DNA from: Nitzschia sp. DOCU1
Taxonomy: Eukaryota; Bacillariophyta; Bacillariophyceae; Bacillariales; Bacillariaceae
Length of the DNA: 64,000 nucleotides
Assembly (NCBI GenBank): GCA_951394045.1
Contig: OX595994.1
Coordinates: forward strand, 2,356,001-2,420,000
Direction of reading: 5' to 3'
In this document: positions 1 to 64,000 of the stretch, piece by piece
Numbering within the stretch: the stretch's first letter is position 1
Layout of the letters: each line of letters begins with the position of its first letter
Notes under the pieces: generated by a model
The model's input: the letters and a program-made list of their open reading frames with translations, nothing else
Database searches by the model: none
Told to the model about the DNA's origin: nothing
Translations under genes and position numbers: made by a program

Positions 1-111
1 GCTGCTACCCCTGACATTGTACAAGATATTTACTTCTAGAGCCAGCGTCACCGAATCTGCCTGATATAGTCCTCATTGTCGTCGTTCGTTTGCTTTGTAC
101 TATACAATTTA

Positions 112-1054
112 TCAATGATCATCATCCTCAACCGCTTTGGTTTCCGATACAGGAACGACTTGATTGTAATGTTCTCCCAAGGCATAATAATGATGATGAT
201 AGGACAATATAATCGGCTCGTCCGAGGTTTGTTGCGAATGAATTTCCAAGGGTCCATTTGTCGAGGTAGTAGAATAGACTAAAATGTTTCGTTGCAACGC
301 CATGGCTAGAGCTCTCAGTTCCAAATGTCCACCCCATTCGGCACTGCTTCGAACCTGGTTCACATAGTCGTCAAAGTTTGAAATGGTGTCTGTAAATTCG
401 CAAAAGGGGGCAAAGTCATCCGCGTGAGCTGCCAAAGTATCGGCACAGAGTGCGCCTAATTGTGACAGACGTGTGCGTGAGAAAGCAATAGAGCAGTGCA
501 ATACTCTGAATCCTAACCATATACTCACGAACTTGAGGGTATTCTTGTGCAATTTGTGCCCCCACGGCCCGATACAAACAATGTCCATCGGCGGCCACTT
601 CCTGAATCGTCAAATTCAGAGGCGTCAGGGTGGTTTGAATTTGTTCCATTTCCACATGGCGCATATTGGGACCCGCATTGGCGGCAATTTCTTCCTCTAG
701 ACGTTCTTGTTCGAGTTCTTTTTGGCGCTGTTTTTCCTTTTTGCGACGAGCCTTTTCTAATTTGCGTTGCCGTTCATCTTCGGCAGTATCGCCTTGTCCT
801 GCAGATGTTGCCTGGTTGTCCTGATTCGTAGTAGCGCCATTTGTATTGACCGGCGCCTCTTCCTGTGCCACCTCTTGGACCACACCGCCACCACGCTTGC
901 TTTCTAATTCTTGGAGTTTCGTGGCAAACTCTTGTTCGACAGCCGCCAAAGCGTCCTTGGCCTTTTGGCCTTTCAGGGCCTTGGCCTTTTTCAGGGCGGC
1001 TCGCTTTTCACCCTCCAAGCTTTTCAGGGCCTTTTTGTAGTCGGATTCGTTCAT
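112..1054 (-). CDS. OTU-domain deubiquitinase (OTUD6-like), 2 exons
   Basis: Predicted cysteine protease that removes ubiquitin. Two exons, 1054-529 and 455-112, give 289 residues; the intron (528-456, 73 nt) starts GTGAGT and ends AATTAG, and joining them gives the continuous OTU stretch EYPQVRALCADTLAAHADDF. The N-terminal ~150 residues are a Lys/Glu-rich coiled coil (MNESDYKKALKSLEGEKRAA), as in OTUD6 proteins. The catalytic Asp-Gly-x-Cys motif (DGHCLYRA) has Cys at about residue 159, and a C-terminal His lies in GEHYN near residue 271. Length and order fit OTUD6B homologues. The start at 1054 is the first ATG of the charged coiled coil; the open frame further upstream has no family character. 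Assignment to the OTU family is secure; the OTUD6 subgroup is inferred from the coiled-coil head. Confidence 0.9.
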
Positions 1055-1486
1055 TCTATAATGGAAATGATAGAATGAAGTAGCGGGTAAGCAAAAATAG
1101 TAGTAGTAAAGATGATGGAAAAGAGGTTCAGATAAACAATAACTATCTGTGGTGTGTCGAGTGCATGGGCGGTTGAGATTTGACGGGGATTTGTTGCGTC
1201 GGTAGGTGCATGTCGTTGTCTGGACGGGAATCAACGCGCAAGTCTGTCACGCATAGACGTACACATCCCAGACGCCCGGCGATTCGGACCGTCACACATT
1301 CCTATTACATACAATGTAATCTTTGCCTAAGATCATCACTATGGGCAGGCCCCTGCGCAACACAAACAGTTTTCGCATTCCACTCTAACCCCACCTCATC
1401 AAAAGGCACACAGCTGGCTACGCAATCTCCACCGAGGTGGCCTTCTCGAAGCCAACACTTTGGCAAGAACTTGAACTGCTGTTAGA
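1055..1486. other. Intergenic region upstream of the OTU gene
   Basis: About 430 bp between the start of the OTU gene and the stop of the next minus-strand gene. No convincing reading frame. It should contain the OTU promoter and the 3' end of the peptidase gene; no clear TATA box was recognised. Confidence 0.5.
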
Positions 1487-3910
1487 CTACTCAAGATATT
1501 TCTCCAGCCACTGCATGATGCGTATCCAATGGTCCGCTTCGGTCGCTACCAAGCTCAAGGCATGATTGTCCTTTGGATAGACCAATAATTCAACCGGAAC
1601 AACTCGGCTTCGTAATGCATAATACCATTCCTTACCCTGCGAAGGCGGAACGCGTAAGTCTTGTAGACCCAAAGCCACAAGCGTCGGCGCTTGTACTTTT
1701 TCCATCAGTCCAATGGGAGATTTCTGGTACATGATATCGACTTCCTCTCGCGTTGGTCCCCGAAAGATTGCCCCATGATTCAAGGTGGTGCCCAAACATT
1801 CCGCGTAGCACCAGTCGGGAATATCCGTAACCGTTACCATGGATGCGATATTCGTGACGGGATTCCGGATGACGGCCGCTTTGAAATAGTCTGGATATTG
1901 CCCCGTGCAATGGGCCGCCAAGAATCCACCATGGGATCCACCACAAATAGCAATGCGTTTATTGTCAATTCGATCGGCATACTTGTTCAAAACATACTTG
2001 GTGCACGCCATGACATCATCCACATCGTTCCGACCAATGTTCCCCAATAAGCTCGACAGGGGTCGTTGGCCAAAACCCAGAGATCCCCGATAATTGGGCA
2101 ACACGACAGCATAACGACTGGCCAAAAATGCAAAGCCGGGAACAAAGCTCGAGGTAGAACAGGAATGCGGACCACCATGAGGAAGAACCACCAATGGCAC
2201 CTTATTCTTGTCGTTGCTGTCGGCATCCGGGACGATTTTCGGTAGCAACACCAGAGCTTGAACGGGATCGTCGTCGCTGTCATCCGCCGTTGGCAGAGTC
2301 ACAATTTCCATTTCAAATGCAGGCTGCACTTGTGGAGTCACTGACGAAAAGCCAGTACAAGCAATCGATCCCAAATCGGCAAGTGGCATGACGGTACGTG
2401 CTTGGACAATGGTCGGTGTGGACGTTTCTAGGTCCAACTTGTTCCAAGAGAGTTTCCAGATTCGAGTCGGCAGATTACATGCGGTTTCCGAAATAAAAAG
2501 TTCCAATTCATCTGTATCGTCCACGGCTTTGCAAAGTATAGCATGACTTGCTGTAGCATGTCGTGAAGAATGCTCAAATTCCAATACATTCCAATTTCCC
2601 GTCACCACGTTGACTTGGACGATGCGAGTCACCGATCCCCAAATAGTACTCAAAAGAATCGAATTGGTTTCTCCCACATTACAATCGACTGGCAAGTCTC
2701 CGGTAAAAATTCCTGGAAAGCCCAATCCATGAATCTTTGGACCGTTGGACCATGGCGTGTTTATGGGAGGAATAATTTCTTGGGCTTTTTGTGCCAAAGA
2801 AACATAAAGTCCCATGCACCCATCATGACTATGAAAACCTTCTTGGTGTCCCAAAAAGACAAGAGCACTATCTGATATTCCACCCGACAGCAGAGAAATG
2901 TACCTCGGAGATCGTGCCAAGCGAAAATCGCTGGAAATACAAGTACATGGGATGGATGTGGGTAGTTCGTTGTCGTCCTGGTCCATTGCTGCTAATAAAT
3001 TCGTCAGATCCGCCTCGTAGATGCGACTAGGACGATTGCGACAATAAATCATTCCCAATCGTCGACTTTGACTTGTTCCGGCATCAAAGGCTGTAAAGGC
3101 GATTTTGTGGTTGTTGCCTGAAAATACGGCTTGTCCCAAAGATACTGCATTCAAGCGAGACTCTTGGTTTTCCAGAATATCCACGGAAAGTCGAGCCACC
3201 TTGCCCGTATCAAGATCTAGGACAAACAAATCCAGCAAGGGTGCTTGATTCTCGTAGCGTTCTCCCCAGTCTTCTTCAATGCCTTGCCCCAAGACATATT
3301 GACCTCCTACTACATCGTTTTGTTTTGGATTCGATGACCAGTACGAACAAGTAGACACGGGCAATCGTTCGGCGGCATAGACTAGATATTTGTCCTCGTT
3401 AGAAAAACTAGGCGAACCAAACGTGACATCATTGACAATGATATTGCCGTGCAGTCCTTCCAACAACGATGCAGGTATACGCCGAATCATGTGAGGACCT
3501 TGCCAGATTTGAAGGGCCGTTTTCTTCTTCTTCTTGTCATTATTGTCCATGGTTTGCACGATGACAGTTGTCTTGCCCGAGGGCGACACGAGTCGCGCCG
3601 CAATGGACTTGTCCAGCAATGAAGGTGGTGGAACAGTTGTCGCCCACGGCAGCAAATGATACAAATACGTCAAACGACATTCTTGATCCCAGTCGCGCAC
3701 CGATCGTTCCACCGTCAAGACGCTATTGACAAATTGAGCATTGGACAATTCGACAGCCGCAGCCGTCCATGGATGAAAGGCTTGCGTATTCGTCGTTGCA
3801 GAAGATGAAGAAGACGATGACGTCATGGCAACGACAACAACGATTCTCGACGACAAGAAAACGAAGAACAACGACGACAGCCACGCAAACTTTACAACCG
3901 CCGACACCAT
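1487..3910 (-). CDS. Acylaminoacyl-peptidase-like serine peptidase (S9 family)
   Basis: Single-exon protein of 807 residues. It begins with a signal-peptide or membrane-anchor segment (MVSAVVKFAWLSSLFFVF...). A long Asp/Ser-rich beta-propeller-like middle is followed by an alpha/beta-hydrolase domain. The catalytic triad is visible: Ser659 in CGGSHGGFLAAH, Asp751 in LGLQDLRVPP, and His783 in YPKDNHAL. The HGGPHS motif (oxyanion hole) is present at the start of the hydrolase domain. Order and length match acylaminoacyl-peptidase (APEH) and related S9C enzymes, which release N-acylated residues from peptides. The ATG at 3910 is preferred because the open frame upstream starts with GTG; a further ATG at 3826 would remove the hydrophobic head. 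The hydrophobic N-terminus suggests entry into the secretory pathway, which is unusual for cytosolic APEH. Confidence 0.88.
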   Translation of the reverse strand: MVSAVVKFAWLSSLFFVFLSSRIVVVVAMTSSSSSSSATTNTQAFHPWTAAAVELSNAQFVNSVLTVERSVRDWDQECRLTYLYHLLPWATTVPPPSLLDKSIAARLVSPSGKTTVIVQTMDNNDKKKKKTALQIWQGPHMIRRIPASLLEGLHGNIIVNDVTFGSPSFSNEDKYLVYAAERLPVSTCSYWSSNPKQNDVVGGQYVLGQGIEEDWGERYENQAPLLDLFVLDLDTGKVARLSVDILENQESRLNAVSLGQAVFSGNNHKIAFTAFDAGTSQSRRLGMIYCRNRPSRIYEADLTNLLAAMDQDDNELPTSIPCTCISSDFRLARSPRYISLLSGGISDSALVFLGHQEGFHSHDGCMGLYVSLAQKAQEIIPPINTPWSNGPKIHGLGFPGIFTGDLPVDCNVGETNSILLSTIWGSVTRIVQVNVVTGNWNVLEFEHSSRHATASHAILCKAVDDTDELELFISETACNLPTRIWKLSWNKLDLETSTPTIVQARTVMPLADLGSIACTGFSSVTPQVQPAFEMEIVTLPTADDSDDDPVQALVLLPKIVPDADSNDKNKVPLVVLPHGGPHSCSTSSFVPGFAFLASRYAVVLPNYRGSLGFGQRPLSSLLGNIGRNDVDDVMACTKYVLNKYADRIDNKRIAICGGSHGGFLAAHCTGQYPDYFKAAVIRNPVTNIASMVTVTDIPDWCYAECLGTTLNHGAIFRGPTREEVDIMYQKSPIGLMEKVQAPTLVALGLQDLRVPPSQGKEWYYALRSRVVPVELLVYPKDNHALSLVATEADHWIRIMQWLEKYLE

Positions 3911-4836
3911 CCAGTTACTACAGAGAAATGAGTGATGACAGAAGCAGTAGCAATATGTGTATTCTACCACTGGGCGGCGGATGAGGAATGTGTATCATGG
4001 AGCCGCAGTGGGTTTATCCCCGGAAATATGTGTGTGCGATCACGAGGCATTGAAACAGGTATTTGGTAGGACGATGTCGAATTGTGCATTGAGAGAGAAC
4101 CATCTCCGTATAAAACGGAATCTACAGAGTCCGCGGCCACTTTCTTTTGCGAAATTTTCATCTAGTAATGAATGGTTTTTAATGATCTTTATTTTTGGCA
4201 TTTTGGTGTTTAAGAAAGTCCGACAATGATGGGACACTCCATAAGCGCATGTATTCGTAAATGTATCTTTGCGAAGAATTCAGATCGGGATATGCAGATA
4301 TCGCTCTGTTTAAGGGATCGACGCGCATGGGTGCGAAGGCGTTATGGTCGAGGTAGTCAAAAATTGAAGCTCCCAGCCTCCTGCCTTCTGCGTCTGGCTA
4401 GCTGGCTGCCCCCGTATTATCTTGGATTGCTTGATTGATACGACCAAGCGAGTCGGCACGTTCGGTCCAATGAGTCGAATCGAAGTAGTCGAATTGGAAG
4501 TCACCATTAACTTTTGTCCGAATGGCAGAGCCACAACGTATGCACACACATATCAAAGGTATCTAGGTACGTCGTCTTTCAGCCAGGCTAAGCACCCACT
4601 GCGGCGTCGAGGGTGCCCAATCCCAACCATACCAAAGGTATCATACTTCCCCACCTACTCCCCCACCCGAAACGTCAGGCTCCCACGCGCATTGTAATCC
4701 GACCCAATTAAGTTTGCGCCCCTTGTACCTGGCCCATGGCCTAAAAGGGCATATATGAGGCATATATATTGATCACATAGAAGCGAGTGCTTTGAATTCC
4801 GCGTTATTCCAAACGCCTTGATAACTATCGCTAAAA
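3911..4836. other. Intergenic region before the first transposon island
   Basis: About 0.9 kb with only short open frames of no recognisable character. A TATA-rich stretch lies at 4747-4772 (CATATATGAGGCATATATAT). No RNA gene recognised. Confidence 0.4.
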
Positions 4837-4837
4837 C

Positions 4838-4914
4838 AACTTCCCCTCAACTTCACCTAGTCGACAACTTCCCCTCAACTTCACCTCAACTTCACCTCAA
4901 CTTCACCTCGTCGT
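4838..4914. repeat. Left 11-bp minisatellite flanking the PIF-type element
   Basis: Tandem copies of AACTTCMCCTC (period 11 bp), ending AACTTCACCTCGTCGTC. The same array, in the same orientation, occurs at 6811-6880, so the two bracket a 1.9-kb island carrying a transposase and an accessory gene. Confidence 0.85.
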
Positions 4915-5128
4915 CTTACCGTGCGCGCCAAAGGGATGACCGTGCGCGCCAAAGCCAGCCAGTCCGACATCCACCAACAGAACGAGTCGGCCGACCAAGG
5001 TCATCTAAATCGTGTGGTTCGAGAAAACTGGAATGGAGGAAACGGAGTCAACACAAACAATGTGAAAGAGCCGCCATCACACAACATTGCCTTTGGCCAC
5101 CGACGGGTCAAATAACAAAGCAGGTAAC

Positions 5129-5872
5129 ATGTCAAACATCAACGACCAGAATGAAGACAATACAGATTGGAATAAGAGTCGTGCAAAAGCCGCTCTTATC
5201 AAAGCCATCAGGTGCGGTATTGTTCCCTTGAATTCGAGAGAGATGAACAATGCCGGTAAACGCATGTCCCTTCGGGAAATCTACGATACTGTGGAGGGTT
5301 GCTCAAACTTCGACTACAACAAGTTTTCGAGACGACTTGGGGCTCTCCGGAAGAAGTTGATGGAATTTGAGGAACCAGAAGAACCCACCACCAAGTGGGC
5401 TCGTAGTCGAGCAAAAGACAACATTGTCAAGGCCCTCTTTGATGGCTCAATTACCGCTGATACTCCTCTGGATGAGGTCTACGAGATTGAGGAAGTTGGA
5501 AACTACAAGCGATCGAAGCTAGAAGCTCGTTTCAAGAGCATCGTGGATACAGTGGCAAAATCTACAAGCAGGCGTAACAAGGATAAGGCGGCATTCGATG
5601 ACTTTGCAAGCCGGTCGGTGCCCTCTCTTGTCTCGCATCTTGGCTACATTCAGTGGCAAGGCAGTGATGCTCAGGCCTGCCTGTTGGAGGATATAGCCAA
5701 CAATAAGCATGAGGGGATTTCCAAGAAGGAACTCTGGCTTTCAAATCCAGAGTACTTTCAAAACTTCCCCTTGGATGTATTTCGGGATAAGTTTTGGCAG
5801 GAGATCCGCACCAAGAAATACAGCCACACCTTAAAGGTGAAAGGCAAGAAGAAGGTGGCAGACTGGAATTAG
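5129..5872 (+). CDS. Three-repeat unrecognised protein beside a PIF-type transposase
   Basis: Not assigned to a named family. From the first real ATG (5129) it encodes 247 residues. Three related modules are visible: one starting DWNKSRAKAALIKAI, one starting KWARSRAKDNIVKAL, and one starting QWQGSDAQACLLEDI. Each has Trp-x2-Ser/Gly-x-Ala, an acidic linker with a Leu/Tyr helix (LREIYD, LDEVYE, KELWLS), and a basic C-terminal helix with a Phe or Arg core. The protein ends in a Lys-rich tail. The spacing resembles tandem helix-turn-helix (Myb/SANT-like) units, and PIF/Harbinger transposons normally pair the transposase with a Myb-like second protein. That role is an inference from context. The stop lies about 65 bp from the last transposase-like codon of the convergent gene. 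Confidence 0.7.
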   Translation: MSNINDQNEDNTDWNKSRAKAALIKAIRCGIVPLNSREMNNAGKRMSLREIYDTVEGCSNFDYNKFSRRLGALRKKLMEFEEPEEPTTKWARSRAKDNIVKALFDGSITADTPLDEVYEIEEVGNYKRSKLEARFKSIVDTVAKSTSRRNKDKAAFDDFASRSVPSLVSHLGYIQWQGSDAQACLLEDIANNKHEGISKKELWLSNPEYFQNFPLDVFRDKFWQEIRTKKYSHTLKVKGKKKVADWN

Positions 5873-5929
5873 TAGTACTACTAGAATAACAAGAATAGCT
5901 ACTAGAATAAGTGTTATTACTACTGCCAA

Positions 5930-6635
5930 TAGTGTGCTCTAGTCCTAACCCCCAATCTCCAATCGCCATCTTACCTTCGCTAGCCAATTTTTCCTTTAAG
6001 CCCCCCTCACTGCAAAAAATGGAGACATCATTCGTCCCCGCCTTGAACCCACCATTCATCCAGACAAGGCGCTGCAAGCGTAGACTGACACCTAGTTCGT
6101 AGGTAATGCCGCAACTGCCATGTTTGTGAGAGAAGTATGCTGGATCGAGACTGAATTCAGGGTGGGCCACTTCATGGACCTTACAGTGGGTCCCATCAAC
6201 GGTACAGACCCAAATGTCTTCTTGGGTACTGTCCCAAACAATCTTCTGGTCCTTGAGAGAGCGGATTTTCTCAATGTAGAACCAAACCCAGTCGCGACTG
6301 TAATTTGTCGACAAATCGAAGATTTGTTCCCTTTGCTCGTCGGTAGGGTAACGTTTAAGCTGATAGAGAGCCATCAAAAACTTTTCAATATGTCTATCCT
6401 GTGGTTGGACAAAAGCAGCTTGGATCGCCGTAGTTTGTAAATCATGCCAACATGCAAGGGCAGCCGCTGGATTTGGGCCAAAACTCTTCCGAAACTTTCT
6501 GATCTTTGAGGCGTGGCAAAATCGATTGATTCGCTTATCTTTCAAGCCAACGGCTCGAAGACCAATGCTTATCATTTCGTCTTCTGTATATACAACAACA
6601 TCGGCAGGGATGCTTTCGTCGTCAGAGGAGTCCAT
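5930..6635 (-). pseudogene. PIF/Harbinger-type transposase, C-terminus lost
   Basis: The frame starts at ATG 6635 (MDSSDDESIPADVVVY). It carries the N-terminal helical region, the first catalytic Asp in CTVDGTHCKVHE, the following CGITYELGVSLRLQRLVWMNGG block, and the second Asp in AIGDWGL (intact relatives have GDxGY). After this, at about 5930, the translation becomes Ser/Tyr-rich and then runs antisense through the neighbouring gene to a stop at 5562. The segment with the third acidic residue (HETxNRRLK in the second transposase of this window) is missing. A 3' deletion or replacement by the convergent gene is the simplest reading, so the protein is probably inactive. The annotated end marks the last family-like codon. 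Confidence 0.75.
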
Positions 6636-6810
6636 GGTGATGATTTGAAAGAACTTGTGTTGCCCACGACCTGACGGCAAAGAATTTTGCGTGACAAGCC
6701 ACGTTTCAACTGATCCAAAGTTTGAATGTGTCCAAAACGTTTTCAAAACGTCTTCGACAGGGCTGGCTTGGCGGTTGAACCGGCCGGCGTGATGTTCGGT
6801 CGACCTTGCG

Positions 6811-6880
6811 CACTTCCCCTCAACTTCACCTCAACTTCCCCTCAACTTCACCTCAACTTCACCTCGTCGTCGACTTCCCC
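6811..6880. repeat. Right 11-bp minisatellite flanking the PIF-type element
   Basis: Tandem AACTTCMCCTC units ending AACTTCACCTCGTCGTC, in direct orientation to the array at 4838-4914. The flanking sequences of the two arrays differ after the shared end. Confidence 0.85.
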
Positions 6881-7246
6881 AGATCATCGCCGAAACGGTT
6901 AGCTCGTTTTCGGGATACCGTTCGCGCGGTATCGAAGTTCCTCGGTGTGCACACAGAACTCAGTATAACGTCACTAGGGCATGGGCCTGATGATGGTATC
7001 ATGGAAGGATTCTGTTTGTCTGTTTGTCTGTGACTTCCTTCGACGACAGACACGATCGCAACGCGAACCTCGCCAAAAAGATACATACGCGTCAGAGAAG
7101 GTTCGCGTCACTTCCCCATCGCATATCATCGCGAAAGGACCCAGCATGACAATGGGATGTGGTTACGATTCGATTCATTCATTCATCCTTATTGTCTCAT
7201 ACACCTTTGCTATACCAGCTACTAGAGACTATCCCGCATATTACCC

Positions 7247-7471
7247 ATGATGATGAATAGAATGACAGTCTTCAGGAAGAAACGACTCCTTGCGTGGCTT
7301 GCTTTGGTGCATGTCCTGTCAATACTTCTTTGCTCCAGCAATATCAGGGGGCATGAAGTTCTGAGTGGAAACTTCGTCCAATCGTATTATTGTCATGCCT
7401 TTGCCACCAAGTCATTCTCACAACGACGACAACGACTACATCATCTTGCAACACTACAAGGAGAACAGCAA

Positions 7472-7505
<34 letters not shown>

Positions 7506-9599
7506 TAACCCCCACCACCATTACCGAGAACAAAAAAGAAGACGACGCGTCATCCGTACAAGAGTATCTTAAACTTCATCAACGAGTCCGCAAACGTCGC
7601 GTCCTAAGGCGTTTATTGGAAATCGGGACCATTCTCAGTGGACAAATATTTCGACCTTTATTGTGTAGTCTTTCCAAGTCGCCACCCAAAGTATTGTTCA
7701 ATGACTGGGATGCCTTTTGGTTACAGCAATCAGAACAAGTGCCGCGACACTTGTTTGGAACCAGCAAAACCACCCAGAATACCCAAAAGCTTTTAACAAA
7801 TGCGCAACGTGTCGCCCAAGGATTACCCGATCTAGGTCCGACATGGACCAAACTAGGACAAGCATTGGCGACGCGACCGGATATACTCAATGTGGCGCTC
7901 GCCGATGCTTTGGCCAATTTGCAGGATAATGTCAGTCCCTTTGATAACATGACGGCCAAACGTATTATACGAAGAGAATTGGACGCTTTGATTCGACAAT
8001 ATCAACGACAGCAACAGCAACGACAATTACCAATCCATAATGACGATCATCGTCATCATCAAGATGCTATTGCGCATCTACAATCACGGAGTGAACGTCG
8101 CAAATTTTTAGACAGTCTGTCGGAACAAGCCGTGGCTTCTGGGACGATTGCTCAAGTATACAAAGGCAATTTATCGGGATTCGGTCCAGTCGCCATCAAA
8201 GTGCAACGGCCCGGTATTCGCAAAAAGGTGGAAAATGATGCGACTCTCTTTCATTCAACTGCCACATGGGTAGAAAGCTTGAAATGGCCTCGGGGAACAC
8301 CCTTGGAAGGACAACGGTTGGTAGGCTCTTTGCAAATGGTCAAATTGGTGGATGAATTCACTTCCAGAGTCTTTGAAGATTTGGATTTTGTACGCGAAGC
8401 TCGGAATATGCAACGTTTCAGGGACATGTATTATGACTCGAGACGAGGAGATTCGTCATCCTCCGAGGAGGCGGTCCGAGTCGTAGTACCGGAAATCATT
8501 CCGGAACTTTGTTCGGACAAGATGATTGTGATGGAATGGATTGAAGGAACCAAATTGACGGATATTGGAGGAGTGAGTTCTAATAGCACGAGCAAGAGTA
8601 GGAGCAGTAATGACGACGACGAAACAAAACGACTACGACAAGCGCAAATTGAAGAAAATTTGGCCGTCGTCAAAACGGCGATTGAGTGTACTCTATCGCA
8701 ACTCTTTGAACATGGACTATTGCACGCTGGTACGAAACATCTTGTCACTTGTTGTTTGGGCATCTCGAATGATCGCCAAGTCTCATCCGTGTTTTTGTTC
8801 TTTAGATCCACATACCGGCAATCTATTAAAAGTCAAGACAAAAGACAATGGACCGGCGCAACTTGGATACCTTGATTTTGGTCTAGTGAGTGAAGTGCCA
8901 CAGAGTTTTCGAGACGGCATTGTTTGCGCGGTGGTCCAAATCGTCTTTGCTCGTAACATTAATGCGGTGGCCGATCTTTGCGTCGATCTTGGATTGCTTC
9001 CTCGAGAAAAGTTGAAAGACCCCGTTACGCGTCAAGAGTTTGTACGTGCTTTGCGAAATACCTTTGACGAAATCTTGGTATGGCCCAAGGACAAAAAGGG
9101 ACGTTCGACGGCTGTTCCAAAACTTTGCTCCTTCCAAAAGGGATTGGCAGCCATGACCAAACTCATTGCGAGTTACGAGTTTACCGTGCCGCCTTACTTT
9201 TTGAATAACTGTCGGGCACTCGCTACGTTGGAAGGTATTGGACTCAAATTGGATCCAAGCTTTAATATTCTCAACGTCATCTATCCCTATTCCATCAATC
9301 AACTCATGTGCAATCCTCGAGTTAGCAAAAAGACTGAAGAAACCTTTCTCGAAATTTGTCGATCGCCGGAAACACGCCTTGTAGATGTCAATCAAGCCAA
9401 AATGTTGCTCAATGATTGGTCGATTCTGACCGGTTATCCCAAACGCAAGATATTTTGGGATTTGGCAACGTCCACTGGTGGAAGACGTGTATCTCGGGCG
9501 ATTGTCAAAGACTTTTTTCGGAAACGTTTTCGCAATGCAAGAGCTTGGTACCTGCGTCGAATTCGAAGGAAGAGAGTACATCGAATCGCCCTCGTATAG
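7247..9599 (+). CDS. ABC1/UbiB-family atypical kinase, plastid-type presequence, 2 exons
   Basis: Exons 7247-8729 and 8806-9599 give 758 residues; the 76-nt intron (GTACGA...TTTAG) restores LLHADPHTGNLL, the family's catalytic-loop signature. Motifs in order: KLGQ near residue 201, GTIAQVYKG, the lysine in VAIKVQRPG near 318, ExD-type EDLDFVREA near 376, DPHTGN near 495, and YLDFGLV near 517. The head has a hydrophobic signal segment (LAWLALVHVLSILL) and then YCHAFATKS, which resembles the diatom ASAFAP motif for import into the complex plastid. ABC1 kinases act in quinone and isoprenoid metabolism; plastid members sit in plastoglobules. A Ser run at about residues 77-87 comes from a (TCG)n repeat at 7470-7506. 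Family certain, plastid location inferred. Confidence 0.92.
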
Positions 9600-9790
9600 A
9601 TCTACACTACTACTAGAGCAGCAATGGCTAATGCATATAGCTCCTTTGACTTCGCAATGTCGTACTGCCCCCGCGCTTGTTAGCAAGCATAGGATGCAGC
9701 AAGTAGGTGACTTCTGGTATGATACAATTCGTAGTACTATCATTATACAATACAAGCCAGCATGTCTACTCATGGTGACTGCTACAGGCG

Positions 9791-11062
9791 CTACGTTTTC
9801 AACCCAAACATGCTGCGTAAACCTCGTTTCGTAGTGGATGTCTCTTCCAGAACCTTCTTTTTGGTCGAAACAGATGACGACTTTGCAGTTGAAGTAGATT
9901 TCTTGCCATTGGACTTGCGACTGGCCACATCACTGTCCTTGTTGACACTGCGTTTGCTATGGATGGAACGTCTGGAACGACGTGAGTGATTGTCATGATC
10001 GTGTTGCTTTCCCGACAAGTCTCGCAACTTGCCCGGTGATTTGGCGGGTCGTCGTTTCGGTGCTCGAATGGGAGCGTAGTCTTCATGATCATCGTCACCG
10101 GGAACTGACGGGGCTTTGTTTTCAACTTCCTCGTCATCAGCATAGGTTGGTGGGTCCATATTCTCGTGGTCGTCGAACTCGGAATTAAACGTATCCACTT
10201 CGGATAACTTGCTTCGAGATCGACCCACATGAGCATTTTCCTTGTGAGCAGCGCCTTGTCGCGCTTTTCTCTTGACTTCCTTGACTTCTCTCTTGAGAGC
10301 CAACAAGTCTTTTTGAGTCTTGTTCAACTCGGCCATGGTTGCCACCAATTTGGCTGTTTTGGCTTTTAATTCCGTTTGTAGTTCCGTTTCGGCTACATTT
10401 CGTGTCGCGGCAACCATTTTTTCATACTCGGAATCCCACTCATTCTTTGCATTTCGCACCGCGGATTGCATGTAATAGTCAATGATATTACCACGTTCCG
10501 GTCTTGGACCGAACTGTGCCAGATCCAATGGCAATCGATCCTTCACGGCCTTTTTACTAATGGCTTGTGGGAACTTTTCCAGCAAATACAACAACACATC
10601 ATCTTCGGCCCCAAATCGAAAGGCATAATGCAAGGGCAGCATATCTTGATCGTCCGCACATCGGACACTTTTGGGATAAACTTCGACTAATTTGCTGATA
10701 ATCGAAAAGGGTGCCAAAAATGTAATGGCTGCATGCAAGGGCAACTGGCACCACCGCACATTGCCGGATCCATCCAAGGCAGTTACCCATGTCCTTGCTT
10801 GTCGTCCAGGTGGATCGACCTTTTCTCCAAAGGCAGCAGTCCACACAGAAGTTGCGTACCATTTGGAAGTTTCTAAAAAGTAAAGAACTTCTTCCCATTG
10901 TCGTTCTTCAATTGAATGATAGAGTTTGGTGACTTGCGTATCATAGTCACACTCCAAAATGCCATCGTCATCTGCCGATGATGCCGAGGAGTCACTGACA
11001 GTATGGCCTTCCTTGTCGCCACCATCCAGTGGGTCACACCAATTGCACAAATCTAGCACCAT
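9791..11062 (-). CDS. Ankyrin-repeat/coiled-coil protein, tandem paralogue A
   Basis: 423 residues. An acidic N-terminus is followed by an ECDYDTQVTKLYHSIEER block, the signature GRQARTWVTALDGSGNVRW, and ankyrin-like helices (QLPLHAAITFLAP, MLPLHYAFRFGAEDDVLLYLL, DRLPLDLAQFG). A coiled coil follows (about residues 215-270), then a basic Ser/Lys-rich tail. It closely resembles the next minus-strand gene (11768-13033) in block order and several motifs, so the pair is a tandem duplication. Such proteins are common in diatoms, but no biochemical role can be read from the sequence. The start ATG at 11062 is the first in frame. Confidence 0.8.
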   Translation of the reverse strand: MVLDLCNWCDPLDGGDKEGHTVSDSSASSADDDGILECDYDTQVTKLYHSIEERQWEEVLYFLETSKWYATSVWTAAFGEKVDPPGRQARTWVTALDGSGNVRWCQLPLHAAITFLAPFSIISKLVEVYPKSVRCADDQDMLPLHYAFRFGAEDDVLLYLLEKFPQAISKKAVKDRLPLDLAQFGPRPERGNIIDYYMQSAVRNAKNEWDSEYEKMVAATRNVAETELQTELKAKTAKLVATMAELNKTQKDLLALKREVKEVKRKARQGAAHKENAHVGRSRSKLSEVDTFNSEFDDHENMDPPTYADDEEVENKAPSVPGDDDHEDYAPIRAPKRRPAKSPGKLRDLSGKQHDHDNHSRRSRRSIHSKRSVNKDSDVASRKSNGKKSTSTAKSSSVSTKKKVLEETSTTKRGLRSMFGLKT

Positions 11063-11767
11063 GGTGAAAGGTTACCGAAGATGAAGAGAGTATGGCTACT
11101 TACTTTCTCTTCTTCTTGGGCGATTGGGTGGTGGGAGATCTGTTTGCTTCCCTTCTTTAGTGGAGGTCCTCGCTAGTCCAGATTCAACGGCACGAATATT
11201 TAGAGCAAAACATGTCACACGGCCTATTTCGGAGCATATTTGTGCGATTAATGCTTCTTCAGATCTTAAGATTTGAATAAGAGTCACAATCACCGCCAAA
11301 TCCCGACGCTGCCTAAAATGACGAGTCGTGCGCGCCAGGCGAGCTGCAAAAGAAATTGGCGAAGAAGAGAGGTCCGAAACAAATTGTGTGCGCGCGGACT
11401 GCGCTTAACCAGATGCGTGGGGGGCACGGCTTCCTTGTTCCAATTGTGCCATAACTATACCAGGTAGTAACGGGGCCACTCTAGTAGTAGGCAGCTTTTG
11501 AACTAGTTGTTGCATCAATAGCACCCCTCTCTTTTCGAATCCTTTCTTGTCTACTAGCGTTTCTTGAGAGACTTGTCTCTACTTTAGCTACCTAACTCTT
11601 CTTCGTCAACCGGTAGGAGACTTACATGGCTCTCATTAACTTGTTTGCAAGAACAACTAAAAATGATGTAAACTGCCAAAATACATTTCAACTAGGCTAG
11701 TCTTATCATGCCGTCTCGCGTTATTCTAATTTTCTCAATCTCGTTTTGAATGACGTACAAGTACTGC
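11063..11767. other. Intergenic region between the two ankyrin paralogues
   Basis: About 700 bp. Short open frames only; none has family-like sequence. It should hold the promoter of paralogue A. Confidence 0.4.
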
Positions 11768-13033
11768 TTATTCCTTGGCAAAGCCATTGAAAAAGCCACT
11801 TCGTGCCACTTTGCTGCCTTTAGCTCCGCCAATTCGAACTACAACGCTGCTTCTTTTAGATTCTACACTTGGTGCGACGGAGGAGCCTGCTGGAGTCGTA
11901 GAATTGGCGATTTTTTTGGTCTCGACGGAATCCAAATGCTTTGTGAACGTCGATGACTTGGGCGATGATGGCTGTGTGTGTTGCTGTTGGCGAGGAGCCG
12001 CGGTGGGTTGTGATGGTGGTGGTACCTCTCGTTGTTCTGAGGGATAATATCCTCGTGGTGCATTCTGCATACCACTAGTTCGAGGGCTTAGAGACATGGA
12101 GGGACTCATTTGGGCTGTTTCAGGATTGTAATCGGAATACGCGGGTCGACCGCTCGTATGGTAGGACGCTACCGAGTTGACTGGAGATGGCGGACGAGGT
12201 ACTACTGATCTACCACTTGCTCCTCCTGCTCGTTTGGCAGCTTCTGCTTGAGCCATGTTTTGTTGCACGTCCGACTTCTTTTTGAGTGTCGCTTTGAGTG
12301 CCTGCAAATTACTTTTGAGGACATTAATTTCCGCTTGCGCTTGTTTCCATTTGACTTCGATTTCTTTCTTATCGCGTTCTAATTCCATATTCAAATTGTT
12401 TTGAAGGAACAAATCTTCCTTGATCATTTCCATGTTTTTGTCCATGGCCTCCCCGTGCCGTCTCGTCAACGTCTTGGCCATGACAGCAATCACGAGTTCG
12501 ATAATTTGACTTCGTTCTGGACGAATACTATCCACTTCGGTAGGCAATCGACCACGAATATCTTTTGTGAAAATACTTTCGGGAAACGAGTCGAGCAAGC
12601 ATGCCACCACACAGTCTTCGGCACCAAATTTGATGCTGAGATGCAAGGGTAACATGTGTTGATCATCGGTACATCGGACTCCCTGTGGATAAATTTTGAC
12701 CAGTTCGGCAATGAACTGATAGGGAGCCCCAAAAATAATGGCGGCATGCAAGGGCAATTGACTCCATCGGACCTTACCGTCGGGTTCAAATCGAGTTACC
12801 CATGTCCTAGCTTGTCGTTCGGGACTCAGAGGGTCTGTGACGGGGGCAAAAAAGACTCCCTTTTCCCATTTGCCGCTTTTGAAAAAGTTGTAGCCTGCGT
12901 GCCAAGCTCGTTCTTCGATGGCTTCATAAAGAGAGGTTGGATTCTTGTCGTAATCACATTCATGGGTTCCACCGGGGCCATGATGATCTTGTGCGGGGAG
13001 TGTGGAACCACAAAGAGTGTCAAACGCGGCCAT
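11768..13033 (-). CDS. Ankyrin-repeat/coiled-coil protein, tandem paralogue B
   Basis: 421 residues in the same layout as paralogue A: ECDYDKNPTSLYEAIEERAW, then SPERQARTWVTRFEPDGKVRW, then ankyrin-like helices (QLPLHAAIIFGAPYQFIAEL, MLPLHLSIKFGAEDCVVACLL). A coiled coil spans about residues 195-265, followed by a Ser/Pro/Gln-rich low-complexity tail. The ankyrin part is more conserved between the paralogues than the tails, which share little. The C-terminus KSGFFNG-type end (VARSGFFNGFAKE) has no match in paralogue A. Function unknown beyond likely protein-protein contacts. Confidence 0.8.
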   Translation of the reverse strand: MAAFDTLCGSTLPAQDHHGPGGTHECDYDKNPTSLYEAIEERAWHAGYNFFKSGKWEKGVFFAPVTDPLSPERQARTWVTRFEPDGKVRWSQLPLHAAIIFGAPYQFIAELVKIYPQGVRCTDDQHMLPLHLSIKFGAEDCVVACLLDSFPESIFTKDIRGRLPTEVDSIRPERSQIIELVIAVMAKTLTRRHGEAMDKNMEMIKEDLFLQNNLNMELERDKKEIEVKWKQAQAEINVLKSNLQALKATLKKKSDVQQNMAQAEAAKRAGGASGRSVVPRPPSPVNSVASYHTSGRPAYSDYNPETAQMSPSMSLSPRTSGMQNAPRGYYPSEQREVPPPSQPTAAPRQQQHTQPSSPKSSTFTKHLDSVETKKIANSTTPAGSSVAPSVESKRSSVVVRIGGAKGSKVARSGFFNGFAKE

Positions 13034-13957
13034 GGTTACACTACGACACTGCTGCTGAATATGAAAAAGAGAGAAGAGGGGGGACTCCTATGGAAATGGT
13101 GGAAACAGAGAGTATCAACTACTTTGTGTAACCACAGTGGCAGCAGCAAAACGAGAGAAAGTTCTTGGACTCTTTGTGTATGTGTCTCCCTTTGAAATCA
13201 TAGATTGTGGTGCTACGCCGCGTTGCGGGCACCTCCAACCGTACCGAAACGCAAGGTCGTTCGGCTCGCTACGACGTAAATAGGCATAAATTCTGATCTA
13301 ATTACCAATTAATTCAACTCCTCACGTCGGTATATATTCATTTTCGCGCCTTTTTCTCACTATGAGAATGGATCTTTTCTGAGCGATTGAACGGCGCGCA
13401 TGTCGGTCTCTAAATGAGGCTTAAACACCGCTAGCAATCCAGTATCTACCAGGTGCACGCGGTGTGCGCGCAGAAGGATCCGATCCAAGCGGAGAGTGTT
13501 CTTCGTTCATTGCTGAAGATGATGCCTTCATAATGCATGATCACATCTACATTTCTGCGTTTTGCTTTCCACAGCAAGCTATCTATTTGGATAGCTAGCA
13601 TCGTCTACACCCATCCTCATGATGAGTTCTATAAAGGAGACGACTAGCAATAGCAATATGGAAGCAGACGGCCACGCCGATGATGACGATTCCGTCTCGC
13701 CGCCGTCGACATCCCGAAACAAAGAAGACTACCAGAATGACGATGACAGGCGACCGACGATTATAGAAACATCGAATTCTCGGCACTTTCAAAGCTCTCA
13801 ATAACGCACTATCGAGTGATGCTGGTGCTGTTGCTTGCGAAAAGGCACGACTATATTTATTTGAATCTATTTTTGTTTCACATAATATCAGGCTATCAGC
13901 AGGCATTCTCGAATACTCAAACCTGCACTTCCTCGGTTTCACTGTTTGTTTCTTGAA
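13034..13957. other. Intergenic region, no gene recognised
   Basis: About 0.9 kb. A small frame on the minus strand (13595-13942) is low-complexity and overlaps repeats of GATGAC type; no family recognised. It should hold the promoter of paralogue B and the 3' end of the next ankyrin gene. Confidence 0.4.
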
Positions 13958-15253
13958 TCAACTCCATACTGCTAATGTGTAGTGGTGCACTGGTTCCTCA
14001 GTGGCTTTGTTGCCTTCCGAATCGCTGCTCGTTTCTTCGACAGTTTCCTGATCTGGAACTTCACAATCACGATATTCTGCAATTTTCTGGAGGTAATCCA
14101 CCACATGTTTATGTCCATGACGAACGGCGTCATCCAGACGAGTTTTTCCGAAGCCATCACTGGGTTTGGCGTAAGTTCCATGAGCCAATAGATACTTGAT
14201 AAGGTCCAAGTGGCCTTCGGAGGCGACAAGATGCATGGCTAAACAAAGTACCGAAAACAAAAGAAGTTAGTCTGACGAAAACCCTAGGGACATGCAGCAG
14301 CAGGACATGGCACATCAATGAATACCAAGATCACAACCAGCGGCGAGCAAATCAGAAATCTCTTCCAGATCACCTTTGGCTGCCAAAGTGCAACGCTTGG
14401 TCCCCAAGTCCCTGACAACTCTCACAGAGCCGTTTTGCTGCATCCACGACGCAAGTTCCAGATGATCACATCGAATGGCCTCTTCATAGGGCGTCTGGCG
14501 CAAACGATCTTGAGGATTGATACTGATACCCTTGACTTTCCAAAGATACTTGACGACATCGGCGTGTCCAGCCGCGGCAGCCACATGGAGGGCAGTTCTC
14601 TGATCATAGTCGGCTGTATTGGGATCGGCACACTTGTTGATCAATCTCTTCAGTTCTTTCAGGTTACCTGTGCCGGCAGCCCCACACAAATCACGCACCG
14701 TGCCTCCCTTGAAAGACGCGTCGTTGGTCTCGAGTAAAGAAGTTCGATACGACCCGTCCAAGCCGGTCAGCACCGTGAATTCATTAATGACGCTTTCTAT
14801 AAAGCAAGAAAGACGACGCCTGCTTTTACCTCCATTTCCGGAAAGCATTTGGGCAACTTTCGGATGATTCTCCATCAGAGCATAGTCGATGGCACTGTTG
14901 CCCCAACGATCTTCAGTATTCAAGGAAACTCCGGCCTTGATGAGTCGCTTCACGATTCGAATGTGGCCCCCAGAGCTTGCAACCATCAAAGGTGTGCGCT
15001 TGTCGTAGTTTGCAAAATTCATGTCCACTCCAGCTGTAATGTAGCCATCGAGCTCTTTGGGCGCTGATCCAGAAGCACAAATAGAGAGGACTTCGTTCTA
15101 AATGCAGGTTGTGTCCGCTTTGCTTCCGTGATCCCGAATCCACTTGACGGGATTGGCGCGCTTGCTTCGAATGGCATCGCCCAACGGATGTGCTGTGGTT
15201 GAAGTAGAGTCGATGGATGATTTGATGGCGATCCAACTCTTTCTCCATTCCAT
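13958..15253 (-). CDS. Ankyrin-repeat protein, 2 or 3 exons
   Basis: The secure part is exon 15097-14326 joined to exon 14238-13958 across an 87-nt intron (GTATTC...TTTAG); the join gives AAGCDLAMHLVASEGHLDL. At least five ankyrin repeats are visible, for example NYDKRTPLMVASSGGHIRIV, DYDQRTALHVAAAAGHADVV and EGHLDLIKYLLAHG. The 5' end is uncertain. An upstream frame begins MEWRKSWIAIKSS at 15253 and is separated by an in-frame TAG at 15100-15098 that doubles as a splice acceptor. A phase-0 intron 15148-15098 with a weak GTCAAG donor would join them; otherwise translation starts at ATG 15028. Some ankyrin repeats resemble those of glutaminase-type C-termini, but no enzyme domain is present. 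Function unknown. Confidence 0.7.
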
Positions 15254-15796
15254 CATCAACATCAGCAACAAGGACAAAATGGCGGGGAGAGCTTGTGGTA
15301 TACAGGTAACAACCACCACGAAGGGAGTAGCAGTACTATTAGTACTGTTGGTACTACTTGCAAAGAAAAGCAGCAACCGCCAGATAATAAGCTCTACATA
15401 TTCAAGAACTGAAACAACAAAGCAATGCAGATGAAACAATGACATACGATAATGCCGACAAGTATGATAGTAGACGACGGGTAGCTGTCGTTTTGACTCA
15501 CTCGCCCTCAAGTCACGAGCAATCGTTCTGACGGAAAAAGGAGGGACCATGTCGCAGCGCCGTGAAGAGCCGTTGGGCTACCAAGGTTTCTACGACGGAT
15601 AACGTACAACTTTGTACCGGACGGACCTAATCGCGCGCGCCCGTCGGCCTTGCCGAAAAACCACAACGATCACATTTTGGGCCCTCTCGCAATACCACGT
15701 GCATCCCCAATAATTTCGACGATTGAATGAATCCATCCATCACTCCAACACCTCCTCGTTTCATCTATCTATCTATCTTTATGCCATCTTACAATC
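15254..15796. other. Divergent promoter region of ankyrin and kinesin genes
   Basis: About 540 bp between two genes transcribed away from each other. It holds a pyrimidine-rich TCTATCTATCTATCTTTATG stretch just before the kinesin ATG. No core promoter box recognised with certainty. Confidence 0.4.
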
Positions 15797-18301
15797 ATGA
15801 TGAATGATCGTTCGTTTGAAGATCCTATCGCTGCGGATTATTTGAATGATTTCGTGGACGACGACGACGGTGGCCGCAGTTCAGGAGAAAGTAGCGCGGG
15901 CTTTGCCACTGCGATCAATTTGCGCAAGAATTTGGCGTCCAGCTTTGAAGAACAAATCGGCTCTGCATCATCCTCATCGTCAGTGGTTGTGTCTCGAATT
16001 GCTCACTTTGAACAACAAGCTGCTGTTGCTGCTAGTAGTCACAACCGGCCTCCCTTGGCTGCAGCACGCTCGTATTTGTCGGCTAGCAACGTCATTCCCG
16101 CCAATCAATTGGCCGTCTATTTGCGCATTCGACCCTCTCAAGAACCATCAACCATTGAAGTTTTGCAAGCCAAACCTCCACATGTACATCCAACGTCCGT
16201 TCGTACGTATCCTCCCACGGATTCACAACAATCCAAATCGCATCGCGACACTTCCGCTTGTGCCAAACAATTTGACTTTACCCAAGTTTTGGACGCGTCG
16301 GCGACTCAAGCCTCAGTGTACAACACGATTGCACGTCCACTTGTCCAAGACTTGATGGATAATGCCTTGCATCCAAAGGCAGCAACTACGAATCATTCGG
16401 CCTTGCTCTTTTCGTATGGGATTACCAACGCAGGCAAGACACATACCATCCTGGGTGGCGATTTAAAGTCACACAATCAGACTCAGTGGGGAATCATTCC
16501 TCGGACCATTCAAGATATTTTGGATCGAATCGCCAAGCGGCCCACTGGCAATCATGTTGACTTGTACATGAGCTTTTTTGAAATTTATCAAGAACAAATC
16601 TTTGATTTAGTCCCCAAGAAGAAGCATGCCCTCATGCCACCCGCTCTCAAGGTCGGAGAACGAAATGGACAAACCATTGTTCGAGGATTGACCAAGCACA
16701 AGATTCGAGATGTTCAGCATGGCGTCGAAGTAACAATGACAGCAAACAATCGTCGCCATACATCGTCCAACAATTTGAATTCCGATTCTAGTCGATCGCA
16801 TTGCGTGTGTCAACTACAACTCGTCCCACGGGCAGCCAATGCCGCAACCAACAAGGTCGATGACGATGAATCCTCTGTCGTCTCGACAATGACTTCGAAT
16901 GGCTATTCTACGGACGACGAAGTCGTACAACAATCCAAGACCTCCACCATTTGGATTGTCGACCTGGCGGGAAGTGAACGATCCAAACGCGTGGTCAGTA
17001 TGGCACGCCAAAAGGAAGCTTCGCAAATCAACAAGTCTTTAATGACCTTGATGCGTTGTTTGACTGTCATGCGCCAATCTAGCAACAGCAATGCGGTCGT
17101 GCCCTTTCGAGAATCGAAATTGACCCATGTCTTCATGGGGCACTTGGCAGGACCTTGTGCCGCACGTACGGCCATGATTGTCAATGTGCATCCGTCGCGA
17201 CAAGATTTTGATGAAACACAACATGTCTTGGCGTATGCCTCGAGCGCCAAACTAATCAAGATTGACCGGGAACAACTTTTGGAAAAGCGCAAACAATATT
17301 TTGGAAATGAATATGAAATGAATGGACGCAAGGTCCTAGTAAAGAAGGAAAACGCTTGGGCCAAGATGGCTCGAAAGTTATCGCCCAAGAAACTATTGCA
17401 AAAATGGAGTCCCAAGAAACCCAAAGCAGTCATTGACAAGCGTAAACATGACGTATCTCATCCACGGCCTCCATTATCCAAACAAAGTTCCAATGCGAGT
17501 CTGAATTCTACCACTAGTACTACGACTGGAGACGAACCCGCACACAAACGTCGTCGGGCTGAAACCATGAACAAGGGAACTAGTGCTACGACGGAAACAC
17601 CCGTGGTAGCAGCACCTCTGGTGAATGCCGATATGCAAGCCGCACAGGATGCTTTGAAACTAGCTCAAGCTAAGATCCAGGCACTAGAGCGTCAAAATCA
17701 AGAATTACTTCAAGAATTGGCGAATCAAGAATCTCAAATTCGATCCGAAGTCGCCGAAGAAATGGAAGAACGTCTTTTAGTGACACGTCAACGCCATGCT
17801 CGTGAATTGGAACGTTTGCGAGAACAGCAGCAGCAACAACAGGAGCTATCACCCAGTACTCGCAAAGCGCAACTCGAAAAGGCCTCGGAAACGATTGATA
17901 CTCTTCTCGACAAGGTGGATGAAGCAGAAAGTGAATTGGAACGTTTGCGGAAGCATCATGCCGAACAAGTTGCCAAACTTCAGGCTGCACATGGGGCGGA
18001 ACTTGCAGCACTTCAAGACAAGGTGGCAGGACTGGAAAAGGAACTAGAGGCGAGTAGTCGACATCAAGTCGACTATTTGGCCCCGTCCAAAGACACAAGA
18101 AAAGAAGAGTCCGAAGCACTCGACGAGGATGACGCTATTGACGACGATATGCCGCTTTGGAAGCAAAAGCTCTTGCGCAAACGCAAGGTTTTAGGGAATG
18201 TTGGAAATGTCCCCCCTACTACCACCAAGCAACAAAAGGCAAAGAAGGAAGAATCTACTCGCATCATGGCGGCGAAGGTCCAGAAACAAATCGTTTTGTA
18301 G
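15797..18301 (+). CDS. Kinesin motor protein, kinesin-6-like
   Basis: 834 residues in one exon. The motor domain (about residues 105-490) begins LAVYLRIRPSQEPSTIEV. The P-loop is LFSYGITNAGKTHTILGG near residue 211, switch I is NSDSSRSHCVCQL near 332, and switch II is VDLAGSERSKR near 389, followed by NKSLMTLMRCL and VPFRESKLTHV. The YGxTNxGKT form of the P-loop is typical of kinesin-6 (KIF20/MKLP type), motors of the central spindle in cytokinesis. After a basic neck (AWAKMARKLSPKKLL) a coiled coil runs from about 615 to 760, rich in Gln and Glu. The protein has a short Ser/Asp-rich N-terminal extension. Family certain; the kinesin-6 subgroup rests mainly on the P-loop and should be tested by phylogeny. 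Confidence 0.92.
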   Translation: MMNDRSFEDPIAADYLNDFVDDDDGGRSSGESSAGFATAINLRKNLASSFEEQIGSASSSSSVVVSRIAHFEQQAAVAASSHNRPPLAAARSYLSASNVIPANQLAVYLRIRPSQEPSTIEVLQAKPPHVHPTSVRTYPPTDSQQSKSHRDTSACAKQFDFTQVLDASATQASVYNTIARPLVQDLMDNALHPKAATTNHSALLFSYGITNAGKTHTILGGDLKSHNQTQWGIIPRTIQDILDRIAKRPTGNHVDLYMSFFEIYQEQIFDLVPKKKHALMPPALKVGERNGQTIVRGLTKHKIRDVQHGVEVTMTANNRRHTSSNNLNSDSSRSHCVCQLQLVPRAANAATNKVDDDESSVVSTMTSNGYSTDDEVVQQSKTSTIWIVDLAGSERSKRVVSMARQKEASQINKSLMTLMRCLTVMRQSSNSNAVVPFRESKLTHVFMGHLAGPCAARTAMIVNVHPSRQDFDETQHVLAYASSAKLIKIDREQLLEKRKQYFGNEYEMNGRKVLVKKENAWAKMARKLSPKKLLQKWSPKKPKAVIDKRKHDVSHPRPPLSKQSSNASLNSTTSTTTGDEPAHKRRRAETMNKGTSATTETPVVAAPLVNADMQAAQDALKLAQAKIQALERQNQELLQELANQESQIRSEVAEEMEERLLVTRQRHARELERLREQQQQQQELSPSTRKAQLEKASETIDTLLDKVDEAESELERLRKHHAEQVAKLQAAHGAELAALQDKVAGLEKELEASSRHQVDYLAPSKDTRKEESEALDEDDAIDDDMPLWKQKLLRKRKVLGNVGNVPPTTTKQQKAKKEESTRIMAAKVQKQIVL

Positions 18302-19140
18302 TTCCGAGGACACAATCTTGTAATGGAAAATAGACTAGAATCGTCATTTAGTGTCGTTCTACACATATTTAGTAGAATTAATGATAGCTTTCATGTTCTG
18401 CATCATCCACTTGATACTACCAACCAGCCATCGCTATTTATCCACATGATATTGTATTGCTAGCTATTGGCACCTCTGATAGCCGCTAGCTACCGCCAGT
18501 AGATGGAGTGGATTCAAACGACTCCACCCTAACACTACAAAATTTTAGCATATCGGGAAAAATTCCATCATATCATAAGCCCCAACTATCTCTATTCAGA
18601 AGTGAGAAATTAAAATATACTATGCCTAAGGCGGAATGAGGGGGGTTCCATCCGATTAAAAATGTTCTTCGGAAGTTTCCTGTGATATCGCCTAAAAGAT
18701 AATTCGAACGAGCAGTAGGGTCGAAAAATACAATTGCCTTTCTTGGCGAAGACCAGAGGCTTAAGTTCTGGATAAATTTTCAACATTCCACAATGTCGTG
18801 AAATACTTTTGATAAGCCTTTAAGTTGCAAAATTATACCAATAGTTTTCTATCGTGAAAAATTGATTGCATATGCCTTTTAGTTGCAAAATCATGCATTT
18901 TTCATATCTGCAAAGAGTCATAATTCTCCGACGCTACGCCCCAACGACGTGGACGACGGCGTCGCATCTATGATACTCTTTCCGTTAACATGGAGCCATA
19001 CTCCCATGTCGACGTACACAAAGCGCGCTTCTACTATTTAGTACAATAGTCGCCACGAGAGGCGACGAAGAAAGTCATTTGCGATCTTATCAACATCATC
19101 ACAGCAATCTTCTTCCCCTCCTAGCAATCGCTTCTTGAAC
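18302..19140. other. Intergenic AT-rich region
   Basis: About 840 bp without a coding frame. An imperfect direct repeat of GCCTTTWAGTTGCAAAAT occurs at about 18818 and 18877. The final ~60 bp are pyrimidine-rich and probably 5' leader of the next gene. Confidence 0.45.
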
Positions 19141-22100
19141 ATGAAAAGTCTACGATATTACAAAGGCGTTTTTTTAATTGGATGCTCTTTGTTTGCCCTG
19201 CTCGACGCCGGTCCTGAGGATGGTGCTGCAAAAGCAAGGCGTGATTTCCGAGAATCACCACAACCTAATCTGCGCCATCAGCGTGGGGCTCTTACCATTC
19301 ACGGGGGAAAACTAGCAAAATCAGAAAAGATTTTGTGGTGCGATCCAAGCAAGAACGAGGAAGCTGCTGGCTATCCTCCTACAGAGGATTTTCGTGTCGA
19401 AATTTTATTCTCTGTTTTACCAGTTCCTCCTGAGAAGAGAAGTGAAACTGGGTCAGGGAGTTTGGTAACAAGAATTCATCACGTTGGGGTCCCATTCAGG
19501 GATACAAAGAACGGGAAAGACAAAAAGAAGGAAGAGCAAAATGAACAAGAACCCCTCGTGGTCGAGCGGAGACGCGAAGGAAAAGCGGAGGATGTGGAAG
19601 AGATACTTCGAAGCCTCGTTTTAGAAGAGTTGAATGGCGACGATGGAATCGCACTGCTTTGTGATGATATTCAGAATGAGTCCTGGTCGACCCCCGCTGC
19701 GATGTTAAAATTCCAGCAGGAGCCTGACAATGGCTTCTACTATTACTACAATCACGTCATGTTCGGCTTTTCAATCGATTCGGTTTCTCCTCAGAAAGCT
19801 GTCGACATTCGTCTTCTCCCTGAAACCTATTCGAACTTGGAGGATGGCGGTGAGGGCTATGACTATTATTTATTGTCAGCAGAAGGATACTTCTGTGGCA
19901 CAGTCTGTCAGGCTTACGAAGATGCCGAGCAGGGCCACGAGCAAGAAGACGACAACTACCACCATCAGCAACCGCCGCCACAACACCACCGCATCCTTCT
20001 TCAAAGTCGATTATGGGAAACCATTAATGAACTCTTGGTTTCCCGAACCGAACAAGTGGTAGATTCTTTCACACCTCTTCTCGATGAATCTTCTCTCGAA
20101 AGTATCGCTACAAACTCGTCGAATTGTACTGTTACGACGACAACAAGAAGGACCACCAAATTTTCAGTCACTCTTGTTATGTTTCTGAATAAACTCGGCG
20201 AGTTGCTCATTGAGGACGATCAACAAATCATCGGCAGCATCTTTCAATCTTCGTATGAATCCGTAAATGCTAACAATCCAAGCCTTTGCGACCCCTACGG
20301 TCGAATCATAACCCAAGCCAAGGTCTTCGGACAAGGGACGCCGGAAGCAACGATCTACAGCTTGGACCCCTACGATTCCAGTTTGGTTGCTTTGGGAGTC
20401 ACGGTAGTCGGATCCTGCGAGCAGTGCACCGAGGGGGCGGCGCCGCCGCCACGGTTGTTTCAAAGTCGCTTCAACGAGGTGGTGGTGGTCCCGACAAACA
20501 CTTCTTTGTGCACAACCTGCCCCGCGAACGTTACCCAAAGACTACCCACGGAAGAAGAGTTTCAAACCGTCTTTGGGGAGGCCTTGGTAGAGGCTGGAAT
20601 ACTTTTGGACGCTTCGGATCTTCAAGCAATTGTTCCGCAAACCACTGTGGCCTGTGGTGATTCGAGAGTTCCGTTTACCTTTCGAGTGTTGGTGGGCCTG
20701 GAAGAGTTTTCAGCGAATTGTACTTTGCCTCTAAGTGAGTCCGATGAAGGTCAACTTGCTGCCGCATTTCATCGGGCATACAATCGGTTGGTGTCTGTAA
20801 CGTTTTGCGACCCTTATCATCGGATCCTGGACGATGCCTTTGTTGTGGATCAGGATTCCTCGGTATCCGAGGATGGAATCCTGAAGATCGAACTTGAAGT
20901 CTCCGGTACACTTCAATGCCCCGACGGAACGACAGGCTGTGATGCCGACGAGATCGGATTGTACTACGACTCTTCAGCCGGTGCGTCTTCCGATATGATT
21001 GGTAGAAATCGGCGCCGAGACCTTCAGAACAATGTATGCGGCTGTCCCGCCTATGTCTTCAGCGACCGTGGTCCATCAGAGCCAGAAGTATTGGCCGAAT
21101 TTCGGTCCCAAGTACAAGTTGTATTGAATGACTTGGCATGCGAGACTATGCAAGTGTCTCAGTGCGAGGATACAGGAACGTCGTTTCGCTCTGGTCTCCA
21201 ATTAACCTTTTCCAATGCCACGGCAGCATTGCAGACGTCGGAAGCACAGATCGAAGCTTCGGCTAGGACCGCACTTCTGAGCATTTTTGGACTGGACGGC
21301 AATTCAACAGCGTGCGATCCGGAATTTCATTTCTTTGAAAACGTCCTCTTCGTTTTCGGGGAAAGTCGCCGTTCACTGGAGAATAGTATCGAATTCATGC
21401 CAAATGACAATCCTGGTAAAGATGGTCGAATCCTACAAGATTCGTCGTCCCCCGTGCCGGTGCCAACCCCTACCACAATGGATGCTACCTTTCCCCCCAC
21501 GTCTTCCAGTGTCCCTACAAGTTCCTTCCAGGGAGACACGGCCTCCCAATCCCCTACCGCTCTATTTACCTTGACCGGGAATTTGATTATCTCAGGAACG
21601 TGTAATGGGTGTTCTAATGAATTGTTCGCATCCAATCAGGTCAATGGCAGATTCTTGAAGCGCGAACCTGTAGTTGCATCTCTCGAACAGTCGCCAAGAG
21701 ACCTGCAAACTAATCCTACGGCGATCTCCAACTGTTTCTGTCCCATCGGTTCTGATGTCATCGATTCCAAGCCCAACATTGCAAGGTTTGAAGCGGCGTT
21801 GGAGGAGCTGTTGGGCCTTGAGATTTTGGAGATGCTGCTGTTTGAGGTGGGCGAGGAAGCCGGACTTGACGCGACCTATTCATATGCGTGCACAGACTTG
21901 ACGACTTCTTTTCGAAAGAACATCACGGTTGAACTGCAGTATACTTGTTTGGGAGAAACGCCGACGATCTCGTTGGATGAGCAAACTGCTATCGCTAATG
22001 CTTACGTCCCTGCATATAACAGCCAACGAGATACCGTCTGCGATCCTTTTGATATCGAGATCTCGTCCGCCAGGGTCATTGAGGTTGGAGAGCTGCGACT

Positions 22101-25100
22101 GAACGGAACAAGCCTACCTCTTGCGCTTGAGGTTGTAGTTAACTGCTTTGGGTGCGATCCCCTAGCCACGGATATTTACGGTTTTCCAGACGAAAATGGC
22201 CCTATGATTTCGCCTGAAAGTATGCGACGTCTTGTCCAACAGCAACCGCCTGGGTTATCGAGCACCCGACATCGGCGTATGCTGCAAGCCGGATTTTGTG
22301 AATGTGACGCGACGCTACCACGTCGACCGCCATCGGAAGCCGGTGTCACAGCCGCGATGAATCCTATCTTGCAAAGCCTCGGCTTCTTGTGTATTGGAAA
22401 TTGTACTGAATGCGTTTTTGGTGCTCCATTCGGAACGAATATGCTACTTCAAGTACAGTTTGGAGAACAGGATCCCCTGACCGGCGCCATGAACCTACAG
22501 ATGGCTTACACCAATGCCTTGAACGGCCTGGTCAACGGCGGGAATTCGACTCACTGTAACCCGCTCTTCGGAGTTGTAACAGACTCTGACTTCGTCTTTG
22601 ATCTCGTATATAACAGTGGGACAGTTGGGGTGAATGTGACGAACGTCGCAGGTCGGAACTTCCTTCGTCACCTACAAGCTGTTGGAGGAAACTTGACACT
22701 GGATTTGAACAATGTACTCTCAGGAGTATCGGTTAATTTGAGTGAGGTTCCTTCATCCGCCCCAACCACTTTATTCACCCCATCCGACTCATCGACTAAA
22801 GATCCCCAGGGAGCTTCATCGCAAAATAGTACCCAATGGATACTGCTGCAGGCCTCCGGCGTTTGCAATGGTTGCCCGACGGAGCTTTTCGCCGGTGACC
22901 AAACGAATACTCGCCGCGGCCTTGATGAGGAAGTTTCGGCTGAGGAGACAGATTTCTCGACGATTTCTACGGGGTGGTTAGATTCAATCGATGAGCACCG
23001 CTCCCTACAGATGTTGTCTAGCGAAGAACTCGAATCCGAGTCTCAGTGCTTCTGTCCCCTCGGATCGATCAGCATACAATCTAACTTCGACGTCAACCTG
23101 TTTTTGCAATCTTTTCTACGAGAATTGGCGAAGATTGACAACCAAACGACTGTTATAACCGAATCCGTCCAAGTTGGTGTTCGCCAACTCGCATGCGAGA
23201 CAGAATTACCTTTCACTTCAGAGTTCGTCTTCGAGTTCTCGGCGTTTGAATGGGTGACACAGAGTCTTGACGATGTCCAAGGACTTGGCAATGAGATTGC
23301 AGCCATTTACAATTCTTTGGTGTCCGAGTTTTGTGACGAGTACTTCCGCAACTCCATTACTCTCACGCTTGACACGACCTCCGTCCAGCGGACCAATACA
23401 CCCACCACTAGACGAGGCGAAGGACTCAGTCGACAGCTACAGCAGGGTTGCTTCAACTACCATGCCAGGTTCCTTGTATCGGGGATGTGTAGGGGCTGTG
23501 CAAAATTGGGAAGTCCTATTCCCATCTTTGGGCAACAAAAGACAAGCGATGAGCGTAGCTTGGAAGAGATAGTTTTCTCGGTTGCACGAGATCGGTGGCA
23601 AGGACGTGAGTTAGAATCAATTGCGCTGGAGAGGCAACATCAAGGAGACGGGACTTCAATATGCATTTGCGATTCGAGCGCTGTCGGACACCGAGATGCT
23701 CCAAGTTTGATGGCCGTTCAGCAAAACTTTCAGCTGCTGATTCCAACTCAATTGCCCTGGCAATTGTATCCTTCACTTTGTGGTTTGCCTGTCGGAACTG
23801 AAATTCCATGCCCAGTTTTCCCCAATACAGATTCCCTCGTCGTAAAGATGACTTTGTATGTCCAACTCACCAACGGGGGTTGCACAACTTCCGTCGAAGT
23901 TGATGAAATCGCCCAGGCCTACATGGAGGTTTTCAACGAACAAATGCAGCAGACTTATTTCACTTGCGAGCCAAGCTATCTCCAAATTTCCAACGTTACA
24001 GCAGACTATTCCTTCATTCCAATTTGCGGAAGACGAACTCTTCTGAGAAAGGAAAGCAGGGCTCTCCTCCAAGACGTCACACCGGTTCCATTGACCCTGC
24101 TAGTTTGGGGTGGCATCTTTTCAGCGGGAAACATGATGAATATCGTGATCAGTGAATCTGGTTCCTTTAATCGAGCCGGTGCTGGCGTGGAAGTCAAGAC
24201 GAATGGAAAATATTTCATTCTCTTTGACGGTTCACGCAGCCCTTCAGCGTTTCCTTCGGCTTTTCCGAGCCTGTTTCCAAGTCAATTTCCCAGCTCTTTT
24301 CCAAGCCTTCTCCCAAGTTCCGCTCCGTCCCGGCAGCCGAGTTCAGCGCCCTTAAACGGGCCGACCATGCAACCAAGCTCAAACCCTTCGTTTGCGCCGA
24401 CTTTTAAAGCAAGTTTGAAGCCAAGCTCGAATCCCACGTCGTCTCCTTCTTCAGTACCTACGCGAAAGCCGTCCAGCGAGCCGACGTATCAACCGTCGTC
24501 CAAACCCTCTCAATGTAACGTGGTTTATCCGATTGGAATCGCCGGTAATGCCTTCCGGGCTTGGCAGACTGCGCGCGTCCCTGCGTTGAACCCAGTACTC
24601 ACCCGATGCGGAAAAGTGGCCGACTCCTACGATGCGTTCAAGTACCCCACGAATACCAATTTATATCTGAATGTGGTTGCTCCTGGTCCTATCTCGGTGG
24701 AAGTCTTGAAGGTCGATGATTCAACCAATGCGGTTTGCGATACATCCGTTTGTCCATCGTCGATAGGCCCGTGCACCAATGCCTGTTGTGGCCCCTACCC
24801 CGTTATAAGTACGGATATTATCATGATTGGAGATTGGGGCGCTAATTACCGGCTGCACGATGGATCTGCTCCCTGCTTTGATGGAACGTTTTTTGTCGCC
24901 TCCCCATTCCTTTCTTGCTCCACTGGTTGTACGTGGTCAGCCATGACCAAGCCGTGCATTTCGGGGGCCCCTGCGTCCGCAATGTGGTTTGAGTGTACCA
25001 ATTGTTTACACAACTTTATGCGTTTTAAAACGTCGGGCTCGTCGGCGTTGACTTACAGAATTTATAATGCACAGAATGGGTTGAGCTGTATCACTTTGGG

Positions 25101-25641
25101 GAACAACTTTTACAGAACTGGTTCTTTTGGTGGCGCCTCTTCATGCAGTTATGCATACGTTCCGCGCCCCAACTCCAATTACATAATTTCCATTCAAGGA
25201 TCCGCCGGAAACCCCTTTACATTGGATTTATTCAATATACCCGATGGTGATCCATGTTTAGGAGCAAGTCCAAAGAATATAGCGGACTGTTCATCTCCTG
25301 GTGGTTGCATTTGGAATAATCCTCCCGCGGACGATAACTGCGTCGACAATGGGGCGTTTGTCGGTGCTGGATACCAGTGGTTCTATTGCACTAACTGCCA
25401 AGCAAGACTGTATTTCGACGCCGTAACGCAATTTTCGGCAGTTGTCTACAGGACGCCCTTCGGTGCCAATGCCGTCACGGCGCCGTGCCCGCAGCAATCG
25501 GATCTTGCCTGGCAAATTTCGTTTGGTGCAGCCGGTGTGCTTGGCTCTGGCACTTTGATTGGCGTAACGTCGGAGATTATTATTGGAGTCAAAGCTGCTA
25601 ACAACGCTTTGGCACAGGCGTATTTTGTGGATCCCTTTTGA
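19141..25641 (+). CDS. Giant secreted modular cysteine-rich protein with SPS-type linker
   Basis: 2166 residues, single exon, from the first ATG (19141; the frame upstream starts TTG). The head has a hydrophobic signal-like segment (GVFLIGCSLFALLDAG). The body repeats a ~200-250-residue module about six times. Each module carries a CxC-type pair (CGCPAY, CFCPIGS, CECDATL, CFCPLGS, CICDSS), an AYN-CDP element (HRAYNRLVSVTFCDP, AYNSQRDTVCDP) and a CNGC-type element (GTCNGCSNELFAS, GVCNGCPTELFAG). Residues ~1700-1792 are a low-complexity SPS/PSxxPS linker (24238-24512), a hallmark of stramenopile secreted proteins. The last ~370 residues form a separate Cys-rich domain with two FxCTNC elements. 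No transmembrane segment seen. Probably a cell-wall or extracellular matrix protein; function unknown. Confidence 0.85.
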   Translation: MKSLRYYKGVFLIGCSLFALLDAGPEDGAAKARRDFRESPQPNLRHQRGALTIHGGKLAKSEKILWCDPSKNEEAAGYPPTEDFRVEILFSVLPVPPEKRSETGSGSLVTRIHHVGVPFRDTKNGKDKKKEEQNEQEPLVVERRREGKAEDVEEILRSLVLEELNGDDGIALLCDDIQNESWSTPAAMLKFQQEPDNGFYYYYNHVMFGFSIDSVSPQKAVDIRLLPETYSNLEDGGEGYDYYLLSAEGYFCGTVCQAYEDAEQGHEQEDDNYHHQQPPPQHHRILLQSRLWETINELLVSRTEQVVDSFTPLLDESSLESIATNSSNCTVTTTTRRTTKFSVTLVMFLNKLGELLIEDDQQIIGSIFQSSYESVNANNPSLCDPYGRIITQAKVFGQGTPEATIYSLDPYDSSLVALGVTVVGSCEQCTEGAAPPPRLFQSRFNEVVVVPTNTSLCTTCPANVTQRLPTEEEFQTVFGEALVEAGILLDASDLQAIVPQTTVACGDSRVPFTFRVLVGLEEFSANCTLPLSESDEGQLAAAFHRAYNRLVSVTFCDPYHRILDDAFVVDQDSSVSEDGILKIELEVSGTLQCPDGTTGCDADEIGLYYDSSAGASSDMIGRNRRRDLQNNVCGCPAYVFSDRGPSEPEVLAEFRSQVQVVLNDLACETMQVSQCEDTGTSFRSGLQLTFSNATAALQTSEAQIEASARTALLSIFGLDGNSTACDPEFHFFENVLFVFGESRRSLENSIEFMPNDNPGKDGRILQDSSSPVPVPTPTTMDATFPPTSSSVPTSSFQGDTASQSPTALFTLTGNLIISGTCNGCSNELFASNQVNGRFLKREPVVASLEQSPRDLQTNPTAISNCFCPIGSDVIDSKPNIARFEAALEELLGLEILEMLLFEVGEEAGLDATYSYACTDLTTSFRKNITVELQYTCLGETPTISLDEQTAIANAYVPAYNSQRDTVCDPFDIEISSARVIEVGELRLNGTSLPLALEVVVNCFGCDPLATDIYGFPDENGPMISPESMRRLVQQQPPGLSSTRHRRMLQAGFCECDATLPRRPPSEAGVTAAMNPILQSLGFLCIGNCTECVFGAPFGTNMLLQVQFGEQDPLTGAMNLQMAYTNALNGLVNGGNSTHCNPLFGVVTDSDFVFDLVYNSGTVGVNVTNVAGRNFLRHLQAVGGNLTLDLNNVLSGVSVNLSEVPSSAPTTLFTPSDSSTKDPQGASSQNSTQWILLQASGVCNGCPTELFAGDQTNTRRGLDEEVSAEETDFSTISTGWLDSIDEHRSLQMLSSEELESESQCFCPLGSISIQSNFDVNLFLQSFLRELAKIDNQTTVITESVQVGVRQLACETELPFTSEFVFEFSAFEWVTQSLDDVQGLGNEIAAIYNSLVSEFCDEYFRNSITLTLDTTSVQRTNTPTTRRGEGLSRQLQQGCFNYHARFLVSGMCRGCAKLGSPIPIFGQQKTSDERSLEEIVFSVARDRWQGRELESIALERQHQGDGTSICICDSSAVGHRDAPSLMAVQQNFQLLIPTQLPWQLYPSLCGLPVGTEIPCPVFPNTDSLVVKMTLYVQLTNGGCTTSVEVDEIAQAYMEVFNEQMQQTYFTCEPSYLQISNVTADYSFIPICGRRTLLRKESRALLQDVTPVPLTLLVWGGIFSAGNMMNIVISESGSFNRAGAGVEVKTNGKYFILFDGSRSPSAFPSAFPSLFPSQFPSSFPSLLPSSAPSRQPSSAPLNGPTMQPSSNPSFAPTFKASLKPSSNPTSSPSSVPTRKPSSEPTYQPSSKPSQCNVVYPIGIAGNAFRAWQTARVPALNPVLTRCGKVADSYDAFKYPTNTNLYLNVVAPGPISVEVLKVDDSTNAVCDTSVCPSSIGPCTNACCGPYPVISTDIIMIGDWGANYRLHDGSAPCFDGTFFVASPFLSCSTGCTWSAMTKPCISGAPASAMWFECTNCLHNFMRFKTSGSSALTYRIYNAQNGLSCITLGNNFYRTGSFGGASSCSYAYVPRPNSNYIISIQGSAGNPFTLDLFNIPDGDPCLGASPKNIADCSSPGGCIWNNPPADDNCVDNGAFVGAGYQWFYCTNCQARLYFDAVTQFSAVVYRTPFGANAVTAPCPQQSDLAWQISFGAAGVLGSGTLIGVTSEIIIGVKAANNALAQAYFVDPF
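24238..24512 (+). repeat. SPS/PSxxPS-coding low-complexity repeat
   Basis: In-frame degenerate repeats encode SPSAFPSAFPSLFPSQFPSS and related PSSxPS units. This linker type is abundant in diatom and other stramenopile extracellular proteins and separates the modular body from the C-terminal domain. Confidence 0.85.
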
Positions 25642-25904
25642 TTTTTGTTTCGCCGCTCGGGTTAGCACAGTGCTGTACCGTATATAGAATGATTGAGTTT
25701 GTTTGTTTGATTGATAGAGAATGCATCAGTAGTAGTTCTGGCTATCGTTTGTACTGTTGACCAAAGTTCCCCCATTTTTCCTCCCCCAATAGTTGTTCAT
25801 TCCGCCAGCCGGCACTGACGTCTGCGTTAAGGGGCAAGGTGTTGTGACTTTTTGACCATGACACCAACGTGCCGGTAGTCGTACTATGTCTTGTGTGTCC
25901 TTCG
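25642..25904. other. Intergenic region before the sirtuin gene
   Basis: About 260 bp, contains the 3' end of the giant secreted-protein gene and the sirtuin promoter. Nothing else recognised. Confidence 0.4.
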
Positions 25905-27793
25905 ATGATTTCATCGCGGCTGGACAAACATCTGCTAACCACATCCATGAAGGCTCGCAAAAGTCCACCAACGAACGGTGACGAGGCGGTTGCGTCGTCA
26001 TCATCCGCAGAAATCTCTTCCTCCCTGGAAATCTCTGCAGAAACGAGAGAAGCGACAGAAGCGACAACCATGTCGTCATCCCAGCCCCCCAGTCCCAAGC
26101 GATTCAAATGGAGTGCCGACGTAACTGCAGCCACAACCACGACGGCGTCCCATCCTTTCAGTAATCCAGAGGATGATTCGAATGAGCAAGATCGTTCAGT
26201 AGAAGTGACAAAGAGCGTTTCAGATCAAACGACGGCTCTCTGTGCTACCGCTACGACTGCGACTTCTAGCCGTGGCAGCAATAGCAGTAGCAGTAGCAGT
26301 AGTAACAGCAGTCAGGGTGAAAACGACATTGACAACGATGATAATGACGAGTCGGGGGAACATTCCAGTTCTTCTTCTTCTTCCTCTAGTAGCGATCAAA
26401 CAGGTCCTCACCATGACCATACTGCTCGAGGGGTCGCCATTGACTTGGATGATCAGCATCATGATTTGGATCTAGAAAATGAAGACGATGAGGAATTGGA
26501 TGATGAAATGGTCCGTCGATTGTTCGCAGCGGCGGCCGCACGTGGGATTCCCTTGGAATTTCTGGCCCATTTTCAAACCGAGGAACAGGATGCCAATCTG
26601 GAATATCCCTTTGGAGACTCGCCTCCACAATCTTTGCAGGATGTGGCACAATTCATCTTGTCCGATTCCTGTCAAAACATTGTCATTTTGGCGGGAGCTG
26701 GAATGAGTGTGGCCAGTGGGATTCCCGATTTTCGATCCACCAATGGCTTGTATGCTACCCTCCAGGCCCATCGATTGACGGCCTCTTCAGAACAACAAGA
26801 ACGTATTCGTATCGATCCTTCGTATAGTTTGGATCATCATTTGTTTTTGGAAAATCCATTGCCTTGTTTGGAAGTTAATCGAGAATTTGTTTTGGGTATG
26901 CATCGACGACAATGGAAAGCTACGCTGGCACATCGATTTGTCGAATTACTACATGAAAAATTTCATGACAAGGACAAATTACGTCGTTTGTATACGCAAA
27001 ATATTGATGGATTGGAAGATCAATGTGGACTACCACATTTCAAACGGATTGCGGTACATGGTAGTATGGATGAAGCCGTGTGTGCATCGTGTCATGTCGC
27101 CATGGATTGGAACGAATTTTGTCATGAAATGCAAACAAAAATCAAGGATATTACTGGCAACGATCCCACGGCACCCAAAGAATCGACACCGATTCATTGT
27201 CGAAAATGTGGCAACCCTACCGTCAAGCCTAATATTGTCTTGTTTCGAAGTCCCTTGCCCAAGGAATTCTTTCAAAATGTACCACAAGATACACGAAATG
27301 CCGATTTATTGTTAATTTTGGGAACAAGTCTGGGTGTGGCACCTGCCAACAGGTACGTATGTTGTATCGATTCGGGATGCGTTGTTCGCAAAATTTTGAT
27401 AGTATGCCTCACATTGTTTCCATCTCTATTCCCAGTTTGGTCTGGAGAGTCCCTCGAACTTGCATGAGAGTCTTGATCAATCGAGAGCCTGTCGGCGGCC
27501 ATTTGGGTCTAAACTTTGATCGGTCGCCACGAGACTATTTAGCGAGAGGAAATTGTGAAACTGTCGTATTGGAATTGATGGAACATTTGGGTTGGTTGGA
27601 CGATTTGCGGCCCTTCTTACAAGACGACTTGTTGCCACGAGCGAGTAGCGAGTTGTTGCGAGCCAAATTACATCAAGTGGATAGCTGCAAAGTGGCGGCA
27701 GCGGCAAGCGAATCGTCAACCATCACATCATCTACCCAAGTTTTTGCCGCGACACAGGACAGTGCCACAACGACGTTGACCACAAAGGAATAA
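25905..27793 (+). CDS. Sirtuin (SIR2-family NAD-dependent deacylase), 2 exons
   Basis: Exons up to 27352 and 27436-27793 give 601 residues from ATG 25905; the 83-nt intron (GTACGT...CCCAG) joins LGTSLGVAPAN to SLVWRVPRTCMRVLINREP. Family motifs: ILAGAGMSVASGIPDFRS near residue 264 (NAD site), YTQNIDGLEDQCGL near 366, the catalytic His in VHGSMDEA near 385, zinc ligands CASC and CRKCG, and KPNIVLFRS. The first ~230 residues are a Ser/Asp/Glu-rich acidic head with a poly-Ser run, a layout seen in nuclear class I sirtuins of the SIRT1/SIRT2 type. It probably acts on acetyl-lysine of histones or other nuclear proteins. Later ATGs at 25947 and 26070 are possible; the GTG at 25869 is not needed. 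Confidence 0.93.
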
Positions 27794-28960
27794 CTGGTCC
27801 TTCTTTCCCAATAAAGTGGTTCTGCTGTCGTTGCGTCGGTTTCTTCGTAGCTCAAAGACCATGGCGATGAGGAGAAATATACCAGTAGTGAGGCAATATT
27901 GTATTGAAGAATCGATAGGCTAGAGATCCAGCGTCGTTCGTATCGGCGGCTTTAGTGTTTTGGTGATTCTTCAAGTTTACGCCGTTCCATGAAAAAATAC
28001 AAAGAAAGCCCCCATATTGATCCATCATGTAGCAAAGAAGCCACAAAGACGTCAAACAAAATGATGAAGTTGTAGCGTCATCTGCTGGCTTCCCTGACAG
28101 CCCGCGTTCGAGAAGGAAATTATGCAAAGCGACGACGGTGAACTCAAAGAAGACATGGCCGGAAGTCTTCACAATAAAAAGCTCGACTACTAGTAGTACT
28201 TCTTGGTGACGGCGGATACATGCGACCAGAAAGATAAAACGATAAGAGTGGTGTTGTTCTTGGAGAACCCAGCGACAGTCGACATGCACGCGGAGGTCTA
28301 TGAACATGATGTGGGCGGGCAGCTGGACTGAGACTCTAGTAGGAAGACGAGTTGTGACCCACCAAATCATAGTTGAGTCGAACGTGATTCAAATCAAAGC
28401 CGGCTCTTTGCTTTCGTTGTGTTTGGGGCTGAAATGAAATGAGCAGGCTTGGCAAAGTCGGGAGCAAGGAAATTCCCCGTCTGGGAGCCCGAATGCCATA
28501 CCCGTCTGACAGCCCGAATGATATTGTCAGCCTTTTATATCGACTGAGTCCGGCTAGGATAGAGGGGACGACAATGACGGATTTCCTGGGATACTCTACA
28601 CCAACCTCGGGTTTCTTGTTGGAGAGAATGAGCTTGTGAAGGTGGCGCGATCTGCTGGATGGACGAAAAACGCGGGGACTACTGCAAAAGTTAATGTGTC
28701 CTTTTGCTGGACACGTATCCCGGCTGTTATTTGATCGAGTCTTTTTTTCCATCGAGAATATGTAGCAGAGGGCCGTGCCTATTGGTAGTAAGCCAACTCT
28801 CTCCTAGTTTTCATAGAAAAGAACAGCTTACTCCTTTGAGACATCAATTGACGAGGTTAAAGTTCAAATAAAGCAACTATTTTTATACTAGAACTGCCCA
28901 ATTGAACTACAAATCTTACGAGCCCCTCCATCATGGCCAACCGCTAGAACCCAGCCTAGA
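27794..28960. other. Intergenic region between convergent sirtuin and SAC3 genes
   Basis: About 1.17 kb. Open frames on the minus strand (27852-28370, 28336-28752) overlap each other and show no family features or consistent composition. A direct repeat GGGAGCCCGAATGCC / GACAGCCCGAATGAT lies at 28484-28520. No gene supported. Confidence 0.45.
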
Positions 28961-31293
28961 CTATATCAGGGAATTCTTGACCTTGTGTTGAGGTTCATGA
29001 ATGGTGTCTGCCCCATCGCTTTCCTTAGTGAGTAAAGTTGTACCATCCTCCGAAATCTTGGCCCCACACGATTCCATCCATGCTCGACAGTCCGCTAGGT
29101 TGTTGTGAAATCCCAACAACTTACTACATACCTCAACTGGTAGAGATGGTCGATAGACTCGTACCAAACGTTTCAACGCCCGCAACCGCATAGTAGGAAC
29201 CATGCGCCCCGTAAAATACTTTCCCAAATGCTTGTTTTCTGAAGATTCTTCTTGATGGTGCAGTCGGAAAAAGGAAACATAGTCAGTGGTAGCGACAGCA
29301 TGTCGTATCTTCAATGCATGTTCCATTCCGGATGTAGTCGTACTCGGGTTGTCTTCTCTCCGAGACATCAATTGTGTGATTTCCAAAGTTCCATGATGAT
29401 GATTCGTAGTCGTGGTGAGTAAGACATGATACAATAACCGATACGCCAGAAACTCTGCTTCATTCTTGGTTGCTTGGTTTTCTCCATGCTTGCTTCCTGG
29501 TGATGACGACGACGATAATTTGAGATTCGAATACAATTCTTTGAGTTGTGTTTGACATTGGTTGAATTCATTCAAATCTCCTTCCACCAATGCTATTCGA
29601 GCATGGGTCTCATAAACTTTGACTGCAAAGTCATTTTGAATTCGTTGAATAGTTAAATCTTGCCGAACGGCCTGCCGAAAATGAAAGCAAACGAAAACGA
29701 GACAACAATAAGACGACGCAGAGTTTGTAGAGACAGAGTCGCTCTGGCTTCACTACTAGGCGCTTCAATAGCCCGGCGAGTTCGTACCTTCAATTGACTA
29801 CAAAACCACAAATAATCATGCTTCTTCTTCGTATCACTCCCATAGTATTCCTTCTGTAGATTGTGCAAATGCAGTTTCAAAATCTCAAGGGGTCGTACCA
29901 GTTCGGCCCGAGGTGGCGCCGTCAATCGCAAATAGTCTTTCTCCAATACTTGACAAGTACCTTTTACCGTCATGCGCTCAAAATCTTGTTCTGTTAATGG
30001 TTCTGCCGAAGAATTTCCAATTGTTGAAAGGCCCATGTACTTGGCATAATCTTGACTTGTGGAAGTACTAGTTGATGCTGCTTCTTGTAGTCCGCCAGGT
30101 CCCGCAAAGCGTTCCTGACGTTTCGTCAAAGCATGCGAAGAACGATCGAGTCCCTCTTCCTCTACCGACGAGAAATTATACGTCTTCATCTTTTTCTTGC
30201 TGGAAGATGATAGCTTGGAACTTTTAGAACCCCCGGCAGCTCGTTTCTGTTTCGACAAAGAAAGCGAAATGAAGTCTTCTTCATGGTCGTCTTGCTGCTG
30301 CTTCGAGGAAGAATTAGAATAATAGTCAAGAGAAGTGGAATAGCGAGAATCGCTCGTGGAATGACGGTAATTGTGAGATTGGCTGTTGGAATAGGAGGAG
30401 GAATAAAAAGAAGAAGACGAAGGATTAGTAGTAGATGTCGGCAGAGTCGCTGACGCTGGGCCATAATAGCTCGTTCTTTCGCCATAATCTGGACGGCTTA
30501 TGGCGGTAGCTGCATCTGGAGCAGCCACCCCCCGGCCTCTACCGGTACTAGTAGAAGCCCCAGCTATGCCAGGCAATGCCTTACTTGTAGCTGCCCTAGC
30601 TTCGACTCCCGGCAAGGCAATCAAGGGTTCCAAATTCCAGTTCTTAGTATGCAAATTTCCTTGTTGAATGGCTTGCGCAATAACCTTTTCGACTTGAGCT
30701 TGGACGTACGCACGCTGATCAGAAGTCAAACATTGGCCCAGCGAGCGTTGAACATACGAAGTTAACGAGCCAGGGGTTTGCGAATCTGTAGAAGGTCGAG
30801 CGGCAGCAACAGGCGTGTTAATGGTGGCTGCTGCCGCCGGACGTTGATGATAGTCACCCCCCGCTGCAGCCCCACTGATACCACCACTATTTGTACTTGT
30901 CGATGTTCCTGTTGCTGAAGCCGATGGTAAAGGAGGCGGCGCTGGAGGCAAATCAAAAGGTGGGGGAGGCGGCGGCGGTCCACCCCGAGACGTCAGTTCA
31001 TGTTCATAATAATAATGCGCGGCTCTAGAACTCTGATCCGCATAATACATGGCCCACTCAATATTTTGTTGCTTGTCCGCACCATACTGCGCCTTGTAGG
31101 CTTCTAAACAAGCTTGCCACCCATGATAATACTCGGTGTACAATTCCACCAAGGATTTCTTTGAAGCCTGAGCCTGCTCTTGAAGTTGCTGTTGAGGCGG
31201 CGTTACCCACTGCGATCCATTCCAGTACATGGAACTATTCGCAGTAGAAGATACCTGGGGCTGCTGATAGTTCTGATACTGTTGATACGACAT
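28961..31293 (-). CDS. SAC3/GANP-domain protein (Thp3/LENG8-like), 2 exons
   Basis: Exons 31293-29788 and 29671-28961 give 738 residues; the 116-nt intron (GTACGA...CGGCAG) joins FCSQLK to AVRQDLTIQRIQNDFAVKVY, rebuilding the SAC3/GANP core. The N-terminal half is Gln/Tyr/Pro-rich (MSYQQYQNYQQPQ, WNGSQWVTPP, a poly-Pro run). A basic segment and FAGPGGLQEAA follow. The C-terminal domain has VRPLEILKLHLHNLQKEYYG, YETHARIALVEGDLNEFNQC and a winged-helix-like tail. Thp3 (yeast) and LENG8 (animals) share this order and act with Csn12 in transcription elongation and mRNA processing; the nuclear role is inferred from these. The ATG 31293 gives a typical Thp3-type start; longer upstream translation looks non-coding. 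Confidence 0.88.
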
Positions 31294-31586
31294 TTTGGAG
31301 GAAGCTAAATCGAAAAGAAGAGCACACCAGTTAAATGCACATGAAACGCTGTCATCGTCGATGGGGCAACGATGGGGTTCCGCAACGTCTTGCGGCGCAA
31401 AGCTACACACGGTCCTCGAACTGACCGTTTGCGCGCGAAAGTTTCCGAACGTTCGCGGAAGGACGGTGGTCTTGCTGCGCCCGTCAAAGTCGGATACCCT
31501 GATCGAACGATCCACAGTTTTGGTCGCGCGCCAATCTGGGGATCCGAAGAATTCGAACATGAATCACAGCCTTTCTTTTCGTCTTG

Positions 31587-31882
31587 CTGCGCCCGTCAAA
31601 GGAATCGAACGGCCGTGCTGAGTAGGCGACTATCAACGAACGGCAAGTGACGGAGGTGCTATTACTATTATTTCGATATCTAGGTAGCTAGCATCGACAT
31701 CACCTGCTGTACTCGTAGTGCTGTGGCTGCTGGTGACTGCGCCCGTCAAAGGAATCGAACGGCCATGCTGAGTAGGCGACTATCAACGAACGGCGAGTGA
31801 CGGAGGTGCTACTACTATTATTTCGATATCTAGCTAGCATCGACAACACCTGCTGTACTCGTAGTGCTGTGGCTGCTGGTGA
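31587..31882. repeat. 150-bp tandem duplication, two copies
   Basis: Copies at 31587-31736 and 31737-31882 are nearly identical, with a few substitutions and one 4-bp difference. Each starts CTGCGCCCGTCAAAGGAATC and contains GAATCGAAC, the reverse complement of a tRNA B-box core. A partial third start (CTGCGCCCGTCAAAG) lies at about 31478. Not coding. Confidence 0.9.
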
Positions 31883-31892
31883 TTCATTTTCA

Positions 31893-32709
31893 TTGGCATG
31901 GATATGCAGCAAGCACTATGACAGTAGACGCCAAGAACATGATCATGATCACACCAGCAATAAACAGAGTGAGACACCCGCAGGGATTGGGACAATTACA
32001 ATCATCTTCTTGCAAGAATTCAAGGCCTCCCCCTTTCCGTAAATTGCAAATTGGATCTGGACCACGGTTTGTCTTGTAGCAACAATGGACTGAATCTCGA
32101 CTGTGATTTCTGTCCCCTTCAGCTTGAACAGCAGCAGCTGCTGCAGGTCGGAAAGCGTGCCGATACCATTTTGACATAGGGAATAGAGCAACGGGACGAA
32201 CACTCGCTTCTTTGATGGCACTTGGTAATAGAGGAGCGCAGCAGCATAGTCTCGATGGACAATGGATTGTCCATTCACTACCATAACGTCAATGATGCAA
32301 AATCTTTCCATTCTCCTGTCGTTCTTTTGTAAGAGGCGGCTATCCTTGCCGGATGTAGCTATGAAGCACAATCAAAGGAGACGCGTCATTCTTCCATCCA
32401 TTGTATCCCTCTGGAATCAGGCAGAATTCGCTGGGATCCGTTCTGGGGGCTTCATTTCTCGTTCTGTAACGAAACAAAGATGTATCGCAAACAAACGTGA
32501 GAGTGTATTGCTTTTGTGAAAGAAAGAAAACAACCGCACACAATTGCGACAATTCCTGTTTGTGAGATAGCGACCAGCAGCAATTTGGAGAAGCAAAGAA
32601 TTGACTGGTTATTAAGTCTCACACGCACACGACGACGGCAATTGTCATCATTCTTACCGATCTCTTGTTGACATACCTTCTTGTCTACCTCATAGACATC
32701 CATAGGCAT
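31893..32709 (-). pseudogene. Possible frameshifted small membrane-protein gene
   Basis: Three minus-strand frames read like successive parts of one protein. Exon 1 would be MPMDVYEVDKK at 32709. After a GT-AG intron ending TCGTTACAG, a block RNEAPRTDPSEFCLIPEGYN follows, then (other frame) RFCIIDVMVVNGQSIVHRDY and KRVFVPLLYSLCQNGIGTLS. The last part, after another shift at a C-run near 32029-32033, is DDCNCPNPCGCLTLFIAG, a transmembrane-like helix and a stop near 31893. Two frame changes without introns suggest a pseudogene or base-call errors. The family was not recognised and the model is tentative. Confidence 0.35.
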
Positions 32710-32775
32710 CGACTGCTACCGTCCATGTAGCCATGTAGCGCAATAGAGTCGAGAGAGCGGCGCAAACCATTAGCA

Positions 32776-33363
32776 GGAGGATGCGGTAATATGCCCATTT
32801 GGGGGGAACAGTTAAATTTTTATTAGGGGGAAAGTTACTCCGAATTCTCAAGTTCGGATAATATGTCGTAAAGGACATCTTTTGTTAATTTGTGGGTGCC
32901 ACAAAGGTACCACAAAGCTACCACAAAGCTACCACAAAGGTACCACAAAGGTACCACAAAGCTACCACAAACGGGTGCCACAAAATGGCGAACTCATGTG
33001 AGACTGCGCCACCGAACAGCGTGTCACGCAGGCTTTGTCCGTTGTGCGCGCCTGTCTTTGAGATTTTCGAGTGGGCCGATTCAAATGATCATGTGTGAAG
33101 GTCTAACGGATCGAACGATGACGATAGCAAAGGGGCGAGCGAACTACCTATTATTCGCCATTTTGTGGTACCTTTGTGGTACCCTCTTTGTGGTACCTAC
33201 CACAAAGGTACCACAAAGGTACCACAAAGGTACCACAAAGGTACCACAAAGGTACCACAAAATTTTAAGAACTTAATACTTCGTTAAAATAAGTTCCTTC
33301 GTATTCAATTCCCCTCCCCTAATTAACTCCCCGGTCATTTAACGGGCGGTTACCGCATCCTCC
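32776..33363. mobile_element. 588-bp foldback/MITE-like element with GGTACC-type subrepeats
   Basis: Perfect 14-bp terminal inverted repeats GGAGGATGCGGTAA (32776-32789) and TTACCGCATCCTCC (33350-33363). Inside lie two arrays of an 11-bp unit (GTACCACAAAG and variants) at about 32895-32985 and 33165-33262. The inner ends form a second inverted repeat, CCACAAAATGGCGA (32978-32991) against TCGCCATTTTGTGG (33155-33168). AGC occurs within one base of both ends and may be a target-site duplication. No coding capacity; probably mobilised by a DNA transposase in trans. Confidence 0.8.
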
Positions 33364-33710
33364 AGCTTTGCACCCTCTCGCCATTGGCGTCATATTGTTG
33401 TGGTTTGGCGAGGCCATGCATGCATGTGCCAAGCACGCCAATTCGCGATTCCAAATTCCATTGGTTTCATTGGACTCATCCGAGCTTTATCAGACTGACA
33501 GAACCTCGCTGGCGTCATTCCCGCGAACCCAACGAACCTTTGAAATTTTGGACTTGCCGAGAAAAAAAATGGCGCGGAAAAAAGGGTGCCCATATGGATG
33601 AGAAACCATAGCAAAAGAGACATGCATCCATCTTGAAAGGAAACGACACATAGACATTGCTACCCCTAGTAGCATAAGCCGGCTTCCACTCTAGTTCAAT
33701 GGGATGCTAG

Positions 33711-34103
33711 CTATCGAGACCTGAATGGAACGAAAGATAATGGCGACGATATTTCGTCATCGTCGTCGTCGTCGTCGTCAAATCCAGCACCCACAGATGT
33801 GCGGATACTACCCGGGGCAATAACCTCTACATCATAAAACACGGCCCAGAAGACGAACAATATTGTGACTTTTTCCCCAGCCGAAAAAGGAATAGATGTT
33901 GCAGGAGAGCCGTGACGTTTCTTCTCAAAGCGACGCGGGGATGACAAGGCATCGATTGCAGTAGAAAAGAACTGCTGACTGGCTGTGCCTAAGAGGAAGA
34001 ATCCACGGGTTTGTAATGTTGCATATTTCGGGGTGACAAAAGTTCGTCGAACTACTTTGGACTCAACAGCAGACTTCAACAAATGGTTCCAGCGATAGAC
34101 CAT
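33711..34103 (-). CDS. Small hypothetical protein (130 aa)
   Basis: ATG-initiated frame of 130 residues, not recognised. It has a basic head (MVYRWNHLLKSAVESKVVRR), a possible single transmembrane helix (KVTILFVFWAVFYDVEVI), and an acidic Asp run near the end caused by a (GTC)n repeat at 33758-33779. The Arg/Ser-rich head with few acidic residues could be an organelle presequence, but this is speculative. No neighbour links it to a pathway. It may be an untranslated open frame. Confidence 0.4.
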   Translation of the reverse strand: MVYRWNHLLKSAVESKVVRRTFVTPKYATLQTRGFFLLGTASQQFFSTAIDALSSPRRFEKKRHGSPATSIPFSAGEKVTILFVFWAVFYDVEVIAPGSIRTSVGAGFDDDDDDDDEISSPLSFVPFRSR

Positions 34104-36012
34104 CGTTTTGGGTCAAATAACCAATATGCAACTGGAGAAGACGATGGACTTTCAAGCCCCATGGAAGTTCGAGCTCTGAAGTCACCGTTGATAACTGCAG
34201 GACATTCTCAGGCTCTGTGTACTACAGGAAAATTTCCGAGACTCGTGCCACCTTGAGTTCCGCCGTTCCAACCATTCGAGCTGTATTTGTGAGGGCAAAG
34301 AAAGTGGAACCGCCGTCGTCGTTCCAACCAATAGTACTTGCTTATCACCAGCACGAGTCTGTTGTCCTTTGTTCAAGCATCATCATCCAAGCTATCATCT
34401 GTGAGCTCCCAGCAGCATCATTCAGAATTGCGCTCTTCTTCTACGACAAAACCGACAATGAGAGCAAATCTATTGCAGCCACAGCTTGAAGCCTGCTACT
34501 GCTTTCTTTAATAGTAATGAATGATATATCTGGCAGCGACAAATGCTAGCGCTCCCAAGTCTCGGTCTGCTTTAGCAAAGTTCATGATGCTGATTCCGCC
34601 GCCCTGCCTTGGATGAACCTACCCAGGAGCAATTAGCGTCACACTCCTGACACTATAACCATCATGTATTTCGTAATAAGATGCATTTGTTCGTCTCTCT
34701 TTCATTACTACTTTTTGCTGCTTTAATAGTAGTACAATAGCTAGTAGTCTGCATGGAAAGGAAGTAGAATACATGACAAGGCGTCGGATTGAGTGGAAAT
34801 GTGACTTAGGCGACTCTCTAATGGCCGATAACCGAATGGCGGAAACGCCACTGTAGTTGGGGGGTGGAGAAACGCACAAGCACGTGGTCCCCCATCCTTG
34901 TGCCGAAAGGAGAATCGGACGAGGCATATGCGCACACGGGGCTTAAGTAATTTGGCGAGTGAGGACAGAAAACCTTCCGATGCGACGAAAACGGCCAGAA
35001 AATTGAGCACCCGCCAAAAAACTTTCGTTGAGACGATCGTGCTGGATCGATGGGAGCATGCACTCTTTGCCTCTTGAGGAAACAAATGCGTAGTGCTGCA
35101 TTCCCCTCACGCTCTATCGCTTCCACTTGAATGATTGCTAGTAGTTCGTTGAGAGAGTCTGAATGGAGGGAAGCAGCCGACTGCTCGTCCTCGTCCCCAA
35201 CCTAACGAGCACTACAAGAGCATCCACGGGCGTCCATGATAACAACGACGCTGTTCAAACGATCGGTCCATGGAACCCCCTTGTTTACAACAGCAAGGTT
35301 ACACTTGATTCCAACGATTGACGAGCGGCATATCAACTCACGACTCGGTCAGCGCGTTCCAGCCAAAAAGTCCCATTTTGGATTTTTACGGTGCCGACAC
35401 GTCTCGAGACAATGCTGTTGTGCAAAACTTCTCCCGCATAGCTGAATACACAACAAAAACGACAAATAGAGTGATCTTGGCCATCCTGGCCTATTCATTT
35501 TAAAGTTGCTGGAAGAGTTGTTCGTGAAAGTTTTCCGCCAACAAGTCCACGCTGGTAGATTCAATTGGTAGTTTTTGTTCCCTTGACAATCGATAACGAT
35601 AGATTCATTCCAAACGCCAGGCGCACGAACTCCCCATCCACTCAAAAAGTCCAGGGCGACCAAGGGTACTAGCATAGTACCGATGGAGGGTCTCTGTTTA
35701 AAATCTTGCTGCACAACGACGTGTTGCTGACTGAGGGTTCGACAGAGACGACAAAAGAACTGCGGAACGACGACTACTATATGTCACTCGTTCCGTTTCT
35801 GCCATACCCTTCGACCTTCAAATACACGAGAGTTTTGAAAATGATCCATGTGCTTGTTTTGTCGACCGTGCGAATCATTTAATGACTACTTTGGATGAAT
35901 CTCCGCAACGCCGAGGCATGTCTCGATTCAAAGTTATCAGCACGCAGATCTGTCGGGTAGAAACGCCCTGAACTATAAAAATCCTGTTATTATACTTTGT
36001 GGCTACCGGAAC

Positions 36013-36296
36013 GGCACCGATTAAGGATCATTCACGTGTACTACAGAAGAAATAGTTCACCATTTGTCATGTCGACCTTTGGCCTGCGCGCAGTCAACTT
36101 CTTTCGCTCGTCGATGTTAAGATTGTAGACATGCTTGAAGACCAAAATGGCACAGATTTAGGATCTTCTACATGTACTACCGAAGAAATTATCCACCATT
36201 TGTCTCTTCTTCAATCTTTGCTGGCCTCACATTATAGAGGCGCGGCGTCGACATCTTTCGCTCTTCCATGGAAACACTGTAGAGTTGCTTGAAGAA
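36013..36296. repeat. Imperfect ~135-bp tandem duplication
   Basis: Copy one (36013-36147) and copy two (36149-36296) share GGCAC-GATT-AGGATC, a CATGTACTACxGAAGAAAT-like block, CACCATTTGTC, GTCGACATCTTTCGCTC-like and GTAGA-TTGCTTGAAGA blocks in the same order. Substitutions and small indels are many, so the duplication is old. Not coding. Confidence 0.7.
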
Positions 36297-37608
36297 GGGT
36301 TCGATGATAAAAGCTCCGATCAAGAAGGTTTCTATAGTCTTGTGTATCAAAGTTGATCATGGACTAATAACCGGGGTTTACGAGGACCATTGAAACAGGC
36401 AGGAGGCAGAGACGCCGAGCTCCAAATGAATCGCTCAACATTGTACTACCAGTCTGTACTAGGATCAAGATAACGCAAAACTTCTTGTTCAACATTCCTC
36501 GAGTTTCCTTGCTAGTAGTAGCGGTAGTAACAGGGAAAGAACAAGCCGGCCACTCTTCGCTCGATACTCTTCCATCCTCTTGACTCCTCGACGCACTCGC
36601 TTGCAATGGAACAAGGCAGCATTGGATTATCGTGATCTTGGTTCTTGTCCCGAGTGAGGGTCACAATCTTCTTTGGTAGACACAGTAGTGTTATCCACTT
36701 GCAATGGATGGATTCGTTGCCCTTCGCGTCGTTGTTTCATCGGCAACATAGTACACGAAGGAGTCTGTCAGAAGATCCATTGCCAAAAAGGGCGGTCCTT
36801 GTTGCTGCCTCTAGCCAGATCCTTTCCAAAGAGGACATTTTCGTCCATCAAGACCAGTTCGTCAGTCGTCACACGATCAGGACATGCCCAAGAAATGTTT
36901 TGCTGGTTCCCTGGGTAGGTTTGTCGGTAGGATTCGAGTTTGCCAGAGATTGATCGGCCCTTTTCGTCGTCTTTTGTCGCGGGCGACCTTGGCGGTTCGT
37001 CATCTTTTTCCACTACCCCTGCTACTACAACTTGACGTTGACGTCGGCATGGACAGGGTACCACCATGGCGACCAGTGTTGTTGCTGTTGCGGCAGTCTG
37101 GTCGGAAGATTCTCCACGAGCGGATAAATGCCGGCCAAGAAATCGTCATGACACCGTTATGACTACTGCTATTAGTTGTTGTAGCTGTACTATTCATCAA
37201 CGTCATGGTCAAAGTAGTAGTGTAGGCAAAGAATAGAATATCAGCCATGACGACGGAATGGTAAACGATACAGTTACATGTGGGTGATGGTCATCGTTCG
37301 TCGCTGCCTCCCACGCCCTCGCTGGGAGTTGGGGGAATGGCGCTGCATGGGGTATTTTGCGCCTTTTGGGGACAATTGTCCCAATCCTCTCGGCAGGTCG
37401 GTGCGTAGAGACAAGAGCCGTCACAGTGATAGCTGCAATACTACTGTAGCTTGGAATGTCTCAAGGTATTGATTGCAACTCCTGTCAGTAGCCAATTGTA
37501 GCTATAGTAGAATTGGATAAAGGAAGCAGTTATTTACTGCTAGTATATCAGTGCAAAGTAGTAAAGAATGAGAGGGCATTCGGTGTTGGTATCATCTTTT
37601 AGCTCCCA

Positions 37609-37708
37609 TTGACCAATCATATCACTACAAAGCCTCCCAAATTGAGAGCTTTGACCAATCAAATTACTTGAATCTAAAACAGCAGACGTCTTGACCAATC
37701 ATATCACG
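37609..37708. repeat. Three TTGACCAATCA repeats
   Basis: Direct copies of TTGACCAATCAWATYAC at about 37609, 37652 and 37691, next to CTAAAACAG repeats. They include CCAAT boxes and lie just outside the 3' end of the second PIF-type transposase, so they could be subterminal transposon repeats or an unrelated motif cluster. Confidence 0.6.
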
Positions 37709-37824
37709 GAATATCTAAAACAGCTCTCAATATACTTATAGTATGACTATTCTTAATTTAAAGCAGTACTCTGTAGTAGTGGATAGGACCAGTTTCTATC
37801 GCTGTTCGGAGCACCATGTCATGT

Positions 37825-38890
37825 CTACAGGGCTACTTGAAAGACATTTCCACCCTCCAGAATGTCCAATTGAACAAGCAGTGCTACAGCATGGAGCACA
37901 TACTTGTGATAGTGTTCTTTGTGGCGGAATTGCTGGCGCAAGATGCCCCACTCCTTCAATCGCCTGTTGACAGTTTCATGGCGAGCCATCAAAACATCAA
38001 ATTTCCTGCGCTCTTCTTGTGTGGGCAGGTCTAGGCGAGTGACAGCGGGAGAAGCCCGAGCATCCCTGTATCCTGCATCAGCGAAGTAGTACTCACCTGC
38101 AGGCATTACACGGTTCAAAGCACTACGAGCAATGCGAATGTCAGGCCAGTCCCCACATTTGAATGGCCCATTGATCCACACAATACAGCCTGTTGCCACG
38201 CTTATGCCTATTTCGTAGCGAAGCCCCGGTCCACCAAACTTATGGCTTTTCCTGCCCTTATCAAATGGCAGATACTCGACTGTGGGGTAGTCGGTGCCAT
38301 CTACTGTAATTTTGACAGCACGGCCGTTGTCCCCCACAAGGCGCCTATTGAATTGAATCTGCGGGAAAAAGGCATGATGAGATGACTGCATGATGTGTAA
38401 TGTCCACTGTCAAGATTTTCCAACTTACATAACGAGGGGCTATATCAGCTAGAGCCAAGATTGTTGGCCATGCAAATTTGCGTAATGTTTTTCTATCTGC
38501 TTTCATTGCGTGGCGGTTCTTCCTCTCTGGCAGATAGTACAGAATGAAGTGCAATGACCATAGTAAGTGCTTCGGCTCGTAGGGCACATCAGTGGGCAGT
38601 GTGGGGTGTGAGCGAATCAAGCCAAATATTTGTGCACAACGATGTGGAGGGACTTTGAAGTTAACGAGGAAAGCATTGATCTTCAACCGGTCACTCGCGT
38701 TGTGCTCTATACCGATAATTTTGCAGCCCCACTGCAAGAACGCATCAGCATTTGGATTCATCGGTGCGTGGAAATGCGGGACCCGTAAGTAAAATAAATG
38801 AGTGCGTGTTGTCGACCGGTCAACACTAACAATGTTATATTCGGAAGCACGGGATTTCGCGAGCCCCATAAATCTTGAGTAGTAGCGCAT
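37825..38890 (-). CDS. PIF/Harbinger-type transposase with complete DDE triad, 2 exons
   Basis: Exons 38890-38429 and 38358-37825 give 331 residues; the 70-nt intron (GTAAGT...CCGCAG) joins LADIAPRY to IQFNRRLVGDNG. Catalytic residues of the DDE_Tnp_4-type fold are all present: VDGTDYPTVEYL, YYFADAGYRDARAS, and ARHETVNRRLKEWGIL. KFGGPGLRYEIGISVATGCI lies between the first two. PIF/Harbinger transposases cut and paste elements with short inverted repeats, usually at TWA sites, helped by a Myb-like protein. No second element gene was found next to it. Starts at 38761 (MNPNADAFLQW) or 38890 are both possible; the GTG at 38959 is not needed. Terminal inverted repeats were not found by eye. Likely the most intact transposase in the window. 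Confidence 0.8.
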
Positions 38891-39030
38891 TCGCTTTGTT
38901 CTCTCTCTCTCTACCGGGGATGCAGTCTGGCCAGCGACGGTTGAAAGCAGGAGGTGCACACGGTTGCAATGGATGAAAAACAGTTCATTTGAGGCATATC
39001 AATGTGTACACCCTACTTAAGTATTTTGTT

Positions 39031-39510
39031 TTGGTTGCGTTCGAACTCAGTTCGAACTCAGTTCGAACTGCAAGAAATGAACACAAAAACTCACCATGTT
39101 GCAAAAATGGCAATCTTTGAACCTCTATATCTCATGCTATATTCAATGGATTTCAAAACGCGTTGCATTTTCGTAATCACTGTTTTAAGTACTTTCCGTC
39201 GATGTCTCGTTCACTATTATTGGACTCATGGTCGACGAGACCGGCTTGTTTGAAAAATGGTTCGAACGCGCGAAATCGCATTTGCGTCAATTTTCAAACG
39301 CCTACAGAGCAACCATTACAGCCGCAATAGTAATAAAAAAGATATCAAAATAAAGTACTTGAATTTACGCTTTTGTTGATATAAGTTTGGTTGTAATCCA
39401 TAGACTACAACATGAGATCGAGAGCTTCAAAGATAGCCAAATCTCGATATTTTTGTGTTTGAACGGTTCGAACTAAGTTCGAACCAGTTCGAACTAGTCC
39501 GAACTGGTTG
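39031..39510. mobile_element. ~480-bp foldback/MITE-like element with TTCGAA repeats
   Basis: Left arm 39031-39150 and right arm 39391-39510 are diverged inverted repeats. Both carry clusters of AGTTCGAACT, then (reading inwards) ACACAAAA, TGGCAATCTTTGAA / TGGCTATCTTTGAA, and ATCTCATGCTATA / ATCTCATGTTGTA. The internal ~240 bp are AT-rich and non-coding. Probably non-autonomous; it lies next to the PIF-type transposase gene but shares no obvious ends with it. Confidence 0.7.
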
Positions 39511-39935
39511 CGGCTTTTTGAGATGCCTTCTTCCTTTGATGTGCCTTCAAGGCTCATGCATTTGGCTTGAAGATGTTGATTCCCCGAAATGACCCTGCCT
39601 ACTTTCGCAATTGTTCCCTTTCTCTCCCATAGCGCTATCCCCATAATATCCTCGAGTCTTGGGAAGTTACGGCTCTTGGGCGGGAAATTCGCTTTGCTTC
39701 CGAGGCAGTCGTGTCAAGAGCACATGCACGACCAAAGGCCCCATCGTACACAAGCCACGGGGGGCTACGTGGCTCTTCACGACTCGATCATAGCGGGCGA
39801 AGCTTTGCTTGCCGTTCATGCACGAACGGTCAGAATTACATAAAGGAAAAGATCCCCAAAAATTCGGGCCAGTCCCATAGTCACAAAATTTCATCGGCTA
39901 ACTTTATATTCAACTGAAACAAAATATTCGTGAGT
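39511..39935. other. Intergenic region at the left edge of the large element cluster
   Basis: About 425 bp. Short frames on both strands without family character. Leads into the start of the first gene of the cluster. Confidence 0.35.
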
Positions 39936-40752
39936 ATGGCTCGCTTCAAGGGTACCCTCGCTGAAAAGGAGCTCCAGACGCTCTTTGACAGCGGCGCAGT
40001 AAGTACTACCACGAAGCCCAAGGATGTTCAGGGGCTTAGTGATTTGTTTAAGTCCTTCTCCGAATCGGCTTTCAAGGCCGCTTTCTACCGCTTTTCAAAG
40101 GAAAGGCGCATGGCTGGGGAGTTGGCCCGCAATGGTGGGAGAACCACCCCCACTAGTAAGTACAGTCGATGCTCTTGAACTTTGCTCTATTATTCTGCAT
40201 TCTCTAACGCAACACACAGGCTTTCTTGCTGCTGGTACCGACGGCAATAATGCGGGGGCTTCTGTTCTTGGAATGGAAGTTCCCGCTGCTGTCTCTACTG
40301 GTGGCACCGTTGCAGGTAGTGTTCTTGGTGCTGGGACTGCTGCTGCTCCCGTCGAGCTCGATGATGTGCCCTCTGTCGCCCGTGCTGCTGCTCGCAGGTT
40401 GACCTATGAGGACTCTGACTTGACCTTTCAGCCTCCTGCGATCACTGATTGTGTGAAACATAACAACCAGCTCGTGCAGTATGCAGTCATTGTTCTCCCC
40501 TCCGGCACTAATGTTCTTGGTGGGCTCAAGTACTTTGTGAACCCCGAAGACTTGTCCGAGCTCGTGGTTGCCGTGCAAATGCCCCCTCTTATGGGCAATG
40601 CCAGGGCCATCCATGGGGATATGTTGAAAGACATGAATCCCCAGGAGCAGAAGAACCATATCAGGGTCTCGAACTACTTGGATGTTCTCCAAGGTATGCG
40701 CCCTTCGTCCGGTGGCTGGCCCTGGTTCCACGCAACCATCAAGGAGGCGTGA
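39936..40752 (+). CDS. Unrecognised 250-aa protein of the element cluster, 2 exons
   Basis: Exons 39936-40155 and 40220-40752, with a 64-nt intron (GTAAGT...ACACAG), encode 250 residues from MARFKGTLAEKELQTLFDSG. The N-terminal part is a charged helix-rich domain (FKSFSESAFKAAFYRFSKER). A Gly/Ala-rich linker follows, then a C-terminal domain with VQYAVIVLPSGTNVLGGLKY and a Trp-rich end (PSSGGWPWFHATIKEA). The family was not recognised. Clean splice sites and even composition support a real gene. It lies head-on in a cluster of genes unlike the host segment to the left, beside the Rep-helicase gene, and may be part of the same element; that is inference. Confidence 0.65.
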
Positions 40753-40935
40753 TAAACGAGAGAAGGGGGGTGGGGAGAAGGAAGATGGCAGAAAAGGGGA
40801 AGGTAGGGGAGAAAGGGGGAAGGAGGGAAAAGAAGGAAGAAGTATGTAGAGAAGGGTGGGGGGGGGGACAGCAATGGTAGGCGGGAGCAGAAAGGAACGA
40901 GAGAAGAGGGGGAAGAGTGGGGGGAAACATTTCTT
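40753..40935 (+). other. Purine-rich G-tract region
   Basis: About 180 bp in which the plus strand is nearly all A and G, with many runs of three to ten G (GGGGGGTGGGG, AGGGTGGGGGGGGGG). It could form G-quadruplex or triplex DNA. The long minus-strand frame across it is a composition artefact. Confidence 0.6.
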
Positions 40936-41086
40936 CCGTAAAATGCAAGGTTTGGTAAAGAAGTACCCACGGATTAAGGGTGTAAATAAATAGAGGAGGA
41001 TCAAGAAAGAAGTAGCAGCGTTAAAATAATCCATGGAAAGTGGTGCGGTAAGAGAAGAGCTGTGACTTGTGGAACGATAATGGTAG

Positions 41087-41947
41087 ATGGAAGAAGGGAT
41101 GGGCATTTCCGTTGATGAAGGAAAGAAGATGTCGGACGAAGGAAGTATATACAATGTCATGCGTTGGATTGGGGTGAAATGGTTGAATGAGTTTGCAAGA
41201 GAAAATGCCGTGCAGAACGAAGGGGGTAGTGGAAAGCGTGAGTTGTCGAAGTGGGTAGAAAGTCAGGAATTGATGTACGAGTTAGATGGATCAATACGAC
41301 GGGCAGTAAACTGGGATCTTCAAATTTTGAAATCATCGACATGGAAACGATGGCTTCAGATTGGATGGTCAGAGGAGCACAAGAGATATTCATTGTTTGC
41401 GGCAGGAAGATTCGAAAAGGGATCCTTGATTACTGTTGTGAAAGAACGGAAAGGGAGGGAAATAACCAAGCCCTCTTCCATGATACCTTCATTGACTACG
41501 CTTGGAGTAGGTGGAGAATGGGCAGTTAAAGTTAGGTGTGGAGGCCAAGAGGGAGACAGTAAAGTCAAAACCAACGCAATATTGTCGGGGGGGTTCATTC
41601 GAGCAATGACTCGTATCATGCCCGGCACAGAGATCGTGGTATATGATTGGGATGGTATACGAGAGATGTCAGGAATCACCGAAGACAGAAAGCTGGATTT
41701 GAACTACGATCTGTTGGATTGTATATTGTACAATTCAAAAAGGGATTGTGGATTTGACGATTGGTGTAGATTGGGTGTGGTGACTGGGTTTGGCAAGGTG
41801 CCTGGTATGTATAACGTACGATATTTTGATGGTGAGAGCACAGTACTGTCAGAGGACGAAGTGAGAGGAGGTTTAATTGCAAAGCCAAGCTGGATGAAAG
41901 ATGGTGGTAATAAGAAGAAACGGACAAAACAAAGTAGTGAAGGGTGA
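41087..41947 (+). CDS. SET-like/Tudor-like protein of the element cluster
   Basis: 286 residues from ATG 41087, single exon. The centre resembles a SET-type fold: SLFAAGRFEKGSLITVV followed by TNAILSGGFIRAMTRIMPGT and EIVVYDW. SET proteins show an N-H-S-x2-P-N then x-I-x-x-G-E-E-I pattern here. The Asn-His core is degraded, so methyltransferase activity is doubtful. The C-terminus has GVVTGFGKVPGMYNVRYFDG and STVLSEDEVRGG, a Tudor/MBT-like beta-barrel pattern that often follows SET domains in algal proteins. Both calls are by pattern only. It sits in the cluster between unknown genes and the Rep-helicase. The function is unknown. Confidence 0.5.
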   Translation: MEEGMGISVDEGKKMSDEGSIYNVMRWIGVKWLNEFARENAVQNEGGSGKRELSKWVESQELMYELDGSIRRAVNWDLQILKSSTWKRWLQIGWSEEHKRYSLFAAGRFEKGSLITVVKERKGREITKPSSMIPSLTTLGVGGEWAVKVRCGGQEGDSKVKTNAILSGGFIRAMTRIMPGTEIVVYDWDGIREMSGITEDRKLDLNYDLLDCILYNSKRDCGFDDWCRLGVVTGFGKVPGMYNVRYFDGESTVLSEDEVRGGLIAKPSWMKDGGNKKKRTKQSSEG

Positions 41948-42135
41948 GTCCCATGAGCGACACGTCCGGTAGAAAAGATTTTCCAGTTAGGAAGGCATTA
42001 ATTGGATACGGAAGAAAGTGAAGTGAATAGGAAAGTCTAAGAAAAATTAAAAGTAGGAAAAGACATGATGAAAATATAGGCACTAAAGTAAATGAAGAAA
42101 GGAAGCATAGGTATAGAGGAAAAAGCAGGCAAGAG

Positions 42136-43485
42136 TTACACATGAAGGGGACGGCGTTGTGCCGAGTTTCTGGTACGACCAGCGGACGCAGCGTCTTCCA
42201 AGACACTGGTAGTAGGAGCTGTAGTCCCAGAGGCAGGATGCTGCTGTCTTCGTGAGGCATTGTTGTTAGAGGTAGTGGTCTGGTTTGTACCCGGCGGTGC
42301 TTCTTGTTGGAAGCCTATCTGGAGGCTTTTGTACTCTTCGGTAAGAACTATGTTCTCGTTGCTTGGATGAAGGTAGGTAAGATGGGGTGTTACATTGGTG
42401 TTATCAAGCTTGTCAGCAGTATCTTCTGATGCATCGGCTACTTGGCCAAGCATAAACCAACCAACAGCTGTCCAGCCTCCATTACTGTTGACGAAATCAA
42501 CAATGCCCGTAACTTTTGCACGTAGATCCCGAATCATATCTTTTTGATCCTTGATGGGTGTGGTGTCACAAAAACGGATAAAGTTCTGGAAGAAGAGCTT
42601 TGTTGCCTTGAGGGACTTAAATTTAGGCACAACAAATACGTTGTTTCTGCCTAAGAAGTTGACATTAGTAGAAGTGAAGTCGAGAAAAGTAACATCAAAT
42701 TCATAGACCAGAGCACTGTGACTGGCTTGAGAGTGAAGGCAAGTACAACCTCCTTTGCCTTTCTGACGATCACATTCAGTACCAACACAAGAAACGTCAG
42801 TGGAAAGTGCAAAGCGGGACACTTTGCAAGTCTTGTTGGTTAGAACAAAGTAGTTAGTTTCTCCTGGTCGACTGGGCAATGTCATAGTATGTTCGGTTGA
42901 TTCAAGGTAAGGCACTGGGGTTGCACCTTTGAGAGGGAGCATCACATGGGGAGATTCTTCAGTGTTGAGTACTGGAGTAAGAGCTTTTCCAATTGTTGTG
43001 GTAGTAATACTGGGCTCGTAGATGTAGAATGGTTCACCTACAAAGGGTTTATGTTCAGTCATTTGGAGAAGAATCTCAGCTGATTGAAGTAGGGAGCGGG
43101 GGATGAGGACGGCAACCTTGGGAGGATTGAGCAAATCGGCTACTACAATATACTTGTTGTAGGTAGGAGCAAAGAGTTGACTTCTTTTGTTCTGCCCTGC
43201 TTGGTTTGCATTACTATTGTAGCTTGTTTGACGTAGTTTGATGGACGTATCAGTGCTTGCGTTTGGGGAGCGTACATCTAAAACAAACCCAAAGATGGCA
43301 GTGTCCTCAAGACTGGTAGCATTATCAACATCGGTAAGAAACATCATATCAACAAGAGTAGCTCCATTTTTGTACCTTCTAGTAACAATATGGTCATCGA
43401 GAAGATCGGTGTAGAATGCTTCTTTGGCCTGTTGAGCTAAGGTCCTGCCTATGTTGGGAGGGTTATTGACCACAGGATTTGACAT
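42136..43485 (-). CDS. 449-aa protein with a Cys/His motif, element cluster
   Basis: 449 residues, single exon, from ATG 43485. Not recognised. An N-terminal region with KEAFYTDLLDDHIVTRRY is followed by beta-strand-rich sequence (YIVVADLLNPPKVAVLIPRS, YEFDVTFLDFTSTNVNFL). A Cys/His cluster occurs as CVGTECDRQKGKGGCTCLHS near residue 245, which could bind zinc. A helical domain follows (FFQNFIRFCDTTPIKDQKD, GGWTAVGWFMLGQVADASE). The C-terminal 60 residues are Asn/Thr/Ser-rich. The beta-rich plus zinc layout resembles an OB-fold single-strand binding protein of the kind some Helitron-like elements carry, but that is a guess. Confidence 0.6.
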   Translation of the reverse strand: MSNPVVNNPPNIGRTLAQQAKEAFYTDLLDDHIVTRRYKNGATLVDMMFLTDVDNATSLEDTAIFGFVLDVRSPNASTDTSIKLRQTSYNSNANQAGQNKRSQLFAPTYNKYIVVADLLNPPKVAVLIPRSLLQSAEILLQMTEHKPFVGEPFYIYEPSITTTTIGKALTPVLNTEESPHVMLPLKGATPVPYLESTEHTMTLPSRPGETNYFVLTNKTCKVSRFALSTDVSCVGTECDRQKGKGGCTCLHSQASHSALVYEFDVTFLDFTSTNVNFLGRNNVFVVPKFKSLKATKLFFQNFIRFCDTTPIKDQKDMIRDLRAKVTGIVDFVNSNGGWTAVGWFMLGQVADASEDTADKLDNTNVTPHLTYLHPSNENIVLTEEYKSLQIGFQQEAPPGTNQTTTSNNNASRRQQHPASGTTAPTTSVLEDAASAGRTRNSAQRRPLHV

Positions 43486-43626
43486 AGTTTACGGTGCAAG
43501 GGAAGGTGGATTAATGAGGGGAAATAAGCTATGAGTGGAGTAAACAGATGCACAAAGAAAAAGCTGAAAGAAGATGAGGGGGGGGGGCAGGGGTAGGTAA
43601 GTAGATCTGAAGGGTTCTCAAGTTTA

Positions 43627-43685
43627 CCTACCCCGGTAGTCGAACTGCTGGTTTGGTCAGTCCTTCGGAGACACGGACCACTATC
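43627..43685. repeat. 59-bp dispersed repeat, copy 1 (tRNA-like)
   Basis: Differs at one base from the copy at 60475-60533, in the same orientation 16.8 kb away. The reverse complement has TAGTGGTC...GTGTC and AGTTCGACTACC, which resemble the A and B boxes of a tRNA-Asp-type gene, with missing or unpaired acceptor stem. A coding reading (YPGSRTAG...) also spans it. Confidence 0.7.
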
Positions 43686-43816
43686 GAGGAGGTTCGCATA
43701 TCGGACATAGTCCATGGAGTTCAGGAAGAAAGAGGGCAAAGCAGGTAAAAGGGTTTGCAGTTACAATGTTCAATATATTGATATAAAGATAGCATCACAA
43801 GAAATCTAAAGGAAGA

Positions 43817-44941
43817 ATGAAAAGGAAGGGAATGGATGACGAAGGCAACATTGAAGATACCCCTAATGGGAACCACATTGCAGATGTAGCAAGTAAGTTG
43901 TAGCGGTTGCTAAAAGAAGAGGAGAAAGTGTCAGATGAGATGGTGGGTTGTGGCTAACTAATTGTATTCGATTGCTGCAAGCAGGCATTCCGGCCACCAA
44001 TACAATGGTAGAAGGAGAAACTACTGTGGTGGTGACTCCTGAAAAGAGAGCAGGGGGGCCGGAAACCAAGAACAAGATTGTAATCGATATGACAAGAAAG
44101 GAGAATATGGCAAAGTTTCCTTCTAATGCTACAATGGAGAGGAAGGTCGAATTTCTTACTGCTTCAAAAGTTTTCGACAAGGAAGACTTTTTCCCCTTAG
44201 AGCTGGTGAGAAAACGTTCTCCAGAGTTTTTTCTTGTTGAACTCAAAGGCGGGTTGGAAGTAATCTATTGTGATAATGGTTCAATGGAGGCTTTCATCAA
44301 ACCTTTGACTGATTACCTTTTTGTAGCACAACAACATGGACATGAACTTCAACAGAAGCTCAAAATGCTAAAGAAGTTGAAGATATTTGCCCACGTATTC
44401 CGACGAGAAAGTAAGAGAAACAATGTTCCAATGAGCAAGGGTGATGGATCAACGTTTAAGAGAACCTGTATGTTGCGGTACTCTGGTCCTAATGGTAGCA
44501 CTAAAGAAGAGCAAAAAGAGGTCTTGTTCCTGCTAAGGGAGGTAAGTAGATGGGGAATTGGTTGACTGAGTGTAGAAAAAAATCTTCGCCAAGCTAATTG
44601 CCTTTGTTGTTTGAATACAACAATAGTTCATGAATAATTACTGTCGACAACACCCTCTTGGAGACTACGTCCAAACGTTTGAAATACCTAGTGACTTCAA
44701 CCAAACTCCAGGTATCAAAGAAGCGTGGGATCACTACATTCTGGACGAGGATATTCCTCGAGTTATGTTGAAACTGCTTCCCGTTAAACCTGACTGCAAT
44801 TTTGCTCAAACGGAGGGGGACGCCAAGGATGCACCTTTCAGTCCACCTTTCAGTTTTACTGCTCGGAAGTTTGGTTTTGGTGTTGTGGAAATTATTGGCA
44901 GTACAGGAGACACAAAGGGGAGAAGGCAGGGGTTAGTGTAA
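43817..44941 (+). CDS. Unrecognised 315-aa protein of the element cluster, 3 exons
   Basis: Exons 43817-43892, 43985-44541 and 44627-44941 (introns 92 and 85 nt, all GTAAG donors and CAG/TAG acceptors) encode 315 residues from MKRKGMDDEGNIED. The phase joins well at each site. Features: a charged N-terminal head, KVEFLTASKVFDKEDFFPLE, ELKGGLEVIYCDNGSMEAFI, and a basic stretch KLKMLKKLKIFAHVFRRESK. Next come RTCMLRYSGPNGSTKEEQ and LREFMNNYCRQHPLGDYVQT. The C-terminus is Pro/Phe-rich. The family was not recognised. Its 3' end faces the 3' end of the Rep-helicase gene, with a strong hairpin between them. Confidence 0.65.
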
Positions 44942-44990
44942 AAAAAAGCAGCGGGTGCCTTTCGTTGGTCTTGGAATTGGTATTGAAACA

Positions 44991-45028
44991 GGTGGAGAAT
45001 CCCTCCTAATCGGAGGGATTCTCCCACC
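44991..45028. other. Strong hairpin between convergent genes
   Basis: Inverted repeat GGTGGAGAATCCCTCC (44991-45006), loop TAATC, then GGAGGGATTCTCCCACC (45012-45028), 16 paired bases with one bulge. On the plus strand CTAG follows at 45039-45042, 10 nt beyond the stem, the spacing of a Helitron 3' end (hairpin then CTRR). It may instead be a shared 3' mRNA structure. Confidence 0.75.
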
Positions 45029-45329
45029 TGCATTGACCCTAGCCAAATGACTTGAGTTTCAGGGTGCAAAACAAAAAATTCATAACTATTGTATTAGGAA
45101 AGAGGAATGCTTAATAGGTATAAGGTAAGCAGTAGGTCCTTGCGGCTTCACATAGTAATAGAGGAGGTAAACGGAAGAGCTTCTTAGACGGAAACATTTA
45201 CTGCTATTAGAACAAACTATGAGGCACCGTAATCGTATTGAAAGTCATTGGATTGTTGAGGGGCAGTTACGAGAAGCTACAGAAGAATTAGTCTATCCCC
45301 TAGTCTATCCGTACACTATTATCTCGTTA

Positions 45330-48300
45330 TCATCTCGTTATCATCAGGTTTCCACACTGCACAAGGCGCAGTTGGGCAGCACCAGAAGGCAATTTCGTGT
45401 TGTTCTCCATGACTATTTCCCTCCCAGTTTGGACTATCCCTATTGCTTCTCCTGATTCCAGGCGTCTTCGTCTACAGCGTTCTCTCCACACATGTTCAAA
45501 GTGTTGGGCGTCTTTGAGATCGGAAAAACCAGCAACATACGCAAACAGAGCAAAGGGAAGTAACGCGGGATTCTTGGTTTGAAGGGAGCCTTGCAATGAG
45601 TTGTGCTCATGAAGACGTCGCCGTAGACTGGAGGTTGCTCCAATATAGTTAAAATGAAGATCTTGTAGGCTGATTAAATGGTACACAGCAAGGGAATTTG
45701 TCACAATACAATCTCTGGCTTGGAACACCGTTGGATGAGGCAAAACTGGTGGCAGGATGGCGGTCCCATTCTCGAATGTAGTTATAGTGGTTGCCATTGG
45801 GGCAATATCACACATTTTGTCAAGTAAGTCGGTGATGATTCCTGAAAAGCGGTTGTTCTGGTTGTTCACAACTTCAATCAAATGGGATATTGTTGCTTCT
45901 CTGTCGCCCACAAAGTACATTTGATTTGCCCGGCGTGTTCGGCTCATCAACACAACAACCAGAGATGAACTCCAGAGGTTAAAGTTAAGACCAGCATGGG
46001 CGGTGCCAACAGAGGTAACTGCAGTGACGATGTTGGGGAGAGTAGCCCCCATTGCTGCATGTATGGTGCTAGAAACTCTTGGTCGTAGACCGTACTGAGT
46101 ACGTCTTGCGTGATATCTGCCAATAATCCGTTGCGATTGTGTGGTAGTGCTTGGAACTTTGACCATGGACCAACCATTAGTCTTGAGCCACAATATGTTG
46201 CAATCGTTTGAGGAAGGGAATTGTTTTACTCCGCTGGGTGCTTTCCAAACTGATACAGGCACCGAGTCACACAGTTCTTGTTCGGTCGGAACCTGATCAG
46301 GAAGCATTAGGGCCAGCTGACCTTGGTCAAATTGGCCTCTGCTCACATGGGTAAACTCAAAGCGTGCATTGGGATAGAATAAGATGGTTGATCGCTGTTT
46401 GACTCTTCTGTCCAGCAATCGCGATGTTACAGCAGAAGCTTGAATCCAGTTGCCTGCTGTTGTAGACTCTTCATCATAACAATGGAAAAAGCGGGAGCGA
46501 GCACCATGCAGACGCCTCATCTTCTCCAATACCAAGGCTTCGGCTACATAGCAAGGCTCTTTTCTTCCAAATAAAAACACAGCATCATTGGGTATTCTCT
46601 CGTCTTCAAAGGTGTCCACAAAATGACAATTCTGGGAAAGAAGAGCTTCGAATTCAGTTTTGTCTTCCGGTGTCCAACGGAAGGATCGGGTCAAGGCCAT
46701 GATTCGACGTAGTGCAGGATCATCAGCAGCACGAACGGAATGTACCAATCGGCAGAATGACAGCTCATTCACTGTATAAAGAGATAACATTCCCGGTGTT
46801 CCTTTGAATGACATGAGCTGTAGATGGTCCATTGTGCAGAACAACAAAACACCTCCGCAGAAGAGAGAAGATTCATTTCGCACATAACGAAAGACCATGT
46901 CGAGAATTGCCATATATTCTGCACTGAACATTCCCCACTCGTCAATGAAAAGAAAATCCAATCGTCGTATGAACTCTATCCGATGAGGCTGACGATAAAG
47001 ATTTTGAATGGCGAGTTCAGCTATTCTGCCAGGAGAGGCATTATCGTCCCTGCCTCTTAACCCCAACAAAGCATGCAAATGGATTCCTCCGAGTTGTTTT
47101 GACCGTTCTGCCACAAAGCTGGTGGTGATACCATTCAGTCCTCGTGCCAAACAATAAGCAGCACAAAAGTTGGCAACCGTAGTCTTTCCAACTCCAGGGC
47201 CACCAACAAAAACTATGTTCTCAGGTTTCGTAGAGCCCGAAAAGTATGCTTTGACAGCGTCTTTGAAACGCAACATGACTCGTCTTTGTTCTTCGAAAGA
47301 TTCATCACTCTGGGAAGGATGTTTAGGCGGAGGGAAGAAAGCAACAAGATTGTCAACATCGGGATTAAGTTCCTGCCCTTGAGATTGTCTTGCGTTCTGA
47401 AGAGCTTCTTTAGTAGGTAGCAAGTTGTCTTGTGATAGGTTGCTGTAACTCGCCAATTCCACATATATAGAAGCAATCATTTGATATCTCATATCAGTCA
47501 TCTGTTTCTCGACGTTATCGCTCATCTTGCGAATCATGGTGGAAGCAAGAACCGGGGGAGATTCTAAGGGAAGGTTGATTGCATCTTCTAGGCCCCACAG
47601 GTCACGAAGATGACCATAGGCTTGCACAAGGGAACGACCAAGTTGGAAAGTGCTACCTGGCAAAACACGAATTTCTCTCTCAACGTATGTCTGCATCATG
47701 CGCTGAAACGAGGATTCTAGTTGACTTGGGTTGAGAAGTCCACCTCGTATAAAAGCTTCTTTCATGGTGCAGCCCTTCATCAATTCATATTCTGTTTCAA
47801 AACGACCATAAAGGAGGAGGAGATGCACAAGAAAAGGAACCTTTTTCTTGGGGTGAACTGGTGACCACCATATCACGGGGGAAATTTTGGAGGACGTATG
47901 GGGTTTTGCAAGAAAGGTCTTGATTGTTTGCAATTTATTTGCCGATAACAGCAATCTCTGATGGCTGCTATTGTCCATTGAGCTAACCGTGTGCAAGAAA
48001 GCCAATAGATCGATGATTTCTTTGCAGGGGAGCCTCTTGTAGAATTCTAATTGTTGATCATTGGATGCCTCCTCTGCCATTCGGTTTACGGCATGTTGAT
48101 AGAGATGCCCCATTTCACCATGGCGAACCTGAACGTGGTAGTTGAAGCCATCCAACCATTTACAGTCAGGTACTACCAGGGAAAGATTCCCCATGAGATA
48201 TTTTTCTGTTCGTTCAACATGAAACAGTTCGCACACCGGGGACCGTATAAACCACTGTAGATAGTCTCTCGGATTATCAACAAATCGTAACTCTGGTGGT

Positions 48301-51300
48301 CTCATGGAGAAGATGGTGATTGAATCTGTCTGCAACGGTGAATCCAATTCATCTCTAATCACTTCCAGTTGAGATGCTGAAAACAAACGATGATCAGGAA
48401 ACAGTTTCCGTCTGCGCACAGTTTGCCCAATAACAGCTTTGATGGCAAGCACATCCTGTCGTCGGAGTGACTTGGTTATGTTGAGGTACCTGGTAATAGC
48501 TGCCGAGCGGTATTCCCTAGGACAGGTGGGGATCTTGATGAACTCTGCTGTCGTTGCCACAAGACTCTTGGCTTGTAAGACTGATAAGCATTCCATGAGG
48601 GTGACAGGGCGTCCAGCAGGTATGTTTTGTTTTTGGCTGCGATAAACTGAGGCAGCTTGACGGACACTGTTGATTTTTGTATTGCCTAGGTTCTGGTGCT
48701 GAGCTCGGATGGCATCAGGGTCATTTGCAACAGGTGGTTTCAGCAGTACAATCAATCCCCTGTCGACCCCAGCAACGTATTTTGCCAGGTACAGAGAGAG
48801 ACAGGCACGCTGAGCATTCTGCAGATTTTGTGATGAAGGAAACTTGGCAAAGAGAGCTGCATTAGTGGGAGACATAGTAGCATCCAAGGGAGAGCATCTT
48901 GGTATGTGCCTCTTCATTAATAGCCGTGGGTCTGTAACTTTGATGGTACCAGTGTAGAGATCTTCTTTAGCATACCCTAACTTGAGAAGGATTTCTAACG
49001 CCGATTGAGAGTGCTGGACCTCTATTTCTTGTATGGTATGCTGGCCTGCAGAGTCGGTAGCTAGATAGTTGTTCAACCGCTTGCATACCAAAAAAGTGTT
49101 CCCATCCTCATCTGTCTTGGGGACTTGACATCTGGGACCACATCTATGGCTCAAGTATCGTTCAGCATTGTCCAAGATATCCAGGAGGCATTGTAAATGT
49201 GTACAATCATCCATATTGTTGTACTGTGATTTGATATAGGCAGCGAGATCTGCTTTACAGCCATGGATTTTATTCAGTACCACAGCGAGGCCTTCTGGGG
49301 TAGTAGTATCATAGGCCGTCTTCAGCATGGCATGGATGTGATACACGTTACCTTGATCATCTTGGAATTCCTTCCTGTACCAGGCCCATTGGATGGGTCC
49401 TAGTGGTTCTTCCGGACTGTGGATTATGTACTTCATCCACAGATCGATGAATGCACTCCAAGCTCTTTCAACATACACAGCGGATGCATTGCGAAGGATT
49501 GTTTTGGCCTGGTCTTCACTAACAGTATATTCCCTCATGGCCTGAAATGTAGCTTCGGTGCTTGTTATCCACTTCCTAAGCATTTTAAGGCCAGGGGCAG
49601 TAGAATGATTAGCCGTCTGGGTATAGAAGTAATCAGGTGGCGACGTTTCAAAGAGTCTCGTTAGCTTGTGGATGTTAGAGAAGTTTTCCACATCATCTTC
49701 ATAGAGTTCTTCGTTGCTGTTTTCCTCTCGGTTTCTGAATGCAACCCCTTCAGACGAGGACTGCTTTTCAGCGAATCCCCTGTGCAGGACCAATCTTGAA
49801 TCGTTGCCCCGCATAGCTACGTTTGTCAAAATGTCCAATTGCATAAACTGATAAGTGCTATTCGTAGAGGTCAATAAAGCAGGATCCTGCACTCGCGTCC
49901 AAGCATGTCCCCGCATAGACGCTATACCAAATCTTGCCAAGGTTGTTTTATCGTTCCAGAATGCAGTTGGAATGGCGCCTAAGATAGCCCCTGTTTCATG
50001 GGCAAAGTAGAAGATGTCAGAGAACAATGCTCCTTCTGCATAAACAAGTGGGACAGAAGTGTTTGGGGATCGAGCGATCAACTTGTGAAAGAATGCCGCA
50101 TGTGCCTTTTTCATTCTCAACTTCGCATGTTTCCTTATAAGAAGATGGCCTTGTCTGTTTAACATGATATGCATTGGAAAAGAAGCAATTGCTCCATCTT
50201 CGGTGGTAAATTCGGCATGTAGAGGTCTTTCTACTTCCACATTGGTCATGGTAAATGGATAATCTGGGTTGGTCAGATCAAGAGCCGACTCTTCGGTATA
50301 TTGGAACCGCCCATCTGTGCCAAATCCGGCATTGAATGATGGCTGTTTGCCTCCATCAGCATAATGCAACAAGTCTTCGGCAACCTCGAAGTTTTCATAG
50401 GGACCCAGATTATCCCTGATGTGATCCATATCTTCAAGATCATCGTTAATGGATGACAGTGGATCTAGTTCACCGGGAACACCGGGAAGATAGGGTGGCT
50501 CAATAATAACTCCATTGTCTTCTTCCTCAATGGAATCGTCATCTTCTCTGTATGTGGAGACGTACGTACGATAAGGACCAACGTCCTGGTCACAAGTCGT
50601 GGAACCAAGCAGATACGTAAGTTGTCGGTTCGATCCATCAAGCAGTGTCACCATGTGCGATTTGCAACCACCAATCTGACAAGAAGGTCGGGGACAAGTG
50701 TAAAGCGAGGACTCAGGACATTTGTCCTCCATGTTTTTATGGTCCCATGATTTCATTCCCAGGTTTATGGCATTTTGGTTGCAACTACAAATACGCTGGG
50801 AGGATAGAGTAGGGACCATGACAAGTGGATGGCGATGTTCTCGGCAGTATACAGAAGTTTGACCCCCAAGGCAGATCAGATACCGCTCCATCAATGAAGA
50901 AACAGAGGGAGTGACAGCTTTCTTGAATACTACCAGCCGAACATCATCAACAGACCAAGAACTATTGGATGGGGCTTTGGCAAAGTAAGACTGGGTGGAT
51001 TCTTGGACCCACCAATCTTGATGCAAAGAGGTGGCATGTCGGGCGTAAATAATGCCATCCCAGCTTAAGGCACCTTTCCCGCCTTTTCCGAGGGATGGTC
51101 GTTTACCTAACACAAATGTTGGTACCCAGTTATCATCATGGTGTTGTCCAGTGGGGTCGAAGACAAAAGTATTGCCATCTGTGCTGTACTCGAAGATAGC
51201 TACGGCTTTGCCACAATCAGTGGGTATCCAAGGTTGGTTGAGAAAGTGGTCAATTGCATCAGTAGGCCATTCGAAAACGTCAGAATCATTGCCCGGCAGA

Positions 51301-52868
51301 ATGTAATCAGGAATGAGAAGACCTTTTACAGACGACAACGAAAATGCACTTGGTTTGACAGAAGGACCTCCAGATTTGATCTCACTCCAAACTAAGGACA
51401 ACAAATAACCTTGGGGGTCATGAGTGGTCTTCAGTCGACATGTCAAAATGGGAACCAATTCATCGACACACATGACAACAGCCATCAAAGACCAGATACG
51501 GAAACTTTTGTGATCAGTTCGTCTGGCACTGCAGAAGCGCTCGCCATACGTATTATATGGATGTACCCGTATATACTTGAATGGCCACGGCGGAACAAAC
51601 ACAATATCTTTGGTGGCCCCTCCGGCCATAGTTGCTGGTTGTTGAAGGGTCAAAGGGTGTTCATTATAGATCTCTTCCTGCAGAGACACAGCATCTTCTA
51701 GACCTACATAGGTGGAGCCTTCCAGTTCCTTTGCGGCATATGTCCTTACATTGGGAAATCTTTGGTCTGCCGCTGTGATCTTGTTCAGTACCACCTCTTT
51801 GGAAAGACGACTGATAGGATCAGTAGTCGAACAGAGGGATAGGACATGGTTCTTGACATCCATTCGGCCACTGATCGACAACGCATCTCGCAACATGGTA
51901 AGAGGATCAGTGTCGTTATATCTGCCATGATTTGTAACATAGCACGAGTCGATTCCATCAAAACCACCCTGCATTCGTACAGTGACAAAGGTGTCGGAGA
52001 AAGCATGTGGTTTGGCCTTCCTGATGACACGGGAACGAAGTTGGAGAGGAGCAAACTGATTTGAGTTTGTACTTGACATGTTCCCTGTGGGATTAACAGG
52101 GACATGTAAAAAGCGCAAATTTGACTTCTTGGCGTGCTGCTCACAACAGAGGACAAAGACGCCCTCTCGATTGGTTATAATTTTGGGGCGACACCGAAAC
52201 TTTGGGTTGAGCAAAGCCGTTGTCGAACTCGGGAAATCTGGGCGACAGGTATCAACCCAACTTCGCCCACGGTACTTCGGAGAATAAATTTGCAACATGT
52301 AATTGCTTTTACATGCTAGTAGGTCGTCGTATGGTAGCAAATGAGTTTCGTGGAGAAAGACGCCATCTCCCCAAGGGCATCGGACCGAAGGAAACACAAG
52401 ATGCTTATTTATTTCCTTTTCCAGGCGGTCGAATTTGAGACCGGCAATGGCAGTGAGTAGATTTGCTCTCTCTTGACTTGCGTCTTCTACTTCAGCTGGA
52501 GGTTCTTCTATGGTAACGTCACCCTCGAAGTTTTCCCACCACCATCCCCGCCATTCTATTGGAATCAGTCTCCATTTCTCTGCTAGACTAACTACTTCCG
52601 TTCTTCTATTCTCATGGGATAGGTGCAAAGATAAGAAGGCCCAGACCATGGCCGGCCAATAGGAATCATGTTTACTGCCGCTTGGTCGAAAGTAGGCAGT
52701 ACAAGCGGAACATAGGGTAACGGTTGGTCCTAGTGTATGATAATCAAAGTTGCAGTACTTCTTTTGAACAGCATAGCGAAGCTCTCTTTTTGGTGTATCT
52801 ATAAAGATGACATGGCGTCTGCAACAATTGATGCAATGAGTTCCTTGGTGTGGGTGTCGACGTGGCAT
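45330..52868 (-). CDS. Helitron-type Rep plus SF1B helicase fused to SLX1-like GIY-YIG nuclease
   Basis: 2512 residues in one exon (ATG 52868). N-terminus: Cys/His-rich, HCINCCRRH then CSACTAYF. Rep part: EFQDDQGNVYHIHAML (HUH motif near residue 1174), Cys ligands HRCGPRCQVP, and SLYLAKYVAGVDR near 1359, the Y-x2-K-Y pair of Helitron Rep. Helicase part (PIF1-like): GGPGVGKTT near 1887, FLFIDEWGM near 1973, LFCTMDHLQL (motif III), STIHAAMGATLP near 2265, and VVLMSRTRRANQMYFVGD. The last ~120 residues are a GIY-YIG domain: VYHLISLQDLHFNYIGATSS, RRRLHEHN, LFAYVAGFSDLKDAQHFEHV (catalytic Glu), like SLX1. Rep and helicase drive rolling-circle transposition; the nuclease addition is the odd part. 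Genes upstream and downstream may belong to the same element. Confidence 0.85.
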   Translation of the reverse strand: MPRRHPHQGTHCINCCRRHVIFIDTPKRELRYAVQKKYCNFDYHTLGPTVTLCSACTAYFRPSGSKHDSYWPAMVWAFLSLHLSHENRRTEVVSLAEKWRLIPIEWRGWWWENFEGDVTIEEPPAEVEDASQERANLLTAIAGLKFDRLEKEINKHLVFPSVRCPWGDGVFLHETHLLPYDDLLACKSNYMLQIYSPKYRGRSWVDTCRPDFPSSTTALLNPKFRCRPKIITNREGVFVLCCEQHAKKSNLRFLHVPVNPTGNMSSTNSNQFAPLQLRSRVIRKAKPHAFSDTFVTVRMQGGFDGIDSCYVTNHGRYNDTDPLTMLRDALSISGRMDVKNHVLSLCSTTDPISRLSKEVVLNKITAADQRFPNVRTYAAKELEGSTYVGLEDAVSLQEEIYNEHPLTLQQPATMAGGATKDIVFVPPWPFKYIRVHPYNTYGERFCSARRTDHKSFRIWSLMAVVMCVDELVPILTCRLKTTHDPQGYLLSLVWSEIKSGGPSVKPSAFSLSSVKGLLIPDYILPGNDSDVFEWPTDAIDHFLNQPWIPTDCGKAVAIFEYSTDGNTFVFDPTGQHHDDNWVPTFVLGKRPSLGKGGKGALSWDGIIYARHATSLHQDWWVQESTQSYFAKAPSNSSWSVDDVRLVVFKKAVTPSVSSLMERYLICLGGQTSVYCREHRHPLVMVPTLSSQRICSCNQNAINLGMKSWDHKNMEDKCPESSLYTCPRPSCQIGGCKSHMVTLLDGSNRQLTYLLGSTTCDQDVGPYRTYVSTYREDDDSIEEEDNGVIIEPPYLPGVPGELDPLSSINDDLEDMDHIRDNLGPYENFEVAEDLLHYADGGKQPSFNAGFGTDGRFQYTEESALDLTNPDYPFTMTNVEVERPLHAEFTTEDGAIASFPMHIMLNRQGHLLIRKHAKLRMKKAHAAFFHKLIARSPNTSVPLVYAEGALFSDIFYFAHETGAILGAIPTAFWNDKTTLARFGIASMRGHAWTRVQDPALLTSTNSTYQFMQLDILTNVAMRGNDSRLVLHRGFAEKQSSSEGVAFRNREENSNEELYEDDVENFSNIHKLTRLFETSPPDYFYTQTANHSTAPGLKMLRKWITSTEATFQAMREYTVSEDQAKTILRNASAVYVERAWSAFIDLWMKYIIHSPEEPLGPIQWAWYRKEFQDDQGNVYHIHAMLKTAYDTTTPEGLAVVLNKIHGCKADLAAYIKSQYNNMDDCTHLQCLLDILDNAERYLSHRCGPRCQVPKTDEDGNTFLVCKRLNNYLATDSAGQHTIQEIEVQHSQSALEILLKLGYAKEDLYTGTIKVTDPRLLMKRHIPRCSPLDATMSPTNAALFAKFPSSQNLQNAQRACLSLYLAKYVAGVDRGLIVLLKPPVANDPDAIRAQHQNLGNTKINSVRQAASVYRSQKQNIPAGRPVTLMECLSVLQAKSLVATTAEFIKIPTCPREYRSAAITRYLNITKSLRRQDVLAIKAVIGQTVRRRKLFPDHRLFSASQLEVIRDELDSPLQTDSITIFSMRPPELRFVDNPRDYLQWFIRSPVCELFHVERTEKYLMGNLSLVVPDCKWLDGFNYHVQVRHGEMGHLYQHAVNRMAEEASNDQQLEFYKRLPCKEIIDLLAFLHTVSSMDNSSHQRLLLSANKLQTIKTFLAKPHTSSKISPVIWWSPVHPKKKVPFLVHLLLLYGRFETEYELMKGCTMKEAFIRGGLLNPSQLESSFQRMMQTYVEREIRVLPGSTFQLGRSLVQAYGHLRDLWGLEDAINLPLESPPVLASTMIRKMSDNVEKQMTDMRYQMIASIYVELASYSNLSQDNLLPTKEALQNARQSQGQELNPDVDNLVAFFPPPKHPSQSDESFEEQRRVMLRFKDAVKAYFSGSTKPENIVFVGGPGVGKTTVANFCAAYCLARGLNGITTSFVAERSKQLGGIHLHALLGLRGRDDNASPGRIAELAIQNLYRQPHRIEFIRRLDFLFIDEWGMFSAEYMAILDMVFRYVRNESSLFCGGVLLFCTMDHLQLMSFKGTPGMLSLYTVNELSFCRLVHSVRAADDPALRRIMALTRSFRWTPEDKTEFEALLSQNCHFVDTFEDERIPNDAVFLFGRKEPCYVAEALVLEKMRRLHGARSRFFHCYDEESTTAGNWIQASAVTSRLLDRRVKQRSTILFYPNARFEFTHVSRGQFDQGQLALMLPDQVPTEQELCDSVPVSVWKAPSGVKQFPSSNDCNILWLKTNGWSMVKVPSTTTQSQRIIGRYHARRTQYGLRPRVSSTIHAAMGATLPNIVTAVTSVGTAHAGLNFNLWSSSLVVVLMSRTRRANQMYFVGDREATISHLIEVVNNQNNRFSGIITDLLDKMCDIAPMATTITTFENGTAILPPVLPHPTVFQARDCIVTNSLAVYHLISLQDLHFNYIGATSSLRRRLHEHNSLQGSLQTKNPALLPFALFAYVAGFSDLKDAQHFEHVWRERCRRRRLESGEAIGIVQTGREIVMENNTKLPSGAAQLRLVQCGNLMITR

Positions 52869-52997
52869 CGTCAAATGTTAGTGCTGATGTGCTTCAGTTG
52901 AGAAATATGGGGCAAAACCAAGAAAAGTAGGTGGGCGAAGAATGTGATCGTCAAAAGTAGTAAGCTATAAAAGGCCCCTAGTCGTAATATGATTTAT

Positions 52998-55900
52998 TTA
53001 TGCATTCTTTACTACTGGTTGATAAGCTTCTGCATTCTCGTTCCAGTTCTTCCATTTTGAAACGTAGGCCCCGTTCTCTTCAAAAATCCAGAAGAGATAT
53101 TGGCCCGGTTCCACATAGTCATAGGCATTTTTATTGGCCCCTATGCAATCACACCATATGGACTCAAACCAAGTCCACCTTTCTTCTACACCACAAAATG
53201 ATGTAACTTGCCGGCAGAATTTTTCCATCCTGGGATCGATGCCTGCTGCTGCCAGCTTAGGATCAGTGGCAAATTTGGAAGTCTTGCTGGCGGTGATGCC
53301 ACACTCCTCTAAGTATCGTTGCAAAGTCGCCTCAGTCTGCTTTACGGATGGAAAAGCAAAGAAGCAATTCCAAACTTTCCTCCTCACCACATACCCGATC
53401 ATCGCAGCATATAGGCCAAGATTCATGCCATAGAAGGCGTCGATCCCACTTATGTTGGCGGTAGCCTCTTTTAACCGAGCTTTGAACTCGACGAGGGTCA
53501 GGTTGTCTCTCTCTTCGAGAAAGAGAAGCAAACCTTGGATAGATGCTGTATCACGCTTCAGAGTGCCTTGATCGCTGTATCTCATTCGCAGATCTATTGA
53601 TGTTGTTCTGCCTCGAAGATTCCCCCCCCCTTTCCAACGACCCACTCCATATGTTAAATCTAATTCATCGATCATCATCACGACAAGATTAGCATCTGCC
53701 AATTTATCTTGGGACAGTTCTTGTAGTTTCATGAGAAACCGGAGACCCGCTCCATAAAAAGTATCCCAACTGTTAAAATATAGAGATAGCAATAGCAGTT
53801 CCTCTATTTTGGTTTCGAACCCTGCCTGACGCAAGTAGACACGGGCTTTCAAAAGGATTGTCATTCCTTTAGATGCCCAAATTTCCTTCGGATAGGTGCG
53901 GCAAATATGCCACATCTTCACTATCTTCCCCCCTACTCGGGTGTCCTTCATTTGAGAGTCGTCTTGAAAGCACAAGCGAAATGGTTCTTCAAAAGAAGCA
54001 CCATACCGAGCAAAGTCTTTGTCAACTTTATCCCGATGGTTCGTCAGAGCTTGCTTCAAAGGAATACAGCGGGCTTCGTTCTGTTCAAATATTTCGAGTG
54101 ATCTTCGAGTATACCCAATCATGTAGAAGCGCCAAAGCCTGGGTCGATCGGGAATGCGGGGGCCAAGGACTGCTCTTGTGATGATCTTGGCATCTGCCGG
54201 ATCCACCTGATGACGTTGCTCCATAACATTGGAGATGGATTTCGAGAAAAAGAAATAAGAGAAAGTGACACTCCCATTGTTGCCTTTCTTGATTCCATTG
54301 AGAGTATCAGAATGACGATTGGACAAGGAAGGTCCATTATTGGTTTCGCCATTTGCCAAATCGGGTGATGGGGCAGGCCCAAGGCAGATGTCCCATGCAT
54401 GAAATCGCTGCCGGGTGGCTCCAACTTTTTGATTAAATATTGCCGTGAAATTTTCTCTGATGAATGCATCCTGTAAGATATGTATATCAATATGCTCTTC
54501 TTGTAAGACATCGTCCAACAAGTCCTGGACAAAATCCATCAGTCGACCTAGAAGTAAGGGAAGGTCAGGGTGAAAACTGTGCAAATCTTCGACACCACAT
54601 AGGTAGCGTGGCGTATCCTTGATGAACTTCCATTTCGTGTTCATCCTTTCCTTCTTTTGGAACCCGTAGTTATGATCGGCTGCACCGATTGTAATGCGAA
54701 TAGGAGCTAGCACATTGTGCAACCCTCCCACATTATCTCGCATCAAATCGGTCTTCCCATTTCGGGATAGATAGTTTAGAATCAGCTCAAAATCCAAATT
54801 ATCCAGATGATGCTCACGAAAACATTTCAGGAACTGGTGATGATGCGATCGTATGACAAGATAATCCCGAGTGCCTCGGAGACGAGTGTCATCTTCTGGA
54901 ATCCATACATGGGCAAGATCTCTGGTGAAAGTCATCGAGGACGCTGCAGTTGATCGCAGCAGTACGTCGTGCTTTGTTTCATCTACCTTCCGGAAGAAAA
55001 TTACATCCATTGCACCCAGTGGGATTAACACTTGACCGTAGTTTCTTGTATCATACCGAAGAATTTGCCGGTCCCTAGTTTTCCACGTGTCACTACCGAG
55101 CGCTTGGCGGAGGTATGAAATGAAAGCTGGTACGCGGTTCAGCTTATTCTTCGTCAACAAGGCATTTGCAGTTTCCACGTCGAACGTGCCAGTATGGCTG
55201 TTGGCTGCGTCAACGTTGAGTACACTGTCATTGTCTTCGTCCTGCTGTCCTGGGGTTAAAATTGCAATAAGGCCAGTAGAGGTTCGAGTGCCATGGTCCC
55301 TGGAACCAGCCGTCACATTGTTCGTTGAATTCATTGCCTTTTCGACCACCATATCCGCAACATGCACACCAGGCTCGAGATTGTTTCCATCGTTGGTTGG
55401 ACTAGCCAAAAGCTCTGTTTTTTCTTCTTCACAGCTCTTGTTGCTTTGCATAGAAGAAGTTGTAGCAAAATCATCAAAAGTCAGACCTCGTTTTTCCACG
55501 GTCCGTTTTTTCTTCCTGACTGGGTTCTTCCTCTTTGGAAGAGTATCGCTCTGCTTTGGCTCTTCGCCCTCTTCGCCCGTCGTTTCTTCGCTGCCATCGA
55601 TTGCATCTCTATCTTTCCCGTCTAATTTTCGAACCCAATCGTAGGCTTCTCTCGCTGCATATTGCTGGGCTGCCAGCAGGCTAAGGTGTCGATCTCCTTG
55701 CGTTGATAAGACCGTTGTGGCTTGACTCTTGGAATATAGAAGGCAATCAAGACCCTTTTCAGTGCGATAGTCTCTGCAAGAGACGGGAAATTTGTAGTTT
55801 CTGGTAAAAACATACAACATGTATGCTGCTGCATTCTTTTTTGTAATGCTTCCCGAGTAATATAATCCAACGGAATTTTCGCTGCAGTCCGCTAGATCCT

Positions 55901-57420
55901 TGATGATACGGTCCCGCGTTTCCTCGGGAATGATATTATCGGCAGCATCCTGAATACTGTTCTTGAACTGTAGAGGAGATCTTTTGACATTCGCCAGAAG
56001 TTCTTCAAGGTGAGGATTGCCGATGCGGCAATAATGAATACGGATGAGACACTCCAGCAGGTAGAAATGTTCCCGAATGCTATCGACTTTATTGAAAAAG
56101 TCGTAGCAGAATCGCAACCATGGTTCTCTTTTTTCGGCGTTGTTGATAACAACATCGTTGAATAAAATATAGCCAGCCACATGCAAGGTGGCCAAGTGAA
56201 TTGACCAAGCCTCCTGCAACTCCTGACAAAACAGACGAGCTTCCTTGCTGTAGTCCGGTGCTTTCGCCTGCGGGTTATGCCGTATTCGACCTTGAAATCC
56301 CTTGACGATGATGTTCAGACATCTTGTTGCTGCTAAATTTAGATTTTGCTTGAGGGCAACGAAAGCAACAGAACGAGTCTTGGGGGTCTCCCACACTTGA
56401 CTAAATCTGACGTTAAACAAGTACTTCCTTCCAATTCCACTTTTGGTGAAGTCTCTGTAAGCATAAAGCTGTAGAGCGTGCGTGGATAGAGCATCCAAGT
56501 ATGATAACCCAGCTTCGCAACAGAGTATATGAATGTAATCAATCCCCTTGGTGAAGACGGACTCTTTCGTCTTTGTTTTAATTTCCTTTGCGACAAACAT
56601 CTGAAAGACAGGGTGAGTAACGAAAACAAATGCGTGCCTTTGTCCTTCTATGCTTACTTACTTGAAATGGAGCGCTTGGGACCCATTTCTTCCCCATCTG
56701 TTCTATCAGGTAATTCCTCACCTGTGGGGAACTACCCGTGATAGTAGCAAGAGAGGTAACGTCCCGAGAAAGTTTGTGATTCAATCCTACGGCTGCATAG
56801 CATCGCTTCAATTTCCGCCGGTGATGATCCGGCTCTTTCGCAATGCCCACCGTAGGGTCCATATCATCATTGTCGTATCCATCCAAAATATGGACAACGT
56901 CGACTAGGCGTCCATCGTCAAGCTCAGTTACACTGATTTTAGGCGCAAGTTTGAATCCCGGGGAAGAACATTGAGCTTCAACTTTCTTCTCATTTCCTTC
57001 TTTCTCGTCGCCGTCGTCATCCTCATCCTCGTCATTATCCTCCTCGTCATCCTCATCCTCGTCATTATCCTCCTTGTCATCCATGTCATCACCGTAATCA
57101 TCGTCAAAGCCATCGTCGTCATCATCATCATCGTCGTCGTCATTATCTTGGTCGTCACAACGGTTTGTTGGCTGCCATTCACTATCGTCTTCTTTTTCAT
57201 CTACTTCCTCAGAGTCAATTTCTTCCTCTGATTCATCGCCATTCTCTGATTCGTTGGTATTGTTGGGTTCCATTGCAATCCTCTTTTGGACAAAACTCTC
57301 AAGCTCGTCCACGTTGTTCAAATCTTCATTCAGGTCGTCTATTTCTGAAATTCCACTCTCTGGTAAGAGTCCATCGTTACTGGCGTTGCCTTCTTGATCC
57401 ATGCTGACTGCTGAGTTCAT
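52998..57420 (-). CDS. Unrecognised 1453-aa acidic-headed partner of the Rep-helicase, 2 exons
   Basis: Exons 57420-56662 and 56600-52998 are joined by a 61-nt intron (GTAAGTAAG...CTTTCAG), phase 0, which places PSAPFQ directly before MFVAKEIKTKTKESVF. Start ATG 57420 (MNSAVSMDQEGN) is inferred; one at 57516 is possible. Residues ~30-165 are extremely acidic, with long Asp runs encoded by GAT/GAC repeats (57010-57150). The rest is helix-rich and Trp/Arg/Phe-rich, with features such as YIHILCCEAGLSYLDALSTH, SPDLANGETNNGPSLSNRHS, and a Trp-rich end. No motif of a known enzyme was seen. It is co-oriented with the Rep-helicase gene with 129 bp between, so the two are probably expressed together. 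Such a partner is not part of a classical Helitron. Confidence 0.75.
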
Positions 57421-57470
57421 TGTTTTTGGCGAATATGAGACAAACAGAATAGGCATGCAAAATTGCGAGA

Positions 57471-57700
57471 GATCTTCTTCTGTACATGACAGCAAATGGA
57501 CAAAAATGAATTCCACGTGTACCGGTAGTCTACATATGGTGCCTTAAATATGGTGCCTTGTTGTAAATGCATTCGTACCTACTTAAACTACATATAAGCT
57601 CTTGTTCTGCACATGACAGCAGATGGACAAAAACGAATTCCACGTGGAGTCTACATATGGTGCCTTGTTGTAAACCCATTCGTACCTACTTCAATACTTC
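57471..57700. repeat. ~128-bp tandem duplication at the 5' edge of the partner gene
   Basis: Copies at 57474-57590 and 57602-57694 share ACATGACAGCARATGGACAA, AATTCCACGTG, GTCTACATATGGTGCC, CTTGTTGTAAA and CATTCGTACCTACTT in order. Copy 1 has an extra ATATGGTGCC unit. Upstream of the partner gene start; could hold promoter elements. Confidence 0.8.
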
Positions 57701-57764
57701 CAATGAGAACTGCTAACAATTGGCATAATAGTACCCGATATGGAAATCCTCATAATTTCTACAA

Positions 57765-58349
57765 ATGGATCCAAACTCTACTCTCGAGATAGCTTTTCTT
57801 GCTCGGCAACCAGGAACTGGAAAAACTACTACCGTTGTGAATGTTTGTGCCACATACTGTTTGCAACGAGGACTCCATTTCGTTACTACTAGCTTCCTGG
57901 CAGAACCGTCTGAACGACTCGGGGGAATCCATTTGCATGCTTTGTTGTGCTTGACGGGTGAGGAAAATACTATCTTTCCTAGCAGAATGGCTGGACTGGG
58001 CTTCCAAATTTGTCATCGTCAACCTCATCCCATCAAGTTTCTCCAACAATTCCATTTTGTTTCCATTGACGAGTGTTCAATCTTCAGTTCAAAGTATATG
58101 TTGGTCCTAGATATGCTTTTTTGCTGTGTCGTAGATGAAATCAAAGGAATGCATGAAAGTGGGCACCAGCGTATTGAAAACCAGCAAGCCCTGCTGATCC
58201 CCATGCAAAACAGTGTCGGCAGAAGCACAGCAACACCTTTGCTTTGCCACATTCTAAGGTGGTTGTCCTCGACATTCCTTGTTGTCAAATATATCCATCA
58301 TTACAGATCAAAGCAGTATACTGACAGGTCCCGCAAACAGACCCCGTAA
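57765..58349 (+). pseudogene. Decayed helicase fragment related to the Rep-helicase
   Basis: Frame of 194 residues with ARQPGTGKTTTVVNVCATYC (Walker A), TTSFLAEPSERLGGIHLHAL and SIDECSIFSSKYMLVLDMLF (Walker B). Each block aligns with the same motif in the 2512-aa protein (for example GGPGVGKTTVANFCAAYC and FIDEWGMFSAEYMAILDM). After Walker B the sequence is unlike the helicase and stops early, lacking motifs V and VI. It has no Rep or GIY-YIG part. It is oriented oppositely to the large gene, which suggests an independent, truncated relative in the same family. Whether the short frame is translated is unknown. Confidence 0.8.
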
Positions 58350-58573
58350 CATTAGACTTTCTTGTATTTCCCATCCACTCTATCTCATCCTTACCAAATA
58401 GGCAGGGATGTTTTCTTTCCATACCTACTTAGGAACCACGAGAATAGGGTAGATGCGAGTATGCTTGCTTCAAACTGTAGCCTTTGCACTTGTCGTCGTC
58501 TTCTCTTTGCGATTCTGTGACCAAAAAAAACCAAGCATAAAGAACACAAATCTCCATTGTTCCTCTAATAATA

Positions 58574-58987
58574 ATGAGCCGAACAAAAGCAACACCATCA
58601 AAGTTGCCACAAGGAAGACTTCGTGAGAATAGAACTCCAGGGAGAGGAAATGGACATGAGGAAAGCCTGCTTACAATTGTAAAAAAGCGACGATATCGGC
58701 CAGGAACAGTGGCTCTTCGAGAAATCCGAACATACCAAGCTTCAACAAACTTGTTGATCAATAAATTGTCTTTTCAGAAACTGGTAAAGGAAATTGTCTG
58801 GCAAGACTTCAATCGCCGTGATCTTTGCTTCCAAGCAGCTGCTCTCTTGGCACTTCAACAAGCTGCCGAAGCTTACATTACTGAAATCTTCGAAGATGCC
58901 AATTGGTGTGCTTTGCATGCTAAACGAGTGACAATTATGAAGAAAGATCTTCAGCTTGCAAAACGAATCAGAGGGGAACGATCCTAA
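58574..58987 (+). CDS. Divergent histone H3 variant with CenH3-like loop 1
   Basis: 137 residues, single exon. The core is clear: [87 protein letters not shown]. The tail ([14 protein letters not shown]) keeps Lys at H3 positions 4 and 9 but then diverges strongly. Loop 1 reads [11 protein letters not shown], one residue longer than canonical QDFKTDLRFQ, a common sign of centromeric H3 (CenH3); the rest of the histone fold stays H3-like (for example Cys110-like CALHAKRV), so it could also be a replacement variant. It lies between the helicase fragment and a 145-bp satellite. CenH3 identity is an inference. Confidence 0.8.
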
Positions 58988-59310
58988 AAAATAATATCAT
59001 GATTCCCAAGTCCTACGACAGTCTGCTCGCAACAGAGTTCATAGTACATATGTCTCACGACAATTATATTCTATCATCTTGTGTCGTCAAGACAACAATA
59101 TATGAGAAAATAGAGTCGCATGCGACGTTGACGACAAGTAGTCATGCTGGCTAATGGTAGGAATCTAGGTAATAGGGGTAAGTATAATATGACCAACCAA
59201 CCAACGTTCATTTCAAACACAAAACAGCAAGCCTGTTCAGAAAATATTGACCCCCCAATTTTCAATTCGACTGTGACAGAGAAAATGAACCATGCCTACG
59301 TAGACTCACA
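58988..59310. other. Intergenic region between H3 variant and satellite
   Basis: About 320 bp, likely 3' end of the H3 gene. Short frames only. Confidence 0.4.
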
Positions 59311-59811
59311 TTCAATTTTCACTTTGTACTGCCGAGCCCATTGGGTCAAGCAAAATGGGCCAAACAGTACAAAGTCAGTTTCTACAGAGATCCTACATAA
59401 CCGGGATTTGCAGTGCCATTTCCCCACGCGATACTCACTTACCTGTAGACCTACGTTCAATTTTCACTTTGTACTGCTGAGCCCCTTGGGTCAAGCAAAA
59501 TGGGCCAAACAGTACAAAGTCAGTTTCTACAGAGATCCTACACAGACAGGATTTGCAGTGCCATTTTCCTGCAGGATACTCACTTACCAGTAGACCTGCG
59601 TTCAATTTTCACTTTGTACTGCCGAGCCCCTTGGGTCAAGCAAAATGGGCCAAACAGTACAAAGTCAGTTTCTACAGAGATCCTACATAACCGAGATTTG
59701 CAGTGCCATTTCCCCGCATGATACTCACTTACCTGTAGACCTACGTTCAATTTTCACTATGTACTGCCGAGCCCCTTGGGTCAAGCAAAATGGGCCAAAC
59801 AGTACAAAGCG
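59311..59811. repeat. 145-bp tandem satellite, three full and one partial unit
   Basis: Units start TTCAATTTTCACTTTGTACT at 59311, 59456, 59601 and 59746, exactly 145 bp apart, and the last is cut at about 59811. Each unit holds an inverted repeat, CTTTGTACTG against CAGTACAAAG, around GAGCCC and GGGCC. Units differ at few positions. The open frames across it come from the repeat. Confidence 0.95.
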
Positions 59812-60474
59812 CTCTTTCTACGCCTACGGTGGATTGTTGAAACTCAAACGATGCCTTTGAAAAAAAGCAACATGCCGGCAATGGCAGTCTCTCGTTCCTC
59901 TCTGTCCCACTTTCACATGCTTTTCAGCGTCTACATTTCAAGACGATTTTCATCATGCCGGAACATCCATATGGTCAACAGATCCTTACAATATGAAAAG
60001 CCGACAACGAAAGAAACGATTTCACCATTGTGTGAAAATTATGTGACGGGATTTCAAAGAAGCAGCGAGATATGATGCGCGCTCCATTGAATGTTGTGTC
60101 CTCCTTTTGCGAAGCCTCTTCGTCCACGTCATCAACCATAAATACCAACAACCACCTTTACCCAGCTTTCCACCTTACAATGTACTCCATTCCGGTTCCG
60201 CTCCATAATGATACCAAGGTTTCTTTCCTCCTAGTACTTACTACGAACCACAGTACCAACCTGCGGAGTACAAGCACATCTCCCTTGCATGAACGCACCT
60301 CCCACTCGGGTTTACAAAAATCGCACTGACGTTACTCCTGCCTCGCCCGTCACAATACAATTCGCCACTGTCTCCATAACACTGAAACGTCTGCTACAAA
60401 TTTCGCGAGCTGGCATATCAAAGGCTGGTTTCGGTATAATCTGGTTTTTTTTTCTGCCTGCGACTCCCGGGTCC
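59812..60474. other. Intergenic region after the satellite
   Basis: About 660 bp; short open frames without family features. It ends with a pyrimidine run just before the 59-bp repeat. Confidence 0.35.
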
Positions 60475-60533
60475 CCTACCCCGGTAGTCGAACTGCTGGT
60501 TCGGTCAGTCCTTCGGAGACACGGACCACTATC
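60475..60533. repeat. 59-bp dispersed repeat, copy 2 (tRNA-like)
   Basis: One base different from the copy at 43627-43685, direct orientation. It adjoins an open frame that reads on to a stop at 60716. Confidence 0.7.
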
Positions 60534-60716
60534 AAGCTCCCCCTCCAGTGCCTCACCGGGACTTTTACTCGCAACCAGCTCTACCAACAAGCTGATGGCA
60601 CTAAGGTCCTCTGCCTAGATATGCTTGTTGAAGATGGCACTACCGCCAAGAAACTTGGAGTTAAGAATGTTGAGGATGACTTCGAAGACGAGCCTCATGC
60701 AGTCTTTGATGCCTAG
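60534..60716 (+). CDS. C-terminal coding fragment, acidic end
   Basis: An open frame through the repeat continues as KLPLQCLTGTFTRNQLYQQA and then DGTTAKKLGVKNVEDDFEDE to a TAG at 60716. The composition is protein-like, but no start codon or family was found. It may be a terminal exon of a gene whose first part is lost or not recognised. Confidence 0.35.
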   Translation, partial: KLPLQCLTGTFTRNQLYQQADGTKVLCLDMLVEDGTTAKKLGVKNVEDDFEDEPHAVFDA

Positions 60717-60752
60717 AGTTAAATACTCCGGTGTCTCTTTCTAGTACTAGTA

Positions 60753-60786
60753 GAGTGCAGCATGCGAAAGCATGTTTGTTGCACTC
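60753..60786. other. Hairpin GAGTGCA/TGCACTC
   Basis: GAGTGCA and TGCACTC arms, with inner GCATGC and GCATG separated by GAAA. Just after the coding fragment above. Possible 3' structure or element end; no CTRR follows within 12 nt. Confidence 0.4.
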
Positions 60787-61390
60787 ATTTAACAATTAAG
60801 ATTACAAATCTACTACTATCTCTTATCTCTACTAGTAGGTGAAATTACAAGTAGCTATGTAGGTATGTTGTTGCTCTCTACTAGCTACAGAAGTGTGGCT
60901 TAGCTATGCTGGTGACCGGGGCACTCCTTGCTTCGGTGTGAATGTGGGGGATTTGGTATGCATACGGGGTTCTGGCAAATATCACTGCAAAAACAGTATT
61001 GACCCCAAAATAGAACATTCCCCCATCTCCCTGTCGCGCACCACGTTTCCCGCCGGCGCTACCGGTAGCTGTCCGCTAGCTAGCTGTGTCGAATTCCCGA
61101 CTCTTGCGACTCTATGTTCCGACGACAGCTGTTGACTTGTTCGACTGCTGAAATGATGGACTATTCCTCACAAAACTGCCAAAAACGAACGACGGACAAA
61201 CTTTTTCACATTTCTTTTCGGCACATTATTTTATTTTGCTACGGCTATCTTGTCTTTTTTTGGGTTTTGTTGTTAGTAATAGTGTCTTTTTCTCATTGGA
61301 AAAAAACTTGCCGTGGCCTGGTCTTGTGGTTGTTTCGTTATGCAGTAGTAGTATGACATGTAACTTTTTTGGGTCCTCACATGATGATGC
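60787..61390. other. Intergenic region
   Basis: About 600 bp. Short plus-strand frames only; nothing recognised. Confidence 0.35.
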
Positions 61391-62453
61391 TTAAACAACA
61401 ACAGGGCCTGCCTCGCAGAATTCATAGTCAGGGGCTGCTGTGGTCGGGGGGCAGCACTCATAGATCGCTGGGTTGTTGTTGGTGCCGAGCTCAGCCCCCA
61501 CGCAGGGCGCATTAGTCCCGGTAGTCCTCAGAAAGGGGTCTCCTACAATTGAAGCACAAGAGGTGATAGAAACTGTGTTAGAGCCGATCCAAGTCTTTCC
61601 AAAGCTGCCCCCATTGAGAAACTGGGCATTGGCCATTTCATCCGGGGTGTCAATCTCAGCCAATACACAGCCAGCCAACGCGGCAATTGCCTCGTGCTGT
61701 GCATAGGTACCAATCGTTGGATTAAAGATAAGGATTGAATCCGCTCCGCCGCAAGCCGCACAGAAAGGGCATTCTGCGGTAGGTGCGGACTTGCCAATCT
61801 TGATGGTCAATGCTGTATCCACAATTGGGTCAGAGAAGCAACAAGGGCCGCAATAGGCGAAAAACTTGTCATTGGAACCTGGGAGCCAACTTGGGACGAC
61901 AGGGCCGCCGTAAGTTACGTAATCCCAACATTTGGTATGATAATGACCACCTGCAGCGGACTTGCTGCTGGCATGCCAGTAGCAAACCGCCATTTTGCCA
62001 GGTGGGCATCCGTATTGATCGGGTGCAGATGTCGGGGTAGGGACGGGGCATTTGCCATCCGGCAACGTCCCGGCCGTGTCATACTCAGCAGGGTAACCTG
62101 GCAACTGGCGGTGAATAGTAGAGGACTCTTCGTCGGGCAGATCGTCGAGCATCTCACTCTTGTTCTTGCTGCTCGCTTTGTCTCCACCTCCGCGAACAAG
62201 AACATTGCGGATTTGCTTGGGCGTCTCGTCAGCACCAGTGATCTGAGGAGCAGCACGAATGATGGGAAACATCGCATTCAATCATCAGGAGAGAAGAAGA
62301 ACGAAAGACAAATAGTGCAAAAGTGTGAGAGGAGTTTCATGACATTGTTGCGCCCCGGCACCAAGAACAAACAGCCAGTCAGCACTTTCTTACCTCGGCG
62401 GCAAATGCAATCTGGCGCCCGGTGGCGAGTAGGAAAAGGGCAAACAACTTCAT
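61391..62453 (-). CDS. Secreted cysteine-rich protein, C-type-lectin-like, 2 exons
   Basis: Exon 62453-62394 is 20 codons and encodes a signal peptide, MKLFALFLLATGRQIAFAAE. A 151-nt intron (GTAAGA...CCTCAG) joins it in phase 0 to exon 62242-61391, starting ITGADETPKQIRN. The whole is 303 residues. The mature part has many Cys (CPVPTPTSAPDQYGCPPGK, YCGPCCFSDP, CPFCAACGG). Near the C-terminus is a C-type-lectin-like pattern, ALAGCVLAEIDTPDEMANAQ with FGKTWIGSN and paired Cys before and after. C-type lectin folds bind sugars or proteins; diatom members are usually extracellular. Which ligand is unknown. The lectin reading is by pattern only; secretion is well supported. Confidence 0.75.
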
Positions 62454-63290
62454 GCTTTTGGATAATGGACCAATCTGTTGCGGCGAGAGGTGAAATGAAA
62501 ATTATGAGCGACTGGTATCGATTTTGATGAGGATAAAGATGCGAGTATTTCATCGTAGGAATGTGTACAAATTGTACGCGATTGGCATCAAAGATCGTGC
62601 CCATTATGACAAAGATGCGGGTATCTTCTGTCGTCAAGTAGACGATTCCTCGTAGGAAGATGTACAAATTGTACGCCGAATCCTCATTCTTTGTACGCAT
62701 ACGTACTTGCTTCAAGGACTATCGATGACACCAAGTGATGGATCTTTGTAGTAGGAACAAGTACAAAGTACACGCGGTGATTGAAAAGCGAAGACCGTTC
62801 TTCGCCACTGACCCGCAACCTTCTTCGGATCTTGATCTTTCATTACCTTCTTGGAAGGAAATCCCGGATTGGAAATTTTGCTCCACAAGACTCATGTGCT
62901 CATTGTTATTGTGGCGACGGCTTTCCGTTCAGTCCGTTCAATAATTTGGTATCTGGAGGCAACCATGTGATAGTGTCATTACTTAATACTGAAATCGCTC
63001 TGGAATTCTTATCAACAGCACGGTCATGCCAACTCGAAAACGCATTTCTGTCGACCACGAGAAGAGAATCTTCAAGGCTGAGCCGAACCCATCTGACACC
63101 GCATCTGAAACTTCCATGGTAGTAGCGCATTCTCTTTTGAACGTTGTAAACAGCAGAAAGGGCAGAAAGTGCTTTTCGTTGTTGAATTGAGAAGACGCTC
63201 AGAAATTGCCTTTATTAGAGCACTGTCTACCTCGCGTTTTGGTGCACGGGGGTTCAGGACTACGGAGATAGATGTGGCCCGACTTCTTCA
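62454..63290. other. Intergenic region with repeated GTACAAATTGTAC motif
   Basis: About 840 bp. An imperfect direct repeat lies at 62536-62585 and 62622-62690, each with AAAGATGCGRGTAT, TCGTAGGAA and TGTACAAATTGTACG. GTACAAATTGTAC is near-palindromic. Plus-strand frames at 62735-63122 are short and overlapping; no gene supported. Confidence 0.45.
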
Positions 63291-63291
63291 A

Positions 63292-64000
63292 TTAACGAAG
63301 AATTTTCTCATATTCAAGCGCTACTACTAGGGGTGGACGACAGAACCAAACGAAACCTAAAAGATCCTTCGTCCGGCGATTGCGTTCGTCCTGGTCGCCC
63401 AAAAGATGTTTAATGCGACAACCGGAAATAGGAACGGACAAATAGGGTACCCAAATCATGCCTTCCCGCGGACTTGAGGGCTTATGCCTACGCTTTCGCC
63501 AATTAACAATGGTGCTTGTAGCATCAGAGCGGTTTTCGGTTGTACTTCCTTTATGTATTCGTAAGTGGGACATTTTATAACATTGTTCTCTCATCTACTA
63601 TAGCCCCATCGATTCCATTATTCGTTTTTCCCGACGGCGTCTCAAAGGTCTCACCAGCAGATCCTTCAAGTTTGCATAAGAACTCTTGGGTGGACAAAGG
63701 CTACTATAAGGCACATAATCGCTAAGCACCATTTAACGGCAATTGAGTTCGTCCTGATAGCACCTTGGGTACAGCCCCTGATTGATACCAGATTCCTGCG
63801 GACTTGAGGACTTACGTCTATTGACGCTTCCGCCAATTAACAATGGTGCGTATCAAATGCACAAAAGAATACGGCCTACGCGTTTAACGAACATACGGTT
63901 CCCAATTTATGCATGCCCGCGGACTTGAGGACTTACGTTAAATATTCCCCATAATGGAAGCAGTCCTTCGCGTTTTCGTTGTAATTCCTTTATGTATTCG
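63292..64000. repeat. Degenerate repeats to the window end
   Basis: CCGCGGACTTGAGGRCTTAYG occurs at about 63466, 63807 and 63918; CGCCAATTAACAATGGTGC at about 63497 and 63831; TTCCTTTATGTATTCG at about 63546 and 63985. The order repeats with a period of roughly 340-440 bp and runs off the window. A small minus-strand frame (63292-63594) overlaps it and is not supported as a gene. Confidence 0.75.

Follow-up and report, generated by a model that had tools for sequence, protein, structure and literature searches.

A probable new lineage of giant Helitron-like rolling-circle transposons with a fused GIY-YIG domain in a Nitzschia genome

The locus and its fused protein

The window analysed here is a stretch of 64,000 nucleotides from the diatom Nitzschia sp. 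DOCU1 (contig OX595994.1, positions 2,356,001 to 2,420,000), and it holds a multigene element whose parts are collected in Table 1. Near the middle lies a very long frame encoding a protein that we call RepHel-GIY, which an earlier note, made from the sequence alone, had read as a Helitron-type Rep-helicase fused to an SLX1-like nuclease. The intronless frame is borne out on the minus strand, and the corresponding frame on the plus strand of the same interval contains many stops.

Table 1. Features of the element and of its RepHel-GIY protein, in window coordinates
Feature	Position	Strand	Size or evidence
Whole element, 19,793 bp	40741..60533	-	Copy comparison and paralogous empty site (L039)
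286-aa ORF	41087..41947	+	SET-like by eye; Tudor-like end, weak; homologues in 10/10 fetched copies
ORF C, 449 aa	42136..43485	-	RPA-like by fold match, two OB folds predicted
186-aa ORF	44005..44565	+	Homologues in c2-c6
RepHel-GIY protein	45330..52868	-	2512 aa, intronless
GIY-YIG domain, residues 2395-2466	45471..45686	-	Pfam 4.2e-6; SLX1 profile 2.5e-10; 16-sequence alignment
PIF1-type helicase core	45930..47210 (limits approximate)	-	Pfam and profile matches
Stretch RPVTxMExLxVxxxxxLVxxTxEF	48540..48620	-	Common to the window protein and a canonical Helitron of the same genome
Two-tyrosine motif YLAKY (Tyr1360, Tyr1364)	48777..48791	-	Both Tyr in 12/12
HUH motif VYHIHAML (His1177, His1179)	49323..49346	-	Both His in 12/12
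ORF A, 1200 aa	52998..56600	-	c2-c6 homologues, 31-51% identity
194-aa P-loop piece	57765..58349	+	34.6% identity over 104 aa to RepHel helicase (group A)
Histone H3 variant, 137 aa	58574..58987	+	Pfam Histone 8.2e-37; solved H3 1.4e-39

The histidine pair proposed for the HUH motif is present, and both residues are invariant in an alignment of 12 proteins (the window protein and 11 homologues), together with Tyr1360, Tyr1364, Walker A, Asp1976-Glu1977 and Gln2017. The proposed Y-x2-K-Y motif stands in part: the two tyrosines are kept in the spacing Y-x3-Y, and the lysine varies. The SF1B helicase motifs are present as Walker A (GGPGVGKTT), DE (1976-1977), Gln2017, and motifs V and VI. Also, the C-terminal GIY-YIG domain with its catalytic Glu is found where it had been claimed; YIG, Arg and Glu occur in 16 out of 16 aligned sequences and the Tyr of GIY in 15, the set comprising 10 homologues (P0010 omitted) and those six of the 18 genome loci whose fetched DNA includes the region; three of the six (c4, c5 and c6) are close copies of each other.

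Domain searches agreed with this picture to different degrees. In the window protein, Pfam places GIY-YIG above its cut-off and PIF1 below it (9.8e-4), and Helitron_like_N has no match. Among the 12 aligned proteins, GIY-YIG is matched in 11, the twelfth (P0010) ending before the domain, and PIF1 in all 12 at E <= 1, with 2.6e-9 as the best value; no AP endonuclease family appears in the Pfam lists of the window protein and its aligned homologues. Against solved structures, phmmer gave SLX1 as the best match (1.8e-4) and PIF1-type helicases at 0.006 and worse, and the 12-protein profile matched PIF1 at 1.1e-8 in addition to SLX1 (Table 1), so the C-terminal stretch matches SLX1 and not a non-nuclease family. 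A further match of this profile, at 1.8e-4, was to the helicase region of Helraiser, a Helitron transposase. The RPVT stretch aligned to the canonical Helitron with an hhalign P of 3.5e-5 over 31 columns, against P >= 0.09 in six column-shuffled controls. The AlphaFold model of the Rep region had a mean pLDDT of 45. Taken together, the kept residues, the profile matches, the GIY-YIG match in 11 out of 12 proteins and the HUH-compatible insertion ends described below support a reading in which Rep-HUH, a PIF1-type helicase and an SLX1-like GIY-YIG domain are joined in one protein.

The fusion is not confined to one locus, nor to a broken one. At least 18 RepHel-GIY loci are present in the same 52.1-Mb genome, a lower bound obtained by joining neighbouring matches (from 32) after 19 out of 40 candidates were scored; the match reaches residue 2508 or beyond at 17 of them and ends at 2449 at the other. 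In addition, at least 11 homologues were found among public genome and metagenome proteins (seven ena, three jgi and one lgn), with identities of 38-43% for ten and 29% for one, which is again a lower bound since only the 7983 candidates that had most words in common with the query were scored. The same domain order, with the catalytic residues kept, recurs elsewhere, which is the support that the earlier note had asked for. RepHel dN/dS is 0.14 between c4 and c5, which evolve under purifying selection, and 0.42 for the pair c2 and c3, the latter a decayed copy. In c4 and c6 (L004, L006) the frame ends at RepHel residue 2017, with one TGA inside, and the near-identical c5 is free of it. A chance open frame is rejected by the homologues, the selection and the residue conservation, and a single-locus artefact by the 18 loci and 11 database proteins. 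A prokaryotic source is rejected as well: two peptide patterns were searched for, and there was no relative among the 68 stretches that fitted one or the other.

Extent, ends and target site of the element

The reading of the protein as a Rep-helicase with a fused nuclease is supported, with the refinement that the protein is only the middle of a multigene element of about 20 kb, whose engine it appears to be. In pairwise comparisons of the flanks of ten copies and of the window, within-group similarity extended in most pairs 4.7-7.8 kb downstream of the frame and at least 7.6 kb upstream of it, with sharp ends across copies. The 5' end is GATAGTGGTCCGTG, or GATAATGG in group B, and the 3' end is a pyrimidine-rich tract with CACGCTACTY or CACGCCTCCTY as its last bases. 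In the window the element runs from GATAGTGGTCCGTG at 60533 to ...TATCACGCCTCCTT at 40741, and is 19.8 kb long, compared with 22.2 kb in c4, 22.0 kb in c5 and 23.1 kb in c6. Once it is removed, the host frame reads through the site, and two uninterrupted paralogues of the site show 99% protein identity across the junction. The DNA of one of them, the empty site L039, is 98.6% identical to the joined flanks over 2001 bp, with neither gain nor loss at the joint. CTTGAT occurs at either side of the element and a single time in the empty site, so that this insertion, taken alone, would permit a duplication of up to 6 bp; the junctions were placed within this common CTTGAT by the CTY|G model (the bar marks the cut).

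The genome-wide ends narrow this further. A pattern search found 56 5' ends, 47 of which follow CT plus any base and 42 of which follow CTY (the reversed control gave two matches, and ends with A at -3 fall outside the pattern); eight of the nine ends that lack a preceding CT are of one type, GATAGCGG. At the other side, the base after ACCACGCTACTY is G in 26 cases and not G in three, with 3'-end patterns that leave out the CCTCCTY type and group A (C before CACGC). The triplets beside left ends of the GATAATGG type are CTC in 16 cases, CTT in six, and CTG and CTA in one each, and those at right ends of that type are CTT in 25 and CTC in one (CTT against CTC, Fisher p 4.6e-7). Moreover, the third base of the triplet differs between left and right in four out of the 11 elements for which both ends are known, the left end of c12 being assigned by distance. 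Since the left and right triplets differ, both genome-wide and within these elements, a target duplication of CTYG is rejected, even though the window's own empty site leaves room for it, and CTY is part of the target at the left junction and part of the element at the right one. We suggest that insertion at CTY|G without target duplication is the most likely reading of these junctions, and a single nuclease that always cuts behind CTY would give this pattern.

The remaining genes of the element are less readily named. ORF A has no Pfam family, and it was not found in the fetched flanks of five group-B copies. ORF C lies 1-9 kb downstream of RepHel at 18 out of 18 loci; sequence searches with it gave nothing, and a Foldseek search with its model gave no match with E < 0.001 (RPA at rank 2, E 0.11). 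The model, itself a weak one, resembles the OB folds of RPA, and ORF C is a probable single-strand DNA-binding protein. For the 286-aa frame, membership of the Pfam SET family is rejected, as no SET match was found, and Tudor (PF21743) scored 0.1 in the window and 0.016 in c2, both below the cut-off. A homologue search with this SET-like frame returned one protein.

Several further ends and repeats were seen. An internal second 5' end follows CTC at 43672..43685 (minus strand), about 1.6 kb past the RepHel stop, and has no counterpart in c2 or c3; the interval 43685-40741 may be a smaller element, either nested or in tandem. At C16:839908-839933 a 3' end and a 5' end lie flush against each other, and another 3' end, 0.6 kb on, suggests short non-autonomous copies. 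Matches to GATAGCGGTCCGTG after CAC or CCC form three pairs with a spacing of about 7.18 kb (C6:1515824/1523006, C6:2582041/2589224 and C7:615485/622669), perhaps a different repeated unit. Outside the element, the window holds a 2168-aa frame with PSxxPS-type repeats (19135-25641, plus strand).

A rolling-circle model and its rivals

We consider it highly probable that these giant elements with their GIY-YIG fusion are a new lineage of Helitron-like rolling-circle transposons, which would move by nicking, peeling and resolving. The order of strand events proposed here follows the published Helitron outline, as given in the accessible text of PMC6213432. At the 5' end, the two-tyrosine HUH nuclease would nick one strand directly 3' of CTY (CTY|GATA). 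The fused PIF1-type helicase would peel off the nicked strand as the host copies it, and the HUH active site would make a second cut behind the CTY of the 3' end (CTACTY|G or CCTCCTY|G). The freed strand, which may be coated by the element's RPA-like protein, would be joined into a CTY|G target, probably via a circle and with no target duplication. Finally, the SLX1-like GIY-YIG domain would most likely nick the branched joint, a flap or a loop, at the target or the donor, so that the new strand is fixed.

The main rival leaves the rolling circle in place, and holds that the GIY-YIG domain is not a resolvase but determines the target and introduces either the initial nick or the one in the target. 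We favour resolution of the branched joint and regard the rival as rather unlikely, given that SLX1-type domains recognise structure rather than sequence, and that CTY stands before both ends and before the target alike, a pattern for which the HUH site alone would account. On the other hand, the GIY-YIG domain and the AP endonuclease of Helentrons are fused at the same protein end, and the Helentron authors propose precisely the role of a target nick for their endonuclease (accessible text of PMC4067079).

It could also be argued that a tyrosine recombinase of the Crypton or Starship kind moves the element, with RepHel-GIY as a passenger or replication protein. CTYG at both junctions and in the target does resemble a crossover core, and the element has in ORF A a protein of 1200 aa without an assigned function. 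However, the supposed core differs between left and right, as set out above, a Pfam scan of 11 distinct ORFs of the window matched no recombinase, and ORF A was not found beside five out of the ten fetched copies, whereas RepHel and ORF C occur together at every one of the 18 loci. We therefore think this very improbable. An endogenous large DNA virus or virus-like replicon with rolling-circle replication, to which the length of about 20-23 kb, the many genes and a histone gene, as in some large viruses (accessible text of PMC9145170), might point, is rejected as the least credible reading, since the 11 window ORFs scanned hold no capsid, packaging or other particle gene, two pattern-based scans of viral contigs (few peptide patterns, limited sensitivity) found no relative, and insertion at CTY|G is precise and transposon-like.

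If the rolling-circle reading with GIY-YIG resolution is true, the fused domain would point to a real rolling-circle step, the resolution of a branched joint, that is open to test with one recombinant protein, and the CTY|G site provides a defined substrate for Rep assays.

Histone genes and comparison with known systems

The match of the window's H3 variant to solved H3 spans residues 1-136, that is, H3 sequence along its length. The genome has 27 H3-like loci, and for ten of them a RepHel-GIY locus is found no more than 12 kb away, within 8 kb in nine cases and at 11.5 kb in the tenth (the 12-kb limit was chosen after the distances had been seen), and an H3 variant gene stands in or beside the element at 10 out of the 18 RepHel-GIY loci, three with a stop. 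Six H3 loci out of the 27, none with a stop, lie within 3 kb of a canonical Helitron_like_N locus. Such proximity is expected by chance at about 1.1% per locus for RepHel-GIY and about 0.3% for Helitrons (binomial P 1e-13 and 4e-10). The Helitron-linked H3 genes, by which we mean genes near, and not necessarily inside, the Helitrons, with one of the six read, are always divergent from the Helitron gene and 1.6-1.9 kb apart from it; from this constant layout and the similar Helitron matches we infer that the six Helitrons are one family.

Six element-linked H3s were aligned (window, c2, c3, c4, c5 and one Helitron-linked, with c2/c3 and c4/c5 as close pairs), and between alpha1 and loop1 all are longer than two host H3s by one or two residues. 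Their tails have diverged, the first residues ARTKxTPxK being kept in some and not in all. A second host-like H3 (G000 C10:1819901, L036) is 87% identical to the host H3 L035 and has a changed alpha1 region. A tree of eight H3 sequences is too small for a firm statement. H3 dN/dS is 0.45 for c4/c5 (15 changes) and 0.24 for c2/c3, and pN/pS between the window H3 and the host gene is 0.29/0.72; these values make selection on the element H3 likely and do not prove that it is recent. H3 position and strand vary between element groups, which argues that the cassette is mobile within elements. The H3 genes of c2 and c3 (L026, L027) have opposite orientations in two elements that are about 98% identical over most of their length, and their dS of 0.28 exceeds the RepHel dS of 0.07, which points to exchange of the cassette.

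We tentatively speculate that this alga's rolling-circle transposons make chromatin of their own, in which the H3 variants and the SET/Tudor-like protein would package or mark the circle or the new copies, a possibility that we hold to be doubtful. If true, it might allow host silencing or replication control to be evaded, or the circle to be retained, and the trick would be common to two rolling-circle families. An H3-bearing transposon raises the question whether mobile DNA can write its own chromatin.

Neither a Helitron GIY-YIG fusion nor an intact H3 in a rolling-circle element was found in the literature searched, so far as its accessible text goes, which is in line with the earlier note, which named no other SLX1-like C-terminal fusion; Repbase, preprints and most subscription journals lay outside this search, and a prior description of the lineage there is possible. 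Histones have nevertheless been met in mobile DNA. Culex Helentrons contain histone fragments with stops, in the accessible text of PMC4067079, and a hAT element of Pyrenophora tritici-repentis is, like ours, a multi-copy DNA transposon with a divergent H3 gene (H3L), but it has a hAT transposase and terminal inverted repeats, is 5.6 kb long and is not rolling-circle (accessible text of PMC3538342).

As to single domains, SLX1 is the closest solved GIY-YIG protein by profile. SLX1 has a RING-type finger, and the domain here differs in being fused to RepHel, and no RING-type finger was seen in the short tail that follows it. HUH transposons of the IS91 and IS200-IS605 kinds cleave beside a short tetranucleotide common to end and target, which in the target of IS91 is CTTG or GTTC; they are bacterial, and have neither a PIF1 helicase nor GIY-YIG. 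Canonical Helitrons (Helraiser and the PF14214 families) share with our element a two-tyrosine HUH domain (Y-x3-Y in Helraiser), a PIF1-type helicase and the lack of a target duplication, but are without GIY-YIG, and the window protein does not reach the Helitron_like_N model. Their ends are 5' TC and 3' CTRR with a hairpin, in place of which we find GATARYGG and CTACTY or CCTCCTY, with no stable hairpin in the five 3' ends folded. They insert between A and T (accessible text of PMC4067079 and PMC4289320). The Phytophthora proto-Helentron of about 14 kb, compared by its description in the accessible text of PMC4067079, is also a large multigene stramenopile element with a histone-methyltransferase-type SET gene, but has no endonuclease, inserts at A|T and ends in CTAG.

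Helentrons join Rep, a PIF1-type helicase and a C-terminal endonuclease in one protein, and according to the accessible text of PMC4067079 this endonuclease is of the AP type, and RPA, OTU and other extra genes occur in some families, which agrees with the earlier note's statement that Helitron-like elements add endonuclease, OTU and SSB modules. The element described here has GIY-YIG in place of the AP endonuclease, is 20-23 kb long and has a pyrimidine-rich 3' end without a hairpin. Its CTY|G ends fit an HUH nuclease, and its insertion site is neither the A|T of canonical Helitrons nor the T|T of Helentrons. If our reading is true, Helitron-like elements gained a structure-specific nuclease in an event distinct from the gain of the AP endonuclease by Helentrons, and at the same end of the protein.
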